From NCBI GenBank assembly GCA_947588825.1, contig CANPZU010000006.1, positions 1 to 64,000 of the forward strand: a stretch of 64,000 nt of DNA. The letters run 5' to 3'. The stretch is from an uncultured Clostridia bacterium (GTDB taxonomy: Bacteria > Bacillota > Clostridia > Oscillospirales > CAG-272). Shown here piece by piece: positions 1 to 64,000 of the stretch. Each line of letters opens with the position of its first letter. The first letter of the stretch is position 1. The position numbers and the translations under genes were made by a program. The notes under the pieces are model-generated. The model had not been told where the DNA came from and made no database searches. It saw only the letters and a list, made by a program, of their open reading frames with translations.

Positions 1-782
1 TTGTATCGCTCGTTGGAGAGGATGGAGCAGATCGTGGTTTCGCTCCACTTGGATTTCCCACTCGGTGAAGGAATGCCGCTTTTTTCCAGCATTCGGGCAA
101 TCACCTTGTAGCTGTCGCCCGCAAGGAAGCGGTTATAGATCAACCGCACGGTTTCGGCTTCTTCTGGAACGATTTCCGGCTTGCCGTCCGCGCCCCTGCG
201 ATAACCGAGAAAGTTCTTGTATTGAAAATTGACTCTCCCTTCTTTGGCGCTCTGCGCCTTGCCCCAGCGGACGTTGGCGCTGATGTTCTCCGATTCGCTC
301 TGTGCCACGCTCCCATAGATGGTAATGTAAAATTCAGCGCCCGGCTGAATACTGTGAATGCCCTGTTCCTCGAAAAAGACGTCCACGCCCAAGTCTTTGA
401 GCAGGCGGGTGTGCTGCAGGCAGTCTACGGTATTGCGGGAAAAGCGAGCGATGGACTTGGTGATAATCATATCAATCTTGCCCTGCTTGCATTTGCGGAT
501 CATTTTATTGAATTCGTCCCGCTTTTTGACGCTGGTGCCGGTGATGCCTTTGTCCGCAAAGATGCCTACCAGCGTCCAGCCCGGCTCGGCATTGATCCGC
601 TCGGTATAATGCCTGACCTGTACGGCATAGCTGTTCAGTTGTTCTTCCTGTTGGGTGGATACCCGGCAGTAGGCGGCGACCCGAAGCGGTCGGTATTCCT
701 TTTTGACCTTACTTGCCGTGTCGACCGTCGCCGGGATTTGCCGAACTGTTCTCTGCGGCCGTGTCGCTGTCGTTGTTTCCAT
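1..782 (-). CDS. Serine recombinase (resolvase family), C-terminus runs off the left edge
   Basis: Minus strand from ATG at 782 reads METTTATRPQRTVRQIPATVDTASKVKKEYRPLRVAAYCRVSTQQEEQLNSYAVQVRHYTERINAEPGWTLVGIFADKGITGTSVKKRDEFNKMI..., with the resolvase catalytic motif AAYCRVST and GITGTSVKKRDEF. Confidence 0.85.
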   Translation of the reverse strand, partial: METTTATRPQRTVRQIPATVDTASKVKKEYRPLRVAAYCRVSTQQEEQLNSYAVQVRHYTERINAEPGWTLVGIFADKGITGTSVKKRDEFNKMIRKCKQGKIDMIITKSIARFSRNTVDCLQHTRLLKDLGVDVFFEEQGIHSIQPGAEFYITIYGSVAQSESENISANVRWGKAQSAKEGRVNFQYKNFLGYRRGADGKPEIVPEEAETVRLIYNRFLAGDSYKVIARMLEKSGIPSPSGKSKWSETTICSILSNERY

Positions 783-1656
783 TTGGCTTCTCCTTTCCGA
801 TCTCCTGATCGTTTATCAGTAGGATGCCGACCGTTCCATCCCCATGGAAGCGGATCGCTTTTACGGTGCGGTGAAATAGGTCGGCTGAAAAATTTGAGAG
901 CGGCTCCGCATTTGCAAAAACCGCTCTCAATCGTTTGGCTGTATAGATTTCGTTTGGAATGTCTCGATAGACGACCGACACCCGCCGAAGCATGGCCTTC
1001 CGCAAGGCGTCCTTGTCGGTGTTGAAACCTTCCAACATTCTGCCGATTTCATTGTCCAGCTTTCGCACTTCGGCACAGGACCCTTTATCGGTGGCTTCGG
1101 GGACACGGATCATCTCCGGCGCGGAGATCGTCCTGTTCAGTAGCTCTGTGATCTCGCCCAGCAGTTCCTCGTCCGATTTGGCGATCAGTTTTTTGCATTC
1201 GGGATTTTGGCAAGTCCACCGCTGTGTACCGTCTTTAATCCTTGCGTCATATCTGCGGTGCATTTCACAGCCGCAGGACGGGCATTTCACCGGTACGCCG
1301 AGTTGAAAGATGTCTGTGCTGCGGTCGCAATTCTTCTGCGTATTCCGTTCGTTCTTTACCGCTTGCAGAGCATCGTATGTTTTCTGTTCGAGGATGACGG
1401 GATAGGGGTCTCTGCCGAGGTATCGCTCGTCCTCGATGATTCGTTTCAACCTTGCTTTGTTCCAGCCCATAACACCGGGCATATATTCCACGCCGTCTGC
1501 ATTGAGATGCTCTGCGATTTGCAGTAAGGATTTGCCGTCAAGGTAGGCTTTGCAGATCTCCGTGACGGTATCCCGTTCCTGCGGATGGACGGCGACAACG
1601 CCGTCTGTAAATTGGTAGCCGTAAGGAAGCGTCCTCAATTTCATTTTCGTTTGCAC
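709..1656 (-). CDS. Recombinase-family protein lacking the N-terminal resolvase domain (recombinase plus zinc-ribbon region)
   Basis: 315 aa; LRTLPYGYQFTDGVVAVHPQERDTVTEICKAYLDGKSLLQIAEHLNADGVEYMPGVMGWNKARLKRIIEDERYLG and VKCPSCGCEMHRR; overlaps both neighbouring recombinases. Confidence 0.75.
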   Translation of the reverse strand: MQTKMKLRTLPYGYQFTDGVVAVHPQERDTVTEICKAYLDGKSLLQIAEHLNADGVEYMPGVMGWNKARLKRIIEDERYLGRDPYPVILEQKTYDALQAVKNERNTQKNCDRSTDIFQLGVPVKCPSCGCEMHRRYDARIKDGTQRWTCQNPECKKLIAKSDEELLGEITELLNRTISAPEMIRVPEATDKGSCAEVRKLDNEIGRMLEGFNTDKDALRKAMLRRVSVVYRDIPNEIYTAKRLRAVFANAEPLSNFSADLFHRTVKAIRFHGDGTVGILLINDQEIGKEKPNGNNDSDTAAENSSANPGDGRHGK

Positions 1657-3197
1657 CTGCCTTTCTCGTCGATTTCTTCGGTCAGTTCGATTTCGCCGGT
1701 CAGCTTGAAGGTGATCTGCGTGTTGTCATTGACCATTATGCTGTCTACGATTTGCCCGAACAGTTCTCCATCGAAGCGGCCTGTGGGGAGGTAGCCCTCC
1801 ATAATACCGTTCAATTCTCTGATCTGCTCCAGCCACTCGTCATTTTCGTCCTCTGCCAGTTTCCTGCGCCGCTCGATGCGTAGTTCGTTGATTTTGCTCC
1901 CGATCTCCGCAGTCTGCGCCGAATATGCGGCGGCGGGCAGCACACCGTTTGTGTGAAGCCGGGTGATGACAAGGTTTCTGGCGTTGAGGTCGGCAATCTC
2001 CTTGTCGATCCGTTTGACCGTTTCCTGTGCATCGCTTGTTCGGCTCTGCATGGTTTCTATCTGACGGATCAGCGTTCCCAACAGGTCTTTCCGATTGTTC
2101 TGCAATTTTATGCTCATGCGGGTGAAGGCTTCATACACCATTTCCTCCCGCACACGTCGGGATGCACAGTCGGTTGCGCCGGAAGCTACTCCGGCGCAGA
2201 GCCAATAGGCTCTGCCGTGGATGATTTGTCGCCGGAATGCCCTCCCGCATTCGGGACAACGCAGTTTACCGGACAGTGGCCAATGATTTTTTTGCCTGCC
2301 AACGACTTTTCTCGCCTGCGCCAGCTTCTGTGCAGCGCCGTAGACTTCTCGGCTGACAATGGCAGGGTTGCTGTTCTCCACATAATACTTCGGCATTTGC
2401 CCGGTGTTCATTACTTTGCGGAAGGGCAGTGTCTCGGTGGTGAAAGATTTTTGAAGAAGCGCATCGCCCATGTACCGCTCGTTGTTTAGAATGTACTGAA
2501 CTGTCGTGGCGTGCCACTTGGCTTTTTCGCTTCTCCGAGGGATAGCTTCTTCATTTAGAATGTTAGCGATACGCTGTATTCCAATGCCCTGCAGATAGAG
2601 CCCGAAGATACGCCGCACGACTTCCATTTCGTTTTCCTTCGGAACAAGCTGTCCGTCACACATTTGAAAACCGTATGCGGGATAATTGCAGTTGAATTCG
2701 CCGGATTGCATCCGCTTTTGGTAGCTCCAACGCACATTCCCCGATAGGGACACGCTTTCTTGCTGTGCAGCCATACCGGGGAAGGTAACGATCATCTCCA
2801 TATTCAGTTTGTCGGTGTCGATGCCCTGTTCCTCAAAGTAGACGCTGACGCCGATTTCTTTGAGAAGCCGCAGGGTGATCAGCAGTTCCTCGGTGTTCCG
2901 AGCGAATCGGGAAACTGACTTGACGATGATCCGGTCGATTTTCCCTTTCTTGCAGTCCCGGATCATTCGGTTCTGCTCGTCGCGCTTCTTCATGTCCGTG
3001 CCGCTGAATCCTTCGTCTGCGTAGATATCTACCAACCGGTATTCGGGATGCTTTTTCGTATATTCACCGTAATACCGAATCTGTGCGGCGAAGGAGTGAA
3101 GTTGGTCTTCCGAATCGCTGGATACCCGGCAGTAAGCTGCCAGCCGGATAGGTTCGTCGGTCTTTTGTCTTGGCGTGGTGATTTCCGTAATGTTCAT
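1641..3197 (-). CDS. Large serine recombinase
   Basis: 518 aa; RLAAYCRVSSDSEDQLHSFAAQIRYY...DEGFSGTDMKKRDEQNRMI...GKLRCPECGRAFRRQ zinc ribbon, coiled-coil C-terminus. Confidence 0.9.
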   Translation of the reverse strand: MNITEITTPRQKTDEPIRLAAYCRVSSDSEDQLHSFAAQIRYYGEYTKKHPEYRLVDIYADEGFSGTDMKKRDEQNRMIRDCKKGKIDRIIVKSVSRFARNTEELLITLRLLKEIGVSVYFEEQGIDTDKLNMEMIVTFPGMAAQQESVSLSGNVRWSYQKRMQSGEFNCNYPAYGFQMCDGQLVPKENEMEVVRRIFGLYLQGIGIQRIANILNEEAIPRRSEKAKWHATTVQYILNNERYMGDALLQKSFTTETLPFRKVMNTGQMPKYYVENSNPAIVSREVYGAAQKLAQARKVVGRQKNHWPLSGKLRCPECGRAFRRQIIHGRAYWLCAGVASGATDCASRRVREEMVYEAFTRMSIKLQNNRKDLLGTLIRQIETMQSRTSDAQETVKRIDKEIADLNARNLVITRLHTNGVLPAAAYSAQTAEIGSKINELRIERRRKLAEDENDEWLEQIRELNGIMEGYLPTGRFDGELFGQIVDSIMVNDNTQITFKLTGEIELTEEIDEKGRCKRK

Positions 3198-3305
3198 TCC
3201 GTTTTCTCCTTTCTGCGGGGGTTTCCCGCCGATTTGCCTTTTGGCAACAGCAACAATACCACGGGAGTTTGAGTCAGTCCAGAGAGAATCGGAAGATTTA
3301 TCAGT

Positions 3306-3455
3306 TCAGACACAAATTTTTTCGGCTTCGTAGTACGTCGCGCTGATGTCTGCGATTTTTTTGAATTCATCCTCTGTAATGAGCTGCATACCGACCAGCA
3401 AACGGAGCAGGTTCAAGCTGTATGCGAAGGAGGCATTTTTCTGATCTCTACTCAT
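3306..3455 (-). CDS. Small 49-aa SHOCT-like protein overlapping the mazF stop
   Basis: MSRDQKNASFAYSLNLLRLLVGMQLITEDEFKKIADISATYYEAEKICV; start codon overlaps the upstream stop; below the ORF-track length cutoff. Confidence 0.55.
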   Translation of the reverse strand: MSRDQKNASFAYSLNLLRLLVGMQLITEDEFKKIADISATYYEAEKICV

Positions 3456-3814
3456 AGCAGCGCCTCCATATATTTGATGCCGAAGCTTGTAATGATGGCG
3501 TGGTCGACTTTGCCCATCGTTTCCTTGTCCAGCCTGCCGACATATTCGGAAAAGCGTTTTTTATCAATTGTCCGTATCTGTTCCAGCAAGACCGTGGATT
3601 TGGTCTTGAGTCCCGCCGCCGTAATATCCACATGGGTGGGAAGCGCCGCTTTTTTCTCTCGGCCGGTGATCGCCGCGACGATGGTGGTGGGGCTGTGCCT
3701 ATTGCCGGTATCGTTTTGTAAAATGAGAACGGGACGGATACCGCCCTGTTCGCTGCCGACTGCCGGGGACAGGTCGGCGTAGTAAATTTCGCCGCGTTTG
3801 ATTTTATCGTTCAT
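3452..3814 (-). CDS. MazF/PemK-family toxin (endoribonuclease-like)
   Basis: MNDKIKRGEIYYADLSPAVGSEQGGIRPVLILQNDTGNRHSPTTIVAAIT...VLLEQIRTIDKKR; RBS AAAGGAA upstream of the 3814 start. Confidence 0.88.
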   Translation of the reverse strand: MNDKIKRGEIYYADLSPAVGSEQGGIRPVLILQNDTGNRHSPTTIVAAITGREKKAALPTHVDITAAGLKTKSTVLLEQIRTIDKKRFSEYVGRLDKETMGKVDHAIITSFGIKYMEALL

Positions 3815-3838
3815 TTCAAATTCCTTTCGTAAGTAAAA

Positions 3839-3874
3839 GGGCGGCCGCATATCCTTTCGGGCATACGGCCGCCC
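3839..3874 (-). terminator. Stem-loop upstream of the mazF-like gene, likely intrinsic terminator
   Basis: GGGCGGCCG ... CGGCCGCCC perfect 9-bp stem followed on the minus strand by TTTTAC. Confidence 0.55.
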
Positions 3875-4388
3875 GTTTGCCTTTTCAATCGTTTTGTTCC
3901 ATTACCGATATTTGTCCACGACGCCCTCGATAAACGGGAACGCAACCACCGGCCATGCTCTTGGCCTCATGGGAATCTCACCCCTCCGAGGATCTCTCCG
4001 AGGCGCCCTCCTTTGTTGCGACGGCTCACGGTCGTCGGAGCGGACACCGCTTGCTCGTTTCCGCCTGACGGCGAAAAGCTCGCTTGCTTTGTCGCTCCTC
4101 CTCTCCCCAAAAAGTCTTCCGACTTTTCGGGGACCCCTAAACGGCCGCTTCAACGCTCGACTTTAGGACTGGACGCAAGTATCTTTAATGCCTCTGCCTG
4201 TCATCGCCTTCGTTACGGATCGCCCGTACCGTCAGAGTCTTAAAGGCATCAGACGCGGTTTATATTTGACCGTCTGTGCGATTGCTCTTGTGGCTTGCCG
4301 GTTTTGCCGACAGCAGAGGGAAAGTAATGGTTGCGCTGTACTATTCGGTTGTCAAAGATCGCCCCGCCGCCATGCAGCTTCGGCGTCG

Positions 4389-4415
4389 GGTGAGAGGATT
4401 ATCTCTTCTCTCACC
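4389..4415 (-). terminator. Stem-loop downstream of the sigma-factor gene
   Basis: GGTGAGAG...CTCTCACC perfect 8-bp stem just past the 4454 stop. Confidence 0.45.
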
Positions 4416-4453
4416 TGTATAGGAACGAAAATCGAAAAACGAGGGGTCTGTCC

Positions 4454-4903
4454 TCAAATATTTTTCAAATATTTTTTCAACTTCTTTCTCGCCTGCTTTA
4501 GACTTTCCTTTACGCTGTACTCGGACACGCCCTGCATTTCTGCGATTTCAGCGGTCGTCATACCATTTTGAAAGTGAAGAATAAACCGCTCCCGCATCAC
4601 GGCGGACAGTGTACTAAGTCCTTCAAACGCCTTTTGGCGTTTCTGCCTTTCCAGAAGTATCGTTTCCGGATCGTTTTCCCGGTCTATAAACTCATGGAAA
4701 TTCTCATATTCCCCGCCGTCGCCGCCGAGCAAAGCGCTGAACGGAATTTCTCCCGCACGGTGCTTATCTTCGTTTTTGTTGATCCGCCACAGTCCTCGAC
4801 GATATTCGCAGTAGACTTCTTCACTTACTTCCACATCCTCGTAAAGTCCGGTCATGGTGTTGTACACCGTGAGTATGTATGTCTGTTTTTCTTGCTTTTT
4901 CAT
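4454..4903 (-). CDS. Sigma-70 family RNA polymerase sigma factor (conjugative-element type)
   Basis: 149 aa; ...RENDPETILLERQKRQKAFEGLSTLSAVMRERFILHFQNGMTTAEIAEMQGVSEYSVKESLKQARKKLKKYL, region 4 HTH. Confidence 0.75.
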   Translation of the reverse strand: MKKQEKQTYILTVYNTMTGLYEDVEVSEEVYCEYRRGLWRINKNEDKHRAGEIPFSALLGGDGGEYENFHEFIDRENDPETILLERQKRQKAFEGLSTLSAVMRERFILHFQNGMTTAEIAEMQGVSEYSVKESLKQARKKLKKYLKNI

Positions 4904-5007
4904 TTCTGTGAGCTCCTTTTTGAATTTGAATTTTTGGGGTTGGATTCAAATTCGGAGCTCACGGATACGCGGCTATATATGGGAGCCACACATTTCGGGG
5001 CATAAAA

Positions 5008-5040
5008 AAGTCCTTTCCCGCGCGGGTCGGGAAAGGACTT
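5008..5040. terminator. Strong stem-loop
   Basis: AAGTCCTTTCCCG / CGGGAAAGGACTT, 13-bp perfect inverted repeat, 7-nt loop. Confidence 0.7.
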
Positions 5041-5212
5041 CAAACGCATCGCACAAGTCGGAGAACAAAAAAAGCACCGTAAAAGCGAAATCCTGGGGAT
5101 AGGGTTATCCCATCAGATTCCGACCTTGTACGGTGCATGGTAGCCTGATCTTTCGATCTTCTCCGCTCGCGCGATTTTCAGTCAGTTACAATATTCAGTT
5201 TTTTCGGCAAGG

Positions 5213-5479
5213 CTATTTGGCAGAGCCGCCGGCCTTTCGTTTCCCGATTCCTTTTTGCCGCCGGAAGTAGGCAAAGTTCAGAACGACCTGCCGCTTGCAT
5301 TTCTGGCATTTGGCAAGGTAGTGACCGCTCGCGTCGGAAAACACACGGGTAATGATAAAATCACAGTAGGGGCATCGAATGTCCCGCAGCGTCAGCCCTT
5401 CCGCCTCGGACGCACTTAACGCCAAGCGTTTCCTTTTTTCTTCTGCCGACAGCACAACAGCGTTCTTCATTCGTTGCAA
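5213..5479 (-). CDS. Small zinc-ribbon protein
   Basis: 88 aa with CPYC...CQKC pairs. Confidence 0.6.
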   Translation of the reverse strand: MQRMKNAVVLSAEEKRKRLALSASEAEGLTLRDIRCPYCDFIITRVFSDASGHYLAKCQKCKRQVVLNFAYFRRQKGIGKRKAGGSAK

Positions 5480-6171
5480 CCTCCCGTCTTTTGAAAATAT
5501 TCGATCATGTTACGGTGGGAAAGCAATTCGTATTTGCGAAGCTGAATGAGCATGGCTGTGTAGGATACGCCGATTTCCTCCGCCATTCGGTTCAAAAGCG
5601 GTTTATCCTCCGGCAAAAATACGCATTTGCTGTATACGGGAATGCGTTTGCAGTTGAAATGCCGATAGACAGTTCCCTCAAGCAGTTTTCGCGGCATCAG
5701 CAGTTCCGCCGCCATTACGTTCGCCTGTGTTTCACCGAGGGAGAGCCGCTCCCGAAATTCATGGATGCTGTAGGTTCGCTCCACATCGTACACCCGGTTA
5801 TAGCAGGCGGTGGCGTGCAGTGGGTCGGCGCGGTTCAGCAGGACGTGGCCGATTTCATGCGCCAGCGTGAATCGTCGGCGGCCTTCTTCCTCTTTCCGCA
5901 GCAAAAAACCGTCCAGCACGATCGTGTTCTTCGGATAAACCTGTTTACGACATTCTCCGTTTCGCCGGACGGTCAAAGGCGTTTCACCGTCCGACAGAAA
6001 GCCGATTTTGTCCATGTCCGTTTCTGCGATGGATTCATATACGACGTGCAGACCAAGATACCGTGCGATCCCGTCGACGTCGATTCGGTTCGGCAGGGAT
6101 GTTCCGTACAGGACGTTTACCAGCCCTTCGGCAATTTCCGCTATTTCACGGTTGGAGATATATACTGTCAC
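5467..6171 (-). CDS. ImmA/IrrE-family metallopeptidase
   Basis: RFTLAHEIGHVLLN (HExxH) and downstream family features; probable GTG start at 6171 (VTVYISNREIAEIAEG) with RBS GGGAGG. Confidence 0.85.
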   Translation of the reverse strand: MTVYISNREIAEIAEGLVNVLYGTSLPNRIDVDGIARYLGLHVVYESIAETDMDKIGFLSDGETPLTVRRNGECRKQVYPKNTIVLDGFLLRKEEEGRRRFTLAHEIGHVLLNRADPLHATACYNRVYDVERTYSIHEFRERLSLGETQANVMAAELLMPRKLLEGTVYRHFNCKRIPVYSKCVFLPEDKPLLNRMAEEIGVSYTAMLIQLRKYELLSHRNMIEYFQKTGGCNE

Positions 6172-6782
6172 TTTTGCACCTCCCGTAATCGCTTGATCAC
6201 ATGGGACGCTACGCCCTGAATCCTGCAATTTCTGACATAGATATCTTTCATGTCCGGATTTTCCGGATGAAGGCGAATGCGCCGATGCGCTTCGTCCCGG
6301 TAATACCGTTTCAGCGTATTTTCGTTGTTGACAAGCGCCACGACGATATCTCCGTCCTCGGCGTTTTCCTGCTTTCGGACGACTACCAGATCGCCGGGGT
6401 CGATCCCTGCGCCGACCATGGATTCGCCTTTGGCATGGAGCAGAAAGAAGTCTCCGTTTCCGAACACGGCGGTGGGCAGCGCAACGATCTCCTCGAAATT
6501 TTCTTCTTCCATCTGCGGCTCTCAGCAGATCACGCTGCCGAGAATGGGCGACATGACGGCATTCATATCCGTTTTCCGTATGAGCGGTGTGGTGATGCTT
6601 TCCCCGTCGTAGGACAGCATTTCTTTTGCATCCATCTCCCGCAGATATCCGTGCGCCGTGCTTCTCGCACAGCCGACGGCGTCTGCCAGCTCCGTGATGG
6701 ACGGAGAGCGGCGGTATGTAAAATAGAACCGTTCGGTTTCCTTTATGATTTTCTCCATCGTTGCTTCGCTCTTATGTTGCAT
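6168..6782 (-). pseudogene. LexA/S24-like repressor split by an in-frame TGA (ORFs 6522..6782 and 6168..6512)
   Basis: Same reading frame throughout: MQHKSEATMEKIIKETERFYFTYRRSPSITELADAVGCARSTAHGYLREM...SPILGSVIC-TGA-EPQMEEENFEEIVALPTAVFGNGDFFLLHAKGESMVGAGIDPGDLVVVRKQ; HTH plus S24 peptidase domain. Confidence 0.8.
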
Positions 6783-6882
6783 ATCGTCCTCAACTCCGTT
6801 TTTATACTATCCGGAACAATCTGTTCGGGATAGATACAGTATAGCACAAAGACGTGTAATTTGCAATAGGTTGGATAAAAAT

Positions 6883-6922
6883 CGGAGCCGTGATGGGGTG
6901 ATTTCGACCCATCACGGCTCCG
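6883..6922. terminator. Strong stem-loop
   Basis: CGGAGCCGTGATGGG / CCCATCACGGCTCCG, 15-bp perfect inverted repeat, 10-nt loop. Confidence 0.7.
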
Positions 6923-7098
6923 AATGTTAAAGTAGATATGTTCAGTTTTCCCTTGTATGGTGGGCCTTCCGGCTGATTGTGCCGCGTCGGAGAAAATCCT
7001 GACAAAGACGGTTATATTTCGCAATGATAAAACAAAAAGGGACAGGATTTTGCTTGCCTGCATTGTCCTGTCCCTAAGATCGTATGTAAATATCCGTT

Positions 7099-8079
7099 CT
7101 ATCTTTCTTCCCCGAAGCTGCCTCTCACAGCTTCTTCCAGCATCCGGCGATACTGCTCCCGAACACGGTGCGGCGCAAGGATCTGAATATCCCCGCAGAA
7201 CTGGAACACCCAGCCGAAGAAGGTTTGGCTGACCGATACCTCCGCTTCCGCTTGAAAATGAGCGAAGTCCAGCGGCTTTGTGACGACGCTGTCCCCAAAG
7301 CGGTCGAGAATGACCTTCATCATTTCATTCTTACATTTGAGCGTGACGGTCTGCGTCTGCCCGTCGTACATATCGAACACCTCACGGGCAAACTCCGGCA
7401 GACTGAAATCCTGCGGAGGGGGAACGGCGTCACTTTCGAGGATTTCCGGTTCGACGATACGGTCTACCCGGAAGGTGATGATCTTTCCATGCTTTTCGCT
7501 GTAGCCCACCGCATAATAGTGATCTTCGTTCCACATCAGCCCATAAGGAGTGAAGCGGTAACGCTTGCCGTCGTTGCGGTAGACCCGTTTACGCTCGGCG
7601 TTGTATTCAAAGTAGCGGAAGGAGATTTGTTTCTTTCGGTTGATCGCCGTGTTGATACCGTCTACGGTATAGTAGATTTTTTCGTTGAGCGGCTTTACCC
7701 GGTCGGCAATGTACAGGTGGCGGTTCAGTTCCTCCGCCCGGTATTTGCCTGCCAGCGCCATCAGCTTTTCGGCAAGTTCCTCGCTCTTTTTGGCGGTGAT
7801 AAATTTAGAGGCTTCCACCGCGTCGATAAGCAGCTTCAGCTCCGGCAGTTCAAACAGCCTGCCTCCGAGAAAATAACTGTTTTGCGTACCCCGGTGAGAT
7901 ACAATGTCATAACCGAAGTCCTGCAAGGCGGCAATGTCGGCCGAAACGGTCTTGCGGTCTACGACAGCGCCAAGCTCCGAAAAGTGCCTCTCTATATCAG
8001 CGGTCGTGACCTGATGATCTTCGTCTGTCTGTTCATACAGATATTTCAGCAGATACAGAAGTCTTGTTTTTCCATTCAC
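7099..8079 (-). CDS. WYL-domain transcriptional regulator
   Basis: 326 aa; N-terminal HTH (KTRLLYLLKYLYEQTDEDHQVTTADIERHF), WYL-like core YFEYNAERKRVYRNDGKRYRFTPYGLMWNEDHYYAVGYSEKHGKIITFRVDRI. Confidence 0.88.
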   Translation of the reverse strand: MNGKTRLLYLLKYLYEQTDEDHQVTTADIERHFSELGAVVDRKTVSADIAALQDFGYDIVSHRGTQNSYFLGGRLFELPELKLLIDAVEASKFITAKKSEELAEKLMALAGKYRAEELNRHLYIADRVKPLNEKIYYTVDGINTAINRKKQISFRYFEYNAERKRVYRNDGKRYRFTPYGLMWNEDHYYAVGYSEKHGKIITFRVDRIVEPEILESDAVPPPQDFSLPEFAREVFDMYDGQTQTVTLKCKNEMMKVILDRFGDSVVTKPLDFAHFQAEAEVSVSQTFFGWVFQFCGDIQILAPHRVREQYRRMLEEAVRGSFGEER

Positions 8080-8303
8080 CCCATTGTTTTTTCTCCTTGT
8101 CGGATTTATCTTTGACCGATTTTATCCATGAATATTATACAATGTTTTTAGGCTATATTGGGGAACAAAATGAAAATATTTTTCGGATTTAGGACGGAGA
8201 TCGACCTTGTTTAGGAGTACCCTGCGACGCGAATTGTAAAATTACGGTGTCTTTTTTCAAAACCTCTTGATTTTATTCCTCAAAATGAATATAATATAAG
8301 TGA

Positions 8304-8540
8304 GTGCAGATGAGAGGAGTAACGGCAATGGGATTTATATCAACAATCGATGCCGGTAAGAAATGGAACCTATCCAATCGGCGTATCGCGGTTCTTTGTT
8401 CAGAGGGCAGAATAATCGGAGCACAAAAAATCGGCAACACATGGCTCATTCCGGAGGACGCAGAAAAGCCTGCTGACGCACGCATAAAAAACGGAAAATA
8501 TGTAAAGTCAATGTCTAAAACAGAGGAGGAATCAAAATGA
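8304..8540 (+). CDS. Small excisionase/MerR-like HTH protein
   Basis: GFISTIDAGKKWNLSNRRIAVLCSEGRIIGAQKIGNTWLIPEDAEKPADARIKNGKYVKS; stop overlaps start of the next gene. Confidence 0.7.
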   Translation: MQMRGVTAMGFISTIDAGKKWNLSNRRIAVLCSEGRIIGAQKIGNTWLIPEDAEKPADARIKNGKYVKSMSKTEEESK

Positions 8541-10048
8541 TTGACCTTGCGGCTGTATTAACCGACCACGAAAAGGCATCCGTAGAGGTGAAACTTGCTG
8601 CAGGCGGACTGCCGAATAGCCTTTGGGAAACCTACTCTTCTTTCGCCAACACATTTGGCGGAACGATCATCCTCGGAGTCGAAGAAAATATAACAACAGG
8701 AGAGTTTATTCCGGTAGGCATTCAAAATTCGCAGAAGATGCTCTCTGATATTTGGAATACACTGAATAACAGGCAGAAGATCAGCGCCAACATTCTCCTT
8801 GAAAATCATGTTTACAGCATGAACTATGACGGGAAGACCTTTATCGTAATCGAAGTACCTCGCGCCGAACGAAGTGAAAAACCGATTTATGTTGGTCAGG
8901 ATATGTTTAGAGGCACATTCCGCCGGAACCACGAAGGCGACTATCATTGCTCAAAAGAGGAAATAAAGTCAATGCTTCGAGATCAGACCGATACAACTCA
9001 AGATGCGCTTGTGCTTGAGAATTTGTCGATCGAAGATCTGAATCCGGAGTCCATTCGCAGCTATCGGCAGATTTTCAAAAATCTGAAGGATGATCATATT
9101 TGGACAAAACTTGACGATGATGAGTTTCTTATTAAAATCGGTGCAGCTAAGAAAAGTCAAAACGATGGGAGGATCCATCCGACACTCGGCGGGTTGATCT
9201 TCTTTGGAAATTTCATAACCATCGTCGATGAATTGCCAAATTACTTTTTGGATTACCGTGAACATCATTTAGGTAACACACGCTGGTCTGATCGTGTCAG
9301 CTCCGGTGACGGTACTTGGAGTGGCAACATCTTCGATTTTTACTTTAAGGTCATGGACCGTTTGACTGCTGATGTAAAGAAGCCGTTCAAGCTGGACTCG
9401 AATCTGATGCGAATCGATGATACACCTGTTCACAAAGCCCTCAGAGAATGTCTTGCCAACGCTCTGATCCATGCAGATTACTACGGAAGGCGTGGAATTG
9501 TCATAGACAAAGAATTTCGTAAAATTACCATTGCAAATCCCGGCACATTCCGTATCGGCATTGACGAAGCTATTGCCGGTGGAATCAGTGATGCCCGTAA
9601 CGGTAGGATTTTTAATATGTTTTCTCTCATAGATGTCGGTGAACGTTCCGGCATGGGCCTGTGTAATTTGTATAGCGTTTGGAAAGATAATGGATTTAAG
9701 AAACCGAGTTTAGTTGAAACAATCGACCCAGATCGCATTACCCTCACTTTGCAGATTGATTCTGATGGTATAAATGATGGAAGAAATGAGGGTGATGGAA
9801 GAAATGATAGGAGAAATGATGGGAGAAATGATGGGAGAAACGGTAGTGAGTATCCTGATCTAAATAAAACGCAGGTATGTGTACTTGAAGAAATCAGAAG
9901 AAATCCATCGGTGACCGTTGCATCCATTGCTGACACAGTTGGGTTATCCATGCCCACGATTGAACGAGCTATGACTGCACTGAAGAAAAAGGGATATATT
10001 GTCAGAGAAGGATCTACAAAAGCAGGCAAATGGCTTGTTATAAAATAA
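8537..10048 (+). CDS. AlbA_2/Schlafen-type putative DNA-binding ATP-binding protein with C-terminal winged helix
   Basis: 503 aa; EVKLAAGGLPNSLWETYSSFANTFGGTIILGVEE N-terminus, ATPase-like core ALRECLANALIHADYYGRRGIVI, C-terminal HTH. Confidence 0.8.
   Translation: MIDLAAVLTDHEKASVEVKLAAGGLPNSLWETYSSFANTFGGTIILGVEENITTGEFIPVGIQNSQKMLSDIWNTLNNRQKISANILLENHVYSMNYDGKTFIVIEVPRAERSEKPIYVGQDMFRGTFRRNHEGDYHCSKEEIKSMLRDQTDTTQDALVLENLSIEDLNPESIRSYRQIFKNLKDDHIWTKLDDDEFLIKIGAAKKSQNDGRIHPTLGGLIFFGNFITIVDELPNYFLDYREHHLGNTRWSDRVSSGDGTWSGNIFDFYFKVMDRLTADVKKPFKLDSNLMRIDDTPVHKALRECLANALIHADYYGRRGIVIDKEFRKITIANPGTFRIGIDEAIAGGISDARNGRIFNMFSLIDVGERSGMGLCNLYSVWKDNGFKKPSLVETIDPDRITLTLQIDSDGINDGRNEGDGRNDRRNDGRNDGRNGSEYPDLNKTQVCVLEEIRRNPSVTVASIADTVGLSMPTIERAMTALKKKGYIVREGSTKAGKWLVIK
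9776..9843 (+). repeat. In-frame 12-bp minisatellite encoding D-G-R-N units
   Basis: GATGGRAGAAAT-type units give NDGRNEGDGRNDRRNDGRNDGRNG between the ATPase core and the C-terminal winged helix. Confidence 0.8.
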
Positions 10049-10286
10049 AAGGATGATGACCACACTTATTTTCTATCTCAATTCTGTCTGCATCCGAATT
10101 TTAGAATTGGCAATATCAGTAATGATGGTAATCTTGATGGCAATGATGGTAGCCCACTTTGAGTGCCTGAAAGGGAGAACGCAAGTCGCCCAGCATAGGA
10201 AATTTGGAGAAAACGGCAGAATAGTATTCCGTTACTAACGACTTTCTTCTTTGGGAAACAAAATGAAAATATTTTTAGGTCGACGG

Positions 10287-11462
10287 TCAATTTCCGTTTA
10301 ATTCAAGCTCACGAAGCAAGCGGGCGATCCCGCTATCTCCACCGTTCGATTTCAGGCTTTGCAGCTCGCACACCGTGCGCTTCATGCGCCCGGTGGCAAT
10401 CATGTCGTACCAGCGGCGAATTTCCATCACGGGCGTCAGCCATTTGTGTCTTTGCAGGATGGGGTAAACATTTTTGATCTTCTCATACGGCATGAACAGT
10501 CGCTTGAATATGTATCTGAGCCGCCCGCCGTCCTGATTCTTCTGCACGGCGACCATGTTTTCGATTTTTCCGTACATTCCGCCGCCGAGAATGTATTGCT
10601 CCAGCCGTTTTGTCAGTTCATCGGGTTCCGCACCGCCAAACCACACCTCGGAAAGGGCCTCGCACCCCTCAGCAAACTTGAGCAGTCCCCCGTCCCGCAG
10701 GAGCGACTCCCGTTTTGCGCAATCGAAGGGCAGTCTGTGATTCAGGATCCACAGATCGAGTAACGGTCGCACCCCGCAGCCGCCGTTTTCAAAGTGTTTC
10801 GCCATGTGGGCAATGTGGTAAAAATAGAACATTTCGTCCGACATCGCATAGCGGCAGGTGTTCTCCTCCGCTTCGGACTTCTCCCAGACGCCGGCCAAAA
10901 TTTCGGACGCTCTCGCCGCCCGGTCGGATTCGACAAGGCTGTGGTGCAGTTCGATATGCACGTTTCCCGGTGCCTTGAAGGAAATATCATGGGGCGTCCG
11001 ACCGGTCTGAACGTAAGACAGCGAAACTTTCAGGCTGTCGACTGCACGGCTCAAATCGCTTTCGTGGACAAGAATGTCCACGTCGCAACTGGTGCGCATC
11101 CACGGTTCGTGGTAATACTGCCGCAGGGCCGCGCCCTTGAGCGGAATGTACGGTATCTGCTCTCGGCCGAATATCTCGCCGATCCGCCCGATCTCATAAT
11201 CCATTTGCACATAGCGGTTGACGGCGCGGTACATGGCCTGTCGGAACGGCTCGACGGTGCGGTCGCCCTTCAGCGTTTCGTCTGCGGTCAACGGCACCGC
11301 GATCAGGTGCGCGAGGTCAAATCGACAGGCAATCTGATAGACAGACGCAATCTGCTCCGCCGTCAGCGCACGCAAAAAACCGTCCGGTAGCGGCCTGTCG
11401 GCGACGACCGAGCGGAGCAGAGCGAGCGTTATCGCCCATATGTTCGATATGCTATTCTCCAT
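10287..11462 (-). CDS. Nucleotidyltransferase-fold protein (NTP_transf_5-like)
   Basis: 391 aa; IPYIPLKGAALRQYYHEPWMRTSCDVDILVHESDL (LKG...RxxxDxDILV). Confidence 0.75.
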   Translation of the reverse strand: MENSISNIWAITLALLRSVVADRPLPDGFLRALTAEQIASVYQIACRFDLAHLIAVPLTADETLKGDRTVEPFRQAMYRAVNRYVQMDYEIGRIGEIFGREQIPYIPLKGAALRQYYHEPWMRTSCDVDILVHESDLSRAVDSLKVSLSYVQTGRTPHDISFKAPGNVHIELHHSLVESDRAARASEILAGVWEKSEAEENTCRYAMSDEMFYFYHIAHMAKHFENGGCGVRPLLDLWILNHRLPFDCAKRESLLRDGGLLKFAEGCEALSEVWFGGAEPDELTKRLEQYILGGGMYGKIENMVAVQKNQDGGRLRYIFKRLFMPYEKIKNVYPILQRHKWLTPVMEIRRWYDMIATGRMKRTVCELQSLKSNGGDSGIARLLRELELNGN

Positions 11463-11925
11463 ATTTCATACGATCTTTCGTTGTTTTTATTTTCAAACGG
11501 CGACTTGAAATGAAAGCGGAAATCAACAATAATACAACCGCCGCAGCACACCCGACAAGAAAGCCACCGATGTCGATCCAAATATCCTTGACCTCCGCGC
11601 TTCTTCCGGGGCTGAACAGTTGAATCGTTTCGTCCATCAGCGGAACGAATACCGCGAAAAAGGACAGGCAGAAAACGCGATCCTTTAACCGTCTGACGAC
11701 AGTATTCACAAGCAGGGAAAGGAAAAGCCCCAAAAACAGGAATTCCGTAAAATGTCCCGCCTTGCGAACCGCATACTGCGTGGAGTCGATGCCGAGTATC
11801 TTCTGCACCATGTTGCTTATTTTTTGCGAAATTTCCGCGGGAAGAAGAGAATTCAGCCAGATAAATGCGAGGATGAGGGAGCTTAAAATGATCAGGACAA
11901 TACGCATTGCTCTGTGAATGTGCAT
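11452..11925 (-). CDS. VanZ-like membrane protein
   Basis: 157 aa; AGHFTEFLFLGLFLSLLVN...FVPLMDETIQLFSPGRSAEVKDIWIDIGGFLVG. Confidence 0.85.
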   Translation of the reverse strand: MHIHRAMRIVLIILSSLILAFIWLNSLLPAEISQKISNMVQKILGIDSTQYAVRKAGHFTEFLFLGLFLSLLVNTVVRRLKDRVFCLSFFAVFVPLMDETIQLFSPGRSAEVKDIWIDIGGFLVGCAAAVVLLLISAFISSRRLKIKTTKDRMKYGE

Positions 11926-12027
11926 GGCGATACCTTCCGTATATGTGGGTGAATGGTATGATTTCTTCTTGGGGTATCTTATGTTTTCTTCTCTGTCATT
12001 TTTCTTTTTTGCGAAGTATCTGCGGCG

Positions 12028-13140
12028 TCACAGAGACGCCGTCATTTTTAATGCTTCGGCGACGACTTGGTCCATGTCGTAATACCTGTATTCCGCGAGC
12101 CGACCGCCGAACAGAACGTGCGGCTCTTTTTCGGCAAGGGCGTGGTATTTTGCGTACAAGACGTTGTTTCGCTCGTCGTTAATTGGATAGTACGGCTCTC
12201 CGCCGGGTTTCCACGGTTCGCTGTACTCGCGGCTGACCACCGTTTTTGGCAGGTCGTTGCCGTTTTCGTCCTTGCCAAACGTAAACCACTTGTGTTCGAT
12301 GATCCGCGTCCACGGCGTTTCCCGGTCGGTGTAGTTTACCGCCGCGTTGCCTTGGTAGTTGGGCGTATCGAGTAGTTCCTTTTCAAACCGCACCGAACGG
12401 TATTCCAGAGGACCGAAACAGTATCCGAAGTATGCGTCGATGGGACCGGTATAGACGACCGTATGCGCTAAACTGTCCAGTTCGGCTTTGTGTGCGAGGT
12501 AATCGACGTTCAGCCGCACCTCGATGCCGTCCAACATGTTTTCGACCAACTTCGTGTATCCGCCGACGGGAATCCCCTGATACTTCGCGTCAAAGTAGTT
12601 GTTGTCGAACGTGAAGCGCACGGGCAAGCGTTTGATGATGAACGTGGGAAGGTCTTTACAGTCCCTACCCCATTGCTTTTCCGTGTAGCCCTTGACCAGT
12701 TTTTCGTAGATGTCCGTCCCGACGAGGGAAATCGCCTGTTCCGCAAGGTTTTTCGGCTCGGCAACCCCGGCAGACTTCCGCTGTTCGTCGATCTTTTGTC
12801 TCGCTTCGTCCGGCGTCGTTACGCCCCACATTTTGTTGAACGTGTACATGTTGAACGGGAGGGAGTAGAGCTCGCCTTTGTAATTCGCGACGGGACTGTT
12901 CGTGAAGCGGTTGAACACGGCAAAGCGATTGACGTAATCCCAGACTGCTTCGTCGTTCGTGTGGAAGATATGCGCCCCGTAGCGGTGTACGTCGATGCCC
13001 TCGATGCGTTCGGTATAGACATTCCCGCCGATGTGGTTCCGTCTGTCCACCGCGAGAACGGTTTTCCCGTTTTCCTTCGCCTTTTGCGCGAACGTCGCGC
13101 CGTACAGCCCCATCCCGACGACGAGGTAGTCATATTTCAT
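12028..13140 (-). CDS. glf: UDP-galactopyranose mutase
   Basis: 370 aa; YDYLVVGMGLYGATFAQKAKENGKTVLAVDRRNHIGGNVYTERIEGIDVHRYGAHIFHTN...YTEKQWGRDCKDLP. Confidence 0.95.
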   Translation of the reverse strand: MKYDYLVVGMGLYGATFAQKAKENGKTVLAVDRRNHIGGNVYTERIEGIDVHRYGAHIFHTNDEAVWDYVNRFAVFNRFTNSPVANYKGELYSLPFNMYTFNKMWGVTTPDEARQKIDEQRKSAGVAEPKNLAEQAISLVGTDIYEKLVKGYTEKQWGRDCKDLPTFIIKRLPVRFTFDNNYFDAKYQGIPVGGYTKLVENMLDGIEVRLNVDYLAHKAELDSLAHTVVYTGPIDAYFGYCFGPLEYRSVRFEKELLDTPNYQGNAAVNYTDRETPWTRIIEHKWFTFGKDENGNDLPKTVVSREYSEPWKPGGEPYYPINDERNNVLYAKYHALAEKEPHVLFGGRLAEYRYYDMDQVVAEALKMTASL

Positions 13141-13145
13141 GCGTC

Positions 13146-13514
13146 CTACCTTCTTCCTGCGAGGTTTGCGACGGTTTGCTCCGGTTTATCCGGTTTCGAA
13201 AGCACTTCGTTTGTCTTCCACTTCAAGATTCCGAGCTCACAAAAAAGCGGGAACAGATAACTTGCGCCGAAGGTTCCGAGCTGCTTTGGTCCGGTCAGCT
13301 TCTCCGTACTAGCAGTCGCACGTCGAAAGGCACGATTGACGGTGGCGCGGGTGATGGATTTTTCTTTTCGATCCACAAGCAGTTCGTTGCCGCGAATGCG
13401 ATAAGTAAACGTCAGACCTTTGACTGTGCAAAGCGGTTCGCCTTCATGCTGACGAATCGCTTCCCACAACTTTATTTCCTCCGGCGTATAGTCTTCTTTG
13501 GCATAGTTCGGCAT
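13146..13514 (-). CDS. Hypothetical protein
   Basis: 122-aa ORF in operonic position directly upstream of glf. Confidence 0.5.
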   Translation of the reverse strand: MPNYAKEDYTPEEIKLWEAIRQHEGEPLCTVKGLTFTYRIRGNELLVDRKEKSITRATVNRAFRRATASTEKLTGPKQLGTFGASYLFPLFCELGILKWKTNEVLSKPDKPEQTVANLAGRR

Positions 13515-13584
13515 ATCTTATTCCCTCAAAATTGCCGCGGCTGATGCTCGTCTGGTTTGTAAAGCACTATCACCTGCAATCTTA

Positions 13585-13947
13585 TCAACCGTAAGAAACG
13601 AGCTTCAGATAATTGTTCAGCGTCGTGCCGCTGATTTCGTATACAGCCTGTGCGCCGCTGTCCTTGTCGAATATGTACTGCTGCACCGACGGATTGCTGT
13701 ACCCCGCCGCGACATAGACGTGCAGGCGCACCTGCGAGCCGTTCGGAATATTGGAATCCTTTGCGAGATCGACCGAGCGCTCGGCATACTGCAAAATGTC
13801 CCTATATCCGGCGGTGTACCAGCTTTTCCACTCACCGGCAAAGCTGACATTTCCTTGTCCGTCTGTATGGCGTTCGCGGTATTCCATGACAATCTGCGCG
13901 ACGAACGCGCCGTCGTTTTGAAGTTTCAAATAACGTAATGTGTTCAT
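13585..13947 (-). CDS. Hypothetical small protein, no signal peptide
   Basis: 120 aa MNTLRYLKLQNDGAFVAQIVMEYRERHTDGQGNVSF...; operonic with the serine proteases. Confidence 0.6.
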   Translation of the reverse strand: MNTLRYLKLQNDGAFVAQIVMEYRERHTDGQGNVSFAGEWKSWYTAGYRDILQYAERSVDLAKDSNIPNGSQVRLHVYVAAGYSNPSVQQYIFDKDSGAQAVYEISGTTLNNYLKLVSYG

Positions 13948-13960
13948 GTTCTGCCTCCTT

Positions 13961-14791
13961 TTACATCAATGTCAGCGCGTACTGATACAGGCTATCGAAT
14001 TCCTTGTCGAACAGCGGCGAGCCGGAATAAAGAATCTCCTTGCCGGATACGGAAACATAGGCATTTAGACCTACCGCCGTCACGTTGTCGTCGAGCACCC
14101 ACGCACCGCCGGACGCGCCCGCGCCCATCTTGCTCCCGAACATCGCCCAATGTCCGTAAATCGGGACGATAAGTCCTTTGACAAACATCATCTGCGCACC
14201 GTCAAAGTAGGCTGTCGGGTAGCCCATCGAGGTGATCTGTTTGTCACGGATTTGGGTGTCGGTGGTGTAGCGCAGAGGCGTGGCGACTTTCGACGGCTTG
14301 TCCAAAATGGCGATAGCGTAATCGTATTTCTCGTTCTTGGTCTGATACCAATTCTCACGCAAAGCCACGGTCTTGAAGGTAAAGTCCTCGGAGGAAAGCT
14401 CGCCCGTGTAGTCGAGCTCAAAGACGTAGTTTTCTCCGATACTGCCCGAATCCTTGTCTTGTATGCAGTGCGCCGCCGTGAGGAGCATATTGTTTTTCAT
14501 GAAAATGTTGCCGCTCGCTACGAAGTCTTTGCCGTTCATGGAGTAGAACAGTTTCCCGCCCGTGGTGAACGGCATTTCGGCGAGATTTGCCTGCACCGGA
14601 TCGGTCGGTGGTGGGGGAGGCGGAGCGTTGTCCGCGCTCGGCATTCTTTTTGAAACAGGTGCTCCGCCTATGACGGGAGTTGCCGCTCTCTTCCGTTCCG
14701 GCGTCCAGTATTCGTGTATGTCATGGGGCGAGTTGTCGATGCTGCCAAGCTGCATTGGCATAAATCGCCCGCCGTTTGGGTTGTTGTTCAT
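13961..14791 (-). CDS. Trypsin/V8-like serine protease A
   Basis: 276 aa; LLTAAHCIQ, YDYAIAILDKP, GAGASGGAWV catalytic triad; YWTPERKRAATP pre-domain motif. Confidence 0.85.
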   Translation of the reverse strand: MNNNPNGGRFMPMQLGSIDNSPHDIHEYWTPERKRAATPVIGGAPVSKRMPSADNAPPPPPPTDPVQANLAEMPFTTGGKLFYSMNGKDFVASGNIFMKNNMLLTAAHCIQDKDSGSIGENYVFELDYTGELSSEDFTFKTVALRENWYQTKNEKYDYAIAILDKPSKVATPLRYTTDTQIRDKQITSMGYPTAYFDGAQMMFVKGLIVPIYGHWAMFGSKMGAGASGGAWVLDDNVTAVGLNAYVSVSGKEILYSGSPLFDKEFDSLYQYALTLM

Positions 14792-14807
14792 CTGCGTCCC
14801 TCCTTCG

Positions 14808-15644
14808 TTACAGCAGTGTTAAAACGTAGTTATAGAGCTTGTCAAATTCCGCGTCGAATTTCGGCGAACCGATATAGGGCACGCCTTTTGCGGTCGTTCC
14901 GCTGAAAGAGTTCAGTCCCACAACCGTCTCGCCGTCCTCCAGCACCCATGCGCCGCCCGAAGCGCCGTTTGACAGCTTGCCGCCGCGGATCATCCACGAA
15001 TCTGGTCTTTCATCGACCGCGCCGATTATGTACATCATCTGTGCGCCGTCGAAAATATCCGTGGGGTAGCCCGATGCGGTTACAGTCCTGCCGAGAAGAT
15101 TTTCGATTTTGTATTGCAGCGGCTTTTCGACAGTGGAGTCCCGGTTCAGAACGGCAATGGCGTAGTCCCATTTGTTGTCCTTTTCGGTGTACCACTGCTC
15201 TTTGAGCGCGACCGTGCGGAACGTGAAATCCTCCGTGGAAAGCTCGCCCGTGTAGCAACGCTCGAACACGAAGTTCTCGGCGAGGTGTCCCGTGTTGTCA
15301 TCCTGCACGCAATGCGCCGCCGTCAGCAGCAAATTGTTTTTCATGAAAATGTTTCCGCTGGCGACGTAATCCACGCCGTCGAGGGTGAAGAATAACTTGC
15401 CGCCCGTAATGAACGGCATTTTGCTCAGGTCAGCCTGCTTTGGGTCGGTCGTGGGGGCGGCATTGGAACCGTCGTGCGGTGTCATGTCAGGTGCATCTGC
15501 CGTGTTCGCTCCCGTATCAGCTCCATGCGCGGGGATCGCCGCCCTCTTTCGCTCGGGTGTCCAGTACGCCCGAACGTCCTGCGGCGATTTGTCGAGGATA
15601 TTTCTCTGAAACGCGAGAAAATCGCTGTTGCCTGTAGAATCCAT
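14808..15644 (-). CDS. Trypsin/V8-like serine protease B (paralog)
   Basis: Likely start MDSTGNSDF at 15644 with RBS AAAGGAGGG; LLTAAHCVQ, WDYAIAVLN, SNGASGGAWV; YWTPERKRAAIP. Confidence 0.85.
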   Translation of the reverse strand: MDSTGNSDFLAFQRNILDKSPQDVRAYWTPERKRAAIPAHGADTGANTADAPDMTPHDGSNAAPTTDPKQADLSKMPFITGGKLFFTLDGVDYVASGNIFMKNNLLLTAAHCVQDDNTGHLAENFVFERCYTGELSTEDFTFRTVALKEQWYTEKDNKWDYAIAVLNRDSTVEKPLQYKIENLLGRTVTASGYPTDIFDGAQMMYIIGAVDERPDSWMIRGGKLSNGASGGAWVLEDGETVVGLNSFSGTTAKGVPYIGSPKFDAEFDKLYNYVLTLL

Positions 15645-15673
15645 TTCAAGCCCTCCTTTGAAATGTTTTTTCG

Positions 15674-17398
15674 TTACACGCCGTCCGCCTGCACGGTCAT
15701 GGCGGGCAGCGGTTCGGTGACGGATTTGCGGGTCACGACGCGAACATCGCCCGTGACGCGCAGGAAATCCACCTCTCCATTTACCGGTTTCATCCATTCG
15801 GACGCGGCGTTTACCGTACCGGGGACATACAGCGCATATTCCTGATCCTCTGCGGTATTTGTCACCGTGATTTCGTTGCCGATTCTGCGAAGGTCGCTTG
15901 CTTGTACACGCTGTAAGGTCGGAATTTGCATTGTCTCGTCCTTTGCTTGCGGGAAGGCGGCGGCGTCCGCTTGCTCGGATGGGAAGGGACGCGGACGAGC
16001 CGCGATGCCCACTTGATCCTTGGGGATATTGGTCTCAATACGCATGAAATAGAGGTCTTTCGGCGCGGGAACGAAATCGTTAACCTGCCCGGTCCGCTTG
16101 TCCACCGTGGCGTATTCCGCAAACTCGGAAACCGGATCGATTTTTATCAAGGTTTTCGGTCTGCCGCGCTGCGGGTTGTCGCCGATGGTGATATTCTTCC
16201 CGGTAGACGGAACCTGAAGCAGTTCGGAACGGACTACGGTGCCGTCGTCCATACGAGTGACCATGTAGTATTTTCCTCCCGGCGGCACACGGAAGCGAAT
16301 CTGATTGCCGACCGCGGGAGTCGCATAAAAGCCCCACTCGTTGACGGTCACGGTCATACCCTTGTCTATATCATCTGTGTCCGCTGTAACGCTCCAGAAT
16401 ATCTTTTCCTTTTCCGTCAGAATCTCGCCGTTCTCCTTTGCGATGGCGTATGCAAAGCCCTCTGTCGTTTCTATGATCAGAAGTCCCTGACCGGTTCGCT
16501 CATCGAAGCCGGTCTTGGTATTTGCCGGGTCTGCGCCGGGAATCAGCATAAGACGCGACGGGACAATGCGTCCCGCGTTATAATCTTTCGCACGGGTCAC
16601 CGCCATCAAAGGCTCTGTCGGGAAGGTTTCGTAATCGAAGCCGAGGTCGCCTCCGTTGCCGTCTATCCACATATATACGGGATAGCCTGTTTTCAGATTG
16701 ATAAGGGCGTACTGCTCTGTAACCGAGGTGCGGCGAATCACCAATGTGTTGCCGGTTCGCACCACGGCGGATGGAATAACGGGACGCATGATGTAGAACT
16801 GCTCCGAGCCGGGTGCAACCACCTTGACGCCCCTGCCGGCGTTGAATCGCTGTGCAGGCGTACTGGTTTGCGATTCGACCGCGCCGTCCGAGGTGACGAC
16901 GAACGCCGCGCCGAAAAGAATCGGGAACGTAACCTTGCCGTCCTTCGGTTTATACCAGCCGCGCTCCGGAATGTCCGTCGCAAGTCTCGTATTCACGTTA
17001 TAGTCCGCGACGCCGTAGCGGTAGTCGAGGCTTGTATCGACTTTCTTGATCGTCAGGCGGTAGGACGCAAAGCTGCCGGTCGGAGCGATAAAAAGGTCGC
17101 GATAGGTGAAGCCGTCCGGGCGTACAGGCTGTTCCACGCTATGCGCCGGGTCGATTTCAATAATCGGACCGGGCTCTCCGAACGGGTTCTCCGACGTGGC
17201 AAACGGGTTCTGCGCACCTACGAGGGGTCTACCCGGTTTGGGTTCGGAAGGGGTAGGTTTCGGTTGCGCGGCTTCATCCGGCGTAGGTTCTACGGCAGAT
17301 GGTGGGTTTTTCCTGCACTTCTTCCGACACAGGACAAACGCAACACCTGACGCAGCCGCAAATCCGGCAAGGAAGGAAAGCATGAGTTTGCCTGTCAT
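15674..17398 (-). CDS. Large membrane-anchored repeat protein of unknown function
   Basis: 574 aa; N-terminal TM (LMLSFLAGFAAASGVAFVLC), Pro-rich linker, then repeated beta-rich segments. Confidence 0.7.
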   Translation of the reverse strand: MTGKLMLSFLAGFAAASGVAFVLCRKKCRKNPPSAVEPTPDEAAQPKPTPSEPKPGRPLVGAQNPFATSENPFGEPGPIIEIDPAHSVEQPVRPDGFTYRDLFIAPTGSFASYRLTIKKVDTSLDYRYGVADYNVNTRLATDIPERGWYKPKDGKVTFPILFGAAFVVTSDGAVESQTSTPAQRFNAGRGVKVVAPGSEQFYIMRPVIPSAVVRTGNTLVIRRTSVTEQYALINLKTGYPVYMWIDGNGGDLGFDYETFPTEPLMAVTRAKDYNAGRIVPSRLMLIPGADPANTKTGFDERTGQGLLIIETTEGFAYAIAKENGEILTEKEKIFWSVTADTDDIDKGMTVTVNEWGFYATPAVGNQIRFRVPPGGKYYMVTRMDDGTVVRSELLQVPSTGKNITIGDNPQRGRPKTLIKIDPVSEFAEYATVDKRTGQVNDFVPAPKDLYFMRIETNIPKDQVGIAARPRPFPSEQADAAAFPQAKDETMQIPTLQRVQASDLRRIGNEITVTNTAEDQEYALYVPGTVNAASEWMKPVNGEVDFLRVTGDVRVVTRKSVTEPLPAMTVQADGV

Positions 17399-17442
17399 CT
17401 TAACTGAGTCCTTTCTATTATATTTCTATATTTCTGTGTATC

Positions 17443-18830
17443 TCAAAATTGAAAATAAACAAATGGAGCTTCCCCCGTAAACGCAAGTGCGACAAGCATA
17501 CCACAAGCAATAAAGAATGCAACAAGTCCCCAAAAGCTGTTTAAGCTAACAATAGGATAATATCCATTTACTGTTGCTTCTTTTTTCTTTGATTTTAATA
17601 CTGCAAATGCTGTTGCGATCACAATAAACAGGATTGAAACATACGACCACATGAAATTTTGAACAATTCCGCTCTGCAACGTAAAAATACCCTTGATCAC
17701 GCTCCATGCCGTCCCAAAAGTATCCGCACGGAAGAATATCCAAGTAAATGTTATAAAACAATATGTAGTAGCTATACCCACTATTTTTCCAAATATAGTA
17801 GAAGCATTTCTTTTTCGAAGTTTATCCAAACATAATGCCAAGCCGTTTAAGGCGCCCCAAAATACAAATGTCCAGTTTGCTCCATGCCAAAGACCACCCA
17901 AAAGCATAGTAACAAAGAGATTAAAATACTGTCTCGCTTTTCCCTTCCGATTCCCGCCGAGAGGTATATATAAATATTCTTTCAGCCATGTAGATAGACT
18001 AATGTGCCATCTGCGCCAGAACTCTGTAACATTTTGAGAAATATACGGAAGATTAAAATTGGGCAAGAAATCATATCCAAAACATTTTGCGCAACCGATC
18101 GCAATATCTGAGTAACCCGAAAAATCAAAATAAATTTGCAAGGAATACGAAACAATCGCCAAAATAAGCGTCCCCCAGCTGTATGCTGTCGGTGCATGAA
18201 AGATGTCGTCCACAAATACCGAAATATGATCCGCAAGGACGATTTTCTTGAAGAGTCCGAATACCATCAGCTGTACGCCGTATTCGAGTCCTTTGAGAGT
18301 AACTTTTCTGTCCTCGTCCAATTGTGGTAAAAAATCCTTTGCTTTGACAATCGGTCCGGCTACAAGTTGCGGGAAGAAACTGATATACAGCGCGAGCTTT
18401 ACAAAATCCTTTTCTGCCGCTATTTTTTCTCTTTTAACATCAATAACATAGCTTAGTGCTTGAAATGTGTAAAATGATATTCCTACGGGAAGAATAATAT
18501 TTAATACTCCTGTACCCCCCCCGCAAATATTTTTGCAAATGAGGAAATAAAGAAATTAAAATATTTGAAAATCCCAAGAACCACAAGCGGAACAGTTACG
18601 CCCGCAACGAAAGCGAATTTCTTCCTTACAAAAATTGCTGTAAAGTATGCCGTGACCGTTACAAACATAAGCAGGAAGCAGAAACGCCAATCCCAATAGC
18701 CATAGAAAAAATAACTTGCAATCAGCAAAAAAACATGCTTGGGAGTATTGCTTTTCGCTTTTTGCAGAACTATCGTGCCAAGTAATACAACGAGAAAAAA
18801 CAGGATAAAATCTATTGATGCAAACGACAT
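17443..18830 (-). pseudogene. MBOAT-family O-acyltransferase, frameshifted at a G8 tract (ORFs 18501..18878 and 17443..18321)
   Basis: N part ...KYFNFFISSFAKIFAGG, C part in another frame TGVLNIILPVGISFYTFQALSYVIDVKREK...NFNLPYISQNVTEFWRRWHISLSTWLKEYLYIPLGGNRKG...LLGGLWHGANWTFVFWG. Confidence 0.88.
18515..18522 (-). repeat. G8 homopolymer (C8 on + strand) at the MBOAT frame break
   Basis: tgtaCCCCCCCCgcaaatatttttgc. Confidence 0.9.
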
Positions 18831-18843
18831 TCGATTAACCTCT

Positions 18844-19854
18844 TTATTGTTCGATAATTTTATAAAGTTCTTCAGCAATCATCTCATGCCCGAATTTATT
18901 AAGATGTCCGCTTCCAACAGATGAATTACAGAATCCGTGCGGAAGAATGTGTTTTGTGTTATATTCTTGTTGGAACCGATCCGTCATATCCAAAAATATT
19001 ATCCCGTTATTTTCGCATAAATCTGAAAATACTTTTCTATCCTCCATGTTGTCCGGTAGCAACAAACTTCCGTCTGAATTGATTTGCGTGGTCGGATGAT
19101 AGCAAATGATAATATTGGTTTCATTTTCTGACGCAATATTTGCAATATATGACAACACATTATCGAGAAGTAAATTATCTACTGTATTCCCAAAAGACTT
19201 GTTTGAAATGTCAGCTTCTTTCTTATCACCGCCCTGTTCCAAAAATCCCTTAATTTGATAGTAGGTTAATCTCAAAAATTGATTTTTAGAAAGCATAGCG
19301 AGTATTCCTTCCGAATGATCGGCGAGTTCCGAAATAGAACCGTCCAATATAGAATTTAATTCATCATCAGTAAAATCCAGTTTAGATGTTTCAATAACAA
19401 CATATTCAGATGGATGATAATACATTAAGGCGGATTCAAGGTTGTTACAGCATATTGGAAATGTATGTCCGGATATTCCAATATTATAAGCTGTATTACT
19501 GCCAAGCAAAGCATTTAATTTTGAAACTGTTGATTCTGACATAAGCACATTGCCCGCTTCCATATGTGATGAGCCCATAATGAGAACATTGATATTCATT
19601 CTAGTTTCATAATCAAAGGAATTCGCAAACCCTTCATTATTCGTCTTGCCATTCGAAATTCCCTCTCTGCATTGGGAATAAAACGTATTTGGTGTCCAAA
19701 TATGATCAGTAGCTCCGCTTGAATTAGGGAAATGGACGGGCGAATTATAATAAAACATACAGAAGAATGTCATCGCGAAAAAGGCAAAACATCCCGCGAA
19801 AAAGGCTTTGATAAACCATTTTAAACATTTTTTACACATATTATCTCCTCGCAT
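18844..19854 (-). CDS. SGNH/AlgX-like protein partnering the MBOAT
   Basis: 336 aa; N-terminal TM, VLIMGSSHMEAGN and GHLNKFGHEMIAEEL motifs. Confidence 0.65.
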   Translation of the reverse strand: MRGDNMCKKCLKWFIKAFFAGCFAFFAMTFFCMFYYNSPVHFPNSSGATDHIWTPNTFYSQCREGISNGKTNNEGFANSFDYETRMNINVLIMGSSHMEAGNVLMSESTVSKLNALLGSNTAYNIGISGHTFPICCNNLESALMYYHPSEYVVIETSKLDFTDDELNSILDGSISELADHSEGILAMLSKNQFLRLTYYQIKGFLEQGGDKKEADISNKSFGNTVDNLLLDNVLSYIANIASENETNIIICYHPTTQINSDGSLLLPDNMEDRKVFSDLCENNGIIFLDMTDRFQQEYNTKHILPHGFCNSSVGSGHLNKFGHEMIAEELYKIIEQ

Positions 19855-19990
19855 AGTTATTTCATTAACTCAATCCATTTTTTATAATGCCATGATCCTT
19901 GTTTCAAAAGGTTAAAGCCACTAAAAAGACGTTTTTTTATGTACTTTGATATGATATGCTTTCAGATAACCGCCGAAGTAGATTCGACGT

Positions 19991-21223
19991 TCAGTCCCTT
20001 CTAAATAAGTCGCGTGTGTAGACTTTATCCGCGACGTCGTCGAGCACAGGTTCATACCGATTTGCGATAATGGCGTCGCTCTCATGCTTGAAACGCTCGA
20101 TATCGTTCACGACAACGCTCCCAAAGAAGGTCGTGCCGTCCTCCAGCGTCGGTTCGTAGATGATGACCGTCGCGCCCTTTGCCTTGATGCGTTTCATAAC
20201 GCCTTGGATCGAGGACTGACGGAAGTTGTCGCTACCCGTTTTCATGGTCAGGCGATAAACTCCAACCGTGACATTTCGTTCTTTTTCACGATTATAGCTT
20301 TCGCTGTTTTCGTATGCCCCCGCCATTTTCAATACCCGGTCGGCAATGAAATCCTTGCGGGTGCGGTTGCTTTCGACGATGGCGGACATCATGTTCTGCG
20401 GCACGTCACGGTAGTTTGCAAGGAGCTGTTTCGTGTCTTTCGGCAGGCAGTAGCCTCCGTAGCCGAAGGAAGGGTTGTTGTAGAAATCGCCGATACGCGG
20501 GTCAAGGCAGACGCCGCGGATGATGTCCGCCGTGTTCAGCCCCTTCATCTCGGCGTATGTGTCAAGCTCGTTAAAGTAGCTGACACGCAGGGCGAGGTAG
20601 GTGTTGGCGAACAGCTTGACTGCCTCCGCCTCGGTGAAGCCCATGATGATGGTGTCGATGTTTTCTTTGAGAGCGCCTTCCTTGAGAAGTCCCGCGAAGG
20701 TGTTTGCCGCTTTCGTAAGGCGGTCGTTTTGCAGATCCGTGCCGACGATAATGCGGCTGGGATACAGGTTGTCGTAAAGCGCTTTGGACTCGCGCAGAAA
20801 TTCCGGGCTGAACAGAATGCGGTCGGTGTGATACTTCTCCCGCATTTTCTCGGTGTATCCCACGGGAATCGTGGACTTGATCACCATGATCGCACTGTCC
20901 GAGTTTTCAAGCACCAGTTCGATCACCGATTCCACGGCGGAGCAGTCGAAATAGTCCTTCTGCGGGTCATAATTGGTTGGCGCGGCGATGATGACGAAGT
21001 CCGCGTCGCGGTATGCCGACGCACCGTCGAGGGTCGCGGTTAGATCGAGGTCTTTCTCGGCGAGGTATTTCTCTATGTATTCGTCCTGAATCGGACTCTT
21101 GCGGTGATTTATCAATTCCACCTTTTCGGGGATGATGTCTACCGCCTTGACGCGGTTGTGCTGCGCCAGAAGCACAGCCATGGATAAGCCGACATAGCCT
21201 GTACCGGCAATTGCGATGTTCAT
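19991..21223 (-). CDS. ugd: UDP-glucose 6-dehydrogenase family
   Basis: 410 aa; [41 protein letters not shown]. Confidence 0.92.
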
Positions 21224-21233
21224 TTTTTATCCC

Positions 21234-22310
21234 TCACACTTTGTAAAATTCTTTATACCACTCGGCAAATTTCCGAAGTCCGTCGCGAAGGCTTGTCTGC
21301 GGTTTGAAGCCGAAATCCCGTTCCAATGCGCTTGTGTCGGCATAGGTCACGGGAACGTCTCCCGGCTGCATCGGGACAAGCTTTTTGTGGGCTTCGAAAT
21401 CGTAGTCTCTCGGCAAAACCTCGGCACGGATAAGCTCCTGCTGCAAAATGTCCACGAAGTCCAAAAGGTTCTCCGGGTGGTTGTTGCCGATGTTATATAT
21501 CTTGTACGGAGGAACGGGAAGCCCGTCCTCGCCGGTCGTTTTTTTCGGGGGCGACTGCATCACACGAATGACGCCCTCCACGATGTCGTCCACATAGGTA
21601 AAATCCCGCTTGCAGTTGCCGTAATTGAAGATTTCGATGGTCTCGCCCTTCAGGAGCTTGTTTGTAAATCCGAAATACGCCATGTCCGGGCGTCCGGCGG
21701 GACCGTAGACCGTGAAGAAGCGAAGTCCGGTGGAGGGGATGTTGTAGAGCTTTGAGTAGGCGTGTGCCAGAAGCTCGTTGCTCTTTTTGGTTGCCGCATA
21801 GAGCGAAACAGGGTTGTCCACCTTATCGTCGGTCGAGTACGGCACTTTTTTGTTGGAGCCGTAGACACTTGACGAACTTGCGTACACCAAATGCTCAACG
21901 GGATTGTGGCGGCAGGCTTCAAGAATGTTGTAGAAGCCGATGATGTTAGACTCTATGTACGCGTCGGGGTGAGAGATCGAGTAGCGCACACCCGCCTGCG
22001 CCGCAAGATTCACGACGATTTGGGGCTTGTACTGCGCGAAAATACCGTCGATCAGCGCCTTGTCTGCGAGGTTACCCTTGATGAAAGTGTGTTTAACAGG
22101 GCTGGTCGCGGCAACTTTTTCGATCTCTGCAAGGCGGTACTCCTTCAGCGAGACGTCGTAGTAGTCATTCATACTGTCGAGGCCGATGATGTGCCCGGAC
22201 GGGAGATCGCGCAAAAGGCGCGTAACGAGGTTTGCGCCAATGAATCCGGGCGAGCCGGTGACGAGGATTGTTTTGGTATTGAATGCAACATTTTGATTTG
22301 TCATATGCAA
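21234..22310 (-). CDS. NAD-dependent epimerase, UDP-glucuronate 4-epimerase-like
   Basis: 358 aa; ILVTGSPGFIGANLVTRLL...GLDSMNDYYDVSLKEYRL...YAATKKSNELLAHAYSKLY. Confidence 0.9.
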   Translation of the reverse strand: MHMTNQNVAFNTKTILVTGSPGFIGANLVTRLLRDLPSGHIIGLDSMNDYYDVSLKEYRLAEIEKVAATSPVKHTFIKGNLADKALIDGIFAQYKPQIVVNLAAQAGVRYSISHPDAYIESNIIGFYNILEACRHNPVEHLVYASSSSVYGSNKKVPYSTDDKVDNPVSLYAATKKSNELLAHAYSKLYNIPSTGLRFFTVYGPAGRPDMAYFGFTNKLLKGETIEIFNYGNCKRDFTYVDDIVEGVIRVMQSPPKKTTGEDGLPVPPYKIYNIGNNHPENLLDFVDILQQELIRAEVLPRDYDFEAHKKLVPMQPGDVPVTYADTSALERDFGFKPQTSLRDGLRKFAEWYKEFYKV

Positions 22311-22448
22311 TATCCTTATGTTTAAAATTGAATTATATCTTGAACTGTCTTTGACCTTTAGAATGGGGCCAATTATTTGCCCATATAACAGTTAATAACC
22401 ATTCCTTTTTGTATGGATACAGTTCCATTTCAAGGATGTTTTTTATCT

Positions 22449-24056
22449 TTATTTCAGAGCTTTTATATACGGTAATGCATAGGCAAATATAAAGAACAAG
22501 CCTATAGCTACGCCATATAAAATATAAACATACATGAGCTTGTGGGTTTTTCTGTCTTCAATCGCATTGCATTCGCTTTCAGGCCGAATATGTAACCGTT
22601 CATATCGCTCTATATCACTTTCTGTCGGTTTCTTAATTCTGTTTCCTACTAATAAACCAATCAGACTTAACACCATACCAATAATAAACGGATCCAAATA
22701 CATTGGCAGCGTCACCTCCATTAATGCCGAAACGCTTTTGGGTATCACGCATCCTAAAAAGCCAAACAGCATGCCCAGAAAAGCACCCAGTTCGCTCATT
22801 TTTTTCGACCAAATAGAAGCCAGTGCAACAATTCCCCACGAGCTGGCAATCACAGTACCGCCAAAGTACATAATCCAGAATATCTGCGGAGGATTAAAGA
22901 ACGCTAATGCTAAAGCAATAAGGCTTACGATTGCCATGCCAATTCTCGAAACGGTAAGAGATTTCTTCTCTGTAGTATCTCTGTATTTTGTGAATACATC
23001 ATTCGTCAGCGATGAACCTATCAGCGAAAGGAATGTCGAGGCTGAAGAAATTCCTGCTGAAAGAATACCTGTCAGCATGACTACTCCAACCAAAACCGGC
23101 ATAACATTCATTGCCGCCCAAATAATGCTACTGCTTGCATCACTCAAATCCGGGTTGATTTTATACACAAATGCAGCGGTGAAATAAAGCGACATCGTCA
23201 CCGTTGCTACACCGATGGATGCCCAAATTGATGAGCGAACAACAGTATGCTCATTTTTAGCCATCAGATATCTGCTTGTCTGCCACGGACTGACCATTAC
23301 AACAACTGCCCAGACAAAGCCGTAAACAATAGCCCAAACCAGATTTTCTGCACCGGTAGGATAGAGATAATCCAGATTATTTGTCCACGAAATGATACCG
23401 GGACGGGTTACAGACTGCGCCAGTTCCGTTATAGCGGTATTCCATCCTCCTGCCGCTTTGACTACAAACGGGATTCCGATAAGAGCTGCAACCAGGAAAA
23501 CAAGGAACATTACAGTATCTGTAATCAGAACGCCTTTGGAACCGGAATAAACCGTAAAAATGGTAAATGACGCCCATGCAATCAGAACGCACCACTTATA
23601 TTCGAGTCCCGTGATAGAAGTCATTAGCGTAGATACGCCCTGAATTGCAGAGAGCAAATAAGCCGTAACGCCAAACATCAGTGTAATAGATGCCAGTTTT
23701 CTCATGCGGTTTGAAGCAAATCTCATTCCGAAATACTCCGGAACCGTATTAGCTTGACTTCTTCTTATGTACTTGCCGAATAATGTTGCTCCGTAAACAT
23801 AGCCTAACGACTGCATTATTCCGACAATAACAATTCCCATGAAGAAACCGCTGTAAACTTCACCGGTATCTCCGAGAAAAGCGCCTGTTGAAAGGAAGGA
23901 AGCGATCAGCGATCCTACAATCAGAATTACCGGGGCACGTCGACCTGCAACATAGTAATCGTTCGTGTTCTTTACTTTGCGTCCGGCAATTATACCTATA
24001 AGTATAAAGACTATAACTGCTACTATGGTACCAATCAAATAAATGCTGAAGCTCAT
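22449..24056 (-). CDS. Sodium:solute symporter (SSS) family, copy 1
   Basis: 535 aa polytopic; RKVKNTNDYYVAGRRAPVILIVGSLIASFLSTGAFLGDTGEVYSGF. Confidence 0.9.
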   Translation of the reverse strand: MSFSIYLIGTIVAVIVFILIGIIAGRKVKNTNDYYVAGRRAPVILIVGSLIASFLSTGAFLGDTGEVYSGFFMGIVIVGIMQSLGYVYGATLFGKYIRRSQANTVPEYFGMRFASNRMRKLASITLMFGVTAYLLSAIQGVSTLMTSITGLEYKWCVLIAWASFTIFTVYSGSKGVLITDTVMFLVFLVAALIGIPFVVKAAGGWNTAITELAQSVTRPGIISWTNNLDYLYPTGAENLVWAIVYGFVWAVVVMVSPWQTSRYLMAKNEHTVVRSSIWASIGVATVTMSLYFTAAFVYKINPDLSDASSSIIWAAMNVMPVLVGVVMLTGILSAGISSASTFLSLIGSSLTNDVFTKYRDTTEKKSLTVSRIGMAIVSLIALALAFFNPPQIFWIMYFGGTVIASSWGIVALASIWSKKMSELGAFLGMLFGFLGCVIPKSVSALMEVTLPMYLDPFIIGMVLSLIGLLVGNRIKKPTESDIERYERLHIRPESECNAIEDRKTHKLMYVYILYGVAIGLFFIFAYALPYIKALK

Positions 24057-24148
24057 TTGTCTTTCCTCCTGTCGCTTGTCATGTACCCGTAAAAGAGTGC
24101 CGAGATAATAAACAACACCCCAAATGCGATTGAAAGTACTAATTCCAT
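24053..24148 (-). CDS. 31-aa single-TM micro-ORF coupled to symporter 1
   Basis: MELVLSIAFGVLFIISALFYGYMTSDRRKDK; stop overlaps symporter start (ATGA). Confidence 0.8.
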   Translation of the reverse strand: MELVLSIAFGVLFIISALFYGYMTSDRRKDK

Positions 24149-24149
24149 A

Positions 24150-25079
24150 TTATTTCCTCCGTTCCGGCAGCTCAATCCAGCTGCCAAGTTTTATATCCCA
24201 CTCTTGTGGATTAATAACAGCCAAACCAGAATTATGGTAGAAAGTTAATTCTCCAAAATAAATGTTGTCATTGCAAAGATATAAGTCTACTCGTACTTGC
24301 GGTATGCCTTCTGCAAGCTTTTCAGCAAGTTCAATCATTTTATCCATCTGTTTAGGACGTTCAAGTTCACCTTCTGAATTTGGATTTAACGAAGTAAACG
24401 GAAATCTGTTAAGATCCAGATCGCAATAATCGTTTGTTCTCCCGGCACCGTGTGCTTTCCCCTTGCAAACCAAAATCATTTTTGCCTTTCCGTTAAAGCA
24501 AAAAATTTTGTATTCCTCTAAATTACCACACTTCTGATTACTCATTAATTCCTCATCAGAATTATTCGATATGAACTTTTCTGCAAAAATTTGAGGTTTA
24601 ATATCTCTATATTGTGGTTCACGTCCGTACCAATAAAAGTTGACCTTCATTGATTTTTTAAACTTTGTTTTGGCAGTTGCTTTGTCTAACTCATTTTTGT
24701 TCTTTACAACAATAACACTACCACTATCATGATTAGTCTTTAATACGAACTCATTCGGAAGACTATCGAAATCAATATCATCGAAACAATCCCATACTCC
24801 AATTGTTGGAATAATATATTGCTCACCAATTTTAGATGCGATTATATCCTTTGCCTGAATTTTATCAGTTAATTTTGTATACAATGGGTTAAAGAAATCC
24901 GCGTTATAAAGCTTCAACCATTGAAGTTTTTCGTTAAACGTTTGTGGATCATTCAGATTTAATTTTCTTCCCGTGTATATTCTGTACTTTAATTTTAGAA
25001 ATAAGGGAGAAGGCATCCAACGCAAAAAGCCTCTGTAGGACAAAATACTGAATAGATCTTTAGCAGTTATTTTTCTCAT
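24150..25079 (-). CDS. TupA-like ATP-grasp protein
   Basis: 309 aa; KLNLNDPQTFNEKLQWLKLY...ADFFNPLYTKLTDK...FVLKTNHDSGSVIVVKNK...QVRVDLYLCNDNIYFGELTFYHNSGL. Confidence 0.8.
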   Translation of the reverse strand: MRKITAKDLFSILSYRGFLRWMPSPLFLKLKYRIYTGRKLNLNDPQTFNEKLQWLKLYNADFFNPLYTKLTDKIQAKDIIASKIGEQYIIPTIGVWDCFDDIDFDSLPNEFVLKTNHDSGSVIVVKNKNELDKATAKTKFKKSMKVNFYWYGREPQYRDIKPQIFAEKFISNNSDEELMSNQKCGNLEEYKIFCFNGKAKMILVCKGKAHGAGRTNDYCDLDLNRFPFTSLNPNSEGELERPKQMDKMIELAEKLAEGIPQVRVDLYLCNDNIYFGELTFYHNSGLAVINPQEWDIKLGSWIELPERRK

Positions 25080-26581
25080 ATTTTACTCCTTTGCTTTTTA
25101 AACATAAGATCTATGCTGTTCTTTACCATTTTCCTGTAAAAAACAGTATTAAGCAAAACCGATTCCATAAAGGCAATTACTGTTACTTTAATAGCCATCC
25201 ATATCCATGATATCCAACTTTCGCTACCAAGTGCGATCCATCTTGTGCTGAACCAAATGCAAAGCACAACAAGAATATCCACTAACATGTGTTTTACATA
25301 AATACTAAATTGACGTTTAAGAATGTGCGAACGTAAATACCACGCAAGATATATTGTCCTGTACAGCATCGCAATTAAAGTTCCAAGTGCAACGCCAACA
25401 AGGCCAAATCGTCGTACCAAAAGAACGGATATAATCACATTAATACATGCCTCAAGAATTGCACTGGTTTGTGTTTCTCTGAAATGGCCTGCCGCATGTA
25501 TCATAGCGTTATAAGGCATTCTCAAGCAATATGCAGCATTAGCTACTACTATAAGTATTGAAAAAACAGGAACGATATAATTTGCATCTCTTATTCCCTT
25601 TGTATATACTGCGACAAACGGCAAAATAAGAACAGCTGCCACACTGTATAGGAATGTCACCAAGCAGTGTATAATAAGTTCATACACCGAAAATGTGTCT
25701 TGCAATGTCTTTTCTTCTTTACGAGCATACATATCTCCGAGCAAAGATGAGACTCCAACGGTAACCGTCTCAATCAACTGCTGAAGACCATTTGTTACAA
25801 GGTGATAAACATAATAAATTGAAACATTTTCCAAAGTGGAAAACCACGTCAATATAAGCGTGTCTGTATGTTTAAGAATGTATGTCGAAATATGTTGAGC
25901 CAAGCCATTCCACTTTTGTTTAATCGGTTCTTCTGTCAATTTTAGTTTAAAGTTTAAATCATAGTGCCGATTAACATAAATTTTCAGCAAAAGAGGATTC
26001 AATATAAAAACACACGCCGCGACCAATTTAACAATCTCTATCGATACGCCGATTTTTATTAAAACAACGCTTGCGATCGTATTCAGAATCGTTGTAAATA
26101 TAGATATTCCGTATTCAATATAGGCCAGTTGATCAGCATTCAACAACTGTCGGTAAGTAATACCCATCATATAGTTTGCTATAGACTGAAAAGCAATAGC
26201 AACAACAAGAATAGCAGTAGATATGTAACCTATTCCGTGATCAACAGCTAAAGGAAAATATACCATCAGTATCACTGAATAGCCGCAAAGCAGTAACCCT
26301 ATTTTTTGAAAATATTTTTTTGATGAGATTAATATTTTACTGACATTTTCATAATTATTTTCCGCAAGAGGCTTATACAGCGCAGCTCGTACTACAGCTC
26401 CAACCCCCATTTCCATCATAGAAAAGAAAGCAAGGAACTGTGTTATAGACGAAACAAGACCATTTACCTCGGAACCGTAATGCCCTATTATAAGCCGTGG
26501 TAGAATAAAACCACTTATTAAAGTTACAAGTTGAGCTAATAAAGCCGTTCCGGTATTAAACAATAATTTTTTTCTTCGCAT
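25076..26581 (-). CDS. Polysaccharide flippase (Wzx/MATE-like)
   Basis: 501 aa polytopic; NTGTALLAQLVTLISGFILPRLIIGHYGSEVNGLVSSITQFLAFFSMMEMGVGAVVRAALYKPLAENN. Confidence 0.88.
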   Translation of the reverse strand: MRRKKLLFNTGTALLAQLVTLISGFILPRLIIGHYGSEVNGLVSSITQFLAFFSMMEMGVGAVVRAALYKPLAENNYENVSKILISSKKYFQKIGLLLCGYSVILMVYFPLAVDHGIGYISTAILVVAIAFQSIANYMMGITYRQLLNADQLAYIEYGISIFTTILNTIASVVLIKIGVSIEIVKLVAACVFILNPLLLKIYVNRHYDLNFKLKLTEEPIKQKWNGLAQHISTYILKHTDTLILTWFSTLENVSIYYVYHLVTNGLQQLIETVTVGVSSLLGDMYARKEEKTLQDTFSVYELIIHCLVTFLYSVAAVLILPFVAVYTKGIRDANYIVPVFSILIVVANAAYCLRMPYNAMIHAAGHFRETQTSAILEACINVIISVLLVRRFGLVGVALGTLIAMLYRTIYLAWYLRSHILKRQFSIYVKHMLVDILVVLCIWFSTRWIALGSESWISWIWMAIKVTVIAFMESVLLNTVFYRKMVKNSIDLMFKKQRSKI

Positions 26582-26625
26582 TTGCTTCGCCCTAGTAACT
26601 CCTTAATTTCATAAAACCATATAAG

Positions 26626-27804
26626 TTATTTCAAGAGCGTCTGCCAATCAGCCGTGATTTTTTGAGGTGTAAAATCAGCAATTCTCTCAAGACTTTTACG
26701 GTGGTAATGCTTTTTAAGTTCTGAATCTCTTAACAGTAGCTCAATTGCCTTAACAAGTTGCAGCTCCGCCTTTGTCAACGGACTCGTCGCGTCAAATTCT
26801 CCCATTCCACAAACTGAAGTTAAAATTCCATACTCGCACATCTCTATATCTTCGAGATGTTCTTTTATATTTGTACCCGGGTTAAGTATTTCTCTAGAAC
26901 CCGAATAACAGTCAGTGGAAATACATGGAAGGCCAAAAGCCATCGCTTCAAGCAGGGCATTCGATAGACCCTCAAATTCGGAGGATAAAACGAATGCATC
27001 ACAAAACTTAAAACAAGCATGTGGCGCTTCGACATAGCCAAGAAACTTTATATTGTTTTCAAGGCTCAAATTCTTAACAAGACATTTAAGTCGCTCTTCC
27101 AACTGTCCTTCACCTAAAACATATAATTTAATATCAGGAATAGTCTTTTTAACTTCGGCGATGGCTCTTATCAGATGCCATTGACCTTTTTGTTCTGTTA
27201 GACGTCCCATAGTTATTAATCCATGTCCGGTTTCAAGAACAATGCTATTATTTTCAGCTTTTTTAAAAAGAATTTCATAGTTACATGGATTATGTATTGT
27301 TACTACCTTGTCAGCGGGAATTCCGTATGCAGCTTTAAGATCGTTTTCAACCCCTATAGAAGGGGTTACTACTTTATATGATTTATTGCCAACAAACCTC
27401 ATCAACTTTTCTTCTACATAACCTCCGATGCCCTTTGCCGGATTTCGAGATTTTGACATTTGATTACGAACTGATGTGATCACTTTTTCGTCGACATATG
27501 ATAAAACGTTTACAAGATTGGGACCCATCAATAAACTGATAGAATAATCAAAGTGATGTTCCTTTTTGATAGTTTTTACGACATTTACTCGCTTAAAAAA
27601 CGTAATCAATTTATTAAATAGGCCATCCTTTGAGGGCATATGAAGATCGTACAATGTCCCTGCATATGGGTAGGCAATATCCCGCCCATCGAAAACAATC
27701 AGGTGAACATTATATGATTCTTTTAGGAACATAGATAAATTAGCTGCCGTTCGTTCCGCTCCACCCCCATTTAGCGTTGGAACTATAATTACTATGTTTT
27801 TCAT
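26626..27804 (-). CDS. Glycosyltransferase (GT4-like)
   Basis: 392 aa; VPTLNGGGAERTAANLS, EFEGLSNALLEAMAFGLPCISTDC. Confidence 0.9.
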   Translation of the reverse strand: MKNIVIIVPTLNGGGAERTAANLSMFLKESYNVHLIVFDGRDIAYPYAGTLYDLHMPSKDGLFNKLITFFKRVNVVKTIKKEHHFDYSISLLMGPNLVNVLSYVDEKVITSVRNQMSKSRNPAKGIGGYVEEKLMRFVGNKSYKVVTPSIGVENDLKAAYGIPADKVVTIHNPCNYEILFKKAENNSIVLETGHGLITMGRLTEQKGQWHLIRAIAEVKKTIPDIKLYVLGEGQLEERLKCLVKNLSLENNIKFLGYVEAPHACFKFCDAFVLSSEFEGLSNALLEAMAFGLPCISTDCYSGSREILNPGTNIKEHLEDIEMCEYGILTSVCGMGEFDATSPLTKAELQLVKAIELLLRDSELKKHYHRKSLERIADFTPQKITADWQTLLK

Positions 27805-27887
27805 ACGGTTTCTCCTTGTATAATGCTATCGGTTTAAAGGCTCCTTGAAAATTTGCTTCTATAAACTTCTATAAAATAATTGTTAGA

Positions 27888-28922
27888 TTACCACATAAAT
27901 TTATATGGAACCGTTCCATTCATATTTGAAAGGGAATAAACATAAAATGCGAAAGATAATATCATCATAATAATTATAACAATACTTTGGCTCTTCTTTT
28001 CAAAAGCTTTGGCTGTATTTGGTAGCATAATAAACATCGGAATTGAAAAGAATTCGCCTAATCTATTGAGTATTGTTATTGTTAGTGCAAAACTTTGACA
28101 AACAACAGAGCCTACCGCCAATAGTGTAAGCAATTGCAGTTTTGGATTTATTTCTTCGGAACGCATGAATAGGAACCAGACATAACAAAATACCAGAAAA
28201 TAAACAAGTAGCAATGATCCTCCTGATCCGGGTTTGAGATCAGCATACCGTGAATAGCCTAAATAGGAAACCATGCTCCTTATCAACGGCGCAGAAAACA
28301 ATGATGTTACAAGTGTAACAATGGTAAACCCCAAAAGAAGATACTTATTGATTTGCTTGTTTATTCTTTTCCCATGAAGAAATGGATATATTAAAACCGC
28401 TATTAAAGCTGTACGATGAAATAGTGATGCCAAAATAATCAAGAAAATAAACTTCCAAAATTTCTTTTCTTGGGCATATTTATAAGCAATCAAAACAATA
28501 CTAATCGCAATAGCTTGCCTTAATCTAGTGAATGTTGACTGATAAAAACCCATTGAAATATATAGCCATATGCTGATAATAGGAAAGGATGCATTTCTTT
28601 TTATAAAATGAATTACGCCGATTATTGATAGAAAACTACAAACTGCGAGTAGCCACTGGTAATTGTTTGTGAAAATAGAGATAATTTTATTAAGTAAAAT
28701 GTATCCTCTCTCCACATCAGCATAGGATGAAAACCACTCTGCTCGTGAAAATATTTCAAAAAATGATTTATAAGAATAATAATCCGCTCCTACGCCTTCT
28801 CCTTTAAGAGCGCCTAACATAAACAGCCAAATGAATATTACAATGTACATCAGCCTTTTGTTTTTTCGCAAAACACAAGCTGTCAGTGATATGAGAAACA
28901 AATTTACAATATAAAACAGCAC
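27888..28922 (-). CDS. EpsG/Wzy-like polysaccharide polymerase
   Basis: 344 aa polytopic; GALKGEGVGADYYSYKSFFEIF, STFTRLRQAIAISIVLIAYKYA. Confidence 0.8.
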   Translation of the reverse strand: MLFYIVNLFLISLTACVLRKNKRLMYIVIFIWLFMLGALKGEGVGADYYSYKSFFEIFSRAEWFSSYADVERGYILLNKIISIFTNNYQWLLAVCSFLSIIGVIHFIKRNASFPIISIWLYISMGFYQSTFTRLRQAIAISIVLIAYKYAQEKKFWKFIFLIILASLFHRTALIAVLIYPFLHGKRINKQINKYLLLGFTIVTLVTSLFSAPLIRSMVSYLGYSRYADLKPGSGGSLLLVYFLVFCYVWFLFMRSEEINPKLQLLTLLAVGSVVCQSFALTITILNRLGEFFSIPMFIMLPNTAKAFEKKSQSIVIIIMMILSFAFYVYSLSNMNGTVPYKFMW

Positions 28923-29016
28923 TTTGTTCGGTTCCCCTCCGTCTTCAATTTCTATAATAAACTCGTTAAAGTAAAATATAAGGCGCTTCTATAAAAATAG
29001 AATTTAGAAGGTCACT

Positions 29017-30102
29017 TTACAATGTTTTATTAGTTGAACCATAGAGAATTACATCTTCCCATTTTTTTAGAACATTCTCCGACATATATTTTTGAGAAGA
29101 GTTTATTGCACCTTCGCTGAGCCGCTTACAGGCAAAGCTGTCATTTAATAAAAATTCAATCTTTTCGGCCAGAGCCATTGAATCATTTTGAGGAACTAAT
29201 ATGCCATTGTAACCGTCACTAATTATTTCATCTGCACCGGGATAGGCGGTACATATACATGGCAAGCCTAACATCATGGCTTCTATCAAAACATTCGAGG
29301 CGCCTTCGTACAGAGACGTAAGTACAAACATTGTTGCACTGTTTATACAGTCATGTATATTCGTTTTATTTCCCATCAATCTCACGGCCCCAGTCAAATT
29401 CCATGCGTCTATTCTTTCATTTAATTCATCTTTAAGTGCTCCCTCTCCATATATTTCAAAGACCAAATTTTTATGGTCTTTTTGCAATATATGCGCGGCA
29501 TCGATAAACATCGTCTGATTTTTTTGAGCACATAAACGCCCTACTGTTACAACTCTATTCTTTTCCCTTTCTATAGGCATCGATTTGACTGTAACAGGAT
29601 TTGGAATAATCTCGCTATGATTTTTCAACGAATTAGAAAAGCAATTTTCCTGATACTTTGTTTGGAAGATAACAGTTGAGGCTCGTTTGTATAACAAATC
29701 ACAGATTTTTAACATTAATTTGCTTCTTCCATCATTCTGGGGATCGTTTCTTTCTGATACAATAATAGTGTTTTTTAACCCAAAACTTGCAAACAACACA
29801 AGCGCATTAATCCTCCCAACAAAGGAAATCACTCTATCCGGTTTACTTGTTTTTAGATACTTTCTTATGTTTTTGCACCAAAACAAGATATTTTTATAAT
29901 ATGATTTGTATTTGCCATGCAAATCAATAATTCTTACATCATCATTCAATTTATATTCAACAGTATTATCAAGTAAAAGAACTATATCGACATTCCACCC
30001 TAAATCAGAAAAATGGTTAGATAAATGCGATATGACTCTTTCGGCTCCGCCCATCCCCATACTACCTATAAAAAAAGTGATTTTCATGTTAATTTCTCCC
30101 AA
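29017..30102 (-). CDS. Glycosyltransferase (GT4-like)
   Basis: 361 aa; FFIGSMGMGGAERVISHLSNHF, LYEGASNVLIEAMMLGLPCICT. Confidence 0.9.
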   Translation of the reverse strand: MGEINMKITFFIGSMGMGGAERVISHLSNHFSDLGWNVDIVLLLDNTVEYKLNDDVRIIDLHGKYKSYYKNILFWCKNIRKYLKTSKPDRVISFVGRINALVLFASFGLKNTIIVSERNDPQNDGRSKLMLKICDLLYKRASTVIFQTKYQENCFSNSLKNHSEIIPNPVTVKSMPIEREKNRVVTVGRLCAQKNQTMFIDAAHILQKDHKNLVFEIYGEGALKDELNERIDAWNLTGAVRLMGNKTNIHDCINSATMFVLTSLYEGASNVLIEAMMLGLPCICTAYPGADEIISDGYNGILVPQNDSMALAEKIEFLLNDSFACKRLSEGAINSSQKYMSENVLKKWEDVILYGSTNKTL

Positions 30103-30446
30103 TTCCGCATCATAGTAAAATACGGTTCCAAATCATCCTTGTCGTAATAATACTTCACATCCGCATCCTTGAAATCCGCAAGCCATTTTGCCGAGGAGAT
30201 TTTGCAGGTATCGATGCGCTTGCCGTAGTCGATTGGATCAACCAAAGCGGTGAAGTCATCGGGAATAGTTCGGTAAATTCTTTTCGGAACCTTACCGGAT
30301 GTCACCGTTTCGCTCGAGAGATGGGGAAGATTCATACTCGCCACGGTGGAAGCCCAGCTCCAAGTTGATACCCTGAAATTGATTTCGCTAAAATACAGGT
30401 CGGCGTTCTCGTCGATCAGGAATTCCACGCTGATCACTCCGTCCAA
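30084..30446 (-). pseudogene. C-terminal remnant of an ATP-grasp protein
   Basis: DGVISVEFLIDENADLYFSEINFRVSTWSWASTVASMNLPHL resembles the C-terminus of 32236..33366; in-frame TAG upstream (YKEP*KISSDVSLDGV) and no N-terminal two-thirds. Confidence 0.75.
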
Positions 30447-30543
30447 GCTGACGTCAGAAGAAATTTTCTACGGTTCTTTATATTCCTGCTCTTTTTCAAA
30501 TCTTTTGACCGTCATATATGGGCTGAAATAGCCTTTGATCAAA

Positions 30544-32124
30544 TTACCGAATTGCCACCGGAATTGCCCAAACAACAAGTAGCACGGCCGCAATTACTCC
30601 ACCGAGAGCTATTCCAGCAATAAGGTATTTATGCGTTCTCTTAACCTCTGCCGGATTCTTTTCCGATTCGGGTACAACAAACAGTTGCGCCCTTGCCGTC
30701 TTTTCTTCTTCCGTCACCTTTGTAAAGGCAGACCCGATCACAATTCCGATTAAGTTCAATATAATTCCTATAATCACCGGATCGCATACTGCCGGAAGAG
30801 TAACGTCGAAAATATTCGAATATAACTTCAAGGCGAAGCAGCCGCAGAAACCGACAAGCATCCCAACAAATGCGCCCGTTTTTGTCACCCTTTTGGAAAG
30901 GACGCTTGCAAGAGCAACCGGCATCCATGCACTGGCAACGATAGCACCGCCAAAATACATAATCCACAAAATCTGTGGGGGATTAAACACAGCAAGCAGG
31001 AGTACGACAATGCTCACGATAACCATTGCAATTCTGCCGATTCGTATGGAATTTCCCTTCTTACGGAACATATCATTGGCTACAGAAGAGCCTACGAGAG
31101 ACAAAAACGTTGTCGCAGATGAAATCCCAGCCGCCAGAACACCTGTAAGCAGTAAAACGCCGAGGAATTTAGGCAATATGTTCATAGATGCCCAGATTAA
31201 AACGTGCGATGGGCTTTCCATATCCGGTTCAAAAAGATTAACCGTGACGGCTGCCATACCTGCCAAAAGCTGGAGAGCAAAAATTCCGAATGCCGAAAAC
31301 AGTGACGAGCGTACAACCGTATGCTCATTTTTAGCCATCTGGTAGCGGCTGGATTGCCAAGGCCCCACCATACATACGGAAAACCAAACGATTCCGTAAA
31401 CAATGCCCCAAACTACATTTTCAACACCATTGGCATACATGTAGTCGGGATTGCCGCCCCATGACAATAAACCTTTAACTTCAAAATTATTGAGCCTTTC
31501 CACCACCGTGTACCAACCGCCGGCTTTCCCGGTAATGACGAATACGGAAATCACAAGCGCAATTGTAAAAATGCTGAACATCAGCGTATCTGTAATCAAC
31601 ACGCCGCGCGAGCCGGACGCCACTGTCACGATGCAAAAAACGATAACCGCCAATACAATGCACAGCCTATAGTCCACGCCAGTAACAACGTGCATCAGCG
31701 TGCCGACGCCCTGCACCACGGACAGCAGATAAACCGTCATGGTAACGACAGCAGTAATTGTGGCAAGCTTATGCAGCTTTTCAGAGCAGAATCTTTTGCC
31801 GAAGAATTCAGGGATGGTCATCACTTGCGACCTTCTCAGATACCGCCCGAAAAATACCGCTCCGATTATGTATCCCGCGACCTGCATGGTCGCAAGTATT
31901 GTCATCGGTGAGAAAATACCGCTGTAATACTCACCGGCGTCGCCCATGAACATACCCGTACTAACGTAAGAGGCTATCATGGAACCAACAATCAGGAAAA
32001 CCGGCGCATTTCTGCCCGCAACGTAAAAATCATTGGCATTTTTCACTTTGCGGCTAACGATGAAACCAATCAACAAATAGATGATGAAGGATATTGCCAT
32101 CCCGATAAAATATATGTTATTCAC
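30544..32124 (-). CDS. Sodium:solute symporter (SSS) family, copy 2
   Basis: 526 aa, collinear with copy 1: RKVKNANDFYVAGRNAPVFLIVGSMIASYVSTGMFMGDAGEYYSGI. Confidence 0.9.
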   Translation of the reverse strand: MNNIYFIGMAISFIIYLLIGFIVSRKVKNANDFYVAGRNAPVFLIVGSMIASYVSTGMFMGDAGEYYSGIFSPMTILATMQVAGYIIGAVFFGRYLRRSQVMTIPEFFGKRFCSEKLHKLATITAVVTMTVYLLSVVQGVGTLMHVVTGVDYRLCIVLAVIVFCIVTVASGSRGVLITDTLMFSIFTIALVISVFVITGKAGGWYTVVERLNNFEVKGLLSWGGNPDYMYANGVENVVWGIVYGIVWFSVCMVGPWQSSRYQMAKNEHTVVRSSLFSAFGIFALQLLAGMAAVTVNLFEPDMESPSHVLIWASMNILPKFLGVLLLTGVLAAGISSATTFLSLVGSSVANDMFRKKGNSIRIGRIAMVIVSIVVLLLAVFNPPQILWIMYFGGAIVASAWMPVALASVLSKRVTKTGAFVGMLVGFCGCFALKLYSNIFDVTLPAVCDPVIIGIILNLIGIVIGSAFTKVTEEEKTARAQLFVVPESEKNPAEVKRTHKYLIAGIALGGVIAAVLLVVWAIPVAIR

Positions 32125-32225
32125 TTTTTGTTTTCCCTCTTATCGTCGTTTTTCATATAAATATAGCTGAGTATGCCGGACAGCATTACCCATACACCGA
32201 GACTGATTGAAATGACTATTTCCAT
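32121..32225 (-). CDS. 34-aa single-TM micro-ORF coupled to symporter 2
   Basis: MEIVISISLGVWVMLSGILSYIYMKNDDKRENKK; stop overlaps GTG start of symporter (GTGA). Confidence 0.8.
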   Translation of the reverse strand: MEIVISISLGVWVMLSGILSYIYMKNDDKRENKK

Positions 32226-32235
32226 GTTTCTCTCC

Positions 32236-33366
32236 TTACTTTCTGTTCATTTTTGTGAGCTTATACCACATAAAAGACAGAAACGGTATGAAATCATGTC
32301 GACCGCGGTAGAGCTTTGCATCAGCATTTTTATACTGCTTCAGCCACTCCTTCTTGCTGATCATTCCTGACTTAACCCGTAAATCATAATCATAACATTC
32401 TGCCATTGTAGTAAATCCAATCGGAATTGGTTTATAGCAATCTTTAGGAATTACACCATTCAGCATGGAATTACACCATAACATTACACTTGGCATCCCT
32501 GCTACAGTCGTTGACCAGCCGTTAACGGTATTTCTGAAATTGATTTCCAAAAAATACAGTTTGCCGTCTTCACCGACCATGAATTCAAACTCAAAGATTC
32601 CTTCAAGCCCGATTTCTTCAAGCATCTTGGATGCACGCTCAGTAAAATATTTATCATCTACATTTTTATTTTTCCAGTACAGAGCATATTTGTCAGGTAT
32701 ATGATAAATCTCATTATTTTGCATGATGTAAAAAACATCTTTTCCTCTATTTACGCTTATTCCCTCATATGACTGCTCGTCCGCTTTCTGAATATATTTT
32801 TGAAGAAGTATATATTCGCTCTTTATATTCCTATACGCCTCTTTAAGTTCGTCCTCATTATGGCAAATCGAAACAATGCTCTTCCACTCGGCGCTGTACG
32901 AATTTATCGCCTTCGTTATGATTGGATACTCAATATCCTCAGGTATTTCGCCGACTTTCACTTTCCATGTCTTCGCTACGTTAAATCCGTGCTTTTCGGC
33001 AAGCTCGCACAGAATATCCTTACTCATGTAGTGCTTGATTCTGCCCGTTTCGCCGGCGTTGAAAAAGTAGAAATAATCCTTCAGCTCGTCATAGTGACTG
33101 TCGAGCGCCATAACGCTGACGTCATCTCCGGTCAGTATAAAGGACTTTTCGGTTTTGCTTTTTGCGTATTCAGACAAAATAAGCCGTATGCCTTCTTCGG
33201 GAGAGGACACGATGTGCTTTTTCTTTGTATATTTGCTGACAGTCGCCATCGGCGGATCATTATGTACCGCTATAACAACCGGTCGGATACCCGCCTCGCC
33301 TAAGGTTCTTACAATTCCGCAATGGTTATAGTGGTCATGATTGCATAGGACGATATATTCTCTCAT
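32236..33366 (-). CDS. ATP-grasp carboxylate-amine ligase-like protein
   Basis: 376 aa; REYIVLCNHDHYNHCGIVRTLGEAGIRPVVIAV...YPIITKAINS...FEFEFMVGEDGKLYFLEINFRNTVNGWSTTVAG. Confidence 0.8.
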   Translation of the reverse strand: MREYIVLCNHDHYNHCGIVRTLGEAGIRPVVIAVHNDPPMATVSKYTKKKHIVSSPEEGIRLILSEYAKSKTEKSFILTGDDVSVMALDSHYDELKDYFYFFNAGETGRIKHYMSKDILCELAEKHGFNVAKTWKVKVGEIPEDIEYPIITKAINSYSAEWKSIVSICHNEDELKEAYRNIKSEYILLQKYIQKADEQSYEGISVNRGKDVFYIMQNNEIYHIPDKYALYWKNKNVDDKYFTERASKMLEEIGLEGIFEFEFMVGEDGKLYFLEINFRNTVNGWSTTVAGMPSVMLWCNSMLNGVIPKDCYKPIPIGFTTMAECYDYDLRVKSGMISKKEWLKQYKNADAKLYRGRHDFIPFLSFMWYKLTKMNRK

Positions 33367-33390
33367 TGTTTAGCCTCCGAACAAAATCCA

Positions 33391-34053
33391 TCACAAAGAG
33401 AAGCCGCTGTCAAAGCTCATTTCTTCCCTTAATATTTCAAACGCCTCTGCGTATTTTTTTCCAATCTCGTATCCTCTGAACCCGCATCTGCTATGTACGC
33501 CGACGATCCAATCCTCGGCTCCGAACTTGTTATACTCAGACTTATGCTCTCGCAGTGAAGCGATTTTCAGATCAATCGTACTCTCAATATCAACATAGAG
33601 CTGCGGCCTGAACGCGACATACGAGCGACCGGAGGGAGTGATAGGCTCATAGAAAAACACGGTATTCTTTCTTCGCGCTGCCGCTATAGTCGAATTGCTC
33701 ACGCCGACGTGCGCTTGATGGGTGTCAAACGGGTGGTGGGTAAAGATGATGTCCGGATGATACTCGGTGATACAAACGTCGATGGCATTGACGATGTCGG
33801 AGCGGAAAGGAATGTCCTTCGTCGGAAAGTCGAGGATCTCGATGTCCTGTATGCCGAGGGTATGGAGCGCGTTCGTTCCCTCCTGCACCGCAATATCGTC
33901 CGAGCGCTGAACCTTGCCGGAGATGTTCGTATAACCCGATTTGCTCATGATGAGCACTTTTACCTGATGCCCGCTCCGAATCGCCTTTGCAAGCGTTCCG
34001 CCGCAGGCGATTTCGATGTCGTCCAAGTGCGCGCCTACTGCTAAAATTTTCAT
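33391..34053 (-). CDS. PIG-L/LmbE-family deacetylase
   Basis: 220 aa; ILAVGAHLDDIEIACGGTLAKAIRSGHQVKVLIMSKSG, FTHHPFDTHQAH. Confidence 0.9.
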   Translation of the reverse strand: MKILAVGAHLDDIEIACGGTLAKAIRSGHQVKVLIMSKSGYTNISGKVQRSDDIAVQEGTNALHTLGIQDIEILDFPTKDIPFRSDIVNAIDVCITEYHPDIIFTHHPFDTHQAHVGVSNSTIAAARRKNTVFFYEPITPSGRSYVAFRPQLYVDIESTIDLKIASLREHKSEYNKFGAEDWIVGVHSRCGFRGYEIGKKYAEAFEILREEMSFDSGFSL

Positions 34054-35214
34054 TTAATTCGATTCCTCTATTTCTTCATATATTTCTTTCATTCGCCCGA
34101 TCACCGCCGATTTTTCACGCGGCAGCAGACGCGAATAGTTATCTTCGATAATCTCGTTGCGCTCTTCTTTACTCATTTTTTCAACATTGTGTATCGCCTG
34201 TATGAGTTCATCGACGGAACGATAATCGAACAAACAACGCTTGTCCTTGACAAGATCGGTGTTGCCGCGAGAAGCTGAACATATGGTCATCACTTTTGAA
34301 GCGATGGCTTCCATAACCGCGACTGGCAGACCTTCAAAATTCGTAAGATGGACGAAATCATCTGCAATTTGAAGTATTTCGGATATATCGGTTCTGAATC
34401 CGAGAAACTTTACACTATTTTCAAGGCCGTTCTCTTGAAGGTATTTTTCATGTTCTTCCTTCAAGGGACCGCTGCCGCAAACTATATATTTATAATTGCT
34501 GTTGCATAACTTTTGCAGAGCTTTCATCATTAAAATATGATTTTTATCTTTGTTGACCTCGCCGACGGATACAAAAACTCTGTCAGTAACACTTAACCCT
34601 AACGATGCTCGTTTTGCTGCCTTTTCTTCTTCTGTCATTTTGTTGGGAGCAAACTTACTTAGGTCAATACCAACCCCGGGCACATACTCTATTCGTTTTG
34701 CGTGCATATGTTTTTTTGCAAGAGCGTAATCTTCCTCGTTGATGGTTATGAGGACATCTGTCCAATGAGCAAGCAACCATTCAACGGGATAATATAGCAA
34801 CCAGTTTTTTAATGGCGCGTTCTTGCAGAAATGGAAGCCATGAGCCTGATATATGATTTTTCCGACTTTACACTTTTTTCCCGCGAGCCGTCCAATAACC
34901 CCACCAATCGGGGTATTGCAATGTATAATATCAAATTTCTCCTTGTTAATAAGTTGAACGACTTGCTTATATGCCTTAATATTTCTTAAGTTAAAAGGAT
35001 TTCTGATAAAGTCATTCTGGTGAATTTTAATACCATACTTTTCTTCATCATTCTCCCTATCCTTAATATCATCATATCCCGACCAAGAAGCAGCTATATG
35101 AAATTCTATTCCTAATTCTTTGGCGGCTGCAGAACTCGAATAAGAAAAATTACTAAATCGATACCCGACATTTCCTATATACAAAATTTTCACAGTTATG
35201 AATTCCCCCAGCAA
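34054..35214 (-). CDS. Glycosyltransferase (GT4-like)
   Basis: 386 aa; HCNTPIGGVIGRLAGKKCKVGKIIYQAHGFHFCKNAP, FEGLPVAVMEAIASKV. Confidence 0.9.
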   Translation of the reverse strand: MLGEFITVKILYIGNVGYRFSNFSYSSSAAAKELGIEFHIAASWSGYDDIKDRENDEEKYGIKIHQNDFIRNPFNLRNIKAYKQVVQLINKEKFDIIHCNTPIGGVIGRLAGKKCKVGKIIYQAHGFHFCKNAPLKNWLLYYPVEWLLAHWTDVLITINEEDYALAKKHMHAKRIEYVPGVGIDLSKFAPNKMTEEEKAAKRASLGLSVTDRVFVSVGEVNKDKNHILMMKALQKLCNSNYKYIVCGSGPLKEEHEKYLQENGLENSVKFLGFRTDISEILQIADDFVHLTNFEGLPVAVMEAIASKVMTICSASRGNTDLVKDKRCLFDYRSVDELIQAIHNVEKMSKEERNEIIEDNYSRLLPREKSAVIGRMKEIYEEIEESN

Positions 35215-35242
35215 TTATCGTTTACTATCAAAGGATTCGATT

Positions 35243-36205
35243 CTATCCATTTTTTATTAGGCTCAGAACACTCCTTGTATTCTCCACCGCATCAAAGAAT
35301 CCTCTATATTCCTCCGACGCCCATTTTTCCCGAATTCGCTGTTGCACGCCTGATGGACCGACAACCGAAGGCACGGACAGCGCAACTCCACGGCAACCGT
35401 GTTCGCCCATGAGTACTGAACTCACCGACGCTATCGTAGGACGCTGGTTTATGATTGCATCGGCCAACTGACACACGCAAACAGCAATTCCGTAGTGCGT
35501 TCTGCCCTTTGCCGAAATGATTTCAGAGCCCATACGCTTGGTTTTTTGAGATATCTCTTGCCTTATCTCGTCATTCCATGGCAAGTTTACTTCTTCGCAA
35601 TACTCGGCAATAGGGATCCCGCCAATGGTCGTATGGCTCCACACAGGTACCTGCCCGTCGCCATGCTCTCCGACTATGTAGCCATTTACGACGCCTGTAT
35701 GTAGACCGACGTAATCGGCTATGATTCTCACAAATCTGGAACTGTCGAGGATCGTTCCGGATCCGAACACCATTCCATTCGGAAGCCCCATCCATTCCGC
35801 CGCCTTGTAGGTCAAAATATCGACGGGGTTGGAAATCACTAAAATGATTCCTCTGGTATAATATTTTTGAATCTCCGAGATGACCGACCTCATAATTTTT
35901 ACATTCTCTCCGACGAGGTCGATTCGTGATTCGCCATCCTTGCGTCCTCTTCCCGCGGTGATAATAATCAAATCGCAGTCGGCGCAGTCGGGATAATCGC
36001 CTGCATATAAATCTGCAGTTCCCAGTGCGGGAATTCCGTGTCTTATATCCTTTGCTTCTCCGTCTGTCTTTTCGTTATTGACGTCGATCAAAACGATTTC
36101 TCTTGCGATGTCCCGAATCGTCAGAGCAAAAGCTATAGATGAGCCGACATACCCGGCACCGATAATCGCAACCTTTCGATTGCCGACTGTATATTTTCTG
36201 TTCAT
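35243..36205 (-). CDS. L-lactate/malate dehydrogenase superfamily protein
   Basis: 320 aa; KVAIIGAGYVGSSIAFALTIRDIAREIVLIDVN, ITAGRGRKDGESRIDLVGENV, VISNPVDILTYKA, VGEHGDGQVPVWSHTTIGG. Confidence 0.88.
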   Translation of the reverse strand: MNRKYTVGNRKVAIIGAGYVGSSIAFALTIRDIAREIVLIDVNNEKTDGEAKDIRHGIPALGTADLYAGDYPDCADCDLIIITAGRGRKDGESRIDLVGENVKIMRSVISEIQKYYTRGIILVISNPVDILTYKAAEWMGLPNGMVFGSGTILDSSRFVRIIADYVGLHTGVVNGYIVGEHGDGQVPVWSHTTIGGIPIAEYCEEVNLPWNDEIRQEISQKTKRMGSEIISAKGRTHYGIAVCVCQLADAIINQRPTIASVSSVLMGEHGCRGVALSVPSVVGPSGVQQRIREKWASEEYRGFFDAVENTRSVLSLIKNG

Positions 36206-37422
36206 GTTTTTTCCACTACAACTGTTCTAGTCAGGCTTTCCGCAAGGTTATATCCGTCCCAAATCAAATCAAAATCCATTGTTTTTCCAATCGGAACGAC
36301 TCTGTCAATGCCCTTTGGCGATGAATCCAAAAGCGGCTGAATGATGCCGGAATCTCCGAGCAGCGCGACGGTCTGACATCTCTTGTCGTCACATAACGGG
36401 CGTAGCGTAAGAATGTTATCGCAATCGAATTCAAAGAAATAGCCGCTGTTATCCTTGAAATCCATCAAATTTTCCGCGATTGCCGGGACTTTTACCCGCA
36501 CAATGAGATTGTCCTTGTGTTTTTCTATCATGGTATCGGGGACTTTCACGGCGGCAAGATAGCTGCTTGTGAGCTTGTTGACGCCCTGTATTGGCTGGAA
36601 CGTATACCTGCGTTCGGCAATGTTGTGAAGTTCATCCCAGAACCGCGCTTTGGCCTCGTCTTTATTCTGACCGAGCCATACAACAAGCCTTGGACTTGTA
36701 CAAGCGTTCTGGTCGGTGAGATAGGTATCGTTGTAGAAATCCTGCGCTACGCCGGCTTTGTTATCCGAGGAAAGATACGCATCGCCGTCAATTACCGCAA
36801 TGGAAAATCTATCTGCAAATGTGATCTCCGTGCTTCTTGGAGGCAGCTCGGACTTTCTCAGCTCCGAAATCGTAGCGTCGCCGCCCCATACCACACGGGT
36901 ATCCGCCATTCCCGATAAAATATCGTTGATAGACTTGTCACGCGCATACCGAATCAGCGCGATATATCCGCGCATCTCCGACATTTTATCAAGAGCCTTT
37001 GAAAACGAATCCGCGATCACATCGACCTGCGGAAACGCCTTGGTCGGCACGCGGACGATGTTGGCGTTTCCTGTCAAAAGTCCTGCCGCGAGGCTGTAGG
37101 CGAAGTTGACGGGAACGTTGGACGGCGCGATATGAAACACAACGCCTCTTCCAAAGTGGCAGTTGCCGTCGTCAAATTCAAACCGCTCGCGTAGCTTTAA
37201 GGTCGATGCCTTTCTAAGCCAGAACGCCAAAGTTATCACATCCGAATATGCCTTGCTCCTTGGGTCTTTCATCAGATTCTTGGAAACATTGTTTAGAAAT
37301 TCCAGTGTGTTATCCTCGAAAGGGACTTTAGCAGGAACAGCGGGCATATGCAAAAGCGTTTTTTCGTCACCGACGAGATAGGCAATGCTCCGCAGCGCCG
37401 CTTTATCAAAATTTTGCTGCAT
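36202..37422 (-). CDS. LuxC-like acyl reductase
   Basis: Start MQQNFDK at 37422; FHIAPSNVPVNFAYSLAAGLLTGNANIVRVPTK, DQNACTSPRLVVWLG. Confidence 0.85.
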   Translation of the reverse strand: MQQNFDKAALRSIAYLVGDEKTLLHMPAVPAKVPFEDNTLEFLNNVSKNLMKDPRSKAYSDVITLAFWLRKASTLKLRERFEFDDGNCHFGRGVVFHIAPSNVPVNFAYSLAAGLLTGNANIVRVPTKAFPQVDVIADSFSKALDKMSEMRGYIALIRYARDKSINDILSGMADTRVVWGGDATISELRKSELPPRSTEITFADRFSIAVIDGDAYLSSDNKAGVAQDFYNDTYLTDQNACTSPRLVVWLGQNKDEAKARFWDELHNIAERRYTFQPIQGVNKLTSSYLAAVKVPDTMIEKHKDNLIVRVKVPAIAENLMDFKDNSGYFFEFDCDNILTLRPLCDDKRCQTVALLGDSGIIQPLLDSSPKGIDRVVPIGKTMDFDLIWDGYNLAESLTRTVVVEKT

Positions 37423-38497
37423 AGGTATCGCTACACCCCCTGATCTCGGCATTCTGCAATCTTCCCGTGACGGTAAAATATTTTCCGAGCCGTCCGCACG
37501 GGCAGTCGTCCTCGCCGAGCAGTATTCCTTCGTCCTCCGTAAGCAAAGAGTGACCGGGATAGGACTCCGGTATCGTGGAAACCACCTGAATGATCCCTTT
37601 TTCGCCTTGCTGCAAAACGCGGAAGTCATACGGATCACGAATGATCACATCGGAGAATATACTTGCGTGAAGATGTCCGCATTCGCACTGCATATAGATG
37701 CTTCCGGTCTGTTCCACCATTCCGTAATAGTCGTGAACATCATGCAGTCCGCACACATCGGTGAGACATTTCTTAAACTGCTCCTGCGACACCGCTTCGC
37801 TGACGAGCTTTTTCCAACCGCCGCCGTGGATAAGTATCCCGTTTGACAAATCAAAGGTTTTCCCCGTTTCGTCACGCAATCTTACGAGTTCCCTGTAAAA
37901 GTGCTGCCAAATCATAAATGTAAAGCCGAAAAGCAGGATTCGCTCGCCGCTGTGTTTTTCGAGAAATTTTTCGACAGTCTCGATATCAAGCTGCATATCG
38001 TCGTTTAAGGCGTACTGCCTGTCCGAACCGAATATGGAGAAGCCGAGGATCCCAGCGCCGCGCGCGGAAAACATCGCTCTGTTTTTGATGACCGATGGGC
38101 AATCGATGATCAGCATAGGCATACGGCCAGAACCGGTAAACGAAGATACGATTTTGACAAGGACTTTCTGCTGATTTGACGAGGTCACACGGTCGAGATA
38201 TATTTTTGATACAGCCTGACCTGTCGTGCCCGATGACGTCATAGTTTTGACAACTTCTTCCTTCGGAACGGATCTAAGCTCCAATTCCTTGAACAACCGT
38301 ACCGGCAGAAAGGGAATCTCGGAATAGTTAGAAATTTTGCTTTCGTCAAAGCCGATACTTTTGAGCATTGCATCATATTCCGGACAGTTTGCTCTGTGCA
38401 AGCGGGTAAGTTCGGTAAGTCTTTGTGTCAGTAAAGTTTCCTTTTTGGTTCTGTCAAGAGAATACGGAGGAATATTTAATATCCCTTCAAATGTCAT
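37406..38497 (-). CDS. LuxE-like acyl-protein synthetase
   Basis: 363 aa; IPFLPVRLFKELELRSVPKEEVVKTMTSSGTTGQAVSKIYLDRVTS, GILIHGGGWKKL, DVHDYYGMVEQTGSIYMQCECGHLH. Confidence 0.88.
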   Translation of the reverse strand: MTFEGILNIPPYSLDRTKKETLLTQRLTELTRLHRANCPEYDAMLKSIGFDESKISNYSEIPFLPVRLFKELELRSVPKEEVVKTMTSSGTTGQAVSKIYLDRVTSSNQQKVLVKIVSSFTGSGRMPMLIIDCPSVIKNRAMFSARGAGILGFSIFGSDRQYALNDDMQLDIETVEKFLEKHSGERILLFGFTFMIWQHFYRELVRLRDETGKTFDLSNGILIHGGGWKKLVSEAVSQEQFKKCLTDVCGLHDVHDYYGMVEQTGSIYMQCECGHLHASIFSDVIIRDPYDFRVLQQGEKGIIQVVSTIPESYPGHSLLTEDEGILLGEDDCPCGRLGKYFTVTGRLQNAEIRGCSDTYAAKF

Positions 38498-39203
38498 TTT
38501 CCTTTCCTCCCATACATTTTTCTATGATTATCTCTGTCATCTCGGTGTGATGCGTCTGAATGAAAAAGTGTGTGCCTTCGTACTCATAAAACGTGCAGTC
38601 GCCGGTAAAATATTTTTTCCAAAGTTCCATGTCAGTCCTTGGCGTATCAGTTTCGGAATAAAATACCGTCGCAGGGATTGTCGTTTTAAGCGATAGATTC
38701 TCAAAGCTATACTTGCCGATCAAGCTGTAATCCGCACGGTATATCGGGAGGTACATTCTCCAGAAACTCTGATTGTTTATCAGCGTTTCCGGCACGGCGC
38801 CAAACCGAACGGTTCTGTCTTTGACCCAATCATCCAACTTTTCTTCACTATATCCAAATAATTCTGTTTTGGAATGCGGCTCATGAGCGGCAAGAAATAC
38901 ATGACAGGGGTTATTCATCCTTGAGTCGGAAAGGATTCTTTTCAAAACTTCAACAAGTGTAATCGTCCCCATGCTGTATCCGAAAAGCGCATATCGCTCA
39001 CCGGAATATTGCTCTTTCAGCAATCGGAACATATCATCGGACAGTTCATCAAAACTCCGATAGAACGGTTCCTTATGTCTGGTTCCGTGTCCCGCGTATT
39101 CCGGCTTAACGACTTCCATTTCCGGCAAATCCTTTTCTATCACATTGAAAAACGATGCGTTGCCGCCGGCATACGTGAAGCAAAACAGCTGCGGTCTACT
39201 CAT
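38487..39203 (-). CDS. Type II thioesterase
   Basis: 238 aa; QLFCFTYAGGNASFF, LFGYSMGTITLVEV. Confidence 0.85.
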   Translation of the reverse strand: MSRPQLFCFTYAGGNASFFNVIEKDLPEMEVVKPEYAGHGTRHKEPFYRSFDELSDDMFRLLKEQYSGERYALFGYSMGTITLVEVLKRILSDSRMNNPCHVFLAAHEPHSKTELFGYSEEKLDDWVKDRTVRFGAVPETLINNQSFWRMYLPIYRADYSLIGKYSFENLSLKTTIPATVFYSETDTPRTDMELWKKYFTGDCTFYEYEGTHFFIQTHHTEMTEIIIEKCMGGKENDI

Positions 39204-40611
39204 AATACTTGGTCAATTCTTTATATAACGTCTTTCCGGCGTCGTTTTTCGGAATTTCATCAATCACCTTGACCTGAAAAGCTACGGGATTGAGTTTAGT
39301 TTTCTTGATTACAAACTCGCGTACCTGCTCGGCAAGCGTTCCATTGGTCAGGAAGATATACATGTGGTCGTCAACGCCTGCGCTTGCCGCTTCAACTCCG
39401 AATTCGCCCTTGATCATACGGTCTACCTCGTCGAGATTGACGCGGTTTCCGTATATCTTCAAGAAACGCTTTTTGCGGCCCACGATATAGTAATAGCCGT
39501 CGTCATCGAACTGCGCCATATCGCCGGTTTCAAGCCTACCGTGCCTTTCGTCGCCAAGGATCAGGTCATCGCCTCTCTTGGCATATCCGAGCGTTACGTT
39601 TCTGCCTTCATACACAAGTTCGCCGGTCGTATGCGGTTCGGTGATGATCCGACCCTCGGCGTCGATAAGACTGAATTTCCCACCGGGAATGGCGATCCCC
39701 ATGGAACCTTTCTTCTCTACCGCCTTTTCCGGGGGCAGATACCCCATCCGGGCGGTCGCCTCGCATTGACCGTACATCACCACAAATTCCCTGCCGTTTT
39801 CCTCGGCATATTTCGCAAACTTTTCGTGAAGCTCCGGGAGTATCTTTCCTCCTGCCTGCGTCATCGTGCGGAGCGAAGGCAACTTCATCCGGTAAAAACG
39901 GAGTTTGTCCAGCATCTCATAAGTATAGGGAACACCGCCGAAGGAGGTCGCCCCTTCATCTTTGAAAAAGCTCCAGAATTCTTTTTGCATGAGCGTTTTC
40001 TCAGTCACAAGGATCGTCGCACCGACAAGCAGATGACTGTTGATGATGGAAAGTCCGTAGGTATAATTCATCGGCAGCGTTGTGATTGGCCGCTCGGTTT
40101 CGTCAAGGTGCAGATATTGCACAATGGACCCCGCATTGTCGAAGATGTTTTCATACGACTGACGGACAAATTTCGGAGAACCCGTTGAGCCGGAGGTGGT
40201 GAGCAAAAGTCCTAATTCGTCATAAAGCGGATAATCCTTGCCGTATCCGGTTTCCAAAAGGCAGTAGTGATAGGACGAATAAACCGCTTTCATCCCCTGA
40301 AATCTTTTCTGCATATCTTCAGGAACCCACAGATACTTCGGAGAATAGGTGTCCAAAAGATTCCGGAGCAGATCATCCTCCAGATGGCTGTTCAGTAGAA
40401 CAGGAACAATCCCGTTGCGAATAAAAGCCGTGTATCCAACGACCGAGCCGATTTCGTTTCTGCAAAGGGAAAACACCAGACAGCGCTGCCCGATGCTTTC
40501 GGCAATCCGATCCGTTTCTTCGGCAAGACGGCGATATGTAACCGATTGTCCGTTATCCTCTTTCAGAGCAATGTTCTCCGCAAAGCTCTCAAGATCCCAA
40601 CTTTTTCCCAT
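39196..40611 (-). CDS. AMP-dependent acyl/amino-acid ligase
   Basis: 471 aa; LLLTTSGSTGSPKFVRQSYENI, GRLETGDMAQFDDDGYYYIVGRKKRFLKIYGNRVNLDEVDR, KNDAGKTLYKEL. Confidence 0.9.
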   Translation of the reverse strand: MGKSWDLESFAENIALKEDNGQSVTYRRLAEETDRIAESIGQRCLVFSLCRNEIGSVVGYTAFIRNGIVPVLLNSHLEDDLLRNLLDTYSPKYLWVPEDMQKRFQGMKAVYSSYHYCLLETGYGKDYPLYDELGLLLTTSGSTGSPKFVRQSYENIFDNAGSIVQYLHLDETERPITTLPMNYTYGLSIINSHLLVGATILVTEKTLMQKEFWSFFKDEGATSFGGVPYTYEMLDKLRFYRMKLPSLRTMTQAGGKILPELHEKFAKYAEENGREFVVMYGQCEATARMGYLPPEKAVEKKGSMGIAIPGGKFSLIDAEGRIITEPHTTGELVYEGRNVTLGYAKRGDDLILGDERHGRLETGDMAQFDDDGYYYIVGRKKRFLKIYGNRVNLDEVDRMIKGEFGVEAASAGVDDHMYIFLTNGTLAEQVREFVIKKTKLNPVAFQVKVIDEIPKNDAGKTLYKELTKYYE

Positions 40612-40853
40612 CAGAATTTTACCCCATATTCCTCTTTTGAAAGGATCTCTTTGCCTTTTTCGTAGGAATTGAAGTCAATAATGTCGTCGGTGTCCATCAT
40701 AATGTCGAATGCGTCCTCAAGGGCGGCAATTAAGCCCATGTGACCGACGGAATCCCATGCTTCGATGTCCTGATATTTCAGTCCTGCAAGCTGTTCTTCG
40801 GTGATTTCAAACGTTGTGATAAATGCGCTATTGTACTTTTCGAGGTTGGTCAT
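40611..40853 (-). CDS. Acyl carrier protein
   Basis: 80 aa; EAWDSVGHMGLIAALEDAFDIMMDTDDIIDF with DSxxxM phosphopantetheine site. Confidence 0.9.
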   Translation of the reverse strand: MTNLEKYNSAFITTFEITEEQLAGLKYQDIEAWDSVGHMGLIAALEDAFDIMMDTDDIIDFNSYEKGKEILSKEEYGVKF

Positions 40854-40854
40854 T

Positions 40855-41835
40855 TCAGATTTCTCCTTTATTCATGTGCTTAATAACTTTATCCGCGATT
40901 CTTTCCGCAGTAAGACCGCTTTCCTTCATTTGATATGAATAACTGCCGGAATGGACAAAAACATCACTAATGCCGAATGGGATCACCGGCTTATGCTGTC
41001 TCTCTTTGCACAACACCTCTGCGACCGCTCCGTAAAGACCGCCAATAACGCTGTGTTCTTCTGCGGTAACAAGAAGCCTGTGCTTTTCACTAGCTTTCAT
41101 TATTGCTTGCATGTCTAACGGCTTAATTGTATGCATATTCAAAACTGTACAAGAAACACCCTTGTTTTCCATAAGTTTTGCTGCCTGTATAGCATGGGAT
41201 ACCATAGAACCAGTTGCAATTATGCAAACATCCTCTCCCTCTTGAATTGTTACAGCTTTTCCTATTTGGAAGTCGTAATCTTCAGAATATACAATTGGTG
41301 TGTTCTGTGGTCCGGTCAATCTAATATAAGTTGGTTCATCCGTTTCAGAAGCAGCAAGCATAGCCTTTATTATTTCTGTACAATCGGCCGGTGAAATAAT
41401 AGTGATATTCGGCAGAGCACGCATAAATGCAATATCTTCAACGCTCATATGAGTCGCGCCCAAAATACCTGCGGCATATCCTGCTGTCAGGCCAATCAAC
41501 TTGATAGGTAGCTTCATGTAGGACATATTAACTCTTACTTGGTCGGCACATCTGGATGTGCAAAAACTTGCATAAGTGTTGGCGAATGGAATAAAACCTT
41601 CTTTCGCCAAACCTGCCGCGGCTCCAATCATATTCTGTTCCGCGATTCCGAAATTATATAATCTATCCGGATAAGCTACCTTAAATCTTTCCAACCCGGA
41701 AAAAAAACATAAATCGGCTGTCAGCATCAGTACATTGGGATTTCTCTCCGCCAACTCAAGTGCTGCTATCCCATGAGCCCCGCTGGGGCCTAGAAGTGAC
41801 CATTTTCTGATATTTCTTTTTGTATATTCAATCAC
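40855..41835 (-). CDS. Transketolase-like C-terminal subunit
   Basis: 326 aa; RLYNFGIAEQNMIGAAAGLAKEGFIPFANTYASFCTSRCADQVRVN. Confidence 0.9.
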   Translation of the reverse strand: MIEYTKRNIRKWSLLGPSGAHGIAALELAERNPNVLMLTADLCFFSGLERFKVAYPDRLYNFGIAEQNMIGAAAGLAKEGFIPFANTYASFCTSRCADQVRVNMSYMKLPIKLIGLTAGYAAGILGATHMSVEDIAFMRALPNITIISPADCTEIIKAMLAASETDEPTYIRLTGPQNTPIVYSEDYDFQIGKAVTIQEGEDVCIIATGSMVSHAIQAAKLMENKGVSCTVLNMHTIKPLDMQAIMKASEKHRLLVTAEEHSVIGGLYGAVAEVLCKERQHKPVIPFGISDVFVHSGSYSYQMKESGLTAERIADKVIKHMNKGEI

Positions 41836-42662
41836 TTGGCGACCTCCAGTTCCTCTAACGCTTGCTCATAAAGCTTCTTGGTAAGACTGGCGTTGTGGTA
41901 TTTCCAATTATTTTCCATAAAAGAAACGCCTCTCCCTTTGATCGTATGAGCCAATATTGCAAGTGGTCTCTCTCCAACATAATTATAAGCTTCAAGAATG
42001 GAGCCTATATCATGGCCATCAATAGAAACAGTTTTCCATCCGAAATCTCTCCATTTGTTTTCAAACGGATTCAAATTCAAGATTTCGTTGGTGTCCCCGT
42101 CATATTGAATCCCGTTGACGTCTACAATGGCGACCAGATTGTTCAGATGGAAATGTGCGGCACTTGCCGCCGCTTCCCAAACCGAGCCCTCATCACATTC
42201 GCCGTCGCCGAGAAAAACATAGACGCGCGACTCTGCATTGCCTTTTCGACGCAGCCCAAGGCAAGTACCTACTCCTAATGAAAGCCCTTGCCCTAAACTG
42301 CCGCTTGCAAATTCAATCCCCGGAAGGCCATTTAATGAGGGGTGTCCTCCAAGGCGACTGCTGTCTTTCTTAAATGTTATAAGTTCCTCAGTCTCAATAG
42401 CGCCAACCTCAGCCAATGTAGCATAAAGTGCCATTGCCGCATGTCCTTTGCTGAGAATTACTCTGTCGCGGCTTTCCCAGCACGGGTTTTGAGGATCATA
42501 TCGAATACAGCCCAGATAAAGACAAGCCAGAAGCTCTACCATAGAAAGACTGCCACCAATATGCGCTCCTGCATTTCCTGTCTCATATGTCATTTTCAAA
42601 ATTTCACGCCGGATCCTTGCTGAAGCTTCTGTACATCGTCTTACGGTATCCTCGTTTGCCAT
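41832..42662 (-). CDS. Transketolase-like N-terminal (ThDP-binding) subunit
   Basis: GAHIGGSLSMVELLACLYLG, GSLGQGLSLGVGTCLGLR, VYVFLGDGECDEGSVWEAAASAAHFHLNNLVAIVDVNG; start MANED after GGAGGAATATAAA. Confidence 0.92.
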   Translation of the reverse strand: MANEDTVRRCTEASARIRREILKMTYETGNAGAHIGGSLSMVELLACLYLGCIRYDPQNPCWESRDRVILSKGHAAMALYATLAEVGAIETEELITFKKDSSRLGGHPSLNGLPGIEFASGSLGQGLSLGVGTCLGLRRKGNAESRVYVFLGDGECDEGSVWEAAASAAHFHLNNLVAIVDVNGIQYDGDTNEILNLNPFENKWRDFGWKTVSIDGHDIGSILEAYNYVGERPLAILAHTIKGRGVSFMENNWKYHNASLTKKLYEQALEELEVAK

Positions 42663-42663
42663 T

Positions 42664-43410
42664 TTATATTCCTCCATCCACACGGATCACCTGACCTGTA
42701 ATATAGCTTGCCAAATCACTTGACAGAAAAGCGCATACATTAGCTACTTCTCTCGGCGTTCCTACTCGTTTCATAATAACCTTTGCAATTATTTCATCTT
42801 TTAACGCGGGATCGATTTTTCCGCCCATATCCGTATCAATGATTCCGGGAGCAACAGCGTTGACTCTGATGTTGTAAGCTGCTAACTCTCTTGCCAACTT
42901 TTTTGTTCCGCCAATAACCGCCGCTTTGCTTGCCGCATATTCATATTGCGCCGGAGTCCCGTCAAGAGCAGCTATGGAAGATATATTTACAATACTGCCG
43001 TGATTTTGGCTTATCATAATTCTTGAAATATATTGCGTAAGCTGTGTCAGAGAAAAGAAGTTTATGTCGAAAACTTTTTTCATTTTATCGATTGTCGTCA
43101 TACTGAAACTGGTACTTTCTTCTGCAATGCCTGCAACGTTTACTAAAATGTCAACCGGCAGCCCGGTTTTTCTGATATCCCGCACGGCTGCTTTTATCTC
43201 CTGCGAATCAAACAAATCAAAATAAATCGGAAATATGTTTACGTGGTTTTCTTCACTGATAGCAGCAAGCTCACATTCAAACTGATCACTCTGCTTTCTA
43301 GCACAGGCGAAAATATTCGCTCCATTCTCTGCAAAAACTCTTACAGTTTCTTTTCCGATCCCTCTGTTGGTGCCGGTAATAACTGCTGTTTTGCCCATCA
43401 ATCCGCACAC
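42664..43410 (-). CDS. SDR-family oxidoreductase
   Basis: 248 aa; KTAVITGTNRGIGKETVRVFAENG, ILVNVAG, YEYAASKAAVIGG. Confidence 0.92.
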   Translation of the reverse strand: MCGLMGKTAVITGTNRGIGKETVRVFAENGANIFACARKQSDQFECELAAISEENHVNIFPIYFDLFDSQEIKAAVRDIRKTGLPVDILVNVAGIAEESTSFSMTTIDKMKKVFDINFFSLTQLTQYISRIMISQNHGSIVNISSIAALDGTPAQYEYAASKAAVIGGTKKLARELAAYNIRVNAVAPGIIDTDMGGKIDPALKDEIIAKVIMKRVGTPREVANVCAFLSSDLASYITGQVIRVDGGI

Positions 43411-43437
43411 ATTAAATACCTCTCAAAAAAATTTTAG

Positions 43438-43930
43438 CTACACAGTATATCCTCCGTCAACTCGCATGATCTGTCCACGAATTGATGGATGATCCAAAAA
43501 ATGCTACAGCATTAACTACGTCTATCACATTGCCATGCTGTCTTAATGATGTCTTTTGCACAATATTATGAATTAAGGCTTCCGGCTTATCTGCATTTAT
43601 ATCTGTCGGAATATATCCGGGAGCTACTACATTAACGGAAATATTATAATGACACAGTTCTTTAGCCATAACCTTCGTGGCATATATCAAGGAGGCTTTT
43701 GACGCTCCGTAGAGAATGTTTCCTTCTTCTATTTCTATTTCCATGTCTCTTACAGACGCTATGTTTACGATTTGCCCCTCTTTTTGTCCTGCCATGTGCC
43801 TCGCAACATATTGAGTAAACAATAGCGTTCCAAAAAAATTTACATCAAAAATCTTACGCATTTGTTTCGTAGAAGCCATCAAAAAGGTACTGTTTCCGGT
43901 TACACCCGCATTATTGATGGAGCATCAGTA
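43438..43930 (-). pseudogene. Second SDR oxidoreductase, 5'-truncated at a G9 tract and 3'-frameshifted
   Basis: INNAGVTGNSTFLMASTKQMRKIFDVNFFGTLLFTQYVARHM...LYGASKASLIYATKVMAKEL; Rossmann N-terminus absent; C-terminal RGQIMRVDGGYTV in a different frame from FFGSSINS. Confidence 0.85.
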
Positions 43931-43939
43931 CCCCCCCCC
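43931..43939 (-). repeat. G9 homopolymer (C9 on + strand) at SDR pseudogene 5' boundary
   Basis: catcagtaCCCCCCCCCgagaatgtttctc. Confidence 0.9.
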
Positions 43940-43980
43940 GAGAATGTTTCTCTAACACACTCCTTTAATGTTTTTCATAA

Positions 43981-44718
43981 CTATTGATTCCTTTGCTCAT
44001 GTTTTATCAAAGCATACGATGTATCGACCGTCTTAAAACCAAACATCTCATGTATTTTCAAAATCGGCAGATTGTTGGAAGATACTCCAGTGATCATTTT
44101 TTTATAGCCGAGCTTTTGGGAAGCCTCAATTGCTAAATATAGCGGTGCAAAGCCAAAACCTTTGTTAGCGAATTCCGGTAAGACGCCTCCTAAAAATGCT
44201 TCTACAATGTCCTCCCCGTGATTCACCAGAATATCAAAGCCGACGGTCATTCCTTTGTATTTTGCAAGCATCATTTTGGCACCGGATTGAATCACGTCCA
44301 TGGACCAAAGCGAATACCTTCTTCCAGCCATTTGGGGCCCAAAATAAGGATCAACCGAAACTTTATCGGTGGTGAACATTGTTCCTGTTTCCACTATCGA
44401 CAATACTTCTTCAACTTGTTTCTCATCTGCAAATGTATATGATATATGAGGTATAAATCTATCGAATATTTTGGGGACAGTTAATACCGACAATTCTGCC
44501 CTCAATTGAATATTCATTTCTACAAAGGCAAAGCCATCCCTTTGAGCCCCTGTTAACGCATCTGTATTTCCGCTTTCTATATGAAGAACTTTATATTCCG
44601 CTGGATGGCATAAGATGGATTCTCTTATGGAATCCCAAGATTCATTTCTATCAACATAGAATTCGCATCCAACTACATTAAGGTTTCTTTGTTCCCACGG
44701 GGCTTCTTTGATCTTCAT
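43981..44718 (-). CDS. GNAT-family acetyltransferase (WecD-like)
   Basis: 245 aa; FLGGVLPEFANKGFGFAPLYLAIEASQKLGYKKMITGVSSNNLPILKIHEMFGFK. Confidence 0.8.
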   Translation of the reverse strand: MKIKEAPWEQRNLNVVGCEFYVDRNESWDSIRESILCHPAEYKVLHIESGNTDALTGAQRDGFAFVEMNIQLRAELSVLTVPKIFDRFIPHISYTFADEKQVEEVLSIVETGTMFTTDKVSVDPYFGPQMAGRRYSLWSMDVIQSGAKMMLAKYKGMTVGFDILVNHGEDIVEAFLGGVLPEFANKGFGFAPLYLAIEASQKLGYKKMITGVSSNNLPILKIHEMFGFKTVDTSYALIKHEQRNQ

Positions 44719-45367
44719 CGTTATTCACCTGGCTCTTTTCAATAATTTTCTTTCCATCTTCATCACGATATACACCCGTTCCTAATAATACCGTTTTTAT
44801 CGTCATTACAATGATTTTGACATCCAGCATAAAGGATACGTTTTCTGCGTAATAAACATCCTCTTGATATCTGTCATGTATTTCAATTAGATTCCTATGA
44901 TAAGCCTGACTATAGCCAGTTATTCCCGGCAAAACGGTCAGTTTCTTTTTTTCATAATCTGTCATTGCAGATATTGCAGCAGGCAAATCCGGTCTTGGCC
45001 CCACAAAACTCATATTTCCTATTAAAACATTGATAATCTGCATTAACTCGTCTATACTCGTTTTCCTGAGCCAACGCCCTGTCCTTGTTACTCTTGGATC
45101 ATCCTCGGCATTATATGTCGTTCCGTCCTCATTCCTGAGATCGGGGGCATTTACTTTCATTGACCTGAATTTATACATCGTGAATACTTTTCCGTTTTTT
45201 CCAAGTCGCGGAGCGTTATAAAATACAGGACCTTTATCTTCTAATACGATGATTGGAGCAACAATAATAAATACCACAAGTAAAATAGGAAGAGCCAAAA
45301 TTGAAAAGAAAATATCCAATAGTCGTTTTATATACTTTCTGTATATTCCTATACTTCTTTTCTTCAT
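44678..45367 (-). CDS. Bacterial sugar transferase (initiating phosphoglycosyltransferase)
   Basis: 229 aa; YIKRLLDIFFSILALPILLVVFIIVAPII, KNGKVFTMYKFRSMKVNAPDLR, WLRKTSIDELMQIINVLIGNMSFVGPRPDLP. Confidence 0.94.
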   Translation of the reverse strand: MKKRSIGIYRKYIKRLLDIFFSILALPILLVVFIIVAPIIVLEDKGPVFYNAPRLGKNGKVFTMYKFRSMKVNAPDLRNEDGTTYNAEDDPRVTRTGRWLRKTSIDELMQIINVLIGNMSFVGPRPDLPAAISAMTDYEKKKLTVLPGITGYSQAYHRNLIEIHDRYQEDVYYAENVSFMLDVKIIVMTIKTVLLGTGVYRDEDGKKIIEKSQVNNDEDQRSPVGTKKP

Positions 45368-46584
45368 ATGTATTCCTTTAGAATTTCTGTGTACTGTTTA
45401 ATCACATACTCCACATCCTCATCGGAAAGACAAGTATGCAGCGGTAGAGTAATCTCGTTCGCATACTGTCCATACGCGGTTGTATAGTCCTTAATGTCAA
45501 AGCCGATCTTTTTGTACGCCGTGTGCATGGGCAGTGGTTTATAGTGAACATTTGTCGCAACGCCTTGTTCCGCCATCTTGATGATGATTTCATTCCGCTG
45601 TTCTGGCGTGATACCCGGCACTCGTGTGATGTAAAGATGCCCCGACGATTCGTATTTATCAGTATAGTGATTGAGCGTTTGAATCCCCAGCGGGCGGAAT
45701 GCTTCGTCGTAACGGCGGATGATCTCTTTACGGCGCTCAAGCATTCCCGGATAGCGTTCGAGTTGTTTCAGGCCGATTGCACCCATGATGTCGGTCATAT
45801 TGCATTTATAGTAGGTGCCGACAATGTCGTACTCCCACGCACCGAGCTTTGTTTTCGCGAGCGCGTCTTTGGACTGCCCGTGAAGGCTGAGAAGTTGAAG
45901 CTGGTGGTATATTTCCTCATCGTCGATACCGTCGATTGTTCGCCAAGTCAGCGCACCGCCCTCGCCGGTAGTAAGATTTTTCACCGCGTGGAAGCTGAAG
46001 CTGGAAAAGTCGGCGATACTGCCCACCATCCTGCCATGCCACTTCGCACCGAAGGCGTGGGCGGTGTCCGCACAGACGGCGATTCTACCTATTGCGGCTT
46101 GAATATCGTTAGACGGCTTGAACAGGTGCTTCTTGTTGTTTACTATCTCAAATATCCTGTCATAGTCGCACGGTACGCCGCCGAGGTCGACGGGAATGAT
46201 CGCCTTTGTCCTCTCGGTAATCGCCCTTTCAACGGCGTCATAGTCCATCTCCAAGCCGTCGGGCTGTGTGTCGATCAAAATCAGCTTCGCTCCGACATGG
46301 CAGACCACCGACGCGGTGGCGGTGTAGGTATATGCCGAAGTGATGACCTCATCGCCCTCGCCGATTCCCAATATTCTAAGAGCCATCTCTGCGCAGGCGG
46401 TCTGGGAATTGAGGCAACACGCCTTGCTCACGCCTATGTAATCGGCTATTCTTCTCTCAAGTTCCTTGACTCTCGGTCCCGTCGTGATCCAGCCAGATCG
46501 AAGTGCTTCGGCAACCTCTTCTATTTCAAGCTCGCCCACGTCCGGCGGACTGAACGGAATGATTCGTTGTTGTGTTTCTATCAT
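45364..46584 (-). CDS. DegT/DnrJ/EryC1-family aminotransferase
   Basis: 406 aa; IIPFSPPDVGELEIEEVAEALRSGWITTGPRVKELE, SFSFHAVKNLTTGEGGALTW. Confidence 0.93.
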   Translation of the reverse strand: MIETQQRIIPFSPPDVGELEIEEVAEALRSGWITTGPRVKELERRIADYIGVSKACCLNSQTACAEMALRILGIGEGDEVITSAYTYTATASVVCHVGAKLILIDTQPDGLEMDYDAVERAITERTKAIIPVDLGGVPCDYDRIFEIVNNKKHLFKPSNDIQAAIGRIAVCADTAHAFGAKWHGRMVGSIADFSSFSFHAVKNLTTGEGGALTWRTIDGIDDEEIYHQLQLLSLHGQSKDALAKTKLGAWEYDIVGTYYKCNMTDIMGAIGLKQLERYPGMLERRKEIIRRYDEAFRPLGIQTLNHYTDKYESSGHLYITRVPGITPEQRNEIIIKMAEQGVATNVHYKPLPMHTAYKKIGFDIKDYTTAYGQYANEITLPLHTCLSDEDVEYVIKQYTEILKEYI

Positions 46585-46626
46585 GAAAGCATACTTCCTG
46601 TTTACTATTCTTTATTTCCCATATTT

Positions 46627-46887
46627 TCAGAAGAAGCTCGGCTCCGCGCCGTTCTTTTCTGCATATTCCTTCGCCCATTCGGAGTTTAAGTCTGCGATAG
46701 GTACTCGCCATGGGGTCAATTCAAGCACAAGCTTTCCGTCCTGAACAGAGATAGAGGATACGGTGTGATTTGTATATAGTCCTGCCTTTTCAAGATCTTC
46801 CTTGCACTTGAAAATCTTCTTTTCTCCGTCTGTCACACAGACAAACTCGCCGCAAAGCAACGGCAGTATTTCTTCGATTCTCGTCAT
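46627..46887 (-). CDS. Hypothetical 86-aa protein
   Basis: First gene of the sugar operon after the intergenic region, directly upstream of the aminotransferase. Confidence 0.55.
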   Translation of the reverse strand: MTRIEEILPLLCGEFVCVTDGEKKIFKCKEDLEKAGLYTNHTVSSISVQDGKLVLELTPWRVPIADLNSEWAKEYAEKNGAEPSFF

Positions 46888-46960
46888 ATTTCCCCCTCCT
46901 TTTTATTTTGCTTTTAAAACGGTTATATAGAAGGCTCGTATTGCGTAGGACACACCCGAA

Positions 46961-47086
46961 TCAATGCACGCCAAAAAGACCGCCATAAATCGGAATTTTA
47001 TGCCGATCAATTTGTTCAATTGTTGAGATAATCTTTTTTTCAATCCGTACATCCGGGGTTTTGGGGTATCGTTTCTTTTCTTCCAT
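46961..47086 (-). CDS. Possible 41-aa small ORF
   Basis: MEEKKRYPKTPDVRIEKKIISTIEQIDRHKIPIYGGLFGVH with AGGGAGA upstream; not in the ORF track. Confidence 0.35.
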   Translation of the reverse strand: MEEKKRYPKTPDVRIEKKIISTIEQIDRHKIPIYGGLFGVH

Positions 47087-47143
47087 CAGAATCTTTCTCT
47101 CCCTAAAATCATCCTACTCTTTGTCAGAGAGAAGTAGGTTTTA

Positions 47144-47152
47144 CCCCCCCCC
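47144..47152 (-). repeat. G9 homopolymer (C9 on + strand) upstream of the sugar operon
   Basis: ggttttaCCCCCCCCCgcaaaaaaattagaaattttttg. Confidence 0.9.
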
Positions 47153-47193
47153 GCAAAAAAATTAGAAATTTTTTGTCGGTCTGTTTTATCGAT

Positions 47194-50100
47194 TTATACC
47201 GCTACGGACCGTATTCCGGCGGAACTGTCGTCTTTTTTGATCAAGACGGGGGATTCGTTCCAATCCATGCCGATAGCGTTCAGTCTGTTGATTTGATTCC
47301 CGTTTGCGCCGGAAGTTTTTAACTTGCTTTTTTCTTCCCGCTGTTTTTTTATCCATGCGCCGAGAGCAAAATCACCGAGACGGTAATCTTCCGGAACGTC
47401 AAGATCTCCGTGGTCTGCAAAATAGGCCTTTGCCGCGGCAAATCCTTCCTCCCATTTCCGTTCCATCGGGAACAGCCAGTCCATGCCGATCTTGTCCAGC
47501 TTTTGTTTGTATTCGTCCGAAAGCTCGCCTTTACGGTGTTTTTCACGCTGCGCATACACCCACGAACCGAGCCGAAAACCGTTTTTTGCCTTGTATATGC
47601 CCGAAACATGCAGATTTCCGTTCATACGGTAATAGTCGGCGGCTAACTGATATGCTGTATTCCAGTCATTGTCGTATTTGCTCCATACCATCCCGATTTT
47701 CTCAAGGCGCTCCGTCTGTTCGACGGTGAGATTATGGTGCTTTGTCGGATGATTATGATTGTTGCGCTGATTTAAGATCCAACTTCCAAGCGTATATCCG
47801 TCCGCGCATATGTATTTGTACGGGACAAGCAGATCGCCGTTCAGCTTCCGATATTCTTCGGCGTGTGCGAATCCGACCTCCCATGTGTCGGCAATCTCAA
47901 ACACCATACCGATGAGATCCAGTTTTTTGATTTGCTCATCGGTCAGTTTCCCTTCCCGATAATACCTGCGCTGAACAGTCATCCATAAGGCGAGGGTTTT
48001 TCCGTCATTTCCGTCGGAGAGAACCGTATCTTTCGGAACGTCAATATTTCCATGCTCGTCAAAATACGTTTTCAGCGCCGCATAGCGCCGATCCCAAATG
48101 GCTTCGTTTTTTGTTTTCCACTCGATCCCGATGGCTTCTAAACGCCGAATTTGTTCTTCCGTCAGCTTCTGCTTGCGATTTCCGTAATACATCTGCCGTT
48201 GGTCGCTCAACCATTTACTGAGATCTATGCCTTCCGTGTTAAACCTTGCCGGCACCCGCAAATGCCCATGCTCTTTGAAATACGCTTCCGCAAGAGAAAA
48301 GCGGTATTCCCACGGATCGACCCGTTCCCATTGCATGCCGATCGCATTCAATCGGTCATAACACTCGCGCGGCAGTTTGCCGACGTTCTGTTTTTCCCAC
48401 TGATGATAAACCCATTTCCCCAACGCATAGCCGGATTCCGTTTTATACAGCCCGGATATATTCAAATCGCCGTGCTTTTCATAATACGATTTTGCGGCGG
48501 CATATCCGGTTTCCCACTGCAATTCATTTTTGTTGCCCCAAACCATACCGAGTTCGTCCAACGCGGCGATCTGGTTCTCCGTTAAAGTGCAGCATCCTCG
48601 TTTACGTCTGGATCGCTGATTGTTCATCCATGCACCGAGGCGCACACCGTTGGGGGCGACGTATGCCGCAGGCACATTCAAGTTTCCGTGTTCCCGGTGG
48701 TACTCCATGGCGGTGGAGAAGTTGCGTTCCCAGAGATAATCGGGCACAGTCCAGACCATGCCGATGGCGTCTAATTTTGCAATCCGCTCCTTCGTGAGAT
48801 AGGCGTTTCGAATCCCGCTTTTGCGGTCAGTCCGCAGATTCGCGATCCACATGCCCAAGCCGGGCATCGTTGCGGGCACAAGCAGATCTCCGTTTTTTTC
48901 GTAATACTTTTTTGCCTCGGCGTAGTTTTTCTCCCACGCCACGTCGCGCACACTTTCCCATCTCATACCGAGCGCGTCCAGCTTTGCGATCCTGTCTTTA
49001 CCCAAGATCCCGTTGCTCGTCCCGTTCCGAATTTTGCGCTGTGTGCTAAGCCAGATCCCCAGCGAGTAGCCGTCCTCCGTTTTATAGTGTTGCGGAACCT
49101 CCAGATTGCCGTGCCGGTCGTAATATTCTTTCGCATAGGCATACATGGTATCCCATGAAGCAGTCAGTGTGTCGTTGAGTTTCTCGAACAGCTCGCGGCA
49201 GTCGCGGAGCTCGTCGATAACCTGAAATTGCTCGTTTACCACAAAGGACGACTCGCCCCAAGAGCGGTAGTAGGTCATAGCGATCTGCATTTCTTCCTGT
49301 ACGGAATCAATGCTGTACAGGTTTTCGATGTTCATCACAATGTCGAAGATGACCGGCTCTTTCGACTTACTTGCCGACAGCGCGCGACCGATCTGCTGTT
49401 TGTATATGATCGGCGAAATCGTCGGACGAAGCAAGATGACCCCGCTGACGTTCTCAACGTGAATTCCCTCGTTGAGCGCGTCGATGCAATAAAGCAGGCG
49501 GAGATGGGAGCTGTCGCTGTCGGATTTGAAATCGGCGAAAGCCTTCGACGCACCGGGGTCGTCGGCGTAAACAGAATAGACGTGCGGATGTTTGTCCACC
49601 CGTGCGAACCATTCGCCGGTTTTCTCCATCATCTCGTTCATATGTTCCTTGTTGGCACAGAAGACGATGTATTTGCCCGTGCGGTCGGTCATGTGCTTGT
49701 CGAAGATCACGTCCAGCCCGTCCGCTTTTTCAAGAGCACGACGCAGGGCTTCGAGGTATTTCTCGGCGGCGTCGCGGATAGCGCGGTTTTTGGCGGTTCT
49801 GACCCGGCGCTCATATTTTTCGAGGTCTTTCTGATAAGCGAAAACCGACAGTACATACTTCGGTGGGTTCAAAATTCCGCGAACAATTGCCTCGCCGAGC
49901 GTCATCTCGCTTGCGACGTTGCCGTCGAACAGTTCCTCCGACATATCCCGCTGATTGTCCAGATACCGGATCGCCGTCGCCGTAAGACCAAGGATCGGTA
50001 CGTCGGGGAACAGCTTCAAAAATCGCTGTACGCCCAACTGCCATTGGGAAGCGCCTGCTCTGTGATATTCGTCGCACACACAGAGTGCGGGCCAGATTTC

Positions 50101-50388
50101 CGCGATTTCGTCCTCGCTCATGTTCATGAGTTTGGCGTAAGTGTAGAATCTGATGTTTCGCGGTTCGTCCCCACCCGCCGCTTTGAGATTTTCAATCTGA
50201 GTCTTAAAGATATACTCCGAGGGCGACAGCCATAAAACCGTCTTATCCAGATTATCCTCACACAGCTTAAAGCCGATGAAGGACTTACCCGTTCCGGTGG
50301 GGTGGACAATCGCCGCCTTTCCGGTTTCACGAAGCATGGAAACGGCGGAGTCATACGCTATTCGGTTGTGTTCGTACAGCTCGATCAT
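47194..50388 (-). CDS. SF2 helicase with nine helicase-associated (HA) repeats
   Basis: Walker A HPTGTGKSFIGF, motif II CDEYH, QQIGRALSAS; nine ~66-aa repeats of type W..xYAxAKxYYxxHGDLxVPxxYxxxxGxxLGxWxxxQR...LxxIGMxW. Confidence 0.9.
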   Translation of the reverse strand: MIELYEHNRIAYDSAVSMLRETGKAAIVHPTGTGKSFIGFKLCEDNLDKTVLWLSPSEYIFKTQIENLKAAGGDEPRNIRFYTYAKLMNMSEDEIAEIWPALCVCDEYHRAGASQWQLGVQRFLKLFPDVPILGLTATAIRYLDNQRDMSEELFDGNVASEMTLGEAIVRGILNPPKYVLSVFAYQKDLEKYERRVRTAKNRAIRDAAEKYLEALRRALEKADGLDVIFDKHMTDRTGKYIVFCANKEHMNEMMEKTGEWFARVDKHPHVYSVYADDPGASKAFADFKSDSDSSHLRLLYCIDALNEGIHVENVSGVILLRPTISPIIYKQQIGRALSASKSKEPVIFDIVMNIENLYSIDSVQEEMQIAMTYYRSWGESSFVVNEQFQVIDELRDCRELFEKLNDTLTASWDTMYAYAKEYYDRHGNLEVPQHYKTEDGYSLGIWLSTQRKIRNGTSNGILGKDRIAKLDALGMRWESVRDVAWEKNYAEAKKYYEKNGDLLVPATMPGLGMWIANLRTDRKSGIRNAYLTKERIAKLDAIGMVWTVPDYLWERNFSTAMEYHREHGNLNVPAAYVAPNGVRLGAWMNNQRSRRKRGCCTLTENQIAALDELGMVWGNKNELQWETGYAAAKSYYEKHGDLNISGLYKTESGYALGKWVYHQWEKQNVGKLPRECYDRLNAIGMQWERVDPWEYRFSLAEAYFKEHGHLRVPARFNTEGIDLSKWLSDQRQMYYGNRKQKLTEEQIRRLEAIGIEWKTKNEAIWDRRYAALKTYFDEHGNIDVPKDTVLSDGNDGKTLALWMTVQRRYYREGKLTDEQIKKLDLIGMVFEIADTWEVGFAHAEEYRKLNGDLLVPYKYICADGYTLGSWILNQRNNHNHPTKHHNLTVEQTERLEKIGMVWSKYDNDWNTAYQLAADYYRMNGNLHVSGIYKAKNGFRLGSWVYAQREKHRKGELSDEYKQKLDKIGMDWLFPMERKWEEGFAAAKAYFADHGDLDVPEDYRLGDFALGAWIKKQREEKSKLKTSGANGNQINRLNAIGMDWNESPVLIKKDDSSAGIRSVAV

Positions 50389-50407
50389 CTCGCCGTCTCC
50401 TTTCTTT

Positions 50408-52927
50408 TTATATGGCAATGACGCCGATTTCCGACAAAAGTTTCTTCCTTTCGGCGCTCATCTTGCCATGCTTTGCGACTTGTTTTTGGTTGGACAGCCA
50501 AACGTACAGGTTTTCTCCCTGCGAATCGGTATACCTGACAGGCAACCGGCAGTCGCCGTGTTCATCGAAATATTCCTTTAACTCCGCATATTTTCTGTTC
50601 CATCTGTTTTCACTGTTCAAATTCTGCGTGAACCCGATGGAACGGAGTTTTTCGATTTGTTCCTCCGTGAGGGTTTTCCCCTCGCGGTTGCCGATCAGAA
50701 TCTGTCGCTGTTCGTTCAGCCATTTATTCAGCCAAACGCCGTCGGCGACGTAATCGGGCGGGACGTCAAGGTTTCCGTGCTCCCGGAAATATGTCCGTGC
50801 CATTTCAAAGCAGTCGTACCAGTCGTTTTTGCGGGATTTGTTCCACACCATTCCGATGGCGTTGAGCCTTTTGATCTCCGCCTCGCCTAGCTTGCCTTTG
50901 ACATATTTCTCTCTGCATTTGCTCAAGAATACGCCGAGCTTGTAGCCATCCTCCGTGACATAGAAGAGCGGAGCGTCCGCCGCGCCGTGTGCGGCGGAGT
51001 ACACCTTTGCGTAGGAGTAGCCTTTCTCGAAAGCGAGGTTTTTCTTGGATTCCCAACGCATACCGAGTTCGTCCATCTGTGCAATCTGCTCGTCGTCCAG
51101 CTTGCCGCGAATATTCGGATCGTGCCGATATTTCTTCCGTAGATCATTCAGCCAATTGCCCAGCTTCACGCCGTCTTGAATACACCCTTTCGGTACTTCA
51201 AGGTCGCCGTGTTCACTAAAGTACGCTTTTGCCGCGTCGTAGTTGCGCTGCCACAGATAATCGTTCGTGTCCCAGATCATGCCGAGATCGACGAGCATCT
51301 GCTCGCGTTCCGGGGTGAAGTAATTGCTCTTAATTCCATAACGGCGATAGTTGCGGACAGAAATGATCCACTTGCCGAGCGTCAATCCGTCTTTCGTCAC
51401 ATAATCGCCGGGGACGTTCAGGTCGCCGTGTTCGGCATGATATGCCTTGCAAGCGGCGTAGTGGCGTTCCCATGACACGTCGTTGACGCTCTCCCACCGC
51501 ATTCCCAGCGCGTCCAGCTTCGCAATTCTGTCCTCGCCGAGGACACCGATTGCTTTTCCTGCGCGGACCATCCTCTGTGTCCGTAGCCACGCGCCGAGCG
51601 TATAGCCCTCCGGCGTTTTGTAATCAACGGGTACATAGAGGTTGCCGTACTCTTTGTGATATGCCTTTGCACAAGCGTACATGGTGTCCCACGAGTTGGT
51701 CAGCGTTTCCTCCAGTTGATTAAACAGCGTCCGGCAGTCGCGCACCTCGTCGATCACCTTGAACCGGTCGGCTACGATTTGCTCCCCGTCGCCGAAGTAG
51801 TTGTAGTAGGTGATGGCGGCACGCATTTCCTCTTCGATGGAGCCGATGCTGTAGAGGTTTTCAAAATTGTTCACGATGTCGAAAATGACCGGCGTATTGG
51901 ATTTCCCGGACGAAAGCGCGCGACCGATCTGCTGCTTGTAGACGATGGGCGAAACCGTGGGACGGAACAAAATCACGCCGTCCACGTCGTCCACGTGAAT
52001 GCCTTCATTCAGCGCGTCGATGCAGAAGAGGAGTTTCAAATGCGACGTGTCGGTGTCGGCTTTGAACTCGTCAAACGACTTCAAAGTCTCCCGGTCAAGG
52101 GAGTAGAGCGAATACACGTGCGGGGCTTTGTCCACCTTGCCGAACCACTCGGAAACATGGCTCATACACTCGCGCATCGCGTCGATATTAGACGTAAACA
52201 CAAGATATTTGCCCGTGCGTTTCTCCATGTGCTTGTCAAAGATAACGTCGAGTCCGTCGGCCTTTTCAAGAGCGCGACGCAGGGCCTCGTAATACTTTTC
52301 AGCCGCATCGCGGACAGCCTTGTTGCGGTGCGAATCGATTTTCTTCTTCAGTCTGTCAAGCTCATTCTGGTAGACAAAGGCCGCCATGACATACTTCGGC
52401 GCGGGAAGAATCCCCCGCACAATGGCCTCGCCGAGGGTCATCTCACTTGCGACGTTGCCGTCGAACAGCTCCTCCGCCATATCCCGCTGACCGTCGAGAT
52501 AGCGGATCGCCGTCGCGGACAGTCCGAGGACGGGGACATTCGGGAACAGTCTCAAGAATTCAAGAATATTCTTTTGCCAAATTCGCGCGCCTACGCGATG
52601 GAATTCATCGGCTACCAGCCCGTCAAATTGCATCGACGCAATTTCATCGTCGGTATACAAAGAGAATTTTTTGTAGGTGGCAAAGGTAATATTATCAAGT
52701 TGCCCTCCGCCGGCCGCCTTGTAGTTTTCGATTTGCGTCTTGAAGATATATTCGCTCGGCGACAGCCAAAGGATTTTCTTGTCCGGGTTGTCCTCGCAGT
52801 ATTTGAATCCGATGAACGACTTCCCGGTGCCGGTGGGATGGACAATTGCCGCTTTCCCGGTTTCCGCAAGCATAGAAAGAGCCGACTCGTAGGCGACTCT
52901 GTTGTGTTCGTACAGCATGATTGACAT
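50408..52927 (-). CDS. SF2 helicase with six HA repeats (paralog)
   Basis: 839 aa; Walker A HPTGTGKSFIGF, ADEFH, QQIGRALSSG; six ~66-aa HA repeats. Confidence 0.9.
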   Translation of the reverse strand: MSIMLYEHNRVAYESALSMLAETGKAAIVHPTGTGKSFIGFKYCEDNPDKKILWLSPSEYIFKTQIENYKAAGGGQLDNITFATYKKFSLYTDDEIASMQFDGLVADEFHRVGARIWQKNILEFLRLFPNVPVLGLSATAIRYLDGQRDMAEELFDGNVASEMTLGEAIVRGILPAPKYVMAAFVYQNELDRLKKKIDSHRNKAVRDAAEKYYEALRRALEKADGLDVIFDKHMEKRTGKYLVFTSNIDAMRECMSHVSEWFGKVDKAPHVYSLYSLDRETLKSFDEFKADTDTSHLKLLFCIDALNEGIHVDDVDGVILFRPTVSPIVYKQQIGRALSSGKSNTPVIFDIVNNFENLYSIGSIEEEMRAAITYYNYFGDGEQIVADRFKVIDEVRDCRTLFNQLEETLTNSWDTMYACAKAYHKEYGNLYVPVDYKTPEGYTLGAWLRTQRMVRAGKAIGVLGEDRIAKLDALGMRWESVNDVSWERHYAACKAYHAEHGDLNVPGDYVTKDGLTLGKWIISVRNYRRYGIKSNYFTPEREQMLVDLGMIWDTNDYLWQRNYDAAKAYFSEHGDLEVPKGCIQDGVKLGNWLNDLRKKYRHDPNIRGKLDDEQIAQMDELGMRWESKKNLAFEKGYSYAKVYSAAHGAADAPLFYVTEDGYKLGVFLSKCREKYVKGKLGEAEIKRLNAIGMVWNKSRKNDWYDCFEMARTYFREHGNLDVPPDYVADGVWLNKWLNEQRQILIGNREGKTLTEEQIEKLRSIGFTQNLNSENRWNRKYAELKEYFDEHGDCRLPVRYTDSQGENLYVWLSNQKQVAKHGKMSAERKKLLSEIGVIAI

Positions 52928-52945
52928 CCTGCGCGTCGGCTCCCT

Positions 52946-53113
52946 TCAGTTTTTTAATTTTTTATACGACAAGAAATCCAGCGTTGCTTCCGGATTGGCG
53001 AAGACAATATATTCAATGATTTCGGAAATACTACAAGGTATCCGAAACGCGACATTGCCACGAGAAGCGGCAGAATCAAAAAATCTTGCGTAGAACAACT
53101 TATTCTTAACCAC
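52946..53113 (-). CDS. Possible 55-aa leader ORF whose first 10 codons are the 30-bp inverted repeat
   Basis: VVKNKLFYARFFDSAASRGNVAFRIPCSISEIIEYIVFANPEATLDFLSYKKLKN, ending just before the helicase start; no clear RBS seen. Confidence 0.4.
   Translation of the reverse strand: MVKNKLFYARFFDSAASRGNVAFRIPCSISEIIEYIVFANPEATLDFLSYKKLKN
53084..53113 (+). repeat. Inverted repeat left (IR-L), 30 bp
   Basis: TCTTGCGTAGAACAACTTATTCTTAACCAC, perfect reverse complement of 54677-54706. Confidence 0.95.
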
Positions 53114-53155
53114 AAAGGCGGAAAAGTCCCGAATCTACGGGATTTCTCCGCCTTT
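53114..53155. terminator. Stem-loop abutting IR-L
   Basis: AAAGGCGGA...CCCG...CGGG...TCCGCCTTT. Confidence 0.6.
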
Positions 53156-53183
53156 TTGACCATAATTTTGACCACTATAAAAT

Positions 53184-54347
53184 TCAGGCGTGAAGCAGTT
53201 CAAGCTGCTCCCGCTTGCGTTCCATGGAGGAATGAACGTAGGTATTCAGCGTAATGCCGACGTTGGCATGACCCAAAATTTCGCTCAGCGATTTCACGTC
53301 CATCCCGGACTCCACGCATCGGGTAGCGAAGGTATGTCGGAGTGCATGGTAGTTGATCTGTCGGATGCCGCTTTCCTCGAGCAGATGGTGAAACCTGTAC
53401 TCATAAGTCCGCGGACTCATGAAATTTTCTTTTCCCGACGTGAGATACCCCGTCGGATTTTCCCGCCGCAGTTCGATCAGATACGGGATCAACGCGGAAG
53501 CGATGGGAATATCTCTTACGGACGAGGGCGTTTTCGGAACGTCGATGATCAGTTGGGTTGCCGATGGTCTTTCGGAATCCTCTCTTCTCACACGGGCGAC
53601 GGTGTGGCGAATGTGGATGACTTTACCGTTAAGATCAACGTCCTCCCAAGACAGGGCGCAAACTTCTCCGATTCGAAGGCCGGCGTACAAAGAAATCAGG
53701 ATGCCTGTTGAAATCGAATCGGTGTGTACGGAAAGGTATTCTTCCAAGCAATCCTGTTCTTCTCTGCTGAGGATAGAAAGATCTTTCTTTTCAAGATGAG
53801 GTTTGTATATATCGGTTTTCAGCGGTTTGCAGTATTCCTCGTTTGCCGCGAACTGCATGGCGGACTGAATAATCTGCGCCATCGCTCGGATATAGGCCGG
53901 AGATAGCGTGTTTTTTCCACCGCGCTTTGCGGTTCTCATTTTTCGTGAAAGGAAGGAATTGATCGTTACCGACGTGATTGCGGTTACGGGAAGCGCTCCA
54001 AGCTCCGGTTCTATGTGACGTTCGATGACCGTTCGATACCTATGTTCCGTCGCGCCTTTCAGATGTAGACACTTGTTATCGAGCCAGAGACGTAAAATCT
54101 CCGAAAAAGATTTTTCCTTGCCATGCTTTTCGGGCGGCAAAGAGTTGGCGATTGCATCAAGTAGTTTGTTTTTGGCTTCCATGTAATTTTTCCCGTAGAC
54201 CGATGCGTAACGGATAAAACCGTTCTCATAGAAGCCGGTGCGATACCGCCCCTCCCAACGTCCGTCTTTTCTTTTGTGAATGTTTAAGCCTTTTTTTGAC
54301 ATAATCAGTTCTCCCTTCGGAATATATTGGTTCTTGAAATAGTCCAT
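53184..54347 (-). CDS. Tyrosine recombinase/integrase
   Basis: 387 aa; SLYAGLRIGEVCALSWEDVD, YHALRHTFATRCVESGMDVKSLSEILGHANVGITLNTYVHSSMERKR. Confidence 0.95.
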   Translation of the reverse strand: MDYFKNQYIPKGELIMSKKGLNIHKRKDGRWEGRYRTGFYENGFIRYASVYGKNYMEAKNKLLDAIANSLPPEKHGKEKSFSEILRLWLDNKCLHLKGATEHRYRTVIERHIEPELGALPVTAITSVTINSFLSRKMRTAKRGGKNTLSPAYIRAMAQIIQSAMQFAANEEYCKPLKTDIYKPHLEKKDLSILSREEQDCLEEYLSVHTDSISTGILISLYAGLRIGEVCALSWEDVDLNGKVIHIRHTVARVRREDSERPSATQLIIDVPKTPSSVRDIPIASALIPYLIELRRENPTGYLTSGKENFMSPRTYEYRFHHLLEESGIRQINYHALRHTFATRCVESGMDVKSLSEILGHANVGITLNTYVHSSMERKREQLELLHA

Positions 54348-54613
54348 TATTTATGATAGAATACTTTTTGCATGAAGTGATGAATTTTGCATCGTCGCCA
54401 AGCGCGTGCGAATGAAATTGCCGACATAGCCGCCATTTAATCAAGAAGAGTCAATTTCTTGAAATGGCGAAGCTATGTTTTTTGACCACTATTTGACCAC
54501 TATAAATGGGAAATAAACGAAAAAAAGCCGCACAAATTCATTTCATGAATGATTTGCTTGCGAGAAATTTAGCAAATTTCCATGAACTTTGGCGGCGATG
54601 TTCGTTGTAGTAC

Positions 54614-54642
54614 TTGACAAATCAATATTTTTGTAGTATAAT
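54614..54642 (+). promoter_or_regulatory. Perfect-consensus sigma-70 promoter reading outward through IR-R
   Basis: TTGACA - 17 nt - TATAAT. Confidence 0.8.
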
Positions 54643-54676
54643 GAGCTATCAGCGCGGTCTACGCGGCTGTTTAAAC

Positions 54677-54706
54677 GTGGTTAAGAATAAGTTGTTCTAC
54701 GCAAGA
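54677..54706 (-). repeat. Inverted repeat right (IR-R), 30 bp
   Basis: + strand GTGGTTAAGAATAAGTTGTTCTACGCAAGA, perfect inverse of IR-L. Confidence 0.95.
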
Positions 54707-54721
54707 AATGCGTATATTTAG

Positions 54722-54762
54722 ACACAGACGGAACTTGATTTTCTGTCTGTGTTTTTCTTTTT
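54722..54762 (+). terminator. Intrinsic terminator just beyond IR-R
   Basis: ACACAGAC ... GTCTGTGT followed by TTTTCTTTTTC. Confidence 0.75.
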
Positions 54763-54799
54763 CTGCTGTATATTTCTCTTAAAGTGGGTTGTTCTTGGG

Positions 54800-54878
54800 G
54801 GTTCACGGTGAACCACCCCTCGGTTCACCGTTTAGGCAGACTTCCCCCTCGGTTCACCGTTTAGGCAGACTTCCCCCT
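54800..54878. repeat. Palindrome plus two 29-bp iteron-like direct repeats
   Basis: GGTTCAC-G-GTGAACC at 54800-54814; CGGTTCACCGTTTAGGCAGACTTCCCCCT at 54821-54849 and 54850-54878. Confidence 0.8.
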
Positions 54879-54898
54879 CGGCGGCGAAGATATATTTT

Positions 54899-55159
54899 TC
54901 AGTCGATCAAAAAATAGCGGTTGGATGTCGTACCGCCGTTCTCCCGGCAATGCGGCTCTTTTCGGATCAGCCCGGCCTTTTCGAGATCGCGGATCGCCCG
55001 CTTCACCGTAGAACGGGACAGCGACAGATCCGCCGCCATCCGTTTGATCCCCGGCCATGCTTTCTGCTCGGCGTCGCACCGGTCGTGCAGATAGAGATAG
55101 ACCAGCTTCGCTCGACCCAGCAATTCTCCGTTTCGGTATAGCTTTTCAAAATAGGACAA
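54899..55159 (-). CDS. Helix-turn-helix protein
   Basis: 86 aa; WPGIKRMAADLSLSRSTVKRAIRDLEKAGLIRKE. Confidence 0.75.
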   Translation of the reverse strand: MSYFEKLYRNGELLGRAKLVYLYLHDRCDAEQKAWPGIKRMAADLSLSRSTVKRAIRDLEKAGLIRKEPHCRENGGTTSNRYFLID

Positions 55160-55170
55160 ACGCTCACCTC

Positions 55171-56979
55171 CTATGGCGTCCGCAGTTTGTTGTGCGGTCT
55201 TGGCGGTTCGTTCTGTTCGCTCATGACGGTCCCGCCCGACGAGCTTTCCGTTTTCGGCTTTTTCTTGGGCTTCGGTTTTTCCTCCGGTATATCGAGCGGT
55301 TCGGGAACGCCGCCGCAGATGGCGGTTTCAATGATCTCCTTGCCGGTGTATTCTACCTTGCGGGAGCCTTTGTCGGCAACGGTATAGGGCTTTTTGTCAA
55401 AGTCGATGCCCCATTTGGTGAACAGCTTCAGCTTGGAGATAAACGGGTGCGTCCCGGTTTTCATGACAATGAACGACCCCTTCTTCATGGATTTCAGCTC
55501 GTCCGCCGTCATCAGCGGCCGCTCGGTCATTTGCAGACTTTGGGACGGGTCGTTCTTGCTTCGACTGACCGAGCCGGTCATCACCGTGCGGGAGCCAAGC
55601 GCCTTGGAAATGACTTCGGCGGTTTCAGAGGTCGGCGCAAAGCCGCCCGCAATGGTCACTTGGCAGTTGTCTTGGATGATGGCCGCGCCCTCCGCGCCGT
55701 AGTTTTTCTGTAATTGCTGGTAGCTTTGGATAATAGACACGATGCTCATTTTTCTTGACCGGCTGGCAGAGTACATAACCTCCGCAGAACTGATGGGCGG
55801 CAGAGAGCCGAACTCGTCGCAGTAAAACATGACGCGGTTTTCCAGCGCACCGCCGTTTTCATCGGCCACGGTCAGTATTTCACGATACATCTGTTGGATC
55901 AGTAGCGACACCATGAAGAAGGTGTTGGGATTTTCCTCCGGCAATACCACGAACACCGCACACTTCTGCGAACAGAACTTCTCCGCGTCGATAGCGGTAT
56001 CGAAACAGAGGATTTGTTCCAGTTCGCTATCGAGGAAAGCATTCAGACGGGACATCGCCGTGGACATGACCGATTGCATGGCTTGGTCAGATGTGTTGAG
56101 AGCCGCTCCCGCAAACCACAGTGCCTTGTGTTCGGGCGGCAGGCGTTCCATGAGAAGCTGGAACTGATTTTTTCCTTTGATATCGGAGGGAGCCAACAGG
56201 TCTTGGATCAGCTTGAACACCGACACGATGTGCCGCCGGGCGGGCGGAGCATACTCGGCAATCAGCAGGATTACCGCCGTGAGCAGTCCTTCGGCGGCGT
56301 CATAGAAGAAAGCGTTCTGTCCGTAGGCCGAGGCGTCGCCGTCGTTGTAGATCAGCGTCTTGGCGATGATCTTGGCGTATTTCTCTGCCTTTGCCCGGTA
56401 TGCGAGGTTGTCGGGATGCTCCTTGCTCAAATCCATATACTTGTTGACAAGGTGCAGAAGGTTGTTGCCGTCCGACTTGGTGGGATTCCGTAAATCAATC
56501 ACGGCAACGGAATAGCCGTATTGCTCTTTTGCAATATTTCCGTAATTGCGGTAGAGGTCGCCCTTGGTATCGGTCGTGAGAAAGGACATTCCTGCCGCAC
56601 AAGCATATTCAAGGTTCGGATACAGCCAGAAGGCGGTCTTACCGCAGCCCGCCGCACCGATCATCATGGTGTGGACGTCTCCGGTATCCACCAGCGCCAC
56701 GGTCTGTCCGTGCTTATTCTGACAGCCGACGATCACGCCTTGGGGCAGATGGAGGTCGTGACCTTTAGCGGCTCTCCATGTTTTCGGCTCGAACGGCACA
56801 AACTTGTATATGCGGTGCAGCTCTCCCTTGGACGAAAACCTTGCCGTTCCGTGCTGACCGTCGCCGACTGTCTTGCTTTTGATTCCGTTGAGGTTATATA
56901 GGTGCGAGGCGAGCGTCAGTCCGCCGATGACGGCGAACATTGTCGCCGCAATGATAATTAAGAGAATCGGATTTCCCAT
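55171..56979 (-). CDS. VirD4/TraG-like type IV coupling protein
   Basis: MIGAAGCGKTAFWLYPNLEYACAAGMSFLTTDTKGDLYRN, MFYCDEFGSLPPISSAEVMYSASRSRKMSIVSIIQSYQQLQKNYG. Confidence 0.92.
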   Translation of the reverse strand: MGNPILLIIIAATMFAVIGGLTLASHLYNLNGIKSKTVGDGQHGTARFSSKGELHRIYKFVPFEPKTWRAAKGHDLHLPQGVIVGCQNKHGQTVALVDTGDVHTMMIGAAGCGKTAFWLYPNLEYACAAGMSFLTTDTKGDLYRNYGNIAKEQYGYSVAVIDLRNPTKSDGNNLLHLVNKYMDLSKEHPDNLAYRAKAEKYAKIIAKTLIYNDGDASAYGQNAFFYDAAEGLLTAVILLIAEYAPPARRHIVSVFKLIQDLLAPSDIKGKNQFQLLMERLPPEHKALWFAGAALNTSDQAMQSVMSTAMSRLNAFLDSELEQILCFDTAIDAEKFCSQKCAVFVVLPEENPNTFFMVSLLIQQMYREILTVADENGGALENRVMFYCDEFGSLPPISSAEVMYSASRSRKMSIVSIIQSYQQLQKNYGAEGAAIIQDNCQVTIAGGFAPTSETAEVISKALGSRTVMTGSVSRSKNDPSQSLQMTERPLMTADELKSMKKGSFIVMKTGTHPFISKLKLFTKWGIDFDKKPYTVADKGSRKVEYTGKEIIETAICGGVPEPLDIPEEKPKPKKKPKTESSSGGTVMSEQNEPPRPHNKLRTP

Positions 56980-57884
56980 GCTTCTTCCTCCGTTTCTGTT
57001 GGTTCTTCGGGCGGACGGCACAAATCCTCGTTCCAGTCCTTGCCCTGTGGGATTTCAATTTCGTATTTGTATCCGCCGGTGAACAGCTTCTCGGCAATTC
57101 TTCGGGCGGCGGCTTGCCCCGGTTCGTCGCTGTCGAGGCAGAGGTGAACTTCGTTTAGATGTGGGTGCTGTTTGAGAGTATAAAAAAGCGCCCGATCCGC
57201 GACCGAGCAGAGGGCAACATAGGAATGCTCTTTCCAATTTTCCTTGTGCATGGAGATATACGAAAGCATATCTATCGGGGCTTCAAAAACATAGAGTCGA
57301 TTGCTTTTCCCGATGTGGTGGAAGCTGTACTCCGGTTCGCTGCCGGCCTCGTTGCCCTTGTAAGTGCTTTCCGTACCGGAGCCGCGCTTGGAGATATGCC
57401 GTATCTTTCCCGTTTCATCTGTTCCCACGAATACGACATTGTGGTACTTGGCATCCTCGTAGATCAGCCCGGCATGGGCAAAATGGTTCAGCACATCCCG
57501 GTCAATGCCTCGGTGTTTGAGCAGATACGCATACACCCGGCGCATATTGCCGTTCCGCTCCGGCTGGACGAGCGGTTTTTGCTCCTTGACCACAGGCGGC
57601 GAGGCGGCCAAGATGCCGCTGCTTTCCCCCAGCAGATAGTCCATTGCCTCCTGATAGGTCTTGTTGTAAAAACGCCGCACAAAGTCGATGGCGTCGCCAC
57701 CCTCCCGCTCGTATTGGTGATACCACAGGTTGCCTCGGATCGTCACTTTCTGCCCGCCGTCCCGCCATTCGTACTCCTTGCCGGAGCGTTTGAGGGTTTC
57801 CCCTTGGGAGCGGAGCAGCTCGGCAATGTCGGTCTGTCTGGCTCGCTCCTTTTGTTCGTCTGTATAACGGATATAGGTTGACAT
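56958..57884 (-). CDS. Toprim/DUF3991-like mobile-element protein
   Basis: MSTYIRYTDEQKERARQTDIAELLRSQGETLKRSGKEYEWRDGG...GGDAIDFVRRFYNKTYQEAMDYLLG, HLCLDSDEPGQAAARRIAEKL. Confidence 0.85.
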   Translation of the reverse strand: MSTYIRYTDEQKERARQTDIAELLRSQGETLKRSGKEYEWRDGGQKVTIRGNLWYHQYEREGGDAIDFVRRFYNKTYQEAMDYLLGESSGILAASPPVVKEQKPLVQPERNGNMRRVYAYLLKHRGIDRDVLNHFAHAGLIYEDAKYHNVVFVGTDETGKIRHISKRGSGTESTYKGNEAGSEPEYSFHHIGKSNRLYVFEAPIDMLSYISMHKENWKEHSYVALCSVADRALFYTLKQHPHLNEVHLCLDSDEPGQAAARRIAEKLFTGGYKYEIEIPQGKDWNEDLCRPPEEPTETEEEAWEIRFS

Positions 57885-57901
57885 GATTTCTCCTTTCTCG
57901 G

Positions 57902-60100
57902 TCATCCCATCTTCTGACCGTGCAGTTCCATTTTCTCCGCAATCTTCTGCCGCAGCTTCTTCTCGATATGCCTGCGGCCGTTTTCCTCTCGCCGCAAATC
58001 GTCCCGGAAGATCTGCGAGAGCCGGGCAATCAGCCGCAGAGCAGTAAGGCCGATCGGCGCTCTGTTTGCTCCGGGGCGGTAGTGTTCCAACACATAACGG
58101 GCGTAGGGATTGCCCTGATCGGCGGAGGCCGTCAGCAGTTGAACGGCCAGGTTGTAATCCCGCTCCACTTCCTGACCGTAAAGATACATTTTTCCAAGCT
58201 GATATTGGGCGTACTGATTTTCTTTCTCCGCCGCTTGCCACAGCCAATAAAGCGCCTGCGGCACGTTTTTCGGAATGCCATCGCCGGAGAGGTAAAGCCT
58301 CCCCAGCAGATACATTGCCTGATCGTTTCTTTTCTCCGCCGCCGAGGTGAGCAGACGCTCCGCTTCGGCGGTATCTTTTTCGGTCAGTTCACCCCGCATG
58401 AGGAGCTTGCCGAGCAGATACGCCGCCCACACATTGCCACGGTCGGCGGACTCCCGTAAAAGAAAAAGCGCCTTGCCGGTATCGGGATGCTCCGCAAGAC
58501 CGTCGAGGTGCATTTTTGCGAGTGAATATTTTGCGTAGGAATTTCCTTGCCGGGACGCTTTTTCAAATAATTCCTCGGCTTTGGAAAAGTCGGCATATAC
58601 ATCCTCGCCCTTGAGATAGGTTTTGCCCAATAGGTACTGTGCATATTGATTGTTCTTCGCTTCCGCCTGCCACAGCCAATGCAGGGCTGTGGCAACGTCC
58701 TTTTCGATTTCCTCTCCACGCAAAAATAATTTTCCGAGTCGGTATGCGGCGATATCCAACCCTTGATTTGCCGCCAATGTCAGCAGGTGGACGGCTTCTG
58801 CGGGATCGTACTGCTCCGTATCCCGGTCGAGGTAATCTTTGGCTTTGAAATACTGTTTCCACGCATTGGGGCGGTTGTCCTGCCGGTCGCTTCTTTTGTG
58901 GAGAGGCCTCGGCTCGGTTTCCGCATCGGAAATCTCCGGCGCCGGTTCGTCATTTTCTTCCGGCGATTCCTCGAAGGTCACGTCGTCGGAAAGCAGATGC
59001 ATCGCTTCCCGGATCACGGCGTTCCGCACCGATTTGAACTCCTTGTTCTGTGAGAGTGGTATCCGCTTCGGCATGGTATCGGTGTAGGTACGGATGATTT
59101 CCTCCCGTTGCTCGTACCACAGGTCATATAGATCGGCGATGCGGCTGTCCTTCGCCAGCTCGTCCACGATCCCGTTCACAAGATTTTTGGCTCTTTGCGG
59201 AAGGTAGCCGTATACCTTTTTACCCTTCGTGCGGGAGAGCGCATCGGCCAGTTCCTTCAGCATCAACTCTACGGTTTCGTTGTCGTAACTGCCGGCGCTG
59301 ATCCGCTCCACGATCTCCGAGAGCATATCCCGGCTCTCTTTTTTCAATGCATTCCGATGCTCGGTCTGCCGGTCGTAGACTTGCAGAAGGTCTTGCTTGA
59401 AGATTTCACGGGCGAAGGAGGATTTCAGCCGGTGCAAACCCTGCTCGGTCATATACGGTTTTTTGCCGGTGGAGTAGGCCACGATATGCACATGAGGATG
59501 ATGGGATTCGTTGTGGAAAGCGGCGTACCACTTGAGGTCCGTCAGCGGGATCTTCATCGCCTCTGCCATTTCTTTTGTGTGGCTGCGGAGCAGATCCCGC
59601 CATGCGGAGCCATGGTCATAGCCAAGTCTTGCCGCATCTTCCCGGCGAAGGGAGAGGACTTCGGTGAACACCACGCCCGGATGTTCCGCCACTTCCTTCG
59701 CCACAGCGGAGAGATGGATCGGCACGTCGCTGTCTGTAAACAGTCCGTGCGCGCCGGCCTTTTCCACATGAGGACGCATGGCAATGTAGCCCACATAGTT
59801 TTCTCGCTTGCCGATCAGGTCAACCTTGTCCTCGATGGCGCGAGAGATGAACTCGGACGCCGCGCCTTTGGTTTTCGTTTTTGCATAGTCTGTATACTCG
59901 AAGCTGTCTCTTGTGTCGGGGAAGTCCGAGAGGATTTGACCGATCAACTTCTCCTGCGCTTTGGTTGCGGGGAGCGACTTCCACGAGTCGTCCAGCTTCT
60001 CCACGCCATCCCGTGTGGCGATATACCTGACGAGGTTTTCCGAATGTTTTCCCGCTGCGTTCGCCTTGAGGTAGCGCCACTTGAAGATTATTTTTGCCAT
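57902..60100 (-). CDS. Relaxase (MobP3-like) with C-terminal Sel1-like repeats
   Basis: 732 aa; WYAAFHNESHHPHVHIVAYSTG HxxxxHxHxH; repeats of type AxxxLGKLxLxGEExxxDxxxAxxxLxxAxxxxNxYAxYxLGKxYL. Confidence 0.88.
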   Translation of the reverse strand: MAKIIFKWRYLKANAAGKHSENLVRYIATRDGVEKLDDSWKSLPATKAQEKLIGQILSDFPDTRDSFEYTDYAKTKTKGAASEFISRAIEDKVDLIGKRENYVGYIAMRPHVEKAGAHGLFTDSDVPIHLSAVAKEVAEHPGVVFTEVLSLRREDAARLGYDHGSAWRDLLRSHTKEMAEAMKIPLTDLKWYAAFHNESHHPHVHIVAYSTGKKPYMTEQGLHRLKSSFAREIFKQDLLQVYDRQTEHRNALKKESRDMLSEIVERISAGSYDNETVELMLKELADALSRTKGKKVYGYLPQRAKNLVNGIVDELAKDSRIADLYDLWYEQREEIIRTYTDTMPKRIPLSQNKEFKSVRNAVIREAMHLLSDDVTFEESPEENDEPAPEISDAETEPRPLHKRSDRQDNRPNAWKQYFKAKDYLDRDTEQYDPAEAVHLLTLAANQGLDIAAYRLGKLFLRGEEIEKDVATALHWLWQAEAKNNQYAQYLLGKTYLKGEDVYADFSKAEELFEKASRQGNSYAKYSLAKMHLDGLAEHPDTGKALFLLRESADRGNVWAAYLLGKLLMRGELTEKDTAEAERLLTSAAEKRNDQAMYLLGRLYLSGDGIPKNVPQALYWLWQAAEKENQYAQYQLGKMYLYGQEVERDYNLAVQLLTASADQGNPYARYVLEHYRPGANRAPIGLTALRLIARLSQIFRDDLRREENGRRHIEKKLRQKIAEKMELHGQKMG

Positions 60101-60103
60101 CGG

Positions 60104-60508
60104 TTAAGAGCCTTTCTGAAATTTCACGGCGTCCTCCATGCGCACCGATCCGTGCAGGCGCTTGACTTCTTCTACACACATCCCCCGCAGACGGGAGAGG
60201 GTGTCGGCGTCGATCTCGCTGTTCGCCGCCGTGACGTGGAGGTTCATCGACAGCTCCACCGCCAACTTGAAGAGCAGATTTGCCATTCGGTTTTCGAGAC
60301 TGTCCAGCGTTCCTTTCATCGTGGAGACGATGACGTTCGGAAAATATCCTCTGTAATCGTTCGCCGTCAGGTAGCCTGCATAGAATAAAATCGCCTTTTC
60401 AATAAACTCCGCGCGGCTTTTGCAGTCGTCGTCCCGGTACAACTTCTCCACCTTTTTGAGGGTGTCCGGCTGTACCCACAGCGCAAATTTCTGTTTGTTT
60501 CCGTCCAC
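60104..60508 (-). CDS. MobC-like accessory/RHH protein
   Basis: 134 aa; KFALWVQPDTLKKVEKLYRDDDCKSRAEFIEKAILFYAGYLTA. Confidence 0.7.
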   Translation of the reverse strand: MDGNKQKFALWVQPDTLKKVEKLYRDDDCKSRAEFIEKAILFYAGYLTANDYRGYFPNVIVSTMKGTLDSLENRMANLLFKLAVELSMNLHVTAANSEIDADTLSRLRGMCVEEVKRLHGSVRMEDAVKFQKGS

Positions 60509-60796
60509 TTTTTCTCTCCCTTCCGCCGTGTATCACGGCAATTTTCGTGCCAAAATTTTCGGCTGACAACGCCCCGAAAACCCGCATGGTATAAGGCTTT
60601 TTCAGCCCTCGGAGGTTTGTGCTAAAATATATGCGAAACCTCCTTTTTCGGGGCGCAGCGCCTATGAAAAGCCTTGTGCTGTCGGCACACTTCGTACCTC
60701 TGACCCCAACGGGCGAAAATCGGGTGAATTCTGACCCCTATACGGAAAGATGCGAAAACCCCTTGTGCGGTCGGCGTTGCCGTCCGCTGTGAGCCT

Positions 60797-60884
60797 GGGG
60801 CTGTAAAAAAACAGGCCAAAAAAATCCGAGGTTCACTAAAGGAAGTGAATCTCGGATGTTTTTGGCCTGTTTTTTTACAGCCCC
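60797..60884. repeat. Long near-perfect hairpin (41-nt arms)
   Basis: GGGGCTGTAAAAAAACAGGCCAAAAAAATCCGAGGTTCACT / AGTGAATCTCGGATGTTTTTGGCCTGTTTTTTTACAGCCCC, 39 of 41 positions pair. Confidence 0.9.
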
Positions 60885-61242
60885 TGGGTGCGGGCTTCTG
60901 CCCGCAAAATCCGCATCGGGAGGGTCGGCGGCATAAGCCGACGACCAGTCGAATGCGATGCTCGCACTCTCCCCAAAGGGAGAGTACAAAGCCCCTCCGT
61001 CCGTCTTTTTCCGTATTCGCCGCACACGGGGCGAAACAGGGCGGGAATGCTGCGCGGTGGGTGTTTTCCCGTGCTTGCCCGAAAAAGCCGACACGGGGCG
61101 TTCTGTGGGCGACAGGGGCGTTACCGTTCGTCCGCTCCGTTTTCTGTGCTGATTTGGGGACTGTCACCGACAGAGCAAAGAAGAATGCAACAATGCAGAA
61201 CAGTCCCTATCTGGAAAAGAACACACTGCAATGTTTCCTTCT

Positions 61243-62211
61243 TCATCGGGGGAGAGACCATACCCAACTTCGTCCCGCTTTTCGAGTAACGACGCCGGGG
61301 ATATTTTTCTTCGCTTCGTTTACGGTGCGGCGGGAGATACCCTTCTGCTGCGCTATGCGGAAAATTTCTTCGCAGGGGATTTCCGTTCCGCTCTCCAACA
61401 TCGCGCAGATCAGTTCCTCTGCCGCCGAAGTTTTTGTTTCCGATACCGATCCGCACAGCAGCTCTGCGGAGGTGACATCCCCATAACCGTCGAGCCACAA
61501 AAAGCCCGCGTCCGTTCCGAGAGAAAACGCAAGGGATTTTCCCTCCGGCGCGAGTGAGGATTTGTCGTGTACCACAATGCGGGTGTGCGGTTCTTTCCTG
61601 AGCCGTCCGACCAACAGAACGCTCCGCGCCGCCGCACGAAAATCTATCGAGCCGAGTCCGCGATAGGAACTGTTGGCGCCCTGCGCTTTGTTCAGATGTC
61701 CAACGAGGACGATGGCACACTTTGTCCGCTCCGCAACGGCGGAGACCTTTTTCAGTACCGAGCGAATTTCATTGGCACGGTTCATATCCACCTTATCTCC
61801 GAGATAGCCCTGCACCGGATCGAGGATCATCAGTCCCGCGCCGGTCTGAACGATGGCGGACTCGATGCGTTCGTCCAGCAGAGAGAGGCACCGTCCGCTT
61901 TCATCGATGCAGAAGATTTTGCTTTCGTCTGCGCCGGCTTCGGCAAGCCGGGGCTTGACGGTATCTCCGAGTCCGTCCTCCGCTGTCTGATACAGTACCG
62001 GAAACGGTTCATGCGTCTTTGCTCCGGGGAGCGGCGCTCCTGCGGAACAGGCAGCCGCAAGGCGAAGAGCCAGCGTCGTTTTTCCTTCGCCGGGGTCGCC
62101 TTGGATCATGGTGATTTTTCCGAAAGGCAGATACGGATACCACAGCCAATCCACCGGCTGCAGCTCCACCTCCGACATTCGGATCAGTTTTACTTTCTTT
62201 TCTTCCGTCAT
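61243..62211 (-). CDS. RepA-like AAA/RecA-fold ATPase
   Basis: MTEEKKVKLIRMSEVELQPVDWLWYPYLPFGKITMIQGDPGEGKTTLALRLAAACSAG, GAGLMILDPVQGYLG, CAIVLVGHLNKAQGANSSYRGLGSIDF. Confidence 0.88.
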   Translation of the reverse strand: MTEEKKVKLIRMSEVELQPVDWLWYPYLPFGKITMIQGDPGEGKTTLALRLAAACSAGAPLPGAKTHEPFPVLYQTAEDGLGDTVKPRLAEAGADESKIFCIDESGRCLSLLDERIESAIVQTGAGLMILDPVQGYLGDKVDMNRANEIRSVLKKVSAVAERTKCAIVLVGHLNKAQGANSSYRGLGSIDFRAAARSVLLVGRLRKEPHTRIVVHDKSSLAPEGKSLAFSLGTDAGFLWLDGYGDVTSAELLCGSVSETKTSAAEELICAMLESGTEIPCEEIFRIAQQKGISRRTVNEAKKNIPGVVTRKAGRSWVWSLPR

Positions 62212-62541
62212 GGATACCTTCCTTCCATTGGTTTTGATTTTGATGCAAGCACAGTCAATCTGTTCATCCTCTCCTTTGCATGATTCGGCGCAGCATCGGT
62301 TTGGAAACGGAATCCGATTGCGCCTATGTAAGCCGATGAATGTTCTTCCATATGTATCGGAATGAAATTTGCGCTTTGATAGCATCCGATTTTGCTTTTC
62401 ACTTTGTATTCCACAATTTTTCCGGATTTCACAACCGGCAGAAATAGAAAATGCCCTCGCTTTCCTTTCGGAAAATGAGAGCATAAAAAAGCGCCGGCAG
62501 TTCACCATGCGGTGTGTCGGCGGTTTCGTAAGTATTTTATT

Positions 62542-63321
62542 TTAGTTGGTTCGCACCCCACGCACAAAAAGGCGGTGGGTATTGGAGCCGCTCGGCGTAC
62601 AGGTGACCAGCGTACAGATTTCCTTGCCTTCCTCGACCTTATCGTCGGCGTAATCCTCAAAGCTGTTGGGATCAACCACACGAACATTGTCCACCTCGAA
62701 GGTTACGGTGTCTTTTAAGACCGTGACGGAGAAGGTATCTCCCTCTTTCAGCTTATCCAAATGCTCGAAGGTAACGGCAGTCGCCATATTTCGATGGGAC
62801 AGAAGAACATAGTGTCCATCCGTGCCGCCGATGGGCAGCGAAGCGTATTCCAAATGACCACAGCCTCGGCTTAGGTTTTTGTCGGAGGAATAGTGGTAGA
62901 TGGGCAACCGGACGTCAATGGAGGGAATTTCGATATATCCGATCACCTCCGTCCCCGGCACGCTCAATTCGGTCGGATAATCCTGCTCGAACTGATCGAA
63001 CAGCTCTCCCCAAATATACGGATGGGCAAGAGCATATTTTTTGTTGTATTCAATGGCGTTTGTTTCAATCTCCGCCAATTCCTCGTCGGTCAGACGGTTT
63101 ACGGCCGCTATGTATTCCTCGATGGCGTCCTCATGCTGCCGGTTGGTGATCCAAGTCCCTACCGGACGGGAGAGGAGGGCGGCAAGTCCGGCAAGAGCGC
63201 AAAGGATCAGAGCGGCGTCGATCAGCTTGTCCCACAGCGTTCGCTTTTTCTTTCCTGCCGGTTTGTTCTCCTGCGCGGATGGAACAGACTCTGTTTCCGG
63301 CTTTTTCTTTGTAGCTTGCAT
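62542..63321 (-). CDS. Sortase
   Basis: 259 aa; N-terminal TM, GCGHLEYASLPIGGTDGHYVLLSHRN, CTLVTCTPSGSNTHRLFVRGVR. Confidence 0.9.
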   Translation of the reverse strand: MQATKKKPETESVPSAQENKPAGKKKRTLWDKLIDAALILCALAGLAALLSRPVGTWITNRQHEDAIEEYIAAVNRLTDEELAEIETNAIEYNKKYALAHPYIWGELFDQFEQDYPTELSVPGTEVIGYIEIPSIDVRLPIYHYSSDKNLSRGCGHLEYASLPIGGTDGHYVLLSHRNMATAVTFEHLDKLKEGDTFSVTVLKDTVTFEVDNVRVVDPNSFEDYADDKVEEGKEICTLVTCTPSGSNTHRLFVRGVRTN

Positions 63322-63423
63322 TTTTCATTCCTCATCTGTCGGGTAAAAGGTAGGTGCGGGCGGGCTTTTGGCCGGCGCCCGCACCCGCGGTTTATCGGTT
63401 TTCTTTTTTTGGCTGCTCCGCTG

Positions 63424-64000
63424 TTACTTTACACGGACACGGCGCTTTTTGCAGAAGCACATAAAGACGATCCCGGAAATGATCAAAGCTCCGCCAAGCA
63501 GATAGAACAGTCCGACGCCGCCGCTACCGCTGAACGGCAGGAACGGGGGCTTGGCGTTTACAAAGAGCCAGTTCGCCTGCGGATGTTCTTCTGTGATCTC
63601 ACCGTTTGTGCTGAAGTCTGTCGGATGGATGAAGTTGTCGGGATTGGTGATGTCAGGAGTCTCAATCACATTGACCACATATTCGAGATTGTATCCATCT
63701 CGGCCGGTTTCCTTCACGGTGTACTTTGTATCCATCGGAATGCCGCTTATGACGAAGCGTTCTCCGTGCATCAGCTTGATTTCGGCGGTAAGAACGGTTT
63801 TACCATCCACTACGGTCGAATTCCAAGAAACAGATTTCGTAATATCTTCGCTTGTTTCGCCTCCGGCTTCCGTTTTTTTGTACTTCGTCACGGTAAGAGT
63901 TTCGGCATTCAATGTTTTCTCCCCGCCCGCGGTCAGCGTTACGGTAAAGGTGAAGGTCTTATCCACTTCCCACTTGTCGTCATCGTGGATTTGCTTTTCT
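63424..64000 (-). CDS. Sortase-anchored Cna-B-like surface/pilin protein, N-terminus beyond window
   Basis: FTFTVTLTAGGEKTLNAETLTV..., C-terminal LPFSGSGGVGLFYLLGGALIISGIVFMCFCKKRRVRVK (LPxxG, TM, positive tail); frame remains open upstream of 63966. Confidence 0.85.
   Translation of the reverse strand, partial: EKQIHDDDKWEVDKTFTFTVTLTAGGEKTLNAETLTVTKYKKTEAGGETSEDITKSVSWNSTVVDGKTVLTAEIKLMHGERFVISGIPMDTKYTVKETGRDGYNLEYVVNVIETPDITNPDNFIHPTDFSTNGEITEEHPQANWLFVNAKPPFLPFSGSGGVGLFYLLGGALIISGIVFMCFCKKRRVRVK

Follow-up and report, generated by a model that had tools for sequence, protein, structure and literature searches.

A predicted invertible promoter cassette with a resident Tn916/Tn1549-type integrase upstream of HA-repeat helicases and a polysaccharide cluster in an uncultured Clostridia bacterium

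Introduction

In the capsular polysaccharide loci of Bacteroides, promoter inversion (Mpi) switches long polysaccharide operons at whose heads UpxY/UpxZ are encoded. In the Hin system of Salmonella, the recombinase gene and an outward promoter lie together within an invertible segment (the H segment) of approximately 1 kb. A 1-kb segment is also mentioned for Hin in a published account (PMC12529663). In C. difficile, the RecV switches Cdi1, Cdi4 and Cdi6 each invert a short upstream segment, which gives rise to ON and OFF cells (PMC5903667). Among gut Clostridia, inverton group 139 is statistically tied to invertase group 35, a tyrosine recombinase/integrase family encoded nearby (PMC11892184).

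The locus described here lies in a stretch of 64,000 nucleotides from an uncultured Clostridia bacterium (hereafter, the window). It shares with Hin the layout of a resident recombinase and an outward promoter, although Hin is a serine recombinase with other sites and chemistry. The Bacteroides Mpi loci belong to an unrelated lineage and their recombinase is encoded outside the segment, whereas the operon in the window is headed by HA-repeat helicases. RecV serves several short segments that lie apart from one another, of which only Cdi7 adjoins a recombinase (PMC5903667), whereas in the window a Tn1549-type integrase is encoded inside the segment. The members of inverton group 139 are, like the window segment, Clostridia segments bracketed by inverted repeats (IRs) near a tyrosine recombinase/integrase family; the report gives proximity within 5 kb, does not present a resident-recombinase cassette as a general rule, and leaves helicases unmentioned (PMC11892184). 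The Tn916/Tn1549 integrases, which are nearest to the window recombinase in solved structure and domain layout, integrate and excise elements, whereas the sites in the window are inverted and bracket just the recombinase gene and a promoter. Tyrosine-recombinase invertible promoters are already known; this cassette is distinguished by its resident Tn916/Tn1549-type integrase, and in the papers searched the link between HA helicases and phase-variable polysaccharide operons is undescribed. We propose that the segment at 53084–54706 is very probably an invertible promoter cassette with its own recombinase, which would switch the helicases and probably also a polysaccharide cluster of about 40 kb.

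Results

Anatomy of the cassette

The segment is 1,623 bp long and is bounded by two 30-bp sequences, IR-L and IR-R, that are reverse complements of each other without a mismatch (Table 1). The first-pass annotation of this DNA had reported a perfect 30-bp inverted repeat around a tyrosine recombinase gene, and its coordinates were exact. With up to three mismatches allowed, the repeat pattern occurs at just two places in the window (chance expectation, 0.00), and a 25-nt part of it has two copies, one per strand, in the entire 2.67-Mb, 95-contig assembly, in which the pair is unique. An exact search of the viral_contigs collection with the 30-mer gave no match, and an Rfam scan returned nothing at the switch locus.

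Between the recombinase start codon and IR-R lies a promoter-like sequence that matches the consensus at 12 of 12 positions and is the top-scoring site in the region; its end is 34 bp from IR-R, and it points outward, in agreement with the earlier description. As in other invertons, perfect inverted repeats thus surround a promoter. The terminator that had been placed directly right of IR-R (at 54722–54762) corresponds to a predicted hairpin at 54720–54754, and the minus-strand helicase operon said to begin at 52927 does so at an open reading frame start. When the inversion is computed, the end of the −10 box moves to 53148, the very position foreseen for a promoter facing the helicases, and comes to lie 220 nt upstream of the helicase ATG. 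Repeated elements had also been noted near both ends (53166–53182 and 54481–54507), and we find two repeats per end. All promoters and terminators, here and below, are consensus matches or predictions. The strong hairpin that separates the recombinase stop codon from IR-L would, in the OFF orientation, probably keep recombinase transcription out of the helicase gene. The leader contains a short open frame that could encode a leader peptide or be a gene remnant; it is seemingly recognisable in another genome (G080:C27, L195).

Table 1. Positions of the predicted switch elements and of the genes to their left in the window
Feature	Position	Strand	Remarks
Polysaccharide biosynthesis genes	12028–46584	−	Same strand as and downstream of the helicases; probably in a common transcript
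Helicase 2	47194–50418	−	SF2, 9 HA repeats; second switched gene (predicted)
Helicase 1	50408–52927	−	SF2 (ResIII-type), 6 HA repeats; first switched gene (predicted)
Leader between IR-L and helicase	52928–53083	−	Short open frame SAASRGNVAFRIPCSISEIIEY...LSYKKLKN*
IR-L	53084–53113	−	Putative recombination site: outer arm CTTGCGTAGAA, 7-nt spacer, inner arm TTCTTAAC
Strong hairpin between recombinase stop and IR-L	53111–53158	−	GGCGGAGAAATCCCG-TAGATT-CGGGACTTTTCCGCC
Two TTTGACC-type repeats, helicase-side end, inside cassette	53153–53181		Putative arm-type sites (function inferred)
Tyrosine recombinase, Tn916/Tn1549-type integrase, 387 aa	53184–54347	−	Domain profiles, residue alignment, structure match
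Two TTTGACCAC repeats, promoter-side end, inside cassette	54479–54506		Putative arm-type sites (function inferred)
Outward promoter TTGACA-17-TATAAT	54614–54642	+	Consensus match; faces IR-R (OFF)
IR-R	54677–54706	+	Copy identical to IR-L, in inverted orientation
Terminator-like hairpin outside IR-R	54720–54754	+	Consensus prediction; downstream of promoter in OFF

The recombinase consists of an N-terminal region, a SAM-like core-binding domain and a phage-integrase catalytic domain. It is full-length, and the catalytic residues R225, H334, R337, H360 and Y370, which are conserved in an alignment of eight relatives, are all kept, so that the protein appears intact by sequence. Among solved structures in the PDB, the top match was the Int protein 6EMY/6EMZ, which we take to be Int of Tn1549. 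The domain layout and this match argue that the enzyme is, as judged from its sequence, a Tn916/Tn1549-type integrase and not a short RecV/Xer-like invertase: it has the sequence and domain similarity, the SAM-like and catalytic domains, and the candidate arm-binding N-terminal region of the former (one relative has a weak AP2-type match at its N-terminus), whereas RecV/Xer-type recombinases are short and encoded outside the segment, and this one has 387 aa, an extra N-terminal region and a gene inside the segment. The parallel first drawn with RecV holds for the invertible-promoter geometry but not for the class of recombinase. A mobile element of the Tn916/Tn1549 type is expected to have direct att repeats, whereas in this incomplete assembly the site is present twice and inverted.

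The helicases and the polysaccharide cluster

Behind the two helicase genes, the minus strand encodes a DegT aminotransferase, an initiating sugar transferase, glycosyltransferases, PIG-L, TupA, a UDP-sugar dehydrogenase, an MBOAT protein and a UDP-galactopyranose mutase. Between helicase 2 and the aminotransferase gene, this strand has no promoter-like site and one weak terminator-like site. With the glycan genes on the same strand and no promoter-like site intervening, what is switched is most likely a polysaccharide operon of about 40 kb headed by the HA helicases. The first-pass annotation had taken the helicase pair to be phase variable and OFF in the assembled orientation; the OFF geometry stands, but the unit appears to be wider, with the helicases at the head of the whole cluster. 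At other HA-helicase loci with readable downstream sequence, nearly all helicase genes likewise lead into DegT, initiating transferase or other polysaccharide genes; the exception, G503, has a helicase that is 37% identical and stands without an IR.

One alternative is that the cassette does invert but that its output is the helicases as a defence (restriction-like) module, with the glycan genes transcribed from promoters of their own. Phase-variable defence is common, and the helicase motor resembles HsdR, ResIII and RadD, with weak similarity to PbeA and to type IV restriction enzymes as well. However, PADLOC matched the window helicases partially, in the motor domain only and not over the whole length of a defence model, and a domain search found no nuclease domain in them. 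The position of HA helicases at the head of glycan operons in nearly all loci, and the absence of a promoter-like site behind helicase 2, also speak against such a division of the locus. We regard this alternative as unlikely, and prefer the reading in which the helicases and the polysaccharide cluster are switched together.

The same genome has a second polysaccharide locus with two HA-repeat helicases at its head (G000:C44:1–12000, L213). Its contig starts inside the apparent recombinase-3′ end of another cassette, marked by the GGTCAAAA motif, a terminator and a 21-bp palindrome. The ends of contigs C34 and C44 were considered as two orientations of one cassette, and this was rejected, as they are different loci.

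Switches upstream of HA-repeat helicases

A helicase search of 295 genomes of the same family (18 positive) and 295 genomes of the order (9 positive) gave 27 loci, in which we looked for perfect IRs (16 bp or longer) that have an arm no more than 350–400 bp away from the helicase start. An IR-bracketed promoter lies upstream of the HA helicase at 18 of the 27 loci (14 of 20 at the family level and 4 of 7 new ones at the order level), and two further loci have imperfect IRs. As a control, 397 other open reading frame starts in the same and related loci were examined; 19 had such an IR, of which 18 adjoin the same cassettes or switches by coordinates and the remaining one precedes a recombinase gene. 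Roughly half of the 18 promoters point toward the helicase (ON) and half away from it (OFF), L203 being ambiguous, and their distance from the segment end is nearly constant.

Three kinds of switch were found at these helicases. The resident-recombinase cassette is OFF in the window, G075 and G260 and ON in G491. The second kind is a short segment with an adjoining, external tyrosine recombinase of ~290 aa, and most of its members have ACAACATAAT-type IRs (G054, G234, G228, G201, G007 and G161; by position, also G530 and G543). The third consists of short segments with no recombinase nearby, although one of them, G457, retains a recombinase-like N-terminal fragment. Two loci of the second kind are in genomes of the same genus, G201 and G007. 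Their outer flanks are 96% and 98% identical in line, whereas the 300 bp between the IRs are 57% identical in the forward and 85% in the reversed direction, so HA-helicase promoters do invert in nature, in this case with a recombinase that differs in type from the resident integrase of the window. Resident-integrase cassettes, for their part, are ON in some species and OFF in others, and it is this contrast that supports inversion for them. In G234, a 19-bp inverted repeat (L201:4624–4857) lies ~240–470 bp upstream of the gene for the external recombinase and apart from the helicase switch; it may mark another invertible segment, one that controls this recombinase.

Some loci have decayed, and this raises the possibility that the window copy is a dead or locked switch, in which the IRs and the recombinase persist, inversion has ceased and the operon is fixed OFF. 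In G080, the helicase-side IR is gone and a remnant of the recombinase is left; the recombinase of G371 is truncated, with a promoter toward the helicase; and the gene in G080:C51 is interrupted. In the window, however, the full-length recombinase with its catalytic residues, the perfect IRs and the consensus promoter show none of this decay, and we consider a locked state improbable. A switch that can still invert is the reading that we carry forward.

Cassette architecture among recombinase relatives

Relatives of the recombinase were gathered from genomes of the same family, other genomes, viral contigs, and phage and plasmid records. A single-sequence search of viral_contigs found no relative; an alignment-based search found 80 loci. 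A profile was built from eight family members; relatives with a score of 324 bits or more against it counted as closer (n=51) and the others as weaker (n=69). The two sides of each recombinase gene were inspected for the arms of a perfect inverted repeat, with shuffled flanks as the control. Perfect IRs of 18–54 bp bracket 35 of the 51 closer relatives, as compared with a maximum of 15 bp in shuffled flanks; among the 69 more distant relatives, none has an IR that reaches 16 bp. The remaining 16 close relatives are without an IR of at least 16 bp, several of them being cut by contig ends. The idea that the IR-bracketed recombinases make up a single clade found no support in a FastTree tree, which shows no clean clade and has a weak backbone. 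The clade of the window recombinase has a support of 1.0 in this tree, and its four assessable members have the IRs TCTTGCGTAGAACAACTTATTCTTAACCAC (window), CTTGCGTAGAACTGCTTATTCTA, AACCCTCATCTTGCGTAGAACGGTTGGTTCTTAACA and AAAAATACGTAGAACTGCTTGTTCTA. The arms of these sites are conserved (CGTAGAAC..TTCT), and the spacer is specific to the locus but identical between the two copies of a locus, as would be expected because tyrosine-recombinase core sites require such a layout.

In 18 of 34 IR cassettes (0.8% of shuffles), the stretch from the IR to the recombinase start contains an outward promoter that matches at 11 or more of 12 positions; the match is complete (12/12) in 10, and none of the 34 has an inward-pointing promoter of at least 11/12. 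Of 32 cassettes, 14 have a strong terminator immediately outside the promoter-side IR, as compared with 2.3% of random windows. This arrangement has the appearance of an ON/OFF design, in which the promoter end would meet either a gene or a terminator.

A different interpretation is that the cassette is an IS-like or integron-like mobile element and that the IRs are the terminal repeats of a small transposing unit that landed here. Its small size, with a recombinase as the sole gene between terminal IRs, the many different kinds of genes that similar cassettes adjoin, and the non-autonomous, recombinase-deleted derivatives (G457 and L221) would be consistent with this idea. Yet the IR pair is single in the genome, the outer edges show no visible target-site duplication, each locus has a spacer of its own despite the conserved arms, the cassettes hold a fixed position before the same gene families, and only one of the two ends has a conserved outward promoter. 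We judge a transposing unit to be very improbable. The IRs as att-site remnants of two integrations, with the recombinase as the integrase of a neighbouring conjugative element, are scarcely credible: conjugation genes do occur in the right flank (a VirD4-type coupling protein at 55171–57021 and a MobP3 relaxase at 57902–60100) and the recombinase is closest to Tn1549-type Int, but no direct copy of the site exists elsewhere in the assembly, the cassette promoter and terminators are oriented as in a switch, and the family pattern of inverted brackets beside many kinds of genes already makes this unlikely. An invertible segment accommodates these features best in our opinion.

Two further cassettes of this type are present in the same genome. 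One, with an 18-bp IR and the outward promoter TTGAAA-17-TATAAT, lies 18 kb away on the same contig beside a TetR-like gene (G000:C6:72211–73329, L002/L011), and the contig ends 74 bp beyond its IR. The other has a 32-bp IR whose core is the perfect dyad TCCTTAAA-TACAAAG-TTTAAGGA (G000:C28:31766–32806, L003); it adjoins a protein-kinase-like gene, with the contig end ~105 bp outside the IR.

Opposite orientations of homologous cassettes

Homologous cassettes of different species were found in both orientations. In G190, 140 bp separate a TetR-like gene (so called from a reading of its sequence, not from a profile match) from the cassette on the recombinase 3′ side, and in G218 the homologous gene is 146 bp away on the 5′ side. 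The flanks of the two are 69% identical over 717 positions from the IR edge, and the cassettes, in opposite orientation, are 66% identical. MT837341 and G197 likewise have the cassette in opposite orientation beside the same gene (71% over 509). Other cassettes keep a single orientation beside a conserved gene. The opposite orientations support inversion; the paired cassettes are only 65–71% identical, and therefore independent insertion in both directions is possible for those pairs. That inverted copies fit inversion, as first supposed, agrees with the IR brackets found family-wide, and the comparison of related genomes that had been suggested as a check revealed both HA-helicase promoters and homologous cassettes facing both ways.

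An orientation difference was also sought in Enterococcus raffinosus, where the cassette (26-bp IR) faces the same way in all three carrier strains, and the 5′ flanks diverge some distance outside it. The related recombinase in megaplasmids of E. raffinosus and E. gilvus (L152, L230, L231 and L232) is beside surface-protein operons, with WxL-domain proteins in E. gilvus.

Discussion

The copy in the window is known from one metagenome-assembled genome, in the OFF orientation, with one genome compared per species, and its inversion is a prediction. We envision that the Tn1549-type integrase binds both 30-bp sites, through the dyad arms on either side of the 7-nt spacer, and flips the 1,623-bp segment. 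The TTTGACCAC arm sites just inside each end would probably aid flipping, and the N-terminal region of the integrase would bind them, by analogy with the Tn916 and lambda integrases. The recombinase gene would travel with the segment, and flipping would depend on this resident recombinase. In the OFF orientation, as assembled, the strong promoter would fire through IR-R into the terminator, and the hairpin before IR-L would halt the recombinase transcript short of the helicases. In the ON orientation, the promoter would drive both HA-repeat helicases from its position 220 nt upstream and probably also the ~40-kb polysaccharide cluster behind them. These arrangements suggest that the window copy is active, that control runs in this direction and that a single transcript extends through the glycan genes.

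As to the role of the helicases, our preferred guess is that they act as a processivity or locus-choice factor for a long operon, and the main rival is a co-expressed defence factor. More broadly, we tentatively suggest, with somewhat less than even confidence, that, across this Clostridia-like order, HA-repeat helicases are dedicated to the first position in phase-variable polysaccharide operons and act as operon-specific factors (for example, in transcription processivity or locus choice, as a counterpart of Bacteroides UpxY/UpxZ), and that several promoter-inversion modules have been recruited repeatedly before them, namely those with a resident Tn1549-type integrase, those with an external Xer-like recombinase and segments with no recombinase nearby. 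In the literature searched, which mostly did not extend to subscription papers, no report links HA-domain helicases to invertible promoters or polysaccharide operons.

The locus points to widespread phase variation of surface glycans outside Bacteroidetes, and ties an uncharacterised helicase family to the control or execution of glycan switching. Where an IR cassette contains both a Tn1549-type integrase and a divergent promoter, this combination offers a signature by which such switches may be found in assemblies for which reads are lacking. The cassettes also suggest a route from an integrase to a self-contained gene switch, of which the non-autonomous and the probably locked derivatives would represent later stages.

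Several other features of the window may be mentioned. Just right of the terminator, at 54816–54873, are two identical 29-bp repeats (CCCCTCGGTTCACCGTTTAGGCAGACTTC) arranged head to tail. Beside the switch, the interval 55171–63966 encodes a CD1115-type VirD4 coupling protein, the MobP3 relaxase, an AAA_25 protein and a class C sortase, and a conjugative element may carry the polysaccharide locus and the switch as cargo. Near the opposite end of the window, the Rfam pemK RNA motif (RF02913) scores above its gathering threshold at 3967–4188, and two large serine recombinase genes are located nearby, at 709–3197.
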